A stretch of 64,000 nt of DNA from NCBI GenBank assembly GCA_021234155.1, contig JAJEKV010000011.1, forward strand, positions 8,231,132 to 8,295,131, written 5' to 3'. The notes below the pieces were generated by a model. That model was not told where the DNA came from. It ran no database searches and saw only the letters and a list, made by a program, of their open reading frames with translations. The first letter of the stretch is position 1, and every line of letters begins with the position of its first letter. The position numbers and the translations under genes are program-made. Of this stretch, positions 1 through 64,000 are shown piece after piece. This DNA is from Isoetes taiwanensis. Taxonomy: Eukaryota; Streptophyta; Lycopodiopsida; Isoetales; Isoetaceae.

Positions 1-2891
1 GATTCTTGTTTTCCACATAGCATCTGGACAGATCCGGCTTCCTCCTTTTTTCGGCTTGCCTCCTCCTGTATCAAACCGCCGCCCTTCGCTTGTTGGAAGC
101 CCCTGCCCACTGGCGGGCCACGCGGACAAAGGGGGCCATCTGCCGGCTAGATCCGGTGGCCCAGGTCTAACCCAGGCCCGCCCCACGCCAGCCCGTTCAC
201 CCTCCCGAGGTGGCATCCCCGATTTAAGGGGTGCTCACCTTTTCCACCCCCATGGTTTTTATATACCATTATCTAATTTGCTACACATTGCCTGGTTAAC
301 TCCTTGGCGGGACGTCGATCTTAACCCCATCCGCTTATTTTCAACCCAAGTAACCCGGCCACGTTCTACCCTAGTCTACCAGAGGTTGCTTCTGCACCGG
401 AATTTAGTTGGAACACGGTCTTGCCTCATACTAACCGGCTAATCTTTGCCCCCATAAGATGTACTGGTATTGATTTTTCTTTACAGGGCGCCCTAGGTCC
501 TCGGGCATACATTTGTGGTTTTATGGTCCTAGTTCCTTACTCATCCAGGTAATTTCATGTCGGCTTATTGTTCTGCTTTCGTTATTCTTTTTATTTGTGA
601 CTATTTCATGTTTTGATGCTAACCTTTGTTACAATGTTCTTCTCCAATTATGCTGCTAGGGTATATGCTAGGGTTTTTACAATTTGGTTACACAGTTTTC
701 GCCGTATTCTGGGGTTTTCCATTTCCACAGTTTGTTATTTAGTTTTTAATGTTGAGACTTACAATGTTAGGAGCAGCCATATTTTGGTTTCACGTTCATC
801 GTTTTTTGAAAGGTTGTTAAATGCTGCTTGTTTGATACCTTAGCGAGCGAGTTCTGCTATTTGCAGTTTTCTAGTTGCATTTGGCTTTGTTGATGAATTT
901 CGCTACTAACACTATGTCACTATGTTTTCATTTTTATTTGGCATATCCCTTCCCCTTTTTACTTTATGTTCGGGGATCATGTATGTGAATTGGATTAGGG
1001 GTGTTCCATTCTCGATTTTCGCTATTTCCTTCCTTTATCCACCTTCACTTGGGTGTCCTTTTGTTTTCTCGATGTTGTTTCTTCATATGTTCACATTCCA
1101 AGTCATGTATATCTTGAATTCCATTTCTTCATCTCTACTTATGCTTGCATTTGCCTTTTCTAAGCATTATCTCTTGGTGCACTTGATCATGGTCTTGAGT
1201 TTTTGTGTCCGGCGTCTTATCATTCACATTTTTGCTTATTGGAATCCGTCGATTCTATTCGCTACTTGGCATTTCCAAGTATTCATGTGACCCCTTTCTA
1301 TTTGAGCCTCTTCTGCTTCTCTCACGTTGATCTTCTATTTTGCAACCCTTTGTTTCCCAACCCATGCATCGTTATTTCAGGCCACACGTATGGCCCTAGC
1401 TTTATTTATACTACGTCTCCGTCATTGTATTTTCATTTGTCCTTTTCTCCTATATGGCTCACCCCTTGCACTCCACCCTGACCTAGGCACTCGGACCCCA
1501 TCTTCTCCGTTTCCTTGGCCATAATCTCACCTTTGACTACTTAAGTCTCATTTTTGCTCGATTTCCTGTGTTTCACCTTAACCTCATCTCCATTTCCATC
1601 TTAACTTTGCTCTTGTGCACCCTCGCTCTCTTATTCTTGTTCCAAACCATTGCTCAGCTCTTATGACTCTCTTTGCTAGGGGCAACCCAGTCCTATTTGG
1701 CACCTTGTAGTCCGCCTTTGACATTCTTCTCTTTGCCATGTTTTTTTGCACTTTGTCCTGTTTGCATTTGAGCGCTCTTTTACAACTTATTTATCCTTTG
1801 AAGCATATTCCCCTCATTGGGTTTAGACTTCATGTCGTAATTTCATGTCGCTCGTGCTCCATGATTGCTTGATTTCCCTTCTGTCCCCTTGCCGATGCTT
1901 GCCTCTTGCCATTTAGACTGCTGGACTTCAGACGTTGGTATACTTTGTTTTTGTTCTCTGGTTTAGGGCATATTTTTAAGTCAGTCCTTATGCATTTGAC
2001 ATCTTGAAAATGGAATTGGAGGTTACATTGGAATTGTTTTTTGGGCAAATTGCATTTACGACATTGTTGGGTCTCTTATCTGTGTCCTTATTCACACCTG
2101 GTGTCTAGTTTCCTATTGGGTTTTTGTATTTTGGCGATGTTCCTTCATGTAACCTATTTTGCTAGACGGCAAATTTCTACTTATCACGGTTTTTTCTTCC
2201 ACCCGCTGGGTGACGCTTTTTTCTCCACCTTCTGGGTGATGCTATCTTTTCTTTTTCATGTATTGTGGATTTTCCTCAGTGCTAATCGCTCACATCGCTT
2301 TGAGTGCTCGTTGTTGTGCAGCTTGCCGCTTCCCCGTCATGCACATTCGTCCGGCCTTATCCTTAGGCGTTCTTTTATATTTTACATTTCAACAGACGTT
2401 CTTCTTTTCTAACATGTTCCTTCCGCTAGTCCTTGTCTTTTTGGTTCTTTTATCATGTCCCTCGTGTTTTTTGCTTGGGTATTTCAGACCCTCCATATGG
2501 CCCTAGCTTTATTTATAATCCGTCACTTTACCTAGTCATTGTATTTTCATTTATCCCTCTCTACACCCTCTTTACCATTAACCTTAATCTTCATTTCTGA
2601 TTCATCTTAGTTGGCTCGATTTATGTTGATTTACATTAACCTTCACCGTTATTTTTCCTCTTAACCTTGCTCATGTTTGTTCTAACATGTCTACAACCTC
2701 TTTCATATCCGTTCCTTCTTTTGCGTTATAATAGCAGACCATATGTGTGGCTAGCTTTAGTACTGATATGTCGCGGGGTTCCACATGATGCAGCTCGAGC
2801 TCACGGCCGCTGGCGATCCTCTTCTTCTCACTCTCGCTGAGTGCTTCGTGACCCGACATGTAGCTCTTTATGTTTTTCGTTGTCAATTTGA
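1..2891. other. T-rich left part of the YR element, no gene recognised
   Basis: No recognisable protein is encoded here on either strand. The stretch is T-rich on the plus strand and carries repeated pieces: the direct repeat at 1389 and 2497, repeated 'ccttaacct' phrases near 1575, 2580 and 2640, and two isolated hairpin units (CACCC-gct-GGGTG type) at about 2199-2243, of the kind arrayed at 4.2 kb. A 71-codon minus-strand frame (2671-2886) and a 128-codon plus-strand frame (56-442) are open, but I could not link either to a family. Confidence 0.4.
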
Positions 2892-3880
2892 TTGAATTTG
2901 ATATGGTTTATAGGTTGTTGTGTGGCAGCTGCCTCTCGATTACTTGCTCCTCAGGAGGTCCCTTTGTTCCTCTCGACTTTGCTTTTGGTGTTTTCCGCCC
3001 GCGCCCCCTCTACTCTTACGACTTACATGGCTTTGTTCCGCTGTTTTGTTGTTGGGTGTCGCCTCCATCTCCCAGCTTCCCCCTTTGTTGTTGCCGCCTT
3101 TTTTGCCACTCTTCATTATTCTCATCTGTCGCCCTCGTCCATTACTTCGGCCTTTCCTGCAATGTCCTTTTTTTCATCAAGTTTTCAACCTGCCCTCCCC
3201 CGCTGTTCTTCCTTTACCATCCTTGGCTCGTCAGTCTACTTCTCGTGGAGCTCGTCCCCCTCGCACCTTGCTTCCCCTCATGCCTCAACATGTTCGCTCT
3301 ATTGTTCTCCATTTGCGCCACCCGCGGCCCCGTCCCCTTCTTTGGCCCGTGCTGCCCTCATCGTCCTTTCTTTTGCCGCTTTTTTACGCATCTCTGAGGC
3401 TCTCGCTCTTAACTGGCGTGATCTTTCTTTTTCGTTATCTCATGTTGACATTTTTATCCGCCGTTCCAAACGCGATCAACTTGCCCGCAGTCATACGGTT
3501 TCTTTAGCCCGTTTGACCTCGCTCGCATGCCCCGTCCCTATTCTTCAACGTTTGATCTCCACCGGTTCTTACCATCTCCTCGATCCTCCGACAGGCGGGC
3601 CTCTTTTTCGCTCCTCCCCCTCTTCTTTGCGCCCTTTATCCTATTCGACTGCCCGCTTATGGTGGAGGGATTACCTTTTGGCTATAGGCTTGGACCCGTC
3701 TCTTTATGGTACGCGATGCGCTTTGTCGGAGGCGGCGGGTTTGCACGATTTCGCCAGCGGGGTTCTACGACGCATTTCGTGCTCCACGCCCATTGGCGTT
3801 CCTCGTCTTCTCACTCGCTGTTCGTGCTTTGTGACCCGTCTCAAAGATTCGGAGGTGTCGCGCGGCGGTTGGGCTTGTAG
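2892..3880 (+). pseudogene. Tyrosine recombinase (phage-integrase fold), frameshifted
   Basis: This gene would encode a site-specific tyrosine recombinase that integrates the element through a circular DNA intermediate. The N-terminal part (to about 3330) looks like a SAM-like core-binding domain (STLTTYMALFR, SPSSITSAF). The catalytic part begins near 3340, with 'FAAFLRISEALALNWRDL' carrying the first catalytic Arg (codon 3387-3389), then 'RRSKRDQ'. Past about 3705 the family-like reading jumps frame: the position of the HxxR box reads 'MRFVGGGGFARF', then 'HAHWRSSSSHSLFVL'. The His/Trp box is kept (CAT at 3791), but the catalytic Tyr position reads Phe (TTC near 3821). Another frame switch lies between about 3190 and 3340. 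The frameshifts and missing Tyr make an active product unlikely. The start is nominal because no clear initiator context decides it. Confidence 0.7.
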
Positions 3881-3900
3881 TTAGGAAGTTCTCACGGTAG

Positions 3901-3940
3901 TCGGCCGGTTTTGTGTCTATTGCAGTCCCTTCCTGTAATC
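3901..3940 (+). repeat. Bracketing direct repeat, internal copy
   Basis: This 40-bp stretch begins 'tcggccggttttgtgtctat' and matches 4866-4906 at nearly every base (one inserted G, a few changes near the right end). Degenerate versions occur inverted near 21,857 and 23,203, 29,219 and 30,251, and 36,340 and 37,016, each pair bracketing a YR tail. This fits the split-direct-repeat layout known from Ngaro/PAT-type YR elements, but that is inference. Confidence 0.7.
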
Positions 3941-3988
3941 GCGATCGATCCGAGCCACCGGATCGCCATTCTGGGGAGGGACGAGCCA

Positions 3989-3998
3989 CTATATAAGG
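3989..3998 (+). promoter_or_regulatory. TATA-box-like promoter element
   Basis: The sequence 'ctatataagg' is a canonical plant-type TATA box. It lies just inside the internal direct repeat and about 100 bp past the recombinase stop, in a GC-richer stretch with C/T-rich sequence about 20-30 bp downstream. It could start a transcript running through the hairpin array, or reflect the internal position of the promoter in a split-repeat element. The sequence alone does not show that it is used. Confidence 0.35.
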
Positions 3999-4179
3999 CT
4001 CTTTCCCCTTCAGCACCGGTTATCGGCGTCTTCTCACATCAGCTTCATTCCTTCTCCGAGCTTCCCTCCCTTCCTGCCTTGCTCAGAGGGACACGTCTGT
4101 TTCATGTTGTTCACTTTGCATTTACTATAATAATGTTTTTTGCGTCACTATCATGTCATCTGTCATATGTTGTTTTTAT

Positions 4180-4380
4180 TTCCACCTTGAAGGTGATGCT
4201 ATTTATTTCCACCTTGAGGGTGATGCTATTTTTTTCCACCTTGAGGGTGATGCTATTTTTTTCCACCTTGAGGGTGATGCTATTTTTTCCACCTTGAGGG
4301 TGATGCTATTTATTTCCACCTTGAGGGTGTCGCATACTTAATTTCCACCCGCTGGGTGATGCTTTTTCACCTTCTGGGTG
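4180..4380 (+). repeat. Hairpin minisatellite (about eight units of ~26 bp)
   Basis: Tandem units read 'ttccaccttgagggtgatgc' plus a T-rich spacer. Six are of the TTGAG/TTGAA type, followed by units with CACCC-gct-GGGTG and CACC-ttct-GGGTG. Each unit can fold into a small hairpin with a 4-5 bp stem (CACC/GGTG or CACCC/GGGTG) and a 3-5 nt loop. The same array occurs inverted at 22,450-23,003, 29,654-30,060 and 36,729-36,775. Confidence 0.85.
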
Positions 4381-4680
4381 CTGATTTTATGTTCTAATTT
4401 GCTCTTCTTTGCAGGGGTTGATTGTGCGGCTTGCCTTGTCCATGCCATGCATGTTAGTTCCTTCTAACCATTTACGGGTATTTTTTGGGTTCTTTTGAGC
4501 TGCTGCAGGTTTTTTGCGGTCGTTTGGGGGTCCTGCTTTTTCGACTCCGCCATCGACATGTCTCCTTCGTCTCTCCGGCGTCCGCCATTGGGGTCGTGCT
4601 ATTTTTGGGTTCGCCGTCCCTTCATCTTCTTCGGTTTTCCAGGCATCACATTCAAGGTTGTTGGCGACCATTTCTCATTA

Positions 4681-4724
4681 GGGTTTTCCTCGAAAACCCG
4701 AAAGGGCGGGGTTTTTTATCCCGG
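4681..4724 (+). other. Double-hairpin motif of the YR tail
   Basis: The first hairpin is GGGTTTTC-CTC-GAAAACCC, a perfect 8-bp stem with a 3-nt loop (4681-4699). The second has a CGGG/CCCG stem around a T-rich loop (4707-4723). The pair recurs inverted at 22,053-22,087, 36,547-36,588 and, unexpectedly, in the 3' region of LINE-B at 46,008-46,053. Confidence 0.65.
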
Positions 4725-4865
4725 TGAGAAGTTGTCGCCATTACCCTTCTATGTTGCCTGTGCACATTTCTTTTTATGGGGTAGTTCGATATTGTTCCTA
4801 TGGTCGGCTACCCCTCTCTATTCTTCAAACCATTGTATACTGCTGCTGTGATGAATGACAAGCCA

Positions 4866-4906
4866 TCGGCCGGTTTTGTGTCTATTGCGAGTCCCTTCCC
4901 AGAATC
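4866..4906 (+). repeat. Bracketing direct repeat, terminal copy
   Basis: This is the second copy of the 40-bp repeat at 3901-3940. Past it the sequence becomes ordinary A/T-rich DNA with no further match to the inverted tails, so it probably marks the right terminus of the YR element. Confidence 0.6.
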
Positions 4907-7900
4907 AAAACATTTGTTGATATATTGCATTTATCAACATTCCAATAACTCTTGCAGAACCCATAATCCAAATGCCAACATCGTGCATGTCTAGCCATGA
5001 CTTTGGATAAAATCAAATGGACAAATGCCGAGCATATCTAACCATGAATTATATCGACATAGGATGGATTATACAAATATAAAATCGAAGGCATGGCGAG
5101 TAGATATTTTTCCAAAACCTAGGTTGAAAGTATGCCAATGTTATCTTGCATTTTGAATTTTCGTCTATATGCTAATAAATTTATATCCAATTGTATGCCA
5201 ATAACATTGCCCATAGATACTAGTGTACACCATAAGGTTTTTCAAAACATTGGAATAGAATTCATTTTGATTATTTCATATGCAATGAAATATAGAGCCA
5301 TCCAAATGTTTATCAAAGATCAATTTTCGTTTTTCTAATAGCTATTGAACTCAACGTTCCTTGAGAACAACACAACTTCATCATGCCTAAATCATGTCTT
5401 ATGCAATTGGCATTATAGTATTTTGGCTCCAAATACATTGCAACATATCGAGAATCCAAAATATCTCAATAGTCTACTTTACATAAGATCCGCTTCAGTG
5501 TATCTCACTAAGCTGTTTTGGTGAAATGTCGACTTAGAACAATAACTAAAAGGTTGAAAAGATATTCGCAATTACTATCCTTGCATAGTGTGGCCAATGT
5601 ATAGTAAAGTCTAACTGCAACAATTACAACGTCTTAGTAGGAAAAAGGAACCGAGGATGTTCTTGCTTCCAAGCCCTATTTATCAAACATCGATTACCCT
5701 CATAATCTTCTAGAATTTAAAGATACTTGGAAAGGTAATTTGAGCTACCAAGATAAAGAATAGATATGAAAATCAATCTGTAGTTTAAGTTCGTGCTTTA
5801 AGAAAGTAGCGTGTAATGGGAAAATAATAAAAGGATGGATCGACCAAAAGTCAACTATTGTAGTCTTTGGCAATTCAATAATGACAGTATTTTATCTGGT
5901 TATTTGTTGTTGTTCTCTATTGTAGTACCTCAAAAAGTATGGTTTCCTCGTATGAAACAATGGTGATAATATCTAAAGCTCTGCATACATCTGCCATACT
6001 GGTTGTTAATAAATGGTGCTAATGTCTAAAGCCCTGCATACATCTGCCATACTGGTTGTTAAAGATATACTAATTCAAGACTTCAACAAACCTACCAACT
6101 GCAGCATTCAATCCCTGTCTCCTGGGATGCCATTTCCAAAGTAACTATTCTTGATATTATGCTAGCATATAACTCTACCCATTTGCTCGCCTGGAGTAAA
6201 AGACATAAATTGTTTGAGATGAAAAGAATTAGAAGCAACGTATACTTGCCTTTTAAGCTTACCATTTGTACAACATTTTCAACTATCTCTGTTAGCAGTA
6301 GCTACTATTTGGGCACTGGGAAGACTATCAGCTGGAACAACTGGGATGAAGGTTTGCCCATTTTTTTGTTCCTTCCTACAGATCAAGCATTCCATCAAAT
6401 GTTTAACTACAACACAAAATACAAAACCAACATAAATCGATAACCCTAAACCCATTTTTTATATCATGAAGCATTGATTCACACACATCAGAACACTATT
6501 TGCCCATCATTTCCAGTGGCCAGATCCAGGGATAAAAAATGCCTTTGTGTTGAAAATGTTTCGCTTGACCGTCTGATGAAAGAGCAACGATGCATGACAC
6601 AATTGTTTTTGGACAATCCTCATATCTTTGAAGCTGTGACGATTCTTTAAATTGCACATAAACATGAAAGTGAAGGAAGCAAAGGAACCAACATTGAGAG
6701 TTCCTTTAGGCATGAATATTCGAGATCAGCATTGCATGTTTTCTGAGGCTATTCTAGGGTTATTGGAGTAAAACGAAGAGGCACCTTAAGTGCTATTACA
6801 TGTTGTGGTTTTCTTCTGCTTGCCTCCATTGTAAACCCCCTGAACAAACCTTGTTGCACGCTACATGTATTGGGGAATGAAGACCTGTGTAGCATGACGG
6901 TCCTATAGCAGCTGAAGCATTTAGATTGGAAAAGTCATGTACATTGCGTCCCTGTATTTGGTTTTGAAATCTCTGCATTTAGGTTGCCTGCATATTGTCC
7001 CATGATATAATAAGAAACCATCTTAATTTAAGTCAGTCATTATATATTCAGAAAATGTGCCTTTTGTTATTTGGCTACAGAGCAAGAAATGAGCAGTTTT
7101 CAAATTAAATAGTTAGATTTACTTGGCTCCTTCGTGGATTGAGCAGTATATAACCAGAGAGAAAACCTCTATTTGCCCCATTCTATCCTTGGTTGAAACT
7201 TTTTGGCATACACTATATAACGAACGTCTCTTAGGGCCTTTGAATGACCTTGTTCTGCCTCATGATCATCGAGAGGAAAATGCAACTGGAACTTTGCACC
7301 TAGATCATCCACAAAATGCTTATAATTGAAAACCTTATAAATAAGCAAGTAATGTTGCTTGGAAGGCGCCTTGCGAGCTTCCACTGTAATCTAAAGCTTG
7401 GCTGCCTCCACTGTCATCGCACCTTGTATTTGCTCCCAACTATGAATACAGGCAAGCCGAGGATGCGAAAGCCAAGGGCAAGCTGATGCCCTAACCCGTC
7501 TATTACAAAAACTGAACCCTAGCTCTAAACCGTTCGATCAATCCAGCCCTAGATCTAAGCCGTCCGATTTAGGGCGCGATGCATTACATACTTACATCAA
7601 AACCTTATAATATAAGATCGCGCCAAAAAGGAGGAGTGTGGCCATGGATGTGGCCAGAATGAAATTCAGTGTTTCTATACAGCTTTGGCTACGATTCCGA
7701 CCAGAAACACGTGTCTGAAGTGAAAGCTATTGGATTTTGCAACGAATTTGAGATTCTAAGAATTGATAGAATCAGATAGCCAGGTTACTGCAACTTATGC
7801 CTTTGTATTTTATTATTGAATATGTCATCGAATTTTAAATCCATCATTGCCTTCTGAATCCATCATTTTTGCTTCTTATCTATTTTTGTATTTCTCTTTC

Positions 7901-8389
7901 TATATTTTTGCTTCGAATCCGTTTCTGTGCTATTCTGGAAAAACTAAAAAGAGAATAATCAGACGGAGCTTCCAAATTATTGCTTTCAAATTTCTGATGC
8001 AGCAGCATTTTGGATAGGCTATGAGTTTATTCTTTTCTAACTTCTTCATTCGCCCAAGCCTGGACTGATTGTGATCACGATGCTACAAAAGAACTTACAG
8101 AAATATTTTTTAAGCATATGGCTCTCTTTTTCAATAATGAACAGGTTAATTCTATCATTTAGGATATTTCATGTGCTTGGGAGTTTATTGCTTGAAATTT
8201 CACTCTAGTAAAATTAAAGAATGATATGAAGCAATTTCCCAGCCGTATAGTTTGATACTTCTTACTAGAACAATACAAATGGAAGTGCGGGATGTTTGGT
8301 TGTAGAGAAAGCAAGGCTCAACAATTGTTGATGTCTAATTATTTGAATTTCGAAAATGCAATAAGATTTTATGGCTACTTTCACAGTTG
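4907..8389. other. Intergenic stretch, no gene recognised
   Basis: No gene, RNA gene or complete transposon is recognised here. It is A/T-rich. It contains a two-copy tandem duplication (5961-6062) and, at about 7490-7640, a GC-richer stretch with 'ccgttcgat' and 'ccgtccgat' phrases resembling plant 5' leader or promoter sequence, but with no coding frame attached. Short open frames of up to 94 codons show no family resemblance. Confidence 0.4.
5961..6062. repeat. Two-copy tandem duplication, ~53 bp
   Basis: The copies start at 5961 and 6014 with 'tggtgataatatctaaag' and 'tggtgctaatgtctaaag', and share 'ctgcatacatctgccatact' exactly. There are few differences, so the event is fairly recent. 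Confidence 0.9.
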
Positions 8390-9337
8390 GTATTTGGAAG
8401 TGATACAACACATGGATATTGCATGCACCATTTAGCAGACAATTTCAGAAAAACTTTCAAAAGCACTCAACTAGGAATGTTGTGGAAAGCTGCATATACA
8501 ACTAATGCACAATTTTAATGCTCTCATTGGAGAAATACGAGCTTTAAATAGTACTGCGACTGATTGGATAATGAACACTGTTGACCCTTCACATTGGGCT
8601 ATATATAAGTTTTTAGGGAAAAGGTTTGGACATTTGACATCCCATATTGCTGAGTCCCTAAATGCATGGTTACTAGAGGCTAGAGATATGCCTATTCTAG
8701 TGATGTTGGAATTGATATGCCAGAAGGTGATGACATGTTTTAGGAAGGAAGGGAGGGAGGGAGGGAGGGAGGAAGGAAAAATTTTATCGTCCACAGAGAC
8801 CAATTGGCCGATGGGACCCAATGAAGCTATTAGGGATATGCTTGGGCCGGCATCATATAATGCATTGATTGGACATGCAGAGCAATCCATCAGAGGATCT
8901 TGTGAGAGGGGAAGACTATACCGCATTTTGCCATCTACTAATGTTGTCTTTGAAATCTATACTCCGGCGCGTCTTAGGCTTGTTGATGTGGATAAGAGGA
9001 CATGTGCATGTGGTAGGCATAAATATTTGGGCTTACCTTGTGCACATGCAGTAGTTGCCATTCTGTTTAGAAAAGAACATGTGCAACCTTATGCACACAT
9101 AGCATATTCATTGTGGTCTTATTACGACACTTACAAGGAGCCAGTAGTCCCTGTGGTTTTAGCGTACAATGATCTATTAGAGGCATGTTACCACCAGCCA
9201 CACACAGACCTCCTGAGCGACCAAAAACCAAATGTATACGCACAGGAGAAGCAGGTGTAGAGAAGAAAGAATAACATTGTGGAAGGTGTAATGGGAAGGG
9301 GCATAATGCTTGTAATTGTAGCGCTCTAATTCAGTGA
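8390..9337 (+). pseudogene. Mutator-like (MULE) transposase, C-terminal half, decayed
   Basis: This is the remains of a plant MULE transposase, the DDE-type nuclear enzyme that cuts and pastes Mutator-like elements. The frame starts with 'THGYCMHHLADNF' (about 8408-8446), the conserved segment before the last catalytic region. It shifts frame near 8500, then reads 'DPSHWAIYKFLGKRFGHLTS' and 'HIAESLNAWLLEARD'. A SWIM zinc finger (CACGRHKYLGLPCAH, about 9003-9049) follows. After the stop at 9258 a further frame shift uncovers a CCHC knuckle (C-x2-C-x4-H) at 9278-9319, ending at 9337. Between the helical region and the SWIM finger sits a foreign 80-bp insert (8743-8822) that happens to keep the frame open. 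The N-terminal DDE part is missing or too decayed to read. I found no MULE terminal inverted repeats. Confidence 0.8.
8743..8822 (-). mobile_element. 5'-truncated LINE-B tail inserted in the MULE
   Basis: A (ggaagg/ggga)n run is followed by 'ttttatcgtccacagagacc' and 'aattggccgatgggacccaa'. This matches 45,911-45,974, the 3' end of LINE-B, almost base for base, in the same orientation and also next to a ggaagg run. Read on the minus strand it is about 40 bp of element 3' end followed by a (ttcc)n-type tail, the usual form of a 5'-truncated LINE insertion. MULE coding sequence resumes directly after it. Confidence 0.75.
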
Positions 9338-9423
9338 TGAATGTGATTGTTGTAATCTATTTGTTGAATTCAAACTTTTATTCTTGAGGCATTTGATGTA
9401 GATTGAGTAAGATTGCTATGTAA

Positions 9424-9700
9424 GGGCATTTTGGTAATTAAGTTTGGTCTATGAGTATTTTAGTAATTAAGTTTGGTGTGTAGGGCATTTTGGTAATTAA
9501 GTCTGTTGTAGCTTGATCAAAATTGGTACATAATGGAATTTTGGTAATTAAGTTTGACGTGTAGGGGTATTTTGGTAATTAAGCTTGGCGTAGGGGAAAA
9601 TTGGTAATTTGTTTGTAAGTTTACTTTATAGAGTGTATGTATGCAAGCCAGGGGCATTTTGCTAATTTTGAAATTCATAAAGGCATTTTGGTAATTACAT
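9424..9700. repeat. 'gcattttggtaattaag' tandem array, left part
   Basis: About eight copies of 'ggcattttggtaattaagtt' occur, spaced roughly 35 bp apart and varying in the spacer. The array is cut by the CACTA element at 9732; a further unit ('aggtattttggtagttttcc') resumes at 18,236 on the other side. Confidence 0.85.
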
Positions 9701-9897
9701 AAACTCATAGAATAGAATAGGTTTTTTAGCGCACTACAAGAGGAACAGTCAGTTTTAGAGTCAAACCCTAGTTATAAACTTAGACAGAAAAAAATAGAAA
9801 AAAACCCTTAAACTGACACTAAGGCTGACGCTACAACTGACTCTACGTTCTGTCGTTTAAACGCAGAGTTAGCGTCAGAATTTAGCGTCAGTTTTGC

Positions 9898-10200
9898 AGC
9901 AGACATAGAGTCATGATTAGAGTCAACCTTAGTGTTAGAATTAGAGACAACACTACCATCATCATTAGAGCCAACATTAAAGTCAACCATAGTGTCAGGA
10001 TTAGAGTCAACCATAGTGTTAGAATTAGAGACAACTCTACCATCAGTATTAGAGTCAACATTAGAGTCAATTATAGTGTTAGAATTAAAGTCAACTCGAT
10101 CATCACAATTAGAGTCAGTATTAGAGTCACAATTAGAGTCATTCATAGTGTTAGAACTAGAGTCAACTCTATCATCATAATTAGAGTTAGAATTTAGGCA
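9898..10200. repeat. 12-bp subterminal repeats of the CACTA, left side
   Basis: About 25 consecutive 12-bp units vary around 'ttagagtcaacc', 'atagtgttagaa' and 'ttagagacaact'. The unit length is a multiple of three, so several frames stay open on both strands by accident. The matching right-side array is at 17,340-18,030. Confidence 0.9.
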
Positions 10201-10804
10201 GCCCTAGCATCAGTTTGAGGGTTAGAAGTAGTGTCAGAATAGAGCATTTGTAGTGTTAGAAGTAGAGTCAGTCAATATGTCACAATTAGAGTTGATTTTA
10301 ATGTCAGGATAGAAGGCAGTCCTTGAGTCAGTTATAGCAGCATTTTAGCACCAGTCCATGAGTCAGCCCACACATCAATTTGCGAATCAAATATTCCACT
10401 TCCTTTTTTTTAGTCACATTGAATAAATTAAAAGGAGGGTCGCTTAAGTTGCAAATTTATATGTTATGAATGCAAGAATATTGAAACATATTTTGCAACT
10501 ATTTTAATTATAATTTACTATTGCTACAAGAAACCATAAAATTCAAGTAGCAAAATCATTGAGATAAACGTCAATGAAGAATGAGCAACCCAAAACAACA
10601 AATGCGAGAAACAACTCTTTCTTGAAGAATGAAAGAGTTAGCACATAAATCAGGATAGAAAAACAAAAGTTATTATAAATTGAAGTTTTTTTAGTACAAA
10701 GGAAAAAAAATATAGCCATTTGCAGGATGTGTTTGATCATGTTTTCCATCCTCATGAGAGCCATTAGAAGCATGCACATCGTTTGCAGCTCCATCACTGA
10801 CCCA

Positions 10805-11011
10805 TTATGCTTGGTTGGCCAATGTGTCATTAACTTCCATTTCTCTGCGTGACATGCTAGAACATTTTGATGAAAAGGATGGTAACTTATTCCCTGAAAT
10901 CAGGCCTGTTGCCGCAGCTGCAGCACCAAGGACGTCCTCAATTGCGATGTCCATCCATTCATTTGTAGAGTCCCTATCAAGTGAGCTTGGCTTGCCATCT
11001 TTTCTCTTGAC
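10805..11011 (-). CDS. Unidentified exon inside the CACTA element
   Basis: Read on the minus strand, a frame stays open from an acceptor-like 'aaaattag' (ending about 11,012) to a TAA at 10,805-10,807. It gives about 68 residues with a protein-like composition: 'KDGKPSSLDRDSTNEWMDIA', then an alanine run (GAAAAATGL), a serine-rich stretch and 'SRREMEVNDTLANQA'. It has no initiator of its own, so it would be a terminal exon of a spliced gene. I do not recognise the family. Its place inside a CACTA suggests an accessory protein of the element, but it lies on the strand opposite the DUF4216-like exon. Confidence 0.3.
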   Translation of the reverse strand, partial: VKRKDGKPSSLDRDSTNEWMDIAIEDVLGAAAAATGLISGNKLPSFSSKCSSMSRREMEVNDTLANQA

Positions 11012-14000
11012 CTAATTTTACCAAAGGAGGAACAAATTAGACAATGTCATCTCACTAACACACTGATGTATTCGGTCCAACTGTTCTTGAGCAATAATGC
11101 TATTTTCACACAGAAATTCTAATATATATTATGTATGGATGTATAAAATATTAAGTGAGATTTACCATTGCTGATTGAAAACACAAGCACAAAAGAGAAG
11201 AGCAATGCAAGCACAGTATAATTATTAATATCCTGCATGAAGCTTTTGAGATCTTCCAGGATGTCATATCAGAAGATGATAATCCTACCCTTTTCTAAAA
11301 AAAAATGGAAAACCCTCATTCAAGTACTTGTTTTTCTTATATAAATCTTTAATTTGCAGATCAAGACTGTAAGAAACTATGGATGGCATAACTACTCAAG
11401 GGCTTCTTTGGAAAGAGGGCTCTAAAATATGCAGGTCAGAATCCTTGTGACACATTTAGATCAATAAAAGACTGGATAATCTAACATGGGGCATGCATAT
11501 TGGAAAATAACGTACTTGCTGCATGTCAAATGTGCTACGTAACTCATGAATTGAGTTTCCTTCAAGTCATGGCCAAGAAGATTTGCTATCATGATAAATT
11601 TCTATGGTAACTTCTGTAGATCTCTAAGACATGCGACTACATAAGCTCTAAAGATTTGTTTAGGCGATTTGAATGGCCTCCTGTGATCAGCAGATGAAAT
11701 GGGCACCTAAATCTTACTGCAAAATCAACAAGGTAAATAGAACACTAGAATAGAAAATTGTTTAGGTTCTAACAAAACCAATCTCTTATATGTTCGTGCT
11801 GTGTTCTGCAGGCAGAGGTGGGCAAAGGTTTTGTTGATAAGAAACAATGAGCGCTTGTTTGTTGACATAGATAGCATTCTCACCACAACACGCACAGCTA
11901 ATTCAGCAACCACATGGCTGCCAAATAAAATGCAGAGCAGATATTGGGCATCCATCTCAATTTATTAACGACAGCATCCTCTTGACTTTTTGTGAATACA
12001 CATAAATTAGGAGAACCAGCTTTGCCAAAATTCGGCAAATCTGTAGAATGAATAATCTATATGAGCTAGAGATGCAAATACCATTTCAAAAATTTAATGC
12101 AACATTTCGATAACGATATGGCATGGAATATGAATTGAAAATACCAGAATGAGAGGGTGCATAAAGCTTACAGTTTGGAGAACCTTGAAGCTAGATGACT
12201 TCAGAAGAGAAGGAGAAACCCGATGGCAGGCCCATCGGAAGACCTATGCAAAACAGAACAAATGGATTAGACCAGAAAATATGATGCTAGCATCTACACA
12301 CTGGCTACAGACTTCAAATATCTGACCCTAGGGCTCTCTTCATCGTCAGAATTTTATTAACCTAAAATCCGGCTTCCCTGTGCACCATCTCTTATGAGAA
12401 CCTGGTAAAGATTTATCTAAATTTGGCTCCAATGCATCAGGGGCTTGAACGCACCAGGAGCCGGATGATTCAGAAACTCGCTACTTCCGGCCACTTTTCA
12501 AAGACGATCCCTTTTCTTAAAAAAAATAACTAGCGGAAATGCAGTTGGGGTGAAGTTAGGTGGGAATGAAAAAATAATTAATGAAATCAATTGTCGATAA
12601 ATCATTGCTTGTTGCTTCTAAGCTTGGCCATTTATCTCCAAAAGTTTGGCAATCACTTTTCATCTAAAAATTTATGGGATTATACCATTGGGTTCTTATG
12701 CGTAGGATAACAAATGCGCTTGCAAAGAAAATGTCATCTTTTCAAATGCCTTGTGGATAATTTCATAAAAATTTTGATTGAATGGATTAGTGATATATCA
12801 ATGGAAAAGTGTTCGGTGTTCGAGCCTTTTTTATTGCGTGAAAAGGGAATTCATAGCGAACTGTAAAACTTTGTTTAATATCTCCCTAGCATTTGAGATG
12901 AATTTCTAAACACAATGCATATTTCAATAGGTAGAATAGAATAGACAGTTTATTAACATCCATAGAAGCCCAGAGGCTATGGGACAAACACGTTAATTAC
13001 ATGTCAAATAGAAAGGAATAATCAAGTTAGATCACTCTCTAGGAAGTTAGATCAACACAATCGGCACGTTCTAGGAGTTCAATCAATCCCACTCAATCTA
13101 GGAAGAAACCCAACTCAATCAATCTTGAGAATGCCAATGCTCAAGTTTCTAGCTTCACTCTATAAAGTTGCTACTATCATGTTTTATCCCAACCCAAGGC
13201 AGCACCAAGAGCATGATAACTATATGCTGCAGTGGCAAAGAAGTGTAACCTTGGGCATGGTGTTCCAATTAGTGCTGTCTATTTGGACAAAACTGCACTC
13301 TTGCCAGCCCTCTAGCATGTTGCTTTCATCAGCCATCACATATTCTGCTTTGCAAATTTTATGCTCGGAAAATACAACTTGTTCCACATTTACCTTTACC
13401 TTATAAGGACCTTCAACATTAGATCGAGCTTGGGCCCACTTTGTGGTTGCTTTACCTTCGATCTTCAATCTTAAAGTAGTCCGGATCGTAATTGAGCAAG
13501 CAGGCGAGCCCCGAGAGCATAATAATATTCTTCTTAACCTTACATGCCTATTGATCTTTACTGCTTGAATTAAATGCCTTAACAAACAATGTTTCCTCAA
13601 GCCCCAATGAAGACATCACACTTTTTATGCATGTTAAACCCTCTTCAATGTTGAATAGAGGCATCCCAAATCTCGTGGAATCATCTTTTGAGAGATTTGT
13701 AATCGCCCAAAATCAAGAGTCTTCTAATAAGAGGTTCGGGGATTTTCCATGATTTATTACGCAAAGGTCGCGTAAATTTATACCGAAAAACAAGGTTGTA
13801 CCTAGAATAGACGACAATGTACCAATTATTGAGTTGTCACAGCCTCTTCAGTAAGGAATCACATTCCGATGCATCCTGACCATACATTGTTCCAAGCTAA
13901 CCTAGTTTTGAAAGGAACGGTTCCAGAAGTGATGAATCCAAGTGGGATGAACTAGGTTTACCTCTTGAAGTCGTTCTAAGAAGAGTCATGTGTCCTTGAT

Positions 14001-14639
14001 CCAGATTCTATGATGCCATAGCTGGGGAAGAGACTTGCAAAAACTGGTACAACTTTGCATCACTTGAAAATTTCAAGTGATTCTAGATTTTTAGAACAAA
14101 AATGCCTCTATTCAAGGTCAATTCTGTGGCATGCAGCATAATTCCCATGCCCATACATCCATTGCATATAGAAATTACCATACAATATTTTTCAAAACCA
14201 TTGGCAAAAAAGTACCATACCTTAGAGTATTTGTATCCTAGGAGGCCCACGTTCCATGAGCTCTAGAGTATTTGTATGCTAGGAGGCCCACTTTCTTTGA
14301 GCTCCGTCGTGCTAATTATAAGCCTTAAAGTTGCATGCGAAGTATAATTGCATGTAGACCCCTTGCATAAAGGGAAACCCATGCACAAGTTTTTAAGGAA
14401 GGAAAAAGCTTATCTTTTGTCATAAAACAATATATGTGACCGCTTGATGCTTTTGTAGGACATAGAGTATCATGCCAAAAAATGCAACACGATGCAACAA
14501 ACGGATTTAGGGCATGATTGTAATTCCCTTGCCATATATGCAACAATTAACATCAAATTTTTTAAAAACGTCATGTTTGCCCTTTATTATGTTATCGACA
14601 TATCGTAGCAAGCTTGTCATCTTGGGCTGAATGGGCTCA
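11012..14639. other. CACTA interior, no gene recognised
   Basis: This interior stretch holds no family I can name. Frames of up to 126 codons occur (13,220-13,600, minus strand) without recognisable motifs. A two-copy 41-bp tandem duplication lies at about 14,225-14,306 ('agagtatttgtat.ctaggag' twice). The rest is A/T-rich filler. Confidence 0.4.
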
Positions 14640-15625
14640 TCTTGAGAGAACCTTGGTACGTATTATTGTAAGCAAGTTCTACAAGTGGTCAGATAGAGTC
14701 CCAAGTATGAGGATGATCCTTCACATACATCCTTAACATATCTTCAAGAACTTAATTAACTCGCTCAACTTGCCCATCAGTCTGAGGATGATATAAAGAT
14801 TTTATCCGAAGCTGAGTATGAATACTCTAGAAAAGTCCTCGCCAAAAGTGGCCGATAAACTTGGTATCCCTATCTAATGCAATAGATATAGTCGTTGTAG
14901 ACTTAGTAGGTAGAAAGTGAGCTTGTTTAGTCAATCTATCAACCACCACATAAAATGCATCATACCCTGATCGTGTTCCATGAAGGCTAACAATAAAATC
15001 CATGCCAACGCTTTCCCACTTCCATCTTGGTATACCCAAAGGTTGTAGAAGACCCAGTGTTCTGAGATGTGAAGCTTTAACTTTCTAGCACGGTAGACAA
15101 CTAAGGACAGTGTTGAACATATCGCTTCATACCTGGCTTGAAGGGTTTTCTTGATTCTAGAATGGCTTGCGATAGGAATATCATGAGATTCATGCATTAT
15201 CTCGCAACGTAACTACTCGTTATCTGGAACACAAATTCGTCCTTTGTAAAACAAGACCTCTTCCTGCAAAGAGTAATTCTCAATATCTTGTTCTTGCTTC
15301 AAATGATCGTAATTTTGCTTCAATTGCTGGTCTTCTTGCGTTAGGGTTCTAAACTTCTCATTCCATGGATTCTGAATCAAAACTGACAATGGCATATAAA
15401 GGCCTTCAAGACAAAGCATCAGATACAACATTGTCTTTACCTGGAGAATATTCAATTTTGTCTTTTCCTGTAATGTTTACTTTCTTTCTAACAATGTGAT
15501 CATGGGCATTCTTGAATAGCTTGAACGTTCTAGTTTTCAATAGGTAAGACTGCGGAAAGATCATTAGTATTCCTAATTTTGATCCCTTTGTCCTAACAAC
15601 AAATTTTAAGTCTAAAGTCAAACTC
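14640..15625 (-). pseudogene. Ty3/gypsy pol fragment (RNase H end to integrase core)
   Basis: Minus-strand order is the end of RNase H ('KIEYSPGKDNVVSDALS'), then the linker 'EEVLFYKGRICVPDNE', the H2C2 zinc-binding start of integrase ('MHESHDIPIASHSRIKKT'), then the integrase core. The first core Asp is in 'WESVGMDFIVSL', followed by 'VVVDRLTKQAHFLPT'. The second is in 'DRDTKFIGHFWRGLF' and the Glu region is 'YHPQTDGQVERVN' (about 14,750). Several stops and frame changes break it. No LTRs were found, so this is a truncated fragment lodged in the CACTA interior. It would have encoded the enzymes that copy and insert the retrotransposon. Confidence 0.85.
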
Positions 15626-15960
15626 TAGGCTTTACAATGCGAGTATGTTTATCATGGAGTTCCTAGGAAAGGTCATTAACAGAGTGTGTGTTCCTTTGAA
15701 GGATGGGAAGAGGAATTGAATATAGGAACTTGCCATGGTATATTATTTCTAGCAATGATGCATGTTATTATTATCTAACCTCTTACCTATAAGCAGATCA
15801 TGCGATAATGTAGAGAAAGATAATATTGTCTAATTGAGAAATCAAGCTCATTTATTCTCATAGAGAAGCATATCACAGGAGATGGACAAAGCAAAGGAAA
15901 ACGGCGAGAAGATATCCACTGATAACTTCACATTGCTTTAGGTTGTAAGAAGAAGGTAAC

Positions 15961-16391
15961 ACTCGTGTTATAGAGCTTTCATTCTTATTTATAATTTAGA
16001 AATATCAATCCAATATATATGTTGTTGGAAACTACGAGCTATGAGCAATGTTTTCTAATATGTATTTTAATTTGAAACTATAAGTAATGTTTCTTCTTCT
16101 CACTTGCAGATTATGGACAACACTTTCATATTGAGGAAGTTGACAAAGGTTGTGTCACTTTTGACTCGTGTTATAGAGCTTTCATTCTTATTTATAATTT
16201 AGAAATATCAATCCAATATATATGTTTTTGGAAACTACGAGCTATGAGCAATGTTTTCTAATATGTATTTTAATTTGAAACTATAAGTAATGTTTCTTCT
16301 TCTCACTTGCAGATAAGATACCATTCTTCAATATGGACATATGGACAACACTTTCATATTGAGGAAGTTGACAAAGGTTGTGTCACTTTTG
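15961..16391 (+). repeat. Tandem duplication (~203/228 bp) across an intron-exon border
   Basis: Copy 1 is 15,961-16,163 and copy 2 is 16,164-16,391, both starting 'actcgtgttatagagctttc'. Each holds A/T-rich intron-like sequence, a 'cttcttctcacttgcag' acceptor and the start of the same coding stretch. Copy 1 lacks 25 bp ('aagataccattcttcaatat' and five more) directly after the acceptor, so only copy 2 has the full exon start. Confidence 0.9.
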
Positions 16392-16592
16392 ACTCGAATA
16401 ATCAATGCTTTTTCTTCAAAGGAATCAATGCAGTGCGAGGGACATAAATACTATTGATGGCAATGTGGATTATGTTGGAGTTATCACCAAAATCATGGAT
16501 TTGAACTTTCGTTCATTCCGAAGGGTTCAAAACACAAAACCGAAGGAAGAAATCAAACCATGCAAGCACACTCTTCTGGATTCTATGAGGTA
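16313..16592 (+). pseudogene. CACTA-associated DUF4216-like exon, decayed
   Basis: After the 'ttgcag' acceptor the frame reads 'RYHSSIWTYGQHFHIEEVDK' and 'GCVTFDSNNQCFF'. A stop near 16,445 interrupts it, then 'GNVDYVGVITKIMDLNFRSF' follows. The pattern 'YG.HF..E......VTFDS' followed by 'YVGVI..I..L....F' is that of the DUF4216 region found in the long ORF of plant CACTA elements, downstream of the transposase domain. The end decays: 'FKCKW' is missing and the frame shifts near 16,540. The domain's function is not known. It supports the CACTA assignment and sets the coding strand as plus. Confidence 0.5.
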
Positions 16593-17339
16593 GACACTTC
16601 ACATGTCTTACGGATCCGACGAAGCCTTTTATATTTCCTAGTCAATGAAGTAGGTTTTTTTCCATGATAATGGTATGATAGTGGTTAATTCACAACCAAC
16701 TTCTGAGAGTTATTGCCATGCCTCCCTCAATGATTCTAATTGTGACACTCAAGGATCATCATCCGATAGCCCGCTTCCTCTTGAATTGGAGTTGATTGAC
16801 CAAATAATAAACCATTCATTGCAAGCATGATTCACGCATTGAAGGACCACCAAGACCTTCGCTTGAGGTCTCTAATGCATAGCCAGAACATCATATGCTT
16901 GATGACTACTTTGATGAGAAGAATCCACAAAGAAAATCTGAATAGAGAGACATGTATCGCGTGAATGATGATGAAAGAGAACATGTTGAACATGATTTGG
17001 CTATATGACATTACCAAAGGACTATATATCAATTTTTTATGCATATTTCATTGTCGTTGAAGAATATTGTGTTGAGATACTCTTGATACAATTGCTAGTA
17101 TTATGCATTTATGAACTTTGAATCATATGAGACAAATAAGATAATGCATACATTATGGTATATTCGTAGCCTTGCCAATCTTGTTCTAGCCGCATGGGAT
17201 GGTATGAAATGAAGACTTTGAGAAAGAGAAAAATTAGAGAGAGTAATTATATTACGAGTGTATTTAAATATGGTTCTTTTTTGGTATCTTTGCATATAGG
17301 ATTATTTAAAATGCAAGTGCATGACTAGTTAGAGTGCAT

Positions 17340-18030
17340 ACTATATGAGTTGATAGTATAGAGTTGGATGTAGAGTCAATGATAGCATCAACTCAGAGAT
17401 CGCGACAAACAAGAGTTAAATCATATGTTAGCATGAGTAGTAGAGTTCATACTACTATAAAGAGTCAACGGTAGCGCATATAGGGTTACATATAGAGTCA
17501 ATAATAGCATCAAACATAGAGTCATTGGTAGAGTCAATTAAACGGCAATAGCGCCGATATAGAGTCAGAATTCAGAGATCAATATAAAGTCATACATAGC
17601 ATCAATGGTAAGGTCAGACTAGAGTCAACGATAGCGTTAGACATAGGGTTAGATATATAGTCAATAATAGCATCAAAACATAGAGTCATTGGTAGGGTCG
17701 GAATTAGAACTAACTAAGAAGTGTTTACATAGAGTCATAATTAGAGGTCAATATAAAGTCATACATAGCATCAATAATAATGTCGACTAGAGTCGATGAC
17801 ATGCATACTTTGAACCTAATGTTAGCACCTTTGACTCATAATGCATCAGCTCATGCGCAAGTGTATAACGCGGGTTATAGCGCGTTAGGATTTGTTAAAA
17901 ATGATATAGCGCTATCTCTAGAGACGCATAGCGCCACAATTAGAGTCGAGTACATGTGTGTCGAACCTAATAAGCAAACACCTATGACTCATAGTGCATC
18001 AGCTCATGCGCGCCGCTTGTAACGCCAAGC
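17340..18030. repeat. Subterminal repeats of the CACTA, right side
   Basis: Units around 'atagagtcaata' and 'atagcatcaaac' repeat with about 12-bp spacing but more drift than on the left. The core 'agagtca' has the same orientation on both sides. The stretch 17,140-18,218 aligns with 34,795-35,722, the end of a second element. Confidence 0.8.
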
Positions 18031-18221
18031 ATAAAGATTAGATTGGTTAGAACGATATAAGGCCATCCATAGAATCGCATAGCCGTAATTAGCAATCGAG
18101 AAACATCTAAACGAAGTGTTAAGCATATATTAACTACGTAACACTATTTTCACCTCAAAAACACAAAAATATCCTCCTCGACGCTTATAATCACTCTAAT
18201 AATTTCTTTCTTATAGTGGCG

Positions 18222-19164
18222 TCCATGGAGACATAGAGGTATTTTGGTAGTTTTCCTAGAAAATGTGGTCTTTTCATTATTAGTTGAAGTTTGAATTTAT
18301 TCATTTGAATTGTTTATTTTCAGGCTTGAAGTTTGAATAACGAAGTTGTGAAGTTTTGAAGTGTTGAGGCAGACGTTAGTTTCGCGGTCCTTCACCCTAC
18401 ACTTTGGTCATCACAAGTGGTCCGAGTCGATGGGAGGGCCTTTCCATGGTGATGGATTCGCCATGGGGAGGGGAATTTCCCATATTTATAATGCATGGGA
18501 GCATCGTGATGGATTCGGTGGAGCGCCGCATATGCTCTGCGCCCACATGGTGACAAGCTTAGGGTGGGATGGGCGTCATCGTGAGCATATGGTTGAAATA
18601 GCCAAGGCTAGAAAGAGTTTCCAATGCCAAAAACGTAAATACCTAAAAAAAAGATGTGAAGGAGAATGAAGACAAAAATACCTGCTACGTAGGCTACCAT
18701 TTTTCTTCCCTCATACAAAACTAGGTTACCGCTAAACAAAGGATACAACCTGGGCTTTCGCAGCCATAGCCAAAGCTTGCTTATTTCCATATAAGAAATC
18801 CGTGCAGACGTATTTTGTTGATCTCTAAATCAAGGCATCAGAAGTTTCAACAACTAATCAATCAAGAACCGGGGCGCTAGGGTGGTTAAAATTTCGTGGA
18901 AGAATTTCACTCACCGCTAGAATTTCCTGGAGAAATTCTCTACGGAGTGAAATTCTCCTTTCAAAATCCAAAGAGAACCAAGACCATACCCTAAACCAAG
19001 GACCACAACCTCTTAAGCCATAGGTAGCAATCCTTCATGCGCTAGCACTTGCATAGTCTTATGACATTTTGAGTACAATGTTAGTTTTAGTTGGTTAGCT
19101 ACATAATTGTCCTACATATTGTGTGTCCTACCCATTGACACGTACAAATCACTGTATCAGGGGT
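18222..19164. other. Spacer between the CACTA and the 7.4-kb duplication
   Basis: It begins with one remaining 'aggtattttggtagtt' unit of the split array (18,236). A 102-codon plus-strand frame (18,361-18,669) stays open with an internal 'gtgatggattcg' repeat but no recognisable domain. 'gaatttc' and 'gaaattct' phrases near 18,890-18,960 form a small inverted-repeat region. I see nothing else. Confidence 0.35.
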
Positions 19165-21856
19165 CTATATTTGGCTAGATAAATTTTTCTTCTTGACCCC
19201 AATTTAAAAGATTTCTAGATTGGACTTTTTCTTCTTAATTTTCTTGTAAAAAATGCTAGAAACACGTTTAGGATTGTGAGGAGTATTCTAGAGCCATGAC
19301 ATCTAACCGGATATGTAGCTCTGCTTGCACCCAGCATCATTCATGAAAGATGGGAGCAACAAAACCGGTGAAGACACATGTTTTAGAGAGATCTCAAAGA
19401 GTACTAACTAGTCGCAGCGTCCCTCTAACTATCAATGATGAAAATCAACCCCCGTTACAGAAGGCTGCAATGCACAGCAAACAAAACCATGCGCAGCACA
19501 CTAAACCATCTTAAAACCATTATTTGAAAACCACTCTCTAGCATCAATATATCCATGAAATGTGCAGAAAGCCAAACATCTAGACCTGATCTCTGTGCTA
19601 CAAAATGGAACTGCAAGGCCATAGACTCCGCAATCTAAGGAATCAGATCTCAGCCAATCTAAGCACATCACCACGTCTGCTGCTGCCTCAACTACTGCAC
19701 ACTTTGAATAACCACATAGAGTAAGTTTATCCCTCGAGTTCGTACACATCCTGATACCAGGTTCTTGCTGCACCAGATAAATTAAGAGGGTCCATCCCCT
19801 CTGAACAAACCATATCCTTCAGCTGCACCAGATTATTAAGGTATTCTTAAACCATACATTGATACCAATAAATCACCTTTCCCCAAGAAAATGTATCATG
19901 AAAAGTAGAAGGCTGCATCATTGTATTTAAACACATAAACCATACCTTGCTTGACCAGATTGTTGCACTCCCAGTATTCCAATAAGAGGCCTCTGACCAA
20001 TCTAATTGATAACGATGCCTGCTTCTTGCTTCAATCTTCATCATATTTAAATAGCTTAAAGAACAGAGCATAATTTAACAATCCCTCAGCCATGTTCGTA
20101 TGCAGATGGTCTGAAAGTACAGTTATACGCTTTAAGTTTACATTTAGAGCCAGAACAAGGACATGCCATCTATACACGGACAAAAATGAAACATCTAGGG
20201 TTTCTGATTGTAATTATCCGCTTACAATATATATATATTCTCATATCTTTACTTTAGACCTTGATGTACAGCTTCCGTACTTAATTATAAGTCTTGCATC
20301 GTCTTTAGAACAGAAAAAACTGGTAAGCTCTTTAATATGGTTTTCTATCACGTTTACAATCTTACCGTTTATTGTTCAATCTGGGAGTCTTAAAAGTTGT
20401 TACACGAGCTTGTCTGCAAGCGACAAACGTTTAAAAGCTGGAAAAATATACAACAGAAAAGGTTATAGTGATGAAACGCCAGATCCCGCCAGATCTTGAA
20501 GCCAAACCGCCATATAATTACCTCAAGAAGATATGGTTATCAAGGGGCGTTTGATTGATGGCAGAAGAATAGAGAGCACGCACTCAGCTACAAAACAAAT
20601 TTAGATAAGTGAATGTGTTTCTATCTTCTGTCAACAGTCCTAATCACTCCAGTTCTTGGCTTTTCCTCCGAGCTTCAAGAACAAAAGAAGTTCTAAAACC
20701 ACAGATTTATAAGAAAACCAAGATAAACATCAGAACGTTAACAGATTTGGAACTTAGAAGGATATGGAAAAAAAGGACTAGTTCCGCATGGCAGCTGCCG
20801 GAGAAGAAGCTCTTCCACAATAAGAAAAGAAAGTCTGAACAGTCTGCCCTATATTTGACATATTTTACCAAAAAAGAAAAACTACTTACACATCCAGCTA
20901 CAGTGCCCCGTTACGTTATTATCATTTGGGAAGGGTCAAAAGACTACGGCAGATATCGCCTTATTGCCATAGCTCGGTACGTCCTGTACTTAACCTCGCT
21001 AACTCCGATGCCCAAGGACTATACCTTAACTTGTCGGTCGAAATGGAACCTAGTAGTCAAAATGTAGCTTCCATTATTAGAGGGAATGCCCGTACCCTCG
21101 GATTTTCTTAAGTTTATGGGAGCATTGGTATATTTGATACTTGATTCAGTCAATTGTTTTTACAAGACCATGGTGCATTGAATATTTTAGAGTTGCAAGA
21201 GCCGGGTTCACATGCACACAATCACCGAGAGAGGCCCCATTATACCTTGTGTAAATTAAAGATGGCGATGATAGTATGTGGTAAGGCATTTTACTACCAA
21301 ATGTGATGGTCAGTGATGGCGCTGCGGTGAACTCCTCGCAAAATTAAAGGGAGTGGTTTGAGGTGAACACCTTCAAATCAAAGTGTGCCCCAACCTTGTG
21401 CCTTTTAGACAACTAGTCTCAAACCACATTGAGCCCCTTTTTGTCTCAAGGATTTTATAACCTATTTACCAATCAAAAAGCCATCAAAATAAAACGCAAA
21501 TGACAAGACCCTAACCCCAGCACAAATCCAATCCAATCGAGTACAACCACCGCTTCTATGCATAAGAACCTAATTTGAAGGTACATATTCCAAATCAATA
21601 CTTTCTTCTCTTGATCAAGAGAAGAGCAATTATAAGCCATGACAATCTTTTCTCAGGTCCATCAAGAAGAATCTCATCTACGTTGTGTATGCCCCTTATA
21701 TATACACCTCCTCTTCCAAATTGACTATAGAAGCTAAGGCTCGCTCCCTCGTGAGTTTGGAGTTGAATCATGGCAACAATGCAGCTAATACAATGCTTCC
21801 ATTGCTCTATCCTGTTACATACAATAAGAATTTTGTTCTAAATGCTTCTCATTCTA

Positions 21857-23470
21857 GGAAGGGACTCTTGCAGTGCTTAAATACAAAACCTACCGTAGAT
21901 AGGCTTGTCATTCATATCATGTACAGCTAGTGATACAATGCATGGGTAAATTCAAATTCGGGAGTCAATTCATATAACAATGTCTAGCTACCCATAATGA
22001 AATAAGAAAATATGCAAAAGCAAAAAGAGAGGACAATGGCGACAACTTCTCACGGGATAAAAACCTTTTCTCGGCCAAGAAAACCCTAATGAGAAATGGT
22101 CGCTAATGGCCTCGAGGATGCCTTGAAGAGCAAGGTAGGAAATGGGTGAAGCCCAAATGCCCGTATCAATGCCATACGGATCAATGCTGGAAAAATGGAA
22201 TGTGTGAAAAGTCCCCGTTAAAAAAGGGAGAAATGCCTAAGAAAATAGTCCCGAGAAAGCAAAAAACCCATTAGTTAATAAAACAAACATATAGAAAAGA
22301 AAACCATGGTGGAAAAGAAAAATAGCACCCCTGGAAAAAAAAATACCTGCAGTGGAAATCCTTAAAGCAAAACACACTATTAGATAGATAGTATTTAAAA
22401 AAATTTGCATCCCAAATGGTTGGAAAAAACATATATAGAAATAGAAAAACATCACCGAGAGGTGGAAAAGAAAAATAGCATCACCAACAGTGGAAAGAAA
22501 ATAGCATCACCAATGTGTGGAAATCATCTAGCATCACCAACAGGTGGAAGTCATCTAGCATCACCCAAGGGGTGGAAAATATAGAGATAGCATCACCCAA
22601 ATGGGTGGAAAATAATTTGCATCACCCAATGGGTGGAAAACAAACATATATAGAAATAGAAAACATCACCGAGAGATGGAAAAGAAAAATAGCATCACCA
22701 ACAGTGGAAAAAGAAACTACAAAAAATAGCATCACCAATCTTTCTAAAAATTCACAATGTGGAAATCAAAATAAAACCTACGTTAGGGGCGTTTGGAAAT
22801 TTTCTAAAACATGAACCCAAAAGTTAGCCAACGGGTCCCAAAAAATATAGCATCACCAACAGAAATCATAGCATCACCATGGGTGGAAAATAATTTGCAT
22901 ATCCATAGGTGGAAATCATCCATCACCCAACGGGTGGAAAAAAGCATCACCCAATGGGTGAAAATAATTTGCATCAGCCATCAGTTGGAAAAGCATCACC
23001 CAAAACTTTGAATGAAACATATAAACAATAGACAAACTCAAAATAATATAGAAGGGCGGTAGGGTGGGAAGCAATGGACAAGAAAAAGATGCTGTGTGAG
23101 AAGACGCCGATAACGAGCCACAAGAAGGACGAAAGCACATGTATGAGTCATTATCCTATCCTGGTATATCAACGATCCGAGGGGCTCCGGACGATGCTAT
23201 TCGGGAAGGGACGCAAGAAGAACACAAAACCGCCGACTACCAGAGAACTTCCTTACCTACAAGCCCGGCATCGAAACGCATTTAAATGTCGAGCAACATC
23301 GCAAAAACTACATAGCCAGAGGGAGAGCATAAGGACCGCCATTTGCCGCGCGAGAGTGGAAAGAAGAGGAGCCGAAACAAAGATCATGTAGAACTCCCCG
23401 AGTCAAGAGGGCTCCGAGGCTGCCAAGTGAAGCGTAATGTGTACCATATTGGGATGGATCCAAGTCGATA
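21857..23470 (-). mobile_element. Inverted YR-element tail (in duplication copy 1)
   Basis: The terminal repeat lies near 21,857 ('ggaagggactc...'), the double hairpin at 22,053-22,087, the hairpin array at 22,450-23,003 and the internal repeat at about 23,203-23,246. Past that, on the minus strand, comes a remnant of the recombinase gene's last part, with 'tggatccatcccaatatggt' (23,441-23,465) corresponding to the 'GLDPSLYG' coding stretch of the plus-strand copy. Order and spacing match 3.4-4.9 kb read backwards. How much of 23.5-25 kb is also YR-derived I could not settle. Confidence 0.7.
22450..23003 (-). repeat. Hairpin minisatellite, inverted copy
   Basis: More than a dozen units of 'agcatcaccnnnggtggaaa' occur. 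Stems change together: CACC-gaga-GGTG, CACC-aaca-GGTG, CACCC-aag-GGGTG, CACCC-aaat-GGGTG, CACCC-aac-GGGTG. A few units have a broken stem (CACC-aac-AGTG). Spacers are A-rich and include 'aaacatatatagaaatagaa'. Confidence 0.85.
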
Positions 23471-26400
23471 GCAAGAAGACAAATAGAAACGAGGGATGAG
23501 GTAAAGTTAGAGGGAGGGATGAGGTAAAGTTAGAGGTGGCGTATATATGAGCGCAAAGTCAAAAAGACACTATAAAGAGGTACATAAGGAAATGGTCTGA
23601 ACAAGAATAGAGAGGAAGGTGAATATTAAGAGAGCCAAGGTCTGGTTAACTAGCAGAAGTTAGATTCACCTCATATTCTAAAAACAATATACATGTGCAA
23701 AAACATACCTTATGGAAAAGCCTCTAATGATCAAGTTAAAACCATCGCGAAAACCCATAAGTTAAAAAAGGTAAATGCTCGCAAGCATCATCCTAAAGAA
23801 ATTTCAAACCAATCGAAGCGAGACACATTAGAACAACCTCACAGGAAAACACTTTCATAAACAACTTAGGACCATGCAAAATGCCCTAAAAGTTAGGAAT
23901 AAATGCCCCAATCATGGAAACTCAAGCCACAAAATTCTAGTAGTTCTAATAATGGAGAAAACTCAATAGAATTGAGATGCAGAGAAAGCCAAGTAGCAAA
24001 CCACAAAATAGATAGCATGATGAGCCCGGATCCAAACTTCAATTCCTACAAATAGAACGAGGGACGAGGTTGAGGTTGAGGTAGAGGTCGCACAGGCGCA
24101 TAAAGTCAAGAGGAAGGTTAAGAACCCCGAACATAAGCCCAAGACTAAGAGTATGACGTAAGACAATGGACAAGGTCGAGTCGAGTGAGACTCATGTTAT
24201 AATTTAAATATCCGCCTATAGATGACCAACATATATAGGCACCCTAAAATGAAATAAGCAAAGATTTAGAGAAACAAGGGATGAGGGAGTAAAGTTAGAG
24301 GTGGTGTAAAAGAGGCTCAAGACGAGAGAATGAGAAGATGGCTATGGTCGCATGAAGAGTAAAATGGAGGCTCAGCTAAAGGTGTGCAAAGATAGGATAG
24401 AAAAACTCATTAGAGAAGGGCTCATACACGTAAAAAAACATTTGCAATTATGTTTTCTACCTCTCATTTAGCTCTGGCTACTTTTATGTCATCGTATATG
24501 GTTTCTACTGTAAGGCACACATGCTCACTGGACCTTCTGCATATAGATCCTGGCACTCCGTGAGTAAACTTTCACTCTTATGGTAAGCCACCGCTTCTAT
24601 CCTACACTCCTTTGATTGTTCATATATTCTAATTCCTTTATGCAGCTTGCATATATATTTGAAGTGAGATCATGTCCAAAGAGGCCCCGTATGGATTAAT
24701 GCCGCCATTAAGATATCTAGAAACGTGATGGCCTAATGCGAAACTAAGATGCTACGTGAATCCGCATTATCCAGCTTGGGGTTTTCTACGAGGTGGATAT
24801 GGAGAAGGATGGCAAAAACAAAGATTCTATGGGGTAAAAGCATGTTAGGGTGTCTTTAAAAGTATTATTTAGTGACCAAAAGGGGAAACGTGATCAAGTA
24901 CTAGGGCATAATATCTCAAATATAAGGCATGTTTTAGAACTTTTTATATACATAAGATGCCAATAGAATCGGCACTTTTATACCATGTCCTTGCTTTTAT
25001 TTTGATTTTGGTTTTAAATGAGGTGGATATGCTCAAGTACCTAGTGTATGATGGTTCCAAAAACAAGATTACCCTATGCCCCTCAATTCCATTTCCAAAA
25101 TATCAAATTTTAAATGACACCACCTAAGTAGCTTCCTTGCAAATGGGTTATTGTTCCATCATGATCCGTAATAACTCCTTTCTAATATGCATTACCTTCT
25201 ACGAATTTTGTTGGAAATATCCCATTCTAATGAGCCCAATGATGTTTTATTATTTGAACATCCAAGTTCAAGTATCATACTTTTTATCCGGACTAACCAT
25301 CAAATGTTATTGTACCACTAACCATTAAATGTTATTGGCACCATCAATAAGCATTACTCGCACGCAAAATCGGAACAGAAAGAATGCCAAGTTTGAAAGT
25401 TATTTTGAAAATACCCCGAAGCTTAAATAACTCATCTCCGGATCATTCCCGCATGGTCGGGAAAAAGGATTTCTACTCGATGTCCCGCATGGTCGGGAAA
25501 AGATTTCCAGATGGGGAACCTAAAATTGAGACAATGCCCCATATCTCATCTTAGGTGCTTTTAGATTTTTTTCACCAATTTTGAGCACTTATGCATATAC
25601 ATCGTGAGATACTGCGTGATGCTGCCACATGTATACATGCAGGTACCCATATGCTACTACACTCCAATCTTTCACAAGTCCGCATGAATTTGCCCTAGGT
25701 AAGGAAGAAGAAAACAGCAATACAAATGTAAAACATGGCACCTATAGTATTTTTGCATTTTTCTTTATCTAACAACTAAGTACAAACAAGATACCGCGTT
25801 TCTCAAGTAGGCAAAGCTATGGTCAACCAATTTGATTTTTTTCGCTTTTAATATATTCCCTTGCTTCTATTAGACCATTATGCATGCTATTATATTCGCT
25901 TTTTTGGTTTATTAGTTTAAAAAGCCAAGGCTAGAACAAGTATGAAAAGCTTTTAGAACCCTAATGTCAAGATTTTGAGAAAAGAACAAGTGATTCACAT
26001 GCTTGCCAAGGTGACAACAAGCCTAGAACAAGTTTTCTTTACTTCCATCAGAATTCAATTATTTGCACCTTTGGCCGGGGACCCGCGATTCCATGCTTAG
26101 TCTCCATCTATATGCAGAAAAGGCACAAGGTATGTTGCCCCTTATTTTGAAACCATATGTGAAAAATTAGTCACAACCACCGTATTGAGCCATAGCACAC
26201 GCGTATGGTGTTTACGCCACACATTGCACAATGGAAAATAATAGAGATTTTTATTGACTCTAAATCCTATATGGAAACATGTCTAGCAATTTTTCTTACC
26301 AATCTTCGTGTTATATTATGTAGACTTGGAGATAATGTAATGTTTCTTTATTCACCTATTTAGCCTTCTCAACTAGTATATTTATACCTTTTGTTGAAAA

Positions 26401-26606
26401 ATGTTAAGGTGCTACAGTGTTTAATCATAGTTGTTAAAATTCTTGCTCATCAATGGGATTAAGTTAAGTTAGAATGATAAGTAATCAGCTCAAGCTTATA
26501 AAAAATGCACTCATTAAGCTATGATTCATTCTTTGAAAAGCAACGCCAAAAGTCGCATCCTTGGCGAGGAGCATTATGTTGACTTGGGCATCGACGTGGT
26601 GAAACA

Positions 26607-29600
26607 CTATATTTGGCTAGATAAATTCTTTTCTTCTTTTGGACTTCAATTTAAAGATTTCTAGATTGGACTTTTCTTCTTAATTTTTCGTGTAAAAATG
26701 CTAGGAACGTTTAGGATTGTAGGGTATTCTAGAGCCATGACATCTAACCGGATATGTAGCTCTGCTTGCACCAACATCATTCATGAAAGATGATGGAACA
26801 ACAAAACCAGTGAAGACATGTTTTGAGAGATCTCAAAGGGGTACTGTGGTCAAGTTATCCCTCTAACTATAATGATGAAAATCAACCCCCGTTGCAAGAG
26901 CTGCAATGCACAGCAAGCTAAACCATGCGCAGCACCTCTAAAACCATCTTGCCATTATTTGAAAACCACTCTATCAATATATCATGAAATGTGCAGAAAA
27001 GGCCAAACATCTAGACCTGATCTCTGTGCTACAAATGGAACTGCAAGGCCATAGACTCAATCTAAGTAATCAGATCTCAAGCTAATCTAAGCACATACCA
27101 CGTCTTCTGCTGCCTCAACTTCTGCACACTTTTGAATAGCCACATAGAGTAAGTTTATCCCTCGAGTTCGTACACATCCTAATTACAAGGTTTCTTAAGC
27201 TGCATAGATAAATTAAGGGGTCCATCCCCTCTCTGAACAAACCATATCAGCCAGCTGCAGATTATTACAAGTATTCTTAAAACCATACATTGATACAATA
27301 AATCCACTTTCCCCAAAAGAAAATGTATCATAACAGAAAAGTAGAAGGCATCATTGTATTTAAACACATAAACCACACACCTTGCTTGACCAGTTGTTTG
27401 CACTCCCAGTATTCCAATAAGAGGCCTCTGGACCAACTAATTGATAATAACGATGCCTGCTTCTTGCTTCACTCTTCATATTTAAATGGCTTAAGAACAG
27501 AGCATAATTTTAACAATCCTCATGCATGTTCGTATGCGGATGGTTCTGAAAGTACGGTTATAAAGTACGCTTTGGTTTACATTTGGAGCCAGAACAAGGG
27601 ACATACCATCTATACACGGACAAAATGCTTGAAACATCTAGGGTTTCTGATTGTAGTATCCGCTTACAATATATATATATTCTCATATCTTTACTTTAGA
27701 CCTTGATCTTACAGCTCGTACTTAATTATAAGTCTTACATCGTCTTTAGAACAAGAAAAACTGGTAAGCTCTTTTTAATATGGTTTCTATCGTTTAAAAC
27801 TGAAATCTTACCGTTTATTGTTCAATTCGGAAGTCTTAAGGTTTGTTACACGCAAGCTTGTTAAACGTTAAAAGCTGGAAAAATATACAACAGAAAAGGT
27901 TATAGTGATGAAACTTTAGATCCATGAATCTTGAAGCCAAACCGCCATATAATTACTCAAGAAGATATGGTTGTCGGGGGCGCCGGATTGATGGCAGAAA
28001 ATAGAAGCACGCACACTCAGCTACAAAACAAATTTAGATAAATTGAATGTGCTCTATCTTCTGTCAACAGTCCACCACCAGTTCTTGGCTTTTCCTCCAG
28101 CTTCAAGAACAAAGAAGTTCTAAAACCACAGATTTATAAGAAAAACCAAGATAAACATCAGAACGTTAACAGATTTGGAACTTAGAAGGATATGGAAAAA
28201 AAAGGACTGGTTCCGCATGGCAGCCGCCGACTCCACAATAAGAAAGAAAGTCTGAACAGTCTGCCCTATATTTGACATATTTTACCAAAAAAAAAACTAC
28301 TTACATCCAGCTACAGTGCCCGTTACGTTATCATTTGGGAAGGTCAAAGACTGCGGCAGATATCGCCCATCGCCATAGCTCGGTACGTCCTGTGCTTAAC
28401 CTCGCTAACTCTGATGCCCAAGGACTATACCCTGCTTGGTCGGTCGAAATGGAACCTAGTAGTCAAATGTAGGCTTCCATTATTAGGGAATGCCCGTACC
28501 CTCGGATTTTCTTAAAGTTTATGGAGGCATTGGTATATTTGATACTTGATTCAGTCAATTGTTTTACAAGACCATGGTGCATTGAATATTTTAGAGCCGT
28601 AAGAGCGGTTCACATGCAATAATCACGGGAGAAGGCCTATTATGCCTTGTGCAAATTAAAGATGGCTAGGTGATGATAGGCATAGGGTAAGGCATTTTAC
28701 ACACAATGTGATGGAGCGTGATGGCGTGTGAACTTCGGCCTAAAGGTGGTTTGGAGGTGAACACTAGGCTGGCAGTCCGAACCTTGTGCCTTGAACAGCT
28801 AGTCTCAAACCACGTTGAGCCTTTTTGTCTGAAGGATTATAACTCTGTTACCAATCAAAAGCTATCAAAATAAAAGCATAATGTGAAGACCCTAACCAGG
28901 CAAATAAACAAATCCACTGAGCACAACCACCTGCATGCAGAGCGCAGATTTGAAGGTACATGTTCCAAATCAATACTTTCTTCTCTTGATCAAGAAGAGC
29001 AATTATAAACCATGACAATCTTTTTACGTGTCCATTGAAGAATCTCATCGTTGTGTATGCCCTTATAGATATACAATCTCCTCCTCTTCCAAATTGACTA
29101 TAGAAACTGGAAACAGTTCAAGTAGTTTGAGTTGAATCATGTGGCAACAATGCGACAATACAAGTTCAGTTGCTCTATCCCACATATACAATAAATTTTG
29201 TCCTAAATGCTTCCCATTCTAGGAAGGGACTATAAAAGAACACAAAACGGGCCGGGAAGGCTTGTCATTCATCCTGATAGTTATACACAATGTGTGGTAA
29301 AACGAATGGGGAGGGCGACCATAGGAATAATGTCTAGCTACCATAATACCAGAAATAAGAAAAAGGCAAAAGAGGACAATGGGACAACTTCTCATCGGGA
29401 TAAAAAGGAGCGAAAACCCCGAGAGGCCTATCTATATGAAGAACAAGGTAGGGAAGCGACTGTGAAGCCAGCCCAAATCTTATCAATGCCATGGAATGTG
29501 TGAAACCTGAAAAAAGGAGAAATGCCGGAGAAAGTACCGGATTAAATGTTAATAAAGAGGTACAACCATGGCGAGGGCCCTAAGAAAATAGTCCCAAGAA

Positions 29601-32600
29601 AACAAAACACCATTAGACGATTAGAAACATAAACAAACATATAGAAATAGAAAACATCCGAAGGTGGAAAGCGAAAAATAGCATCACCAGCGAGGTGGAA
29701 AAATAGCATCACCGGAGGGTGGAAATCATCTAGCATCACCAGCGGTGGAAGTCATCTAGCATCACCCAGGGGGTGGAAAAATGTAAGATAGCATCACCGT
29801 GCGATTGGAAAATAATTGCATCCTCATGTTTGAAAAACAAACATGTATAAAGAAATAAAAGTCATCAGAGATGGAAAAGAAAAATAGCATCACCGCGGAT
29901 GGAAAAAAATAGCATCACCAGCGGGTGGGAATCATCTGGGGTGGAAATCATCAACATCACTTAACAGGTGGGAAAAATATAACTAGCATTGCAATGGGTG
30001 GAAAAAATAATTTGCATCAATAATTTGCATCAGCCATCGGGTGGAAAAACAACACTCAATGGATTAGTCAGTACTGAACATAAACATATAAACAATAGAC
30101 GAACTCAAAATAATATAGAAGGGCGGGTGGGGTGGAAGCAATTGACAAAGAAAAGAATCTTGCTGTAGAAGGCAGAATATGAGCCACAGAAGGGCGAGCA
30201 CATATATAGCTACTTTAATTCCATCCAATAATCGAGGGGCTCCGGATGGTACTGTCTATGAGGAAGGGACTAAATGAAATACAAAAAGCAGGCCGACTAC
30301 GGGAGGCTTTAGCACCTGCAAGCCCAGGCCCAGAGGCGGGGCGTAGTGGAGGCAACGCCATGAGCCACATAGAGGAGGCATAAGGTGCCATTTGCGTGCG
30401 AGTGGAAAGAGGCTGGTCATGACGTAGCTATTAGAACTCCACAGAGCCGTGAGCATAGAACAGCGTGGCAGAATGTCATGCCATATTGGGATGGATCAAG
30501 CCCCGATAACAAGAAGACAAATAGAAGCGAGGGATTAAAGGAGGTAAAAAAAGTTAGAGGAGGGGTGGGAATTAAAGTTAGAGGTGGCGGACATATGAAG
30601 CAAGTCAAAGACCACGAGCAAAGAGGTACATAAGGTCTGGAACAAGAATAGGAAGTGGTGAATATTAAAGAGAGCCAAGGTCTGCTCCGGACTAGCGAGT
30701 TAGATTCACCTCATATTCTAAAACAATATACATGTGCAACATACCCTATGGAAAAACCTCTAATGAGTCAAGTTAAAACCCATAAGTTAAAAGGCAAATG
30801 CTTGCGCGTCATCCTAAAGGAAATTTCAAACCAATGAGCGACGCACATTAGAACAACCTCATAGGAAAATACTTTCATAAATAACTTGGGACCATGCAAA
30901 AGTGCACGAAAAGTTAGGAATCAATGCCCCAATCATGGAAACTCAAGCCACAAAAATTCGGTGGTTCTAATAATGGAAAAAACAGTAGAATTGAGATCAC
31001 GAGAGAAAGCCAAGTAGCAAACATAAAAATAGATGGCGATGGCGGACCAACCAATTCAAATAGAATGAGGGGCGAGTTGAGGTTGAAAGTAAATTCCATG
31101 AACAGAAGCGCCTAAAGAAATCAAAGAAGGAAGGTTAAGAAACCTCTCAAAGCGAAAACGGAAGGTATGGCCGGACAATGGACGGTGGTCGAGTGAGACT
31201 CATGTTATCACAGAAATATCATTACGCCATAGATGACCACATATAGGCACCCTAAAATGAAATAAGCGACATTTAGAAACAAAGGGATGAGGTAAAAGTT
31301 AGAGGTGTGCGGTGAGAAAGAAGCTCAAGGCGAGAGAATGAAGAGAAGATGGCTATGGTGCATGAAGAGTAAAATGGAGGTCTCGTCAAAGCGGTAAAGA
31401 ATAGGATAAAACTCATTAGAAGGGCCCATCTACGTAAAACATTTTGCAATTATGTTTTCACTCTCTCATTTAGCTCATTACTTTTATGTCCGGGTATATG
31501 GTTTTCTGCGAAGAAGGGCACACATGTCGATTGACCCGGACATATAGATGTGCACCGAACAAACTTTCAATTCTTATGGTAAGCCTTTGCTTCTATCCTA
31601 CACTTTTTGATTGTCTATATTCCTAATTCCTTTTTATGCAGCTTGCATATATATTTGAAAGTGAATCATGTCCAAAAGGCCCCAGATGGTTAATGTCGGC
31701 AAGATATCTAAGCGTTATGGCTCCATAAGCGAAAGATGCCAAGGTAGCATTTATCTGCTTTGGGGTTTTCCGTGGATGGATATGGAGAAGGATGGCAAAA
31801 ACAAAAGATTCTATGGGGTAAAAGCATGTTAGGGTGTCCCTTAAAAATATTATTTAGTGACAAAAAGGTACCTAAAAAGGTAGCCGGGGTACTAGGTACT
31901 AGGTACATAATATCTCAATATAAGGTATGTTTTAGAACTTTATATACATATTGGTCTCAATAGCATTATCTTTACTTAACAAGATATTACCATGTCCCTT
32001 GACTTTTATTTTGGATTTTGTATTAGTTTTAATGAAAGAAAAATGAAAGTACCCGATTCTGAAGTACCTAGTGTATGTACTTTTGCGGGTTCAAAGTAGG
32101 TACACCTAACATGCTTTTACCCTATGCCGCAATTCCATTTCCAAAATACCAGCTAAATGGCCTGCCGGTGCTTCCCTTGCGGCACGGCTGTTAGCCATCA
32201 TGATCGAATAACTCCTTCTAATATGCATTACCTTCCCCGATTTGTCATTGGAAACATCCCATTCCAATAGGCCACGATGTTTTATTATTTGAACATCCAA
32301 GTTTGGTTATCATACTCTTTTATCACGGACTAACCATCAAAATTATTGCAGCCACTAACCATTAAATGTTATTGCGGCCGAATAAGCGTACGGGCCAGGT
32401 GCGACATTGGAATGAAAGGAATGCCAAGTTTGAAAACTATTTTGAAAAATACCCGAGTTTAAACAACTCATCTGGATCATTCGAATGTTGGGAAAAAAAG
32501 TTTACAATTATGTCGGATGGTGGAAAAAGGATTTGCGGTATGTAAGCTAAGCTGTCAATACGACATATTCTCATCTTAGGTGTTTAGATTTTTCACCAAT

Positions 32601-33659
32601 TTTGAGCACTTCTGGGGCGGTATACATCGGAGATATCATGTGATGCTACACATGTATACATGAGAGAATTTTTCATATGCTACTACCAAGTAATCTTTCA
32701 CAGAGTCGCATGAATTTGCCCTAGGTGGTAGAAGAAAACAAACAATATGGAAATGTAAAAACATGGCGGACGACACTATAGTATTTTTTGCGTTTTTTGG
32801 ATTCGGTTTTACAAAGCACAACAAAGATATCATCGGTTCGCGGGGGTAAAGCTATAGTCAGCCGATTTTGATTTTTTTTTCTATTTTTAATATATTCCCT
32901 TGCTTCTATTAGACCATCAGTGCGTTATTATATTACATTTTAATTTGGTTTATTAGCTTGAAAAAGCCATAGCTAGAACAAGTCTGAAAAAGGCTTTAGA
33001 AACCTGGATATCAAGATTTTTGAGAAAAAGAACAAGTGATCTACATGGCGAGGTGACAACAAACCTAGGACAAGTTTCTTTACTCTTACTCGTAATTCAA
33101 TTATTTGCATCGCGGGGCGGTTCTTTGCATTCCATGCTTGAAGTCTACGATCTATATCACGAGGAAAAGGCACAAAGGTATGTTGCCCTCGGTGAGATGA
33201 AACCATATTTAAATTAGTCACAACCACACGGGTGATGAGCCATGGCAATGGCAATGGCGAGGATGGTGTTTCGTCACCACATTGCACAATGGGAAATAAT
33301 AGAGATTAATGGGCTCTAAACTTCATATGAAACATAATGCGCTAGCAATTTTCTTTACCAATCTTGAGGTTATATTATGTAGACTTGGAGATAATGTATT
33401 ACTCTTCTTTATTCGACCTATTTTTTTGTCTCTCAACTTGGTATTTCGTTTCTTTACATTTGGAATGTTAGGGTTATGAAAGGTTATCTCATAGGCAGAC
33501 AAATTCTTGCTCATCGAATGGGATTGGATTAAGCGAGGAATGATATAATCAGCTCAAGCTTATAAAAATCGGACCGATTAAGTTATGATTCCGTCTTTCG
33601 CGGGTTAATATACGAGTACGTATCCTTTGTTGGAGAGCATTATGTTGACTTGGGCATCG
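26607..33659. repeat. 7.4-kb segmental tandem duplication, copy 2 (7.05 kb)
   Basis: This is the second unit of the duplication, shorter by about 375 bp through many small deletions. It carries its own inverted YR tail (29.2-30.5 kb). It often differs from copy 1 by short insertions rich in G and C ('gcg', 'cgg', 'ccgg') where copy 1 has other short sequence. No intact gene was recognised. Confidence 0.9.
29219..30530 (-). mobile_element. Inverted YR-element tail (in duplication copy 2)
   Basis: Same layout as in copy 1: terminal repeat near 29,219, hairpin array at 29,654-30,060, internal repeat near 30,251-30,310, then a minus-strand recombinase remnant reading 'LSGLDPSQYG' (about 30,480-30,510). 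It arose with the duplication, so it is not an independent insertion. The double hairpin near 29,396 has lost part of its first stem. Confidence 0.65.
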
Positions 33660-34794
33660 GTGAGAGAAGCAGTCACGATATGAAAAAGATTGATTATGAG
33701 TTAGGATCTTTGGAAATTCGTTTTTCTAATTAAGCAAGCTACCAAAAAATGTAGCTGAGCTAAGCACACAGAAAAAGAGGAATGAATGAACATGAAGAAT
33801 GTATCACGAGGTCATCCAGGATGATTGTACGCCACTACAACGACCGATGCCATATCGATTTTAGATGAAACGTTGTCATCTACTTTATCTATTTGTCTTT
33901 TGTGAGCTTATATATGCTTCATCTAAAACGTTATCATCTACTTCTTTATTTATTTGTCATATTTAATCTTTTGTGAGCTTATATGTATTAAAAGAATCAA
34001 TCTTCAATACACTAAACAGTACAAAAAGGTTGTGATTTTTTAGTAGGAAGATTTTTTATCTAATTCATAGCTTATATAGAAAAGTCCACAATTTATTTAC
34101 AGTATTTTGTTTTCCTGCGGTGAATTGGTTCCTAAATATAGTTAGACTTTGACACATGGGCGTTGTATGCTCTATGTGCTTTAAAGAAACCATTCCCCAA
34201 ATTTGTATATTCTGACTCATAAGGAATCTAGTTCACATGCTCTATAATTGCCTACATGATATAATTGCCCACAACTCATTGGCTAACTTTGGCTCTTGAT
34301 TAAGGCAATACGCGAATGATAAAACCCCCCACATATGGTGGTACCAAGCAATGTAATAATAATTCCCACGAACACATACATATGCTTTAAGGGCATAGAT
34401 TGAGTCCAATTAAGTTGCTCCAAAACAAGATGTTTTGCTTTCGGTCTAATTGGCTTTATTGAACTTTGGTTAGGGCCCGGTCCCAGCTTATGTTAAAACC
34501 TCTCTAGAGATTTCACATATAAGTCATATTTACTCAATTTGTAACATGTTTATAATTGCACACATTAATACCCCCTTTGATGTACAACCCACGCGGGCGT
34601 TCACAGCAATTTCCTATAGTTAATGGAGCCCAAAGGTTTGAGAGGCCCTTAGGCACCAAATTTAGAGTATGAGGTATGTGACAATAAATAATAATTTTCT
34701 GGTTGCCTAATTATATTAGGTTTATAAAAATGAATGCGGAGTTGAGCAGGAACACTGCGTTCCCAACATGCCTTGTAGCGGCCTGAACACCATT
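33660..34794. other. Spacer before the second CACTA end, no gene recognised
   Basis: No gene is recognised. A 60-bp phrase ('gttatcatctacttctttat' and related) is repeated twice at about 33,870-33,990. 'cactacaacgacc' at 33,833 resembles a CACTA start but has no subterminal repeats after it. Confidence 0.35.
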
Positions 34795-35722
34795 ATTATA
34801 ATGCACAAGTTGTGGTATATTCATAGCCTTAGTAATCACTTTCTAGATGAGGATGATATGAAATGAAGACTTTGAGAAAGTGAAAAATCCTAGAAAAAAC
34901 AATAATTATATTAGAGTCCTAGAGGCAAATGGTTCTCTACATAGATGGTAAGCGACTTCTTTTTTGGTATCTTTGCATATGAGATTATTTAAAGAGTTTT
35001 TAAAATCTATAGTAAAAGCGTAACTAGTCAAAGTGTCAAGGTGGGGATTCAATCATATAGAGCCCGAACATGGGGGTTAAATAGCATCAAATCTAGAGAA
35101 AGTGTATAGACAAGAGTGAGATCACCATATTAGCACAAATAGTAGAGTTCATAATACTGTGTATGAGTCAACATGGCGTAGGAGATAGGGTTGAATCTGA
35201 GCCAATAGTAGCATCAATAAAGTTAGTCGTAGAGTAGGAAATTAGAACCAAACTTATGTTAGACATAGGGTTAGATATAGAGTCAATAATAGCATCAAAG
35301 ATAGAGTCGTAGGAGAGTGAAATTAGAATCAAAGGTAGTATAGGACACAAAAGTCACTTTAAAGTCGGAATAGGGTCAACATTAAAGTGAGATATAGAGT
35401 CAAGTGACAGTAGATTCAATGCCCATATTAGAGTCACACATAGCGTCGGTATATTAAGGTCATGATTAGAGTCCAATGGCATTTTATATTTGAACTGATG
35501 CTAATACCTTTAATTTGTGCATCATCTCTTGTGTCGGCTATAAGCGTCGGTTATAGCGTTAATTTAGTTAAAATGATATAGCATCATCCTATAACCTCGA
35601 AATAGCACAAAAGATTATTTGATAATAATTGTGCTATTAACTCTGGTATGGTTTTCACCTCAAAAACATCAAAAGATCCATCGACACTATAGTGATGCTG
35701 TACACCCATTTCTCTTGTAGTG
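34795..35722. mobile_element. Right end of a second CACTA element of the same family
   Basis: This stretch aligns with 17,140-18,218: 'tggtatattc.tagcc', 'gatgaaatgaagactttgag', 'tttttggtatctttgcatat', then subterminal 'tagagtca' repeats including 'gacatagggttagatata' and 'gtcaataatagcatcaaa'. It ends TTTCTCTTGTAGTG, a better-kept CACTA terminus than the first element's right end. The 3 bp outside are ATG. I found no matching left end in the window, so this element is truncated or its left end was lost during rearrangement. Confidence 0.75.
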
Positions 35723-36339
35723 ATGCCAAAAGGACTTCTACATGCGAGGTGTACCATGAGGTTGTCAACAACGCCCGGTGTTAATTATGCCTCCACTAGG
35801 CGGGAGACGTCATCTTGATAAAGGGTTTCTCGGGGAGCGGAGCATGGACCGGTGATCGCGGCGGCATTGAGAACCCTATGATTACGATATGCGGTATTGA
35901 CATCATATGCCGCACCTTGAAGTAGCTAATGTTGCGGACCACGGGGCCATAAACAAGGTAGCTGACCTAGAGGCTCAAGCTGGCATAGAAAGGGACCATA
36001 ATAAGAATCTGTGACCAGCTTGGTGAGTGCCGCGGCAAAAGCGGACTTGTACAATGAAACAAAGGCAAGGCTAGAACAAACCAGCATGGAGCTAGCCTCG
36101 GCCCATACTCAGTTGACCAATCTTGGGAGCAACAATGCACATTTGCACTAGCCGACGTGCTTGTTGAATCTTGATGCCTTGTATCTAACTTATGAGGATG
36201 CAATTGCGTCCACGGGGTCAAGAGCACTGTATGAGCACCAATGGCACCAATGGCAGGTTACCCAATATGCCAAGAGGGACTTTCTTAGGTGGGATGGTAT
36301 GCATCGTTGGGATGTGGCCACGGTTTCATATAAAGTGTG
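35723..36339. other. Short GC-richer stretch, possible gag-like coiled-coil remnant
   Basis: A plus-strand reading at about 36,050-36,150 gives 'NETKARLEQTSMELASAHTQ', a heptad-like helical stretch of the kind seen in retrotransposon gag proteins, but it is short and broken by stops on both sides. No firm assignment. Confidence 0.25.
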
Positions 36340-37060
36340 TATTCTTGCTGCGACTCGCATGAAACCAACAAAATAGATAGGCTTCTCATTATCTCAGTAG
36401 ATTTGCTACAATGGTGGACAGTGGATAGCCACACACATGTGAACTATCCACAAAAAATAAAGGGAAAATCCAATTATATCATTTGGACCCCAAAACAAAT
36501 ACAATGCTAATAGATGAGTGGTCGATGTACTGCAGAAAGCTTATCAGGGATTAAAAAACCCGCCCTTCGGTTTTCGAGGAAAAACCCTAGTGATAACCCG
36601 GCAAGGGCTTAGACAAAGCGAGGGCATAGAATCGCTCTCAAAACCCGCCATGGAGAAGTCAAAATGGATGGCGCTCACCAGCCATGCACTGCACATCACC
36701 AACAACAAGCGAGAAACATACCAAAGAATAGCATCACCCAATGGGTGGAAAAAGCATCACCCACCGGTGGAAAAACATGATAAATGAGAACTTGTACAAA
36801 ATAGAATAAACAAAGAAGGGGAGGGGGTGGGTTCAAAGAGAATAAAATGGAGAGAAGAGGAAGCGCCGATGAAACGTCAATGAAGAATTCCAGAATAAGT
36901 AGCAAGCGCCCAACCCTGACGAGCGGCCCAAAACGGTCACGATGCATGCATCGCGGCGCATGACAATGCATGCATGCCTTTGAGTAAGAATGCCGATTCG
37001 CCACGCGAATCGGCGATATTTCTTGCACCGCGCATTCGCATGAAACCAACAAAGCGCCGA
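36340..37060 (-). mobile_element. Inverted YR-element tail, short third copy
   Basis: Bracketing repeats share 'cgcatgaaaccaacaaa' (near 36,356 and 37,038). Between them lie the double hairpin (36,547-36,588) and only two hairpin units (36,729-36,775: CACCC-aat-GGGTG and CACC-ACC-GGTG). The array is much shorter than in the other copies, so unit number varies between copies. This copy lies outside the 7.4-kb duplication and is therefore an independent instance of the module. Confidence 0.6.
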
Positions 37061-37400
37061 TACCAAAGGACTTCCTTAACAAACTAGGATCGAGGCCGAA
37101 GGTCACAGGATGAAGGCTAAAAGCGAAAAAAGACAAGCAGGAAAGCAACGCCAAATTGGCCAAACCAGCGGGAAGAAGCCCCTCCCCGCCTCGAAACAAT
37201 TCAAAGAGAATAAGGTGCTGGCTGGTGAGAAGAGGGAAGCAGATGAAAGCGTCAATGAAGAATTCCGCAATAAGTAGCAAACGCCCAAGCGACGAGCGGC
37301 CCAAAACGCATCACGATGCATGCATCCGACTTATGCAATGCATGCATGCTCGTCTTGAGCAAGAATCTTGGCCGATTTTGCCACGAATCGGCGACATTAG
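36833..37400. repeat. Two-copy tandem duplication, ~365 bp period
   Basis: Copies start near 36,833 and 37,197 ('ttcaaagagaataa'). They share 'gtcaatgaagaattcc', 'cgagcggcccaaaac', 'cacgatgcatgcat' and a terminal 'cgaatcggcga'. In copy 1 the end forms a perfect 9-bp hairpin, GCCGATTCG-ccacg-CGAATCGGC; in copy 2 that stem is imperfect. Confidence 0.85.
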
Positions 37401-38357
37401 ATGATCACGACCGCCAAGCCAATTGTGCTCCTTGCACTATGGATGGCTCATTCTCGAATATTTTGCCACAACGTCAAATGATAGATATGCCCAACTATTG
37501 TTACATCTTCAAGCGCGATGGCATGTGCTTTAAATTTGACAATCTGCACTGACAGAAGTCTATCGAGGGACTGAGGAACTACACCTAGGTAAAATAATAC
37601 CAGATTCTAACATGGGCCTGCCCCTTTACCCAGATCCTCCTCTGCAGGTTGGCGATGTGGAGCCATGACAAGGATTGTTCTTTAACGACAACTATAATTT
37701 ATATCTGTACTTTCGGGTTTGGTCAAATGTATACTTATATTGGAACAAACGATTCTAGATATTGTAATACTTGTATATTTTGGACATGCAATTCTTGGCG
37801 TGTACTAGTTCTAAGTTGCATATATCCCGAACACACTTATTTTTGGACATAAGAACTTTGGATATGGAGATTTGGAAGCTTTGGACATTGGCACTTTAGA
37901 AGCTTTAGACATGGAAGCTTTGGATTTTGTACGCCGTATAGAATTTGGACACAAACACTTGCATTTTACGATACTTGTATATTTTGGTTACACGTGAATA
38001 TATGTATTGGGCAACCATGCTTTGGACACGAATTTGGGCAGGTAAATAATAGAAACTTTGAACACTATGGGCGCGTATGGATGGACGGACTCATATATTC
38101 TAAACAACAAAGACTTGTATTACACAATTTACTTGCAGTAAAGCTACAGATACACAATCACTTGTATCGATTCAACGACAATTTTGTATTGCGTTTAATA
38201 TAAAGGAAAAAGGTTGGTATTACATTTATCTCAAAGTTTGTATTGCATTTGACATTAAACCAAAATCTTGTGAATGGTGACCACGGACTCATATGTCATC
38301 ATCGTCCTCGTCGATGTCAAGCGCTAACCTCCTATTCCCCCTTATCCTCTAAGTCCT
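37401..38357. other. Spacer with 'ttggacat' phrases, no gene recognised
   Basis: At about 37,780-37,960 the phrases 'ttggacat', 'tttggacac' and 'ggaagctttgga' recur irregularly. Open frames of up to 78 codons carry no recognisable motif. Confidence 0.3.
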
Positions 38358-39790
38358 CAACAAAGTTTGAATTGAAACGCACTAATTTGCTTGAGACGCA
38401 CTATAAAAGGAATCTTTGAAAGATTCCCTAAAATTCCCCTAAAAAGGTCACTTTTCGAGGGAAATTTGTGACAAGTATGACAATTCAGACATTGAGGGAA
38501 TAATTAAACCTATCTTCTAGTCAAAAGTTGTTGATACCCTTTTTTGCCCCCTAGTGAAGTGTGGAAAATAGCTACAATTTCAAGGACTCAGAAAAGCAGA
38601 TATTAAAAAAAGCAGCAAGTGCACTAGACAGTAAGGTATTATACTCTATGTTTTTGAAATCTCTACAAAATTATGAACAAAATTGTCAAAAATGCAACAC
38701 ATCTTCACTCTGCCTCAGTACTCAAGCTCTTCTAATTACATGTATGCCTTCTTCGACATACTTAAATTTTGCAGCTAAATCAGCATGTATCTCATCACAC
38801 AGATTTGCCTCAATCTCTTTTCTTATAACCATTTTTTTTATGTGGTAGATAGAGTGTGGCCATACAAACTTTTATGCAATATCTAGTTTTGCACCTCGGG
38901 GTTTGCTGTATAAATTTATATAGATTCTTTTTATTAACATGACTTGTTGTATAAATTAGAATGAGGTTGAGGTTTTTCCCTAAAAAAATTAAAGAGTGTA
39001 TGGCAATTTAGCATATTTGGTTAGTTCATTATTGTAACATTGTTGAGGTTATGTGTTTGAGTCTTTCAAATTGTAATATCATAAGATTGAGTCTTCGTGG
39101 ATGTGGATGCTTTTGGTATAAATTTATACCAGAAGGGTTCCTTTCAAAATTGAAGGGCACTATTGAAGGGTTCCTTTCAAAGTTGAAGGGCACTATCGAA
39201 GGGTGCCCTTCCGGTATAAATTTATACCGGAAGGAAGCACTTCGTAGAAAAGTGCATGTTCTAAAATATCGGAAGGGTTCTTTTCAAAGTTGAAGTGTGC
39301 AGTTGAAGGGCACCCTTCCGGTAAATTTATACCAAGAAATTTATACCAAGAAATTTGGTCGATTATAAATCTCTAAAATAAGAGATTTTCTGAATTTAGT
39401 ATGCAAAGTAGTGTGATAGTCCTAATGGTATGAATTTATACTCATCGGCCTACACTGTTTAAAACTTTAAATATATACAAAGAAGATATGTGAATGGTAT
39501 AAATTTATACCACTGGAGTGTCTATGATATAAATTTATATCGAGGATAGATGTGAACGATATAACTCACTATTCAAGTCTCAATGGTACTATAAATTTAT
39601 ATTATCCGCCTGTATAAATGTATGCCGAGGAGAGATGTGAGAATAGTATAAATTTATATCGCTCAGTGCCTATGATATAAACTCATACCGAGGAGAGATG
39701 TGAAGGGTATAAATTTATAGCACTCAAGTGTCTTCGTGACGGTTATACCCGCGGGGACGGACATTAATAGTATAAATTTATACCATTAAC
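38358..39790 (-). mobile_element. Palindrome-array DNA element, truncated copy (P1)
   Basis: The left end reads 'caacaaagtttgaattgaaa' then 'cgcactaattt', and about 150 bp follow that match the reverse complement of the right end of the element at 47,244-49,494. These include 'ggaatctttgaaagattcc' and 'tttgtgacaagt.tgacaat'. A second shared block is 'acaaaattatgaacaaaatt' near 38,667. The palindrome array follows (39,115-39,784). No matching right terminus was found, so the copy is truncated. Open frames such as 38,561-38,848 are not recognised as transposase. Confidence 0.6.
39115..39784. repeat. Array of GGTATAAATTTATACC palindromes
   Basis: Perfect 16-bp palindromes occur at 39,115-39,130 and near 39,499, with about eight degenerate ones after. 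At 39,207-39,234 the palindrome is a perfect 28 bp, centred on CCGGTATAAATTTATACCGG and extended by CCTT/AAGG arms. A 36-bp direct repeat ('gaagggttcctttcaaa') alternates with the first palindromes. Confidence 0.9.
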
Positions 39791-40166
39791 CATCATTCAT
39801 TTAAATTGGATTTATGTCGAATTTTGGACCATTTTGTACACCGCAACTTTTCTGGGTTAGTAAATTTGCATCGAGAATGTGACTTTTTTATAATGGCACC
39901 ACATGATTGCATTAAAATTGAAAATATTTTACATGTATATGTCGAGTGACATAATGCCAATTACTTCTCAGAAGTGGCCTAGAGATATCATAGCTTTCTT
40001 CCTCACTTCCTTGGTATTGTAACCCTAGCAGTCTTGTTTAGGATGACCTTTGGGGTCCATGAAAACAAAATAGTATCTAACTCAACCCAATCACCCCCTT
40101 CAATAGGGTTTCTCTTCTATTTCTTTGTCCAACAGTCTCGATATCTTTTTCTTTTTTGCGCTACAT
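39791..40166. other. Spacer, no gene recognised
   Basis: A/T-rich sequence between the P1 palindrome array and the DUF7869-like pseudogene. Minus-strand readings continuing from the pseudogene soon hit stops. I see no further feature. Confidence 0.3.
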
Positions 40167-41706
40167 TTAACGGTGCACTTTGGACACCACCACTCCATAA
40201 GTACTTTGTTCACATTTGCGGTCACCCACTTTTTGCAAACATCCGAGATGGTGTAACCCATCCACACAGGTATATATCTCTTTATGCTTTGGTACTATAA
40301 GTGCAAATTGATGGCAAAGCAAGTCATCTTTGGGATCATAATTCTCTAGCCCAAGATATTTAGGCCTTCCTTTCCTAGGACCAACATAATGTTTTTCATT
40401 TGGAGGAGCCATCGAATTTTGCAAATACTACTAACCACATCATTAACTTCCTCAAGTGTTATCAAGTCTCTCCACCTAGACTTAGGTAGCCATCCATCTT
40501 TCAGTTCATCAGAGGATGTGTCTACTCCCAATAATCCATGTACCTATGTCCAATAATCTATCAATGCAAGGTTGGTATCATCGGGGTTATTTTTCCAATA
40601 CTTGATGTATTCAAAAATGCCGTCCAATGTGCTTTGCAATGAATCCACCTCTGCAAAAGGCTTAAGAGCTTTTGGTTGACCCCTTGGAATCTTAGGTTTA
40701 CCATGTTCATCTTCGTGCCATATAGGTACTCCCTCATCTGGCCTCCATTTATCATCTGAAGGTCTCATCTTCCATTGCATTATTGGCTTATTTCACATGA
40801 CCCAGAAAGTGTACTGAAGAGGTCTACATTGACCTTCCATATCAAGAGCATAACCTTCGATCAAATTCTTCTAATCAGACACCTCTTGTATGATCAACCC
40901 TATAGGAGAAGGTGAAATGCATTCACTAAGAACTTCCATTAATCTAGAAAGATTGGTCACAGTTTGAGATTTCAACTGCGCACTATACTTCCCAAACAAT
41001 GCATCCACATCCTCATGAGTATGTTCAGACATTAAGAACTCTAAGTTCACTCTTTCAAAGACACCCACAGCTGTTAAATAAGATAGGAATGAGAACATAT
41101 ACCTGTTTTTATTCTGTCCAGCACAATTGTCAAGTTGGAGGAGGAACTTTGGTGGTAGATCTTGAGATTGGGGACGTGAACTTGAGGCTCCAACATATTT
41201 AGAAGCACCCGACTTCCTAAACCTTGCCTTAGTAAACTTCTCAAAATTATTAGGCTTTCTATCCGACAATGCACTAAGAGTGGTTGGCTACCACCTCCAG
41301 GGTTGTGGAGATCACCAGAATAACCACTCTCATAGTTCCTCAAGCACCTCATCACACTTCCAATATGAAAATCAGGACCATCACTCCACAATTGCAAACT
41401 AAAATGGCCATAATAAATTGGCACCGAGCTATGCACTATTGCACCTATCAGAGAGATTTGCATAGGATAAGCTCTATTGATTTGCTTGGGTATGTAACTA
41501 TACTGTGGCAAAAAAGTCTTTGATTGATCCATCTTGTCATGTATAATACAAACATAGTTATTGGGTTCCAAACATGATAATGTTCTCCACATCCAATAAG
41601 TGGATCTACATGATAGTTGGTCTGTCATGTGATCTTTCATTTGCTCCCTTATCTTAGCCCCGAGGGGTTCACCTCTATGTAAGGGGCATATGGCATGTGC
41701 GTGCAT
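40167..41706 (-). pseudogene. DUF7869-like protein, decayed
   Basis: The minus-strand order is 'CLEPNNYVCIIHDKMDQSKT' and 'INRAYPMQISLIGAIVHS' (about 41,460-41,570), then a frame change near 41,280. The signature 'LPPKFLLQLDNCAGQNKNRY' and 'SEHTHEDVDALFGKYSAQLK' (about 40,960-41,160) follows. After a stop at 40,871 come 'MRPSDDKWRPDEGVPIWHED' and 'IFEYIKYWKNNPDD', a stop at 40,544, then 'DGWLPKSRWRDLITLEEVND'. The 'LDNCAGQNKN' and 'HTHEDVDALFG' blocks, with a HDKMDQSK block before them, are characteristic of the DUF7869 family. It is widespread in eukaryotes, often multicopy, and resembles a transposase-like RNase H fold, though its role is not established. Three stops and one frameshift make this copy a pseudogene. 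Confidence 0.65.
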
Positions 41707-44104
41707 CAGGTCATGAGAAACCCCTATGTATACAGCTCAACCTCCGTAGAAACCCCTATGTATACAGTCCTGAATTGTTGAAGCAGAATACCCGATTCCA
41801 TACTTTTACACCCATTCTAAGCACAACTTGCCCTATCCTTAACCTTATTTTTACGTCCAGTAGTTATTCATGCAGGCTATCCTCTACCTTAGATTTACAT
41901 CCAATCTACAAATGTTGAAAACTTCACAAGTTTTCACAATGTTTTCACTAAATCTACTCCCAACTTGATTCAAGTTATTATGTGCTTGACCCCAATCATG
42001 GTTTAGGGTTTACCTCAGTGAAGATCTCAATGGTTAGGGTTCATCCATGGTGCCATTTTAGTTCAAAGGTCACTCCAAAAAATAAGAAAAAGAAATGGAG
42101 AAAGAAATACGCTTGGAATACATATAGAAATATATTTTTTATTTAATTTATTTTAGCAATACATCATTATGAAATTGATTATTGATAATTGTTAAATTGA
42201 TTATTGTTACGGAATTTATTTTCGGGCACGTCTTTTAAGAACGTCATTATGGTGATTTTTGCCATGCAGCTGCCGCTTATATCATCCTTTGATCCAAACT
42301 CTTCCTATTCCTCTGCCAATACCATCCTCTGATCCGAGCTCCACCTATTCCTCTCCCTATTCTGACTTCATCTTTGATTCCTACAATGACTCGGACAAAG
42401 ACTACCTCTAAGAGGCCCACTGAAGAATCTGTCAGATCTGTTGAATCCAAGGAAGAGACCCATGGCTGTAGGGCACGAAAATGAAAGTTGTTGCGAAAAT
42501 TTCCTGCTTGGAAGTGGTACACATGCGAGATCAAGGAGCTTACATTACTGAAAAGGTGCAACAGTGGGTTGATCGGGTTAAACTTGCAGAGGAGCGGCTT
42601 CTGGAGATGAAAATTATTGCTGAAGGGAACGATCTGTTTGTGCAGCTGAGGATGCCACCTCCTGGAAGTTTTTAGTGCCTTCTCGGCTGGATGGACATTT
42701 TTAGTGCCTCCTGGACGTTTTTAGTAGCTTAGGTTTTCGTTTTCCCGGCTCTCCACAGTAAATACGAAATCTCCATAACTTCTTTTGTAAAGCTCTTGAT
42801 CTAAAGTATTGATACAAAGGGTCTGTTTTGTAAATGGGGGTGTGAACTGCCACGCACAGGTAATGGTGCCCAGCGTTGCTGGGCATATGTTTGGTACATG
42901 TAGATGATCCGAAAGAAGAAAAGGCCAGACATAGACTGACTGACTTTGCAATAATGAGATGGGCTTCACATGTAATATATTATAAACTTCGAAGCTTTTC
43001 GTTCTAACTAACTTTGTAATCTTGGGATAAGCTTCACTTGAATTATATTATAAACTTCGGAACTTCCTCGTTCTAATATGGAAATTTATTGGCAAAGTTG
43101 GAGACATGTCGTTATACATATAGTCACTAATTTTGCACTTTGTATATTGGAGGAAGAGATAACAGTCACTAATTTTGCACTTTTTTTGGTATATTTAGAG
43201 GAAGAGGTTTTAGTATGAAGGATTTTTTTTTGGTATATTTATAGAAAGAGGTTTTAGTATGAAGGATTTTAAAGTTTGTCTATTTTGTTGCATTTATACA
43301 CCCACTTTAGGTTTGAAATGTATAAGAATCTTCTTTTACTGGACACCCAAATGGGAGAATATAAACATTAAGAAATTATATTTTTTGTGAAATTTGACCT
43401 TAGGCAGTATTCAAACTTGCACCACATATCAAGGCAAAAGATGGCCATGCAACACCATGGCTGCATTTGATTTCAGTAGTCTAATTCTACTGAATATATT
43501 AGTCAAAGTTTGTAACTCTATTATGTGAGTGGTGCTGCTACTATTTGTATTACCTGAAAATGATGTAGTAATCAGTTTACATGAGGATGGTAGTTGCCAG
43601 AAAGAACATACTGTGATCACATGATAGGCACTATGCCACGAAACATTTTCCTTTCAAAATTTTCTAGCCTACTTGTCCACAAAAAGCAGGCAAAAAAAAT
43701 AAAGCAGCCTTTTTTTGGTGTAAAGCATGTTACGTTTGAGGATTTTAGTTATAGCAAGTGAGCTGTTTAAACAGAGTACCCATCATAATGTTTCTCTTGG
43801 CTCTTGGCTCTAGTATTATCAATACACTGGAAATTGTAACATCATTAGAAAATATTCGAATGGGTTAACAAAAGCAAGGATAGCCTTTTCTTTGATCTTG
43901 GCCTCAAGCCTTTTGCCCTAGGCAATCGTGCTAGGGAGGACAATCAACTTGAAAACCACATAACTTCAACTGCTACCTTCATTAGTGGTCACTGAGCAAG
44001 AAAACACAAGCCCCTAGAGCTTGCTTAGCGAGGGAACAAAAACATGAGGCATGTTCTGCAAGCATTTAACATATTCTAGGATTACGTGAGGCAAGAGAAG
44101 AATC
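41707..44104. other. Intergenic stretch with small tandem repeats
   Basis: A 64-codon plus-strand frame (42,481-42,675) gives a helical stretch ('AYITEKVQQWVDRVKLAEER') and, with the upstream 'TSKRPTEESVRSVESKEE' in another frame, might be remnant coding sequence of unknown type. It is followed by a threefold 'tttttagtgcc' repeat (42,668-42,725). The remainder has no recognised gene. Confidence 0.3.
42958..43275. repeat. Cluster of three two-copy tandem duplications
   Basis: Three neighbouring doublets occur: 'gcttcac.tg.aatatattat' with 'aaacttcg' (about 42,963 and 43,030), 'cagtcactaattttgcactt' (about 43,122 and 43,163), and 'ggtatattta..gaagaggtt' with 'ttagtatgaaggatttt' (about 43,188 and 43,231). 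Confidence 0.85.
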
Positions 44105-44118
44105 ATAACGAACAAATA
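44105..44118. repeat. Target-site duplication of LINE-A, left copy
   Basis: 'ataacgaacaaata' is repeated exactly at 58,284-58,297, directly after the poly-A tail (the first A is shared with the tail). A 13-14 bp duplication is normal for endonuclease-dependent LINE insertion and fixes the outer limits of the 14.2-kb nest. Confidence 0.95.
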
Positions 44119-44515
44119 GGTAGATAGATAGATAGTATTTTAACGTCACGCCACTAGGCAGAGTGGATCGGGGATGGCGGAAGTGCGAGCGCGGGAGGGA
44201 GAGCAGAAACCCTTCTACCCTAAACCATGAAACTCTTCACGATCCTGGTCCAAGGAGAGAGATTCTCTTGTGGATGGCTTGAAGGTGAGAGTGCATGGCT
44301 ATGGGAGAGCCTGGTGTATAACAGATTCTTCCCTGAAGAATCGTTTACACCTATTTCTTCTGTGGTTCCTCAATCTGAGGTTCTGCTTCTTGAATCTTGG
44401 TTGGGAGAGTTTGTGGGAGATAGGAATGCAAGTGCGGCTGGTATTTTCCATACGTACTGCTCGTGGTCAGATAGCAGAATAGTGGTAAAAGGTTATAGCT
44501 AGGAGCACAGATTGC

Positions 44516-45910
44516 TTGCAGATTAGTGAAAAGTTAGGAAATATTAAAAAAATGGAAAAAAAAGGACAGGGTTCGTTGGAAACAGTGGATCAGGGGACAG
44601 GGCTGTCTGGGAATGTACAGCAGTTGGGACAGATGGGACTGGTATTGGGAAGTGTGCAGAATATACAGAAAGGGGCAGATTTGGGGGAAAAAAGGACAAC
44701 AGTGACGGGAGGAAATAATGGCAAAAGGGATGACGGGATTGCAGAATTATTGGATACCATTCGTACCCTAAGTGTGAAGGGCCATAGCCAAATCCGGGAG
44801 ATAGTGGATCACCTTGTAGCGATCGAGAAAGGTGAAAAGGTGAAGGAATTTGTAGCTTTTGGAGATTTCCTTACCTCTACTGCAGATATGGTGAACACTA
44901 GGCAATCTTCAGGAGTGGGGACCTTGCAGCACCAGAAGGAGGCAGTGGATCAAATACTGGACTATGCGAATCAGGTGGGGGAAGAAGTGCGAAAGGGACT
45001 GCTTGCAGATAAAGAACCGGCGTTTGTGGGTAAGCCTCTTCGAAATGCAGCTGTAGAAAATAAACTTAAATTTTTGAAATCTCGAGGCCTTATTGGTTGC
45101 ATTCGTCACGAGGGGGTAAGACTTCAATTTTTAAAAGGGGAACTGGAGAGATTGGAACAGGGGGTCGTTATCAGCAGTATCTACTGGATAGACTTTCCTT
45201 TTTTTATGGTAGAATGTGGTAACAGTCAAACAGCCAATATCCTTCTCAAACAGGGTACTATTTCCAAAGCCAATACTCAAGTTTTCTTCCAGAAATGGTT
45301 TCCATCCTTTGATTCCCAAAACTTCTCTGAACTATTCCACCCGGCTTGGACATATTTACAAGGATTAAATCCCCTGTATTGGAATGAGCAGTCTCTGCTC
45401 ACTCTGTTCCAGAATACAGGGAATATCATAAGTTGGGAAATCTCCCAAGACAAAGCCCCAAAAGTATGGACACAAATTGACATCCTGAAGCCAATCCCTG
45501 AAGAAATTAAATTTGTGGATTATTTTGGTAATCCCAAATCCTTGAAGCTGGTATGGCAGGGCCTGCCTCAGCCATGCTCGGCTTGTGGCATCAGACTTCA
45601 TGGGGGAAAAATATGTAAAGGGGGAAGGGAGATTAAGATTGTGCTCAAGGAGGCGAACCCAGGGAAGCAGAAGGAAGAGGGCTGGATTACGCCAAATAAG
45701 GGAAGGATAGAAAGACAAAGGCAGAACAGGAATGGCAGTGAGAAAAGAAAAAGAAGGAAACAGAGAATCAGAGAGGAGAAAGAGAAAGAAAAGGCCAAGG
45801 CAGAATATGGAAAGAGTGTGGAAAGGAGGACAAGGAGTGAATGGAAAAAGAAAGTTCAATTCATGGAGGAATCTTCGAAAGTTAAGGTCCTCAATAATCC
45901 CGAATCTAAA
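44516..45910 (+). pseudogene. LINE-A ORF1, 5' part: DUF4283-like region plus CCHC knuckle
   Basis: The frame is open from ATG 44,516 to the insert. Residues about 1-180 are charged and helical. At about 185-350 lies the DUF4283-like region ('RSRGLIGCIRHEGVRLQFLK'-type start, 'SSIYWIDFPFFMVECGNSQT', 'WTQIDILKPIPEEIKFVDY'). A CCHC zinc knuckle follows ('CSACGIRLHGGKIC', C-x2-C-x4-H-x4-C), then a basic tail rich in Arg, Lys and Glu (45,700-45,890). This is the layout of plant L1 ORF1 proteins, which bind element RNA and chaperone it into the RNP. The frame runs by chance into the inserted ggaagg repeat at 45,911. Upstream, a 91-codon frame (44,227-44,502) ends 11 bp before this ATG and may be a leader ORF. 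Confidence 0.8.
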
Positions 45911-45975
45911 GGAAGGAAGGAAGGAAGGAAGGTACTTTTATCGTCCACGGAGACCAATCGGTCTATGGGACCCAA
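45911..45975 (-). other. LINE-B 3' terminus: stem-loop and (ttcc)n tail
   Basis: Read 5'-3' on the minus strand, 'ttgggtcccatagaccgatt' continues with 'ggtctccgtggacgataaaa' and then the ttcc repeats. GACC-gatt-GGTC forms an inner hairpin, and GTCC(C)AT pairs with GTGGAC around it. In the copy at 8743-8822 the inner stem reads GGCC-aatt-GGTC, keeping pairing through a G-U. Such 3' stem-loops are known to be read by LINE reverse transcriptases in several clades. Confidence 0.6.
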
Positions 45976-46249
45976 TACAAAAACGCAAAGAAAGCGGATT
46001 ACCGCCTCGATTAAAAACCCCCGCCCGAAGGGTTTTCGAGGGAAAACCGCGGGCAAGAATCAGCCACCGACAAACCGCAGGCTAATCATATAAAATGCGT
46101 AAACATCCCAATATATACGCCATGCACCACCCCGTAGTGCCTAGTCACGGACAGCAAAGCGGGGCAAAGGTGACCTCGCGAGTCCAGTACCTCCCCGGAT
46201 GTATGACCCCGTGGCACGCTTGGCCGGGTGTTCATCGCTGAAATGCAAG

Positions 46250-47243
46250 GGCACGCCCTACGGCATAAGGGGCGATATCGCCCTGGACGGACCGCCGGGC
46301 AACTCGAAAGTGTGAGACTCATCCTCAATGGCACCCGTTTGGCAAAGACCGACAGAGAGCTGCTCCCTGGCGGGGCTCCCCAATCCACCGCCCGCCTCGC
46401 GCGAAGATGGTGGGCACCGGGGCGAATGGAGGCAATGAGTTCTGCGCTTTTTCAGGCAGCCGGGAACGCAGTAGAGCTGTGGGCCCCGCTAACACGGGGT
46501 TGATGTGCTCCTTGTAATGGGCCATTTTGACCTTTCTAGAGCAATGGGGTCCCAGAGCTTGCCAAGGAAACAAGCATCTAGGTACTCCCGCAGTCGCCAC
46601 GATCGCCGCCGCCGCTTCACCAGCACGCGACTGGTTATCCCGCACGTTCCATCCGGGCGAATCAACCATCGATCTCTTACCCTCCAACAGCCCTAAGCCG
46701 CGGACTCATGGCCACGGTGTAAGCAGTCGCGGAGCCGAGCATCACCCATAGTAACCACTTTCTGAAAATAGACGATGTGTCTATCAAGGGGCTGCCCGGG
46801 GCGGCAAGAATCCGATTTCGCAGCTAGAATCCGATAGGGGTGAAGGTTTCACCCAGAAAGTGCCCGTGCCAAAAATGCCTTACGCGACCTCGCTCAAGTC
46901 ATTCCAGTCGCCAAAGAGACGGCCAGGGCCCCAAACCTCGACCCCCATGTATGACAAAAGTGCGACCGGTGCCCTAACAGATGTGGCCCGATGGCCCCAA
47001 TCATATAGCTCGCCGGTGATTTGTTCTCGCGATGGCATAAAGCTTTCCGCCTCATTGGTCACCCAGAAGCGGATAGACGCCCCCAGCCAGAGAGGAGGGG
47101 AACTCCACCCCTAGGTACTTGTAGGTGGGCTGACGTCCATGTGTCGCCCCCGATATGTGAGTGCACGAGGAGGCATGGGGTGACGTGGAAGAGGATATGA
47201 GAACCACCGGGTCTTGGCCGATTGACGCCAGCATGTCTCAGAG
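46250..47243 (-). pseudogene. LINE-B ORF2, part after the RT core
   Basis: This continues the RT gene after the inserted DNA element. 'PTYKYLGVEF' (about 47,100-47,135) is the conserved motif just beyond the YADD box. Further down, a frame reads 'RGGRWIGEPRQGAALCR' (about 46,350-46,410), the 'GRW..PR....C..C' pattern that starts the C-terminal Cys-rich motif of many LINE RT proteins. Several frameshifts separate these blocks. The junction order (YADD at 49.56 kb, then KYLGV at 47.12 kb) shows that the DNA element landed inside the gene. Confidence 0.55.
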
Positions 47244-47717
47244 CAACAAGGTTTAAAATGAAACGCACTTATTTAAGAAGTGCGCTTTGAAAGATTCCTT
47301 CTAAAAATTTACAAAATTCTAAAATACCCCTAAAAGGACTCTTTTACTATCTTGTGTCTAAAGATTTATAAAACCGCTCATGAAAAACATACATTTTAGG
47401 AAGACTTAACATTAAGGAGAAGAACAACAAAGAAAAATATCTCATTTTAGAGGGAAAAAGGACCACCACGAAAAGCCAAAGATTTATTATGGGGCAAACT
47501 CATATGAAAAAATTAGACGCTTTTGTATCTTATCCCTTAGAACGTTTATATTGGTCGCTGTTATAGAAGACAAAAATTTGTTATTTCACAAACCATTTTG
47601 GCTAAACATCCTAATTGACCTTAAAAAGACATTGGGAGACAGTTGAACAAACTGCTTGAATGAAAAATTATTGTTTTTGCATCATATGGTATTACAAATG
47701 ATAATACATCCACTAAA

Positions 47718-48206
47718 TCATGCGGTTAGTTGAAGTTCCAACCGGCGATGTCGTATAAAATTTATACCGAGGAAACAGAAGTTGAAGTAGTGAAGCTCTG
47801 TGATTACATGGCCTTCTTTGTTGTTCTCGGAGATGTATTCATCATGTCTTTGGGCTTGCACAATACCAATCCACAATATAGTGATGTTGAGAAGATAGTC
47901 AAGCTCCTTGTCAATGTTGAGAGTCTTCAAAGACAATTCCATCATCTCGTAGCGATTGGGCATCATCGCACATTTCTCCACGAGAAGTATTTGTCTATCT
48001 TGCTTTTTTTTAATTTTGCAAAGAAATAGGTAAACTTTTGAGGGGTTGCTACTCCTCGCACCCCTATGGACAAAACCACGAGTTTCCTTCTCGTTGAACA
48101 CATGTGTCTCCATAACATTTTGGGGTCCTTTGCCTTTAGAAGCAGTTTTTGAGCTGCCTAAAGTGAAGTTAGCATGTGTGTAGAGAAAAAAAAGTAAAAA
48201 TAACAA
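47718..48206 (-). CDS. Possible NAM-associated/Harbinger-type accessory ORF in P2
   Basis: This 162-codon frame reads 'LGSSKTASKGKGPQNVMETH' near residue 17, then a Lys-rich stretch and 'AMMPNRYEMMELSLKTLNID', then 'AQRHDEYISENNKE'. A Ser/Lys-rich start followed by a helical region ending in '...EYI...' resembles the C-terminal part of the Myb/SANT-like protein paired with PIF/Harbinger transposases (the 'no apical meristem-associated' domain). The likeness is loose and I see no SANT helices before it. If right, P2 is a relic carrying only the DNA-binding partner gene. It could equally be a chance frame. Confidence 0.25.
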   Translation of the reverse strand: MLFLLFFLYTHANFTLGSSKTASKGKGPQNVMETHVFNEKETRGFVHRGARSSNPSKVYLFLCKIKKKQDRQILLVEKCAMMPNRYEMMELSLKTLNIDKELDYLLNITILWIGIVQAQRHDEYISENNKEGHVITELHYFNFCFLGINFIRHRRLELQLTA

Positions 48207-48512
48207 CGGGATTCGACTAATTTATGCTCTAACATTGCATTACAAGGTCAGAGAATTTAGAACTATTTTAGAACTTTTGAACTAAAAACTAAGAAAATCG
48301 CATAAAATTATCCCTTGAGTGTGTTATTTCAACAGTATTAAGTTGCAAAAACCTTTGGGAGCAAGAAAGACCCCACAAGATTTTGCACAATATAAACTTA
48401 TACTCCTGGACTACATATTTTATGTATATATATATCTATATACATCTTATACATGTTAATATATATATATATTCAATATATATACGTTCACATATTTGTA
48501 TATAAAAAAATC

Positions 48513-48892
48513 CGGTATAAATTTATACAAGTGGGGAAGTCTCACAGTATAGATTTATACACATAAAGACTTCTTTTTTTCGGATATATATATGTAAATA
48601 TATATGTTATATATATATTATATATTTATATAATATACATATATATATATATATCTTTGGTATAAATTTATACCGAGAAAACTCTTGCGGTATAAATTTA
48701 TACCGCTTAAATCCTCTTAGGTATAAATTTATACCGCCGAGTCCTTTTTTGTATAAATTTATACCGGGCTTCGAGTTCTTTTGTTGTATAAATCTATACC
48801 GCTCAAGTCTTCTTTATGTATAAATTTATACCGTCGCGAACTCTCTAGCATACTATGTCCACATATTACTATCTATTAAGGTAAATTTATAC
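48513..48892. repeat. Second array of GGTATAAATTTATACC palindromes
   Basis: About eight palindromes are spaced at about 33 bp, among them GCGGTATAAATTTATACCGC (20 bp, perfect, near 48,687). The outer bases vary between units while the core stays fixed. The array follows a (TA)n-rich stretch and is the counterpart of the array at 39,115-39,784. Confidence 0.9.
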
Positions 48893-49529
48893 CATCTTGA
48901 AATTTATTTGGAAGAAACTAAAGACTACAGAGAACAAATAAATTACAAAGTTTAAAAAGTCCAGATTGATACATACGTCAGCCATCAAGCGGTATCTGTA
49001 AGTCTATAGCAAGTTTGGAGGAGCAAATAAGAGCAAGTGTATAAAGCAAAGCCAAGCATCTTCGACTTCACCTCGGCGTGTGAGGCATACTTTAAGGTGA
49101 CAATATTTGCTTCATTGAGGCAATATCAAAATGTGTTGCATTTTTTGCAATTTTGTTCATAATTTTGTAGTGAATTTATAAACTTTGAACTAAACACGTT
49201 TTTTGGGCACTCTTAGCTTTGTTTTTTTTTCAATGTCTATTTTGTTTTGTCCTTAAAAATATTACTATTTCTCAAACCAAACTAGGGGGTCAAAAAATGG
49301 TACCAAACAATTTTGAATGGAAGCTGAGTTCAAATTCCCCTCCAAAATGGTGCCTAAAATATTCAAATTGTCACACTTGTCACAAATATACCAAGAAAAG
49401 GGCATTTTAAAAGGGAATTTTAGGAATCTTTCAAAGATTCCTTTTGAAGTCTTGCTTTTCAAACAAATAAGTGCGTTTCATTTTAAACTTTGTTTAGCGA
49501 CAAAATGTGTCTAGGGCATCCAGTGAGAT

Positions 49530-50260
49530 CGTGAGATAGCTTTCAGGGGTGGGGCAAGAGGCCAACATCGTCCGCATAGATGAGCTGGCGGATGACCTGG
49601 TGCAAAAGCTGTATGCCATCCCCCCCATGCTCAGTAAGCCAGGGCTCTAACTGATCAATGTAGAGGCCAAAAAGTGTTGGGCGAGAGGGGGCAACCTGGG
49701 ACCCCCTCGATACTATGGTGGAAAATGCTTGGCCCGTCGGCCGCATCCCTTAAAACAACTCTCATACAACTCAGCATATGGCATTCGCACAGGCGGCGGA
49801 GCCCCGTTGATGCAAGTAGCCCCGGCTTTTCTTGGGGGGCCAGATCAAAAGCCTGCGATGGGTCCACAAAGCGACAATACAAGTCCAAATATGATTCCTA
49901 CGTCTTCCAATCGATTGCCAGCGGTGAAAAGATATGGTCAACGTTGAGTGGCGGTCGAAAGCTCGCCTGATATTGAGGGCTCGCATTATCCTACCTCACC
50001 TTGCCCGGCCGGGTCAACTTCTTGCTTCGAGAATGCCGGTAACGGTTTAGCAAATTTGAGCCCGATCGGCGTATCGTCCGTGGTGGCCGGACAAAGGGTC
50101 CCGCCTTGTGAATGGGAACAACCACTTTGTGGTCCATTGTCGGGGAAACCCTCCCCGCAATGCTCGCTGAATGCGGTAGTGAGGACCGCACAAGCCACGC
50201 CTCGCTTCACTTGAGTAACTCTACCGCATACCATCGGTGTCACCTGCCTTCCCATTAGCT
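49530..50260 (-). pseudogene. LINE-B reverse transcriptase core, frameshifted
   Basis: Minus-strand blocks in order: 'VVPIHKAG' (about 50,110), the palm start; motif A 'YCRFVDPSQAFDL' (about 49,840-49,880) with the FVD and AFD Asp residues; 'HSIEGVPGCPLSP' (about 49,700, motif B); 'TLFGLYIDQL'; and motif C 'LIYADDVGLLPHP' (49,546-49,585). Frames change between blocks at least four times. The catalytic Asp pair (YADD) is kept. This enzyme would copy LINE-B RNA at the nicked target. Confidence 0.7.
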
Positions 50261-51059
50261 AGCCGCTGTGCCCCTCCTCAACATCCTCGCCCGCCCACGA
50301 GAACCAATGGGGGGGCCATCCCCGGGGGGGTATGCACGCTGCCCCCGGCGTCATAGAGCCGGGCCGCAGCACCGTTCCTGCACGCCTGCGTGATGTCCCC
50401 GTAGAGGTGGGCTGGGCTCTCGGGCGCACTCATGCCAAAAGGTTCGAGGATGAGTGTCCAGAAGTAACATCTCCCCGATAAGAGGCAAGGTACCGCCACT
50501 TTGTGTCCTTCCGGGATGTGGGCGCGCATCGGTGGTGGTGGCTCGCAAGCGGTACTTGATCCGCAATGTGACGGGAGCTGCCGCTATGTTTTTACAAACC
50601 GTGATCAAACCATCATACGCAGGGGAATGTTGCTGACCCCGAAGCGGGCCACGCCACGGGACCGCAAGCACTCCGCCCACGATTCCCAGGTAATAGCGAA
50701 AGTCACCGTCTGGCTCGGCCGCTTCTAGTGTGGAGGTCCAGAATTACGGGAGGGCGCCCATGAGCATCTTAAGATAGTCCTCTCGCCGGCCATAATCGAA
50801 GTCTCAACCGAGGACGGCGAGGGCTGGTATAGGGGGTTCCGGGCGCTCGCCAAACTGTGTCCAAATAAAGTGGGAGGTGATTCGAAGTCGCCTCCTCATC
50901 CCGATCGGCCTCGCGGCCTCAATTTAAACGACCGATGAGATGCATATCTTGCGCGAATTACAAGCACATAGTCCATCACACTCAGACCCTCCCCCATTGT
51001 CCCGCTCCTCGCATGTACACTTTGGCGAATCGGGCCACCGCGGAAAGGCCATTGCAAAT

Positions 51060-51690
51060 TATCAAGTCAAAAATGCCACATAGCAGAGCAACTGCCTCGC
51101 CAAAGCGAAGTGACTGGCCGGCTATCCGACCAAGGGCCGCTACTTCTGCATGAAGCCGCAGGACATCGCCGAGGGGGGTCAAGTCGCATGGGCTGCTTCT
51201 CCCCGTCCGAGTGCATTGAAATCTCCAAGAAGGACGACCCTACCCAACCGCCGATGTCGGGCCAGATGTCATCATATAGATCGACATACGGGTCCATCCT
51301 ATCCGCGCCCGGGGTGGCTGCGATAGAAGGTGCCGCCTCGCGTGAGGGAAATAACAAAGTGCGCCGAAAAAAAAGAGGGTTGCCACACCGGTATTATGCA
51401 CACCGAACCCGAAGCACCCGGTTGTGTGGTTCGTCCTCGGAGGGTAACCTGAATGTGCCAAGATTATCCGTGTAGTAGCAAGCCACTCCACCATGACCCG
51501 CCTGTTGCAGTGTGTATTGAAGACCGAGAAATGTTGGTAACCCTAAGCAAATCGGTAGCTCGTGTGCCAAAGATGCTCCCATGTCTCCATGAGGAAGATG
51601 AGATCCATAATCGGGCTGCCACGGAGTTCAGATCGTCCCCTTCTCGCCAAGGGAAGCCTCGACAATTCCATGAGACCACCCGAGGCACAA
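51060..51690 (-). pseudogene. LINE-B endonuclease (APE-like), frameshifted
   Basis: It opens with 'VVSWNCRGFPWREG' (51,640-51,685), the first motif of the exonuclease-endonuclease-phosphatase fold (SWNxRG). It continues through 'GGSGVACYYTD'-like and 'RMDPYVDLYDDIWPDIGG' (about 51,240-51,300) toward the 'GDFN' site, which now reads degraded ('FLEISMHSDGEKQP'). Frames switch several times. Such enzymes nick the target DNA to prime reverse transcription. Confidence 0.6.
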
Positions 51691-51699
51691 TTCCTATTT

Positions 51700-53060
51700 G
51701 TCGCCAGGGATGGTATGCGCACCGAAGTCAGCGGGGAGGGGGAAGCGAGGTCCGAGTGGGAGAAGTAGATGGAGCGGAGGCAAAAGATGTGGTCGAGAGG
51801 GCGGGGCCGCGAGGGAGCGGGAGTAGGAGCAGGAGAAGGGGGGCCGTGGTAGTAGAAGCGAAGCGTGGCCGCGTACCGGGTGGGGTTGGGCTGCGGGTCC
51901 GCAGCAAAGCGTGTCGTTTAAAATGTGCATCCCGCCCGAACCAACTCGGGCACCCCCTCGCTGGCGCACGCCTCTCGACCGGCTGACAAGCTCCCCGCCC
52001 CGCGGTGCCTCCCCGCCAGACGGTGTGAGGTCCCCGGCCCACGCATGGGGATGTCCCCTTCAACATCGGGCCCGGGCGCAATATGGCATCACGCACTGCA
52101 TCCGCAACCGTGAATATGACAACGCGGTCATGGCCCCGCACCGACCCCATGCTTGGCCGCCGAGAAATGTGAATCGCCTCGAATGTCATCCGATCGAGAA
52201 TGTGTGTTCGGATGTTGTGGGCGAGACTCTCCCCCCTGCTCGCATGCCTCGAACTACCGACAGGGCCTCCGGGCCAAGGCCTCGAGTTCTCAAGGCCCGG
52301 GTCCAAGGTGGGCTGGGCCGGGTCCCCGTGGCCGGGGTGGTGGTGGTGGCCGGGATGGCGTGGGAGGACCGGAGTGTGGCCGGGATGGCGGGAGTGGCCG
52401 GAGAGCGGGCAGCAAGGCGGGGCGTGGGCCGGCGGGCGGGGAGGTAGGGCGGATAGCGGCCTCAGCCGCTTCGCCCCCGCGGAAGTCGGGAGCATAGCTT
52501 TTGCAGCCCGCCGCCGCTGGCTATCTCCCCTCGCCCGCGACCGCCGCAAATTTGACTATGAACCTCCCTGAGGGGAGACCCTGGCTCGTCAGATGGTTGC
52601 CCGCAACCCCCGAGCTCCGTGCTCGAGTAGCGAGAGCGCGTTTTCGGCCCCAAAGACACGCAAGGCCGAGGGCCGGGCTTGCTGTTCCGATCTTTTACGG
52701 GAAGATCCCCCGGTTGTACGGCATGCGCAAGAGCACTGTGCTCCCGTGCCATGGTGGTGGCTGCCTCTACCCTCGACCGGCCGGCAGGCGTGACCATCGT
52801 CTCACGCATTGCGGCGCTCCCTCTCTGTGTCATGGTGTCCGGAGTGATGAACATGAGTCTAGGCGGCCCGCATGTCGCTGACCTCCCTGCAACGCGGGCT
52901 TCAGTGTGCAAGGCCAAGGCCATCTTCCACATGCGGCGTCAAGGGTCTCCAAGCTGTGATACGGTTCTTCTCGACCGATTTGCCTTTTGAGCACATGGGA
53001 TGCGAGGACTCCATCTCCACCGCCATGCCGCCCCGCGGCACCTTTGTTAGCCTCAATCGA
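51700..53060 (-). other. LINE-B 5' region (probable ORF1/leader), no domain recognised
   Basis: This very GC-rich stretch carries long frames on both strands simply because stops are rare. The longest minus-strand one (51,728-52,549) is rich in Pro, Arg and Ala, and no CCHC knuckle or coiled coil could be read with confidence. By position it should contain LINE-B ORF1. Confidence 0.4.
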
Positions 53061-53197
53061 AAGCATTGTTAGCCTCCATTCCCGCTTTGACGTGGCTCCA
53101 ATTCTCTGCCGAGGCAGGAGTTCCTATGTGGTCTGAGCAATTAATCCCTTCCGGCCGGGCTGGCCTCGCTGAGGGGGCCTTAAAAAGTATTATGGAG

Positions 53198-53975
53198 AAC
53201 AATCCCACTGAAAAAATCAGACCCAGTTCTCTGACAATCAGGGAACCCCAATGTGTCGGGAATGTTTACTCCTCTTCTGAGGAATCAACTGGATATAAAG
53301 AAAAAGGGGGGCCAAGCTCACCCAAGTCTACTGCTGATTCCCCTCTACCCGTTGTGGAGCTTTTCCCCAAAGAACCAGGGATCATTGAGAAGATACCAGT
53401 AGAACAAGTGCCTTCCACAGACATCTCCAAACACCACTCTGATCATGATGGAGCCTTACCTGAAGGTTACAGATACAGATACAGATATAGATCAAAGCAT
53501 ATCACAGGGACATGCAAATGATCAAGTTGAGCATGACAATATGCTGAGCCAAAGGGTTACTATTCCAGAAGGCCAAGGAATTGGTGCTGAACACAATAGT
53601 AGACCTCTAAGTCCAGCTGGCCAAGAATTGGGAACTCACCCCCAAATGCTTGTAACTCCAGTAGGCCAGGGAACTATTAGTGAACAAACCAATAGACTTA
53701 TAAGCCCTGCTGGACAAGAATTGGTAATGGATACCCCAATGGCAGAAAAGGATATTTTCAAAACACCAGCTGCACAGTTAAGGGAATTGAAGGACAATTC
53801 ATCCATACTGCATGGAAAGTTTTGGGAGGGTGAAGAGGATAGTGAAGATGAAACTGGGAGAAATTCAAATGTACTAATCTTTGCCACCCCACTTCCACAG
53901 ACGAAAAAAAGACAGAAGAAGGTCTATACCCCCAGGGAGAATGGGCCTATAACCAAGAGTTCCAAAGTCCAATGA
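53198..53975 (+). pseudogene. LINE-A ORF1, 3' part
   Basis: LINE-A resumes here. The frame reads 'TEKIRPSSLTIREPQCVGNV' onward, Ser/Pro/Glu-rich and without recognisable domains, as expected for the variable C-terminal end of ORF1. At about 53,465 the reading switches frame within an ACAGAT hexamer run ('gatacagatacagatataga'), and the second frame continues with imperfect repeats around 'LSPAGQEL' and 'TPVGQG' (53,545-53,730) and an acidic then basic end. It stops at TGA 53,973-53,975, which overlaps the ORF2 ATG (ATGA). Confidence 0.7.
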
Positions 53976-56900
53976 AGATTGTGTCTTGGAATCTAAGAGG
54001 GATTAAGGGCCCCTAAAGAGGAAAAGGGCTCTGATTGCCTTGAAGGAACTAAAGGCAGACATAATCTTGCTGCAAGAGCATAGATTACCTGTCTTTGAGG
54101 CATCAAATCTAGGCAGATGGATTTTCCCCAATGGAGACTCAATATGGGCCCCAGCAGATGGCACTAAAGGGGGCATATGTATTGCCTGGAATGGATATAA
54201 AAAAAGTAAATTCCTTTCTGCACTCTTCAGGTAGATGGCAGGTGGTGTTCTTGGAGGTAGAACAGGAAAGTGTAGGCATTATCAATGTTTATGCTTCCAC
54301 TTCCCCTGAAGAGAGGGAGATACAATGGAAAAATATGACAGATTGGCTGCAGGGACAGAATACAAATAACTGGATTCTCAGTGGAGATTTTAATAATACC
54401 CCCTCATGGGAGCAGAAAGCAGGGAAAAAACTTAACATGTCAAAAGGAGAGAGATCCCAATGGGACAAGTTAGCCCATAACTTTGTATACCATGCTCCCT
54501 CTTCGTCTAATGCATACTCATGGTGTAATAAAAGACAAGGGAATGATAGGGTATATTGTCTCCTTGACAGGTTTTACACCAATATATCTACCTTAGAAGG
54601 ATGGGATAGCTTGATTATTGAGAATGACTGCAGTAACTCAATATCTGATCACTATCCACAAGTTCTGGACACAGGTATCCTGCCTCAGAACAGACATGCT
54701 GATACATCATTCAAGTTTAATGTTAGTCTGCTGAGTAACAAGACCTTTTGTGAAGACTTTGCAAGGTTTTATGGTACTCTGGAAAGAGTTAATGCTAGTG
54801 GCTCAATGAAAGAGTTCATTAGGAAATGTAAGCAGATCAAAAACTGGATTAAACAATGGGGTAGGGAGTGGAACAAAAGGAAGAAACAGGAAAAGATGGG
54901 AGTGTACTTGGAAATGAGGGATATCAGACAGAGGCTTTTTCTGGACAAAAGTAATGTGTTGCTGCATCAGAGAGAAGAACTCCTGGAAAGAAAAGTAAAG
55001 CTAATTGAAGAGCATGAAGCTAAAAGCTTGGCAGTCAAGAGCAGAAGTCTGTATGTTAACCAAATGGATGACTGCAGCTCTAAATTCTTCTATAGAGCAG
55101 CCAAAAGCAGGATCATGAACAATGGAATAGTCTCATTGCATGATGAGAATCAGGGTGAACTTTCCAAACAAGAGGACATTCAGAAATTATTCTTCAATAA
55201 ATACAAGGAACTCTTTGCAGCCACCTGTACAGATAATGGAAAAATGATGGAGTTCTTTGATTACCTTGGCCCTAAGGATACACATATTGAAGATCAGCAG
55301 CTTCTAGCCACTCCAATGGAGACAGAGATTCTTGCAACTATCAGAAGTGTGGCCCATGGGAAAAGCCCGGGTCCTGATGGGCTGCCACCGGAATTTTATG
55401 AACACTTTTGGAGCATTATGGATAAAGACATTACTACATTTATCCAAGGAGCCTGGCAGGCAAAAAATTTACACCCAGCAATAAATGCAGGTTTAATTGC
55501 ACTAGTGCCAAAAGTGGACAAGCCCACTACATTCTCAGACTGGAGGCCAATATGACTCACAAATGTGTCATACAAGATATTGGCCAAAATTTTTGCAAAT
55601 AGAATCAAGAAAATCCTGCAGGAAAACATTAATCCAGTTCAGTCAGGCTTTCATTTGGGCTTATGAGGGTCTACACTGGAATGGGGTTACCAATCAAGGC
55701 TGTGTACTGCTCAAACTGGACTTTAGGAGAGCCTATGATACCATCAATTGGAACTTTCTATACAGAGCCATGGACCAGCTAGGGTTCTCAGAGCAAGTGT
55801 TTGCAAAAATTGCTGGATTTAATGTTACAGGGTGCTCTGCAGTCATGGTTAATAGTTCCCCATCTTCCTTCTTTGAATGCAAAAGAGGGGTTAGACAGGG
55901 GTGTCCTCTGGCTCCTTACCTGTTCCTTATTGTGGCTGAAATGGTAACAAGGATCATCATGAAGCTGCAACAAACAGACAAAATCTGTTGTCTCAAGCTT
56001 CCTAGTTCAACTGACACCTTGTCAGTTATGCAATATGCTGATGACACGTTTGTGTTCTTGAGAAGGCAGGGAGACAGTATCAAGAACTTTCTGGAGGCAA
56101 TGGATCTCTTTGGGAAGGCATCTGGGGTGGTTTTGAACAAAGATAAGTGTGCAATCATTTTAGACAGCTCAGATGACAGTATTCATGGAATCAAAGTATG
56201 TGGCCTCCATACTGCTACAAAATTATTGGGCCTGCCTCTTGCCCTTAACATGAGTATGCATGGCTTATGGGAACCAATTGTCATCAAAATTAAAAAGAAA
56301 CTCCAAATGTACCCCAAGTCTCTATCTTTGGCTGGAAGAGTGCAAATAATTAATGGAGTTATAGCCAGCTCTCATGTTTATTTTTCTTCAGCTATAATTG
56401 CAGACAAGAAAACATACCAGGAGTTAGAGATCATCATGAAAGAATTTATATGGCAGGGGGCACACATGGTGGGGTGGAAACATCTCACCCTCCCTAGGAA
56501 AAAAGGAGGACTAGGATGTAAAGATCTGTTTTTACAGGCCCAGGTTTTGGCAGCAAAACTGGTGTGGAGATCCTTGGTTTTAGCATCAAGGTCTCCCCGC
56601 CCTTCTACTCACCAAATTCTGGATTCAAAAATCTTCTTTGGTAGGGAGTCCATCTACCCCTCATCACCTTCCAGATTCAGCATTCTACCAACTTAATCCT
56701 GCTCCAGGTACATCTACCATTATGAGAAGAATTATCCAAGCCTGGAATAAGGTTTCGTTTGTTTTAAGGCCCATCCAATTGAAAAGGTTTCGGGGACTTT
56801 AATTTTCTTTTGGCATCGGGCTTAGTTGATGAGGAGGATGGATGTCTAGCTTTAAAGCACCCAAAGAAATATAAAGAGTGGAAACTCAGTGGATTAGATA

Positions 56901-57713
56901 CTGTTGGAAGTATGTCTAATGGTACAGAATGGAAGACATGGCAAGAAATATCCAGTGTGGTACAGAACTCCACCTCGAACAGGAATATTCACAGGATCCT
57001 CACTAGACATCAAATGGGAAATAGAACTCTAGTTAGAGATCAGAACTGGGCTGTACAAGGTAAAGGGTACAGTGTGGCCAGAATATACACCCTGCTGCTG
57101 TGTGATCATGGAACTAAAGTCTCAAATCAATGGGGTTGTACAGAGAAGGAGGCCATTAGGGTCATAAAGAAAGGGTGGAAATTACAGTGTGCAAAAAAGG
57201 TTGTTTTATTCAGATGGTTGGTGCTCAATAAAAGCCTAAAGTCTAATGCTTACAGGGCAAAGTACAATGCTCAAATCTCTGATAGATGTCCTTTAGGCTG
57301 TGGCCAAGCTGAAACATCCTGCCATATCTTTATATGCCCATGGCTGACGCCTTTTTGGACATGGATAAGCCACTACACAGGTCCTCCCCCTGCCTCAGAA
57401 CAAGAGATATAACTTTTTAGCAAACAGTTCTCCCTTTACAGACACCATTAGAACTCTTGTTCTATGGACAATCTGGAAGCATAGAAATGGTGTTGCTATA
57501 AATCAGAATAACCCGGATCTAAACTTCCTTAAGACAACAATTCAATTAGAGTTGGCAGATGCAGCCATGGCTCATAGATTGAACAGGGGATCAAACTATG
57601 ATAAAAATTGGGATGGTTTAGGATCCTTTCAAGGGTTCTATGCATTTTTCTCTTCTTATTTTAATAATCTTTGTGCTGATGATGGCAGAGTACCTGGTCA
57701 ACAAACATCGTGA
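53972..57713 (+). pseudogene. LINE-A ORF2: endonuclease + reverse transcriptase + zf-RVT
   Basis: This is the element's copying enzyme. The start MKIVSWNLRGIKGP is the first motif of the APE-like endonuclease; a frameshift follows at about 54,014 and another near 54,228. Then come 'NNWILSGDFNNTPSWE' (about 54,365-54,412, GDFN site) and 'SISDHYPQV' (about 54,640-54,666, SDH site). The RT region has 'GKSPGPDGLPPEFY' (about 55,360-55,400) and 'FSDWRPI', then a TGA near 55,554 and a frame switch near 55,655. Motif A is 'LKLDFRRAYDTINW', motif B 'KRGVRQGCPLAPYL', motif C 'MQYADDTFVFL' (about 56,027-56,060). A zf-RVT-like Cys/His end ('CPLGCGQAETSCHIFICPWL', about 57,290-57,350) closes it, with further breaks near 56,690 and 57,410. 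All catalytic blocks are present, but several lesions inactivate it. Confidence 0.9.
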
Positions 57714-58041
57714 AGGAGGTCACATGAGGGAGGTACCAGAGGATACACGACCAATGACTCATCAAGAGGTTCTGGAAGCCTTGCTCTGGGTAAAGACTGA
57801 AACCATCATGATCAAAACACTGGAGAGGATCCTGAAAGACGAGGATATCTGGCAATTTAAGCAGGACCACAGACCATACTTTGAGGACAAGCTCAAAATT
57901 TGTGTTGGTGCGAGAGAATCCTGGATACTCTATATTTTGGACTCGGCTGCGCTTGGGGCTGTTGAACTTGACACTCTGCTCTTCGAGAATACAACCCATG
58001 CCTTTGCAGTAATAACTCTTGATGGAGTTCGGGATGATTAA
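57640..58041 (+). CDS. Unidentified ORF at the 3' end of LINE-A
   Basis: This 133-codon frame overlaps the last 70 bp of ORF2 in another frame and runs through the 3' region. Its first likely internal starts are ATG 57,679 and 57,682 (MMAEYLVNKHREGG). The product is acidic and helical ('MTHQEVLEALLWVKTETIMI', 'RPYFEDKLKICVGARES', 'ILYILDSAALGAVELDTLLF') and ends 'DGVRDD'. It has no stop or frameshift although the neighbouring ORF2 has several. I do not recognise it. It could be a third element ORF, a piece of host gene picked up by 3' transduction, or chance. Confidence 0.35.
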   Translation: MHFSLLILIIFVLMMAEYLVNKHREGGHMREVPEDTRPMTHQEVLEALLWVKTETIMIKTLERILKDEDIWQFKQDHRPYFEDKLKICVGARESWILYILDSAALGAVELDTLLFENTTHAFAVITLDGVRDD

Positions 58042-58261
58042 GGCCTCGCCAATACTTGACTGTTTTCCAGTATTATGCAGCAAACTTAAACTCTAAATTA
58101 TGGTTATTTTGGATTTAATCCTTAAAACAGTGTTTTAATCTAACTGAATTTTCCTCCTTTTGGAGAGACAGGCCTAGTTAAGGCCTTATAACAGAGTTCT
58201 ACTCTGTGCATTTTGTATTACTATGTATTACATGTAATATAACTCCTCTGCCGTTTCTATT

Positions 58262-58284
58262 AAAAAAAAAAAAAAAAAAAAAAA
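58262..58284 (+). other. LINE-A poly-A tail
   Basis: A run of 23 A follows 'ctgccgtttctatt' and is directly followed by the right target duplication (58,284-58,297). It marks the 3' end of the LINE-A transcript as inserted. Confidence 0.95.
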
Positions 58285-58297
58285 TAACGAACAAATA
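58284..58297. repeat. Target-site duplication of LINE-A, right copy
   Basis: 'ataacgaacaaata' is identical to 44,105-44,118; sequence identity stops directly outside both copies. Confidence 0.95.
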
Positions 58298-58558
58298 ACA
58301 CAGATAATTTAACTTAACTAATAAACAAACAGAAAACGCTTTAAAGTACTCAATAACTATGTGAAACATAAAAAATTATTACTGGAAACTTGGGATAAAA
58401 GACTAATACCTTAATCTTCGACAAGCAGCGACAAATGCAACAAACTCTCCAATGGCTCAATATATGCTATTACCATGAACTCTGTTTTACCCCTGTTTAA
58501 TGTCTTCGTGGCTGCAAAATGCAATGATTAGAACAAAAGGAATGAGAAACAAACTACA

Positions 58559-60985
58559 TTATCTGTTAACAAAATATAGACCTTCATTTGCTCCCTTCAG
58601 TTGCTTATAGTTTGCAGCTTGGGCTAAAAGATTAATACCGACGTTTGTACACAATGCTTGTGCAGCAGCAAGCCCTTCTTTTAAGGCCTCAATAATCTTG
58701 TCATCCGTATCCACGCTACTATAATCTGCAAGGTTACAGGTCAGCACATTCCCATTGGTATCTACCTTCTTTTCTAACTCTTGCCAAATGTGCTCTTGCT
58801 TAGCATGTGCTACAGGAAATAAGAGGGCAGTGGCAGCCTAAAATTGAGAAATGTGATTCAAAGCAGAGGCACTCTCCAATAAGTCTGCCCCATCATACGA
58901 TCTTTCGTTACGCACCATGCCACCCACTTTGAGAAGAAGTTCTCGCATACGTCCGATCACGTGCACTGTAAGGGCAACTCTAAATGCCCAAATTCATCTC
59001 TAAAATACTTTATTAGCAGCACAACAAAATGGCATGACAATTGCACGTCTATAAAGCTTTCCCGACTAATGAAGTTCTTACTCAAAGAATGCATGCTATG
59101 GTTCTTCAATCATAGCCTCCAAAGCCCTATTATGCACCTAAGAATATGGAACCATTGCCAAACTCCTAAAGTTTTAAAGATCAAAGCAAATTGAAAGTAG
59201 CAAACGTGATTCCTACTCACCTAAAGAAGAAGGATACCATTGCAATAGCTTTAACCCGAGCCCTCAAGTCCATAGTAGGTAAGAGAAAGATGTCAATATA
59301 TGATGCCACGACTTCCAAATAAACTTTTTGTGCCCAAATTCCACATCGGTGGGCCCGGCAGAACCATTCCCCGAAGTTCGGCCCAAGCATTGCTGAAACT
59401 TTCTAGAGGCAAGACGTTGCGCAACCCTCCAGTTTTGCCTATCCTGGTGCTTCACATCTCCAAGTTCCAGCCTATGCTTTCCTTGGCATAACTCAAAGAC
59501 ATGGCATATGTCATTGAGTGTCACTAACTCGTTCCCTAAGTACAGTCTTCTAGAGGCACTATCCATGGGATTAACAAGCTTCTTGCCGCAGTACCTAAAT
59601 CTTGGTCATGCATCCCATAAACATCCTTATTCCTCGAGGCACTTAATGGCCAACCGACCCATGATACCTCAAATGTACTTTCTTGTGCCTCCTTGGATGT
59701 ATAATCTTCAAACATGCACGTTCTCCTCCTCGAGTCTCCGTCCGACCTGTGGCCGATTAGAGGGCCAACAACCATTCTCAAGTGCACATTCCACAACCCT
59801 TGGATTTGCTGTCACTGACGTCTAACCTCTAGGTGATCAAATCTGTTACATGTAAGAATAATAGCAAGGACAAGTTTAGGCAGCTTCCTATGCAACGGAT
59901 TCACGATAAGAACTCTTGCATAGTGAGAAATGACATTCTCCTCGAAGACATTCATAATGATGTTGTAGCCCTCTTCCTTGGAGCCAACTAACACCTCAAA
60001 TGTGCCATTGCAAGCATGCCCTTCTTTCTTTCCACAAAAGCCAAGCAAGCAGTCATCTCTCGGAATCCAACAGACATCCTACAATTGTTGGAACTCCCCC
60101 CAGATCCAAGTGCTGGCGTTGCATGTGTCGAGTGGAGACCTAAGCAAGATGCTTGAATGTTTCTTCCCTAAGACTAACCTTGTAAAATAAGCTTTCTCGT
60201 GTGGAGCGCATAGTGGTGGACATACTTGGACCTGCAAAATTAAGAGAAAGAAAATTTTGCATTCTTCTCCCTCCCCATATCTTAATTGTTTCAAACAACG
60301 CCTTCGTGGTTTCCCTATATCTTCTTTTATGGCCAGGTCTGATTATGTTTTGAGCTATGTCCCTCAGAAAATCTCAAAGAGCTAGTTTTCCACTAAATTT
60401 CCCTTGCCAATGTGCCTCCACTATGTCCTGGAAGAATCAGTTCACATCCTTCCTGTTCGTTGACTCCTCCAGACTCCCTCTTAGCAACCTTTCTTTCATG
60501 GACAATGCAGTAACTCTCATTTTGGAAAACATTAATTCCTTATGTAACTTTCTTATCTCATAAACTGCAGACCTGGCCATTTTCTTTATCTCAATTGTAT
60601 TCAAATAATCTGATCTAATACATAACTTTGTAGTTCTAAATCCCCTCACTACCTTGTCATTGTCTGTCTATGCATTCTCATGTAAAAATCCCTCTCCTTC
60701 GGAATAGCAGTACATAAAAAACATTGATAATTCACAAAGGGTTCATCAATAAGGCTGATCCTCTTGCATTTCTTATGCCTAAACGAGCTACTAATCTGTA
60801 CTAAACCATGCCCAACTACAAATGTATGCTGCAATGTAGGTTCACAATACCAATGTGTCCCAATTTTCAGCTCATGCAAAAAGGATCTTAAATCCTTCAC
60901 TTTATCTCCATACTTATATTTGTTATACTTATATTTGTTCTGCCAAACGCCCCAGCATAGTAGAGCCAAGGACGTTTCTGTTATG
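58559..60985 (-). pseudogene. Intron-bearing gene of unnamed family, middle and C-terminal part
   Basis: Minus-strand coding blocks, in order: after an acceptor ('ttccataacag', about 60,985) 'ETSLALLCWGVWQNKYKY', 'CFLCTAIPKERDFYMRMH' (about 60,690-60,740, Cys pair plus His), 'YETTKALFETIKIWGG'-like blocks (60,300-60,360), 'GGVPTIVGCLLDSER' (about 60,060-60,100), 'LLGFCGKKEGHACNGTFEVL' (59,985-60,045), 'HYARVLIVNPLHRKLPKLVL' (59,870-59,930), 'VVGPLIGHRSDGDSRRRTCM' (59,715-59,775), 'GDVKHQDRQNWRVAQRLASR' (about 59,405-59,465), and 'LKEGLAAAQALCTNVGINLL' (58,605-58,670) ending at TAA. The 'VNPLHRKLP' and 'GPLIGHRSDGDSRRR' blocks look strongly conserved. Frame changes and stops (for example near 60,150) suggest decay. 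It may be a domesticated or decayed DNA-transposon gene, but I cannot name the family. Confidence 0.45.
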
Positions 60986-61054
60986 GAAATACGACAATGA
61001 AACCTAAATACCCTACAAACTTAAAATACAAACCACTTATAAAGCCAATAAGAG

Positions 61055-61140
61055 TACTCACGTGAACTGTTACTTGATGAAGCTTGGCTGCTCGAGCTTG
61101 GAGGGCATGGAGGGTTTGCTGCTCATGTAAAAATCAGCCC
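61055..61140 (-). CDS. Short upstream exon with strong splice donor
   Basis: On the minus strand 'HEQQTLHALQARAAKLHQVT' ends at a consensus donor ('cac|gtgagt', about 61,058-61,063). The next intron would end at the acceptor near 60,985. This ties the exon to the gene at 58.6-61.0 kb and shows it has introns, unlike a retrocopy. Confidence 0.4.
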
Positions 61141-63342
61141 AAATCAGCAAAGATTATTCAACATTATTGCAGCTAATGTGAACACTACTTCTAGCAAATA
61201 AAATAGAGGTTACCTCTTGCAAAAAAAGAATGCAAATTCCCTTGATGCTGAAACGGACCTAGCCCCTTGGCCTAGGCCGTCGCACTAAGTAACTCGGGTA
61301 TAGACAATCAAATCATCATGGACTTTTATTCATAAATATTTGGTTTACAATCAAATCATTTACATCCGGCCCAAGGCCACACATACAAAGGAGAGTTCAC
61401 ATCATCCCCATCTCACAATACACCCATAATATACAAAAACCCCAAGGCCACCCCGTCACCCATGCTTAATTGGCCCTTTGATCTTCCCCCTCCTCGGAAG
61501 TGACCGAGGAGGAGTCGCCAGAGCTACCCTCAGAAGACTCTCCATCCGTCTCGGGGTCTTGGGCCTCAATCTGGGGTTGCCTTTGCGCATAATACAACTC
61601 CCTGAACAATGATATTAGGATCTCGTAAACTCGCTCCTTAGACATTAAAGCTGGCTCAGCCTCCGTCTCGTTGAACCCCCAGGTAACAAAAGAGTCTAGG
61701 TCCAACACAATCGTGGCTTCAGGACGTGCCATCTTACAACACAACAAACACCCGGGGTTAGTCCACAAGGACTAAGTGGGGAGGGACATTGGGGTCTTCA
61801 CATTCATGCATAATAATAACATTAATATGTGAATTACCTGGTAAGCTGATAATCCCCCTGTAAAGGTTAGTACATTCTATGTCACCATTTTCCATGCATA
61901 CTACATGCCAAGCGTAATCCTCGGGTGGCGACCCCAAGGAGACCACTCTCTCCATCTGTACGTACAGGGTTCAACTCATCCGTCAGGCCATCTGGCACGG
62001 ATGCGGAGTTACAAGGCCACCCCACCCCTCCGAAGGTGGGCCGTTGCATGCAAATGCACAACATTCTTTGATTCAAGTGCACCATAAACATAATATCGTC
62101 TCAGATACATAATGCAATTTCGTAAGGTGCTCATACCCTATTCATACTTATAGAGCAATCTTTAATACACGCATAAACATCCCACATTATACACTAGCCA
62201 GGCAGATACTTTTCCCTACTACGGGACGGCAACAACATTCAATGGAATCTTGGTCTCATAAGGTAGGTTTGCCTAGCGGTTGGTAGAAGGTAACTACAAT
62301 TGACAAGAACACCTAAGGGTTTTAAGGTTTAACTTTATAACAACTTAAGGTTTAAGTTTTAACTTTAAAATAAGGTTTTTAAAGGTCTGGGGATACCGGA
62401 CCCTGGTATCCCCCTGCAACAGAAATCAGAAAGTGACTATAACAAGTTCGTGGGCGCCCAACAGTGGCCCCTTTTTGGCTGGCCGACCGGATCTACAAGC
62501 TCGCCCCAGGCAAAAGTTCATGTCCAAACACATTCAGCGTGCAAAATACTAGCTTTAGAGTAGGAACCAGAGGAGAAGACGGATTTACAATCTTGATCAC
62601 GGCAGTGGAGAGGCAGACAGAAGGATTATTTTTACACAACCGACCGAAGCAAGCTAAGGTTCATAAGATCGGATGGTCGAATTCAAGCAGGGCCTGCCGG
62701 ATCTGGGAGCACAGAGCAAATGGGCATGACAGATTTTACTTATGAATTGGAGTTTGGCTTACAGGAGGCGGTGGGCATGCTTCAGAGACTCAGCTCTACA
62801 TAATCCGTCCCCAATCAGGCCGAAAATCAATACAAAGATCAAATCCCCACCTGAATTTAGCTTTGGACTCTTGTTTTCCTTGCTCTACTTCCAATTTGAT
62901 CAGCCCAACCGATTCTCTTCCTCCTCCTTTTTGCCCATCCGGCCAACTCTTCTATTTCTTATATACCCTTGCCTTAAGAACACTTGGCAGGATCCATCCC
63001 AGGATCAGGCCAGATGGTGAGTTTGGCATGCTACATGCATCTGTAAGCGAGATCCTACCGCTATCTGGCAGCCACGATTCCTTTCTTCCCCTGATTTAGT
63101 GTGCTCACACTTTTAGCATTCAATTTATTAAGGTTTTAAGTTACCTTAGCTAAAGTTTTTATTTAGATTTAAATGGCGCTTCTAACACACCCATGGACGA
63201 TACCAGCGTTTGCTCATATACAAATTCTGGACACAAGCTTGGACACAAGCTAAGTCCCCGGTTTGTTACGATCTTGGGTCCGCTTCAGATTTCTTGGGCC
63301 CCACACCTCTGTTTGCTTGGTCATTTGACTCCTTACCCATAT
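61141..63342. other. Possible LTR-type sequence separating two gene parts
   Basis: The plus-strand sequence 'tgggcgcccaacagtggccc' (62,448-62,467) resembles a retrotransposon primer-binding site of the TGGCGCCCA type used by many plant and other LTR elements. The DNA to its left could be an LTR, but no second copy or clear TG..CA ends are present in the window. A minus-strand frame (61,466-61,732, 'MARPEATIVLDLDSFVTWGF', then a Ser/Asp/Glu-rich end) is intact and unrecognised. Confidence 0.25.
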
Positions 63343-64000
63343 TCATGGCAAAAGATGCACGTGTCTCTTTGAAAGAATATGATCTCTCATGTGGCCATTA
63401 AGACTTCTAGATTTTGGAAAGAGTTCAAGAAGCCTTTCACACATGGCACAAATAATACAAATGTCATCATGTTTAGCATATCCACCAATGGTGTTCTCAT
63501 AAAGCTTGAACACAACATCAAAAACTCTAGTTTCTTCTTGAAACTTTGCAATGGCAGTAGCTAATGTACTTTCTACTAGAGCTTGATTCTCCTTGCGAAT
63601 GTCCAGCTCCTCCTCAACATTACATGGGCTGGTTACGCTCATAATTATCTAAGATGACTCTTGGACTTGGTGGTTGCATTCAAAGTTACACAAGATATCA
63701 TCTCCACTTTTACCATATCGTTTCTCACATTCAAGACACCAAATAGCAAATACTGGTTTACCATGGGCATCATAAGAACACAATTCAGACCTGTCCTTTC
63801 GATTCTTTCGCTGCAGCTTTAAACTCAACTTCCTCACAACAACTTGCCATTTGGCAACATCAAACTTTGTTGCTAACTTGGATAGCAACCTATTCTTTGA
63901 AAAATGCAGATCTGATACATCATCTCAAAAAGCGGTATCTTCAACGAGAACAAGCTCATCATCATTTACCTCTTCATTGGTCTGCTCCTCATCTATGACA
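63343..64000 (-). pseudogene. Upstream part of the same or a related gene, runs off the window
   Basis: The minus-strand frame runs in from the right edge ('NDDELVLVEDTAF'), has a TGA near 63,925, then 'LATKFDVAKWQVVVRKLSLK', 'FAIWCLECEKRYGKSGDDIL', a TAG near 63,648, 'NQALVESTLATAIAKFQEET' and 'DICIICAMCERLLELFPKSR' with 'LNGHMRDHI'. The last block has the Cys-x2-Cys and His-x3-His spacing of a zinc finger, and 'CLECEKRYG' may be another. Two stops in one otherwise open frame suggest a recent pseudogene. It may be the N-terminal part of the gene at 58.6-61.1 kb. Confidence 0.4.

Follow-up and report, generated by a model that had tools for sequence, protein, structure and literature searches.

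Arrays of short palindromic sequences are known from the Sirevirus lineage of Ty1/copia retrotransposons, which carry 8-32 such boxes in their non-coding parts, as published in 2010 (PMC2829016). The A-coding-B-A-B layout of retrotransposons with a tyrosine recombinase (YR) has also been reported for SymbioDIRS (PMC5890265). According to a review from 2022, DIRS elements are among plants known only from green algae (PMC9033089). However, a fern assembly table includes 361 DIRS fragments (PMC6890710), and we therefore make no claim of a first report in land plants. Stem-loops in the 3' UTR are described for stringent-type LINEs (PMC4176376, PMC5135761). The preliminary description of the hairpin array studied here had considered such arrays in recombinase-type elements as not described, which is too strong given the palindromic arrays of the Sireviruses (PMC2829016).

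The array is located in a 64,000-nucleotide stretch of the Isoetes taiwanensis genome, here called the window, which spans C919:8231132-8295131. A search of the whole assembly (1,658,258,908 bases, 1,110 contigs) with the pattern TTTCCACC-N3..8-GGTGATGC gave 4,934 matches (2431 + 2503), as compared to a single match (1 + 0) for the reversed-pattern control. On contigs C1-C70, 16 of the 58 clusters of units are located near an exact copy of two motifs from the focal family, and the other clusters are likely located in putative YR elements of other families, like the one at 36.7 kb in the window. Sequence was read from 60 loci of about 3.2-3.7 kb, of which L031-L060 were found with the YR protein.

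The host element and its 3' tail

As judged from the sequence of the copies read, the host is a split-direct-repeat YR retrotransposon of the DIRS order, with its parts in the order RT-RH-YR-B1-A2-tail-B2 (Table 1). The translations contain the motifs RISEAL, HSARRGG, HGRW and RY, in agreement with the R..HxxR..H/W..Y signature of the YR proteins, and the Phage_integrase domain scores above the cut-off in the relatives L045, L050 and L053. A comparison of the YR with solved structures gave no match. Immediately 5' of the YR, a single ORF contains YMDDF and RNase H-like stretches, which places an RT/RNase H region upstream of the YR; the Pfam domains RVT_1 and RVT_3 are below the cut-off in these loci, where the RT is cut off by the locus end. 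At 1-4400, the YR element is strongly enriched in pyrimidines on its plus strand, including the coding part (AT skew -0.39 to -0.46, GC skew about -0.19).

Table 1. Positions of the hairpin arrays, the parts of the focal element and related features. Positions refer to the window unless a locus is given.
Feature	Position	Strand	Remarks
Two related hairpins of a third family	2186..2252	+	Adjoining YR-like remnants; counterpart in L058
YR ORF of the focal element	2892..3884	+	330 aa, C-terminus decayed; Phage_integrase E 5.6e-4, below cut-off
B1, first terminal-repeat copy	3902..3941	+	CGGCCGGTTTTGTGTCTATTGC..; aligned in 18 loci; second copy at 4867
A2, 3' promoter-like repeat copy	3944..4042	+	TATATAAGG at 3990 (TATA-like), GGTTATCGGCGTCTTCTC at 4018; conserved among loci
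Amplified hairpin h2	4183..4329	+	Six units CACCTTGAGGGTG, the first being CACCTTGAAGGTG
Hairpins h3 and h4	4346..4380	+	h3 CACCCGCTGGGTG (4346-4358), h4 CACCTTCTGGGTG (4368-4380); pair present in other families too
Stem-loop hp	4662..4740	+	79 nt, about 280 bp downstream of the array; fold z -5.1
Conserved tail end	4778..4863	+	GGGGTAGTTCGATATTG..TGATGAATGACAAGCC; ragged join to B2
B2, second terminal-repeat copy	4867..4905	+	Similarity between copies stops here
Decayed array, diverged copy of the focal element	22443..23003	-	Motifs at 23115, 23195, 23235, 22098
Decayed array, second half of a tandem duplication	29661..30052	-	B2 and tail end near 29254-29344
Two hairpins of a second YR-type family	36730..36775	-	Own hp at 36524-36608
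LINE-like hp copy, L017	2415-2509	-	Covariance model
LINE-like hp copy, L030	2889-2983	-	Covariance model
LINE-like hp copy, window	45982-46074	-	Covariance model

The repeats follow the A1...B1-A2...B2 layout, in which B1, A2 and B2 are seen in the sequence, while A1 is deduced from pairs of motifs on the same strand. Genome-wide, 16 listed pairs have a same-strand copy of GGTTATCGGCGTCTTCTC at a distance of 5-7.7 kb upstream. One of these pairs overlaps another in that its A1 is the A2 of the neighbour, and 15 were counted. The stem-loop hp, which served as a marker of the tail, is present behind A2 in 13 of these 15 pairs and behind A1 in none (p = 1.8e-6), and no strict unit was found behind the A1 copies on contigs C1-C70. 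That hp is located behind A2 but never behind A1 indicates that the array belongs to a tail that is present at the 3' side only. Thus, the placement of the array in the non-coding tail of a YR element, downstream of a TATA-like box, agrees with the preliminary description. The alternative that the array is part of a 5' leader behind A1 was rejected, since the tail is absent there.

The join between the tail and B2 is normally ragged by several bases, and in four loci (L036, L037, L040 and L059) B2 directly follows a tail that has been truncated at various positions. A missing or variably cut tail with a directly joined B2 was noted in these loci as well as in L052 and L055, the B2 of the latter being of another family's type. 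The copies end at B (..CCCAGAAT) and not at the hairpin units, which bears on the earlier proposal that the tyrosine recombinase of the element binds the units or uses them for crossover. The units do occur toward the 3' end of YR elements, but there is no strict unit behind A1 on contigs C1-C70, and arms of 4-5 bp are far below the 11-13 bp of well-studied YR sites. The length of the arms and the position of the junction make this proposal highly improbable, and it was set aside.

Conservation of the hairpin units

The tandem array at 4175-4367 has a period of 27, 7.1 copies and 88% matches, and one more unit extends it to 4380. The segment from 4183 to 4380 consists of eight CACC...GGTG units in a T-rich background with a period of 26-27 bp. 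As described earlier for units of about 26 bp, single units can fold into small hairpins, which are stable as RNA, with stems of 4-5 bp and energies of -5.3 to -7.0 kcal/mol. In the minimum-energy RNA fold calculated for the window array, base pairing is between neighbouring units, and a row of separate hairpins was consequently dropped as the predicted fold of this array. The fold of the single-copy tail of L053 is modestly better than those of shuffled sequences (z -1.8). In several families, the last hairpin is followed by a T-rich tract ending in TGCAG that resembles a 3' splice site (4380-4420; 70-110 bp past the last hairpin at other loci).

In sister subfamilies, the same stretch contains four or five hairpins that are single and differ from each other, h0-h4 (for example CACCTGCGGGTG, CACCTCGAGGGTG, CACCCGTTGGGTG and CACCCTATGGGTG), and homologous single hairpins are present in about 20 loci. 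Only in the focal subfamily has h2 been multiplied (L031, L032, L034, L036 and L051), to a variable copy number. The second family (36.7 kb in the window, and the minus strand of L060) has retained a pair similar to h3/h4 along with hp, but differs in the sequence from B1 to the hairpins, and the third family (2186 in the window, and L058) has retained the hairpin pair beside YR-like remnants. The conservation of the motif is thus real, as it has been kept across families in which the flanking sequences have diverged. The arms are far better conserved than the loops, which, together with the variable number of units, supports what had been noted from the window.

These data also bear on the possibility that the units represent a passive minisatellite, with functionless repeats merely carried along in a tail that is prone to slippage. 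Plant LTR retrotransposons are known to have hypervariable untranslated regions. Only one subfamily has amplified h2, to a variable copy number, the arrays in old copies decay with no excess of compensating changes, and for the extra copies this explanation is likely. However, it is weakened for the motif itself by single hairpins whose places are shared among sister subfamilies and between otherwise different families, and by arms that are much better conserved than loops. As an explanation for the units in general, we consider it improbable.

A few other arrangements were observed. In one subfamily, the hairpins precede the promoter motif by about 360-490 bp, and hp is only 240 bp past it (G000:C8:274562, C54:52392, C167:146733 and C168:583191). 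The second YR family contains a direct repeat (about 200 bp, 79%) at 36832-37398, which includes the palindrome GCCGATTCGCCACGCGAATCGGC. The two halves of a tandem duplication at 19165-33659 (about 7 kb, 74-80% identical) each have a decayed minus-strand array. The window also contains an ORF with a SWIM zinc finger, probably MULE/FAR1-like, at 8475-9260, and a LINE with RVT_1 at 54113-57412, with an A-run near 58261.

The preliminary description had suggested that the arms change together, such that CACCC is usually found with GGGTG, and CACC with GGTG. The focal array itself breaks this rule, as five of its eight units (CACCTTGAGGGTG) combine CACC with GGGTG, and the association is not significant over the 35 units of the window (Fisher p = 0.18). 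One-sided and two-sided changes were counted by pattern throughout the genome. At pair 2, we identified 4,934 A-T, 50 G.T and 14 A.C combinations, and no G-C (expected 0.14). The excess of G.T comes in part from one lineage (distinct units 22 versus 10, p = 0.05). At pair 3, there were 100 T.G, 101 C.A and 16 T-A combinations, and 3-5 of the latter resemble units (expected 2.0). The changes at this pair are symmetric between the strands, with no preference for G.U over A.C (100 versus 101). Compensating changes at pairs 2 and 3, by which the suggestion was to be judged according to its own terms, are therefore at chance level genome-wide.

Because most copies are dead and mutate neutrally, we also compared the subfamilies, and within each hairpin class the double changes were not above those in shuffled alignments. 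Among 37 distinct units of 13 bases, six double changes fall on the innermost pair and none on pairs 1-4. The covariation score of the innermost pair is 0.147, as compared to 0.079 in the shuffles, only one in 500 of which was as high, and structures shifted by one or two columns score about 60-70% of this value; there was no covariation at this pair in 100 listed genome units (Fisher p = 0.43). The 37-unit alignment was assembled by hand from the other loci and the window with the common flanks entered as TTTC and ATGC, and hence says nothing about the conservation of the flanks. The four outer pairs are thus nearly invariant with double changes at chance, the innermost pair covaries weakly, and the suggestion of jointly changing arms is for the most part incorrect. 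The CACCC/GGGTG rule refers to the innermost pair and is weak. Compensating changes were rejected as the main signature for the outer pairs, based on the genome-wide counts and the subfamily comparison. Of the broader claim that selection or copying keeps the fold and not just the sequence, the conservation stands, but it is the sequence CCACC/GGTGATGC that has been kept more than the fold.

The flank ATGC outside the hairpin is likewise conserved. The main rival explanation, which we consider rather unlikely, is that the units are double-stranded DNA boxes, with near-palindromic sites at which a dimeric transcription factor would bind to act on the nearby A2 promoter. Comparable boxes are the repeated palindromic ones of the Sireviruses and box I of Tnt1. 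The arms are conserved as sequence and not as fold, the changes at pair 3 are strand-symmetric, some units are perfect palindromes (for example CCACCATGGTGG), the units are located 140-400 bp from the TATA-like box, and a parallel has been published for the plant Sireviruses (PMC2829016). However, no tail follows A1, which is the copy expected to drive the full-length RNA, and the flanks of the units are asymmetric and their orientation is constant. The length of the spacer differs between the stable hairpin classes, being 4 or 5 bases. Finally, the innermost pair is U.G in all h0-h2 units, which pairs only in the sense RNA and as T.G spoils the palindrome in the DNA.

The stem-loop hp and a possible role of the tail

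The longer stem-loop hp differs from the units in that both sides of its stem have changed. Double changes are present in eight of its 15 outer pairs between families, and the covariation score was reached by no shuffle and no shift in an alignment of ten sequences, one of which was LINE-like (L017). The outer stems GGCGAC/GTCGCC and TTCTCAT/ATGAGAA have been rewritten on both sides to GCCGAA/TTCGGC and TTATCAC/GTGATAA, and TATTACT/AGTAATA is found in another family. The copy at 36.6 kb is decayed and no longer has a good fold. A covariance model also identifies hp near the 3' ends of LINE-like elements with tandem tails of TATTC or CTTC, the assignment of these neighbours to LINEs being based on the tandem 3' tails and a weak match to zf-RVT (E 0.38). 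A search of Rfam over 3850-4950 gave nothing above the gathering score, only a chance-level hit to PsrR1 (20.1 bits versus 42), and a known RNA family was rejected on these grounds.

Our preferred reading, to which we assign a probability of only about 0.4, is that the units are conserved short inverted-repeat motifs in a 3' UTR that may serve as RNA-binding sites, one of which (h2) has been locally amplified. The motif has the form YTCCACC-N3..6-GGTGATGC and is placed between A2 and B2. Three observations lead us to read the tail as the 3' UTR of the genomic RNA, namely its absence behind A1, the varying points at which it is cut in some copies with B2 attached, and its ragged join to B2. The genomic RNA would then start in A1 and end near GATGAATGACAAGCC, and the short hairpins, in a U-rich stretch 5' of hp, would be sequence-specific sites for a protein of the element or the host. 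Such a protein might function in packaging or in initiating reverse transcription. The minisatellite would represent extra copies of one such site, created by slippage, and the cut tails and ragged joins may reflect variable 3' ends of the RNA or variable priming points, after which B2 could have been regenerated from B1.

This reading is supported by the approximately 4,900 units, the tail at the 3' side only, the single hairpins that have been kept, the h3/h4-like pair with hp in the second family, the truncated tails and ragged joins to B2, the innermost U.G pair of h0-h2, and the stability of single units as RNA hairpins. Against it speak the outer arms that are kept as sequence, the conserved ATGC flank, the lack of preference for G.U over A.C at pair 3, the fold between units in the array, the modest fold of the L053 tail and the hairpins about 450 bp upstream of the promoter motif in one subfamily, and the ends of the RNA are themselves extrapolated from genomic DNA. 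An extension of this reading, which we regard as doubtful, is that reverse transcription uses the tail as a modular RNA platform, in which the row of CCACC hairpins is followed by the stem-loop common to the LINE-like elements, such that two unrelated classes of retrotransposons would have the same 3' signal. If true, a YR retrotransposon and LINE-like elements of one genome use one 3' signal. The 3' tail with its hairpins, the covarying stem-loop shared with LINE-like tails, and the ragged or shortened tails joined to B2 provide concrete candidate sites for how YR retrotransposons start reverse transcription and regenerate their split repeats.

Comparison with known systems

The units resemble the RM boxes of the Sireviruses in that both are arrays of short inverted repeats with a fixed core and free intervening bases, located in a non-coding 3' part near a TATA box (PMC2829016). 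However, the hosts differ, as the Sireviruses are Ty1/copia LTR elements with a DDE integrase, while the element described here encodes a YR with an RT-RH region on its 5' side. The boxes also differ in their core, which is CGG-CCG in the Sireviruses and CCACC-GGTG here, and in their position, upstream of the TATA box of the LTR and before the ENV gene in the Sireviruses, but only behind the 3' promoter copy here. With the stringent-type LINEs, the similarity is that LINE-like elements of this genome carry hp as a conserved stem-loop close to their 3' ends. The difference is that hp is here also present in a YR retrotransposon, and its recognition by a reverse transcriptase is putative.

With the split-direct-repeat YR retrotransposons of the PAT/Ngaro type, the element shares the RT-RH-YR order and the A1...B1-A2...B2 layout. 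It differs from these by the extra tail of 0.8-1.0 kb with hairpins and hp between A2 and B2, and by its vascular-plant host. The analysis thereby documents an abundant element of the DIRS order in a vascular plant, as opposed to the statement in the 2022 review that such elements had, among plants, been found only in green algae (PMC9033089).
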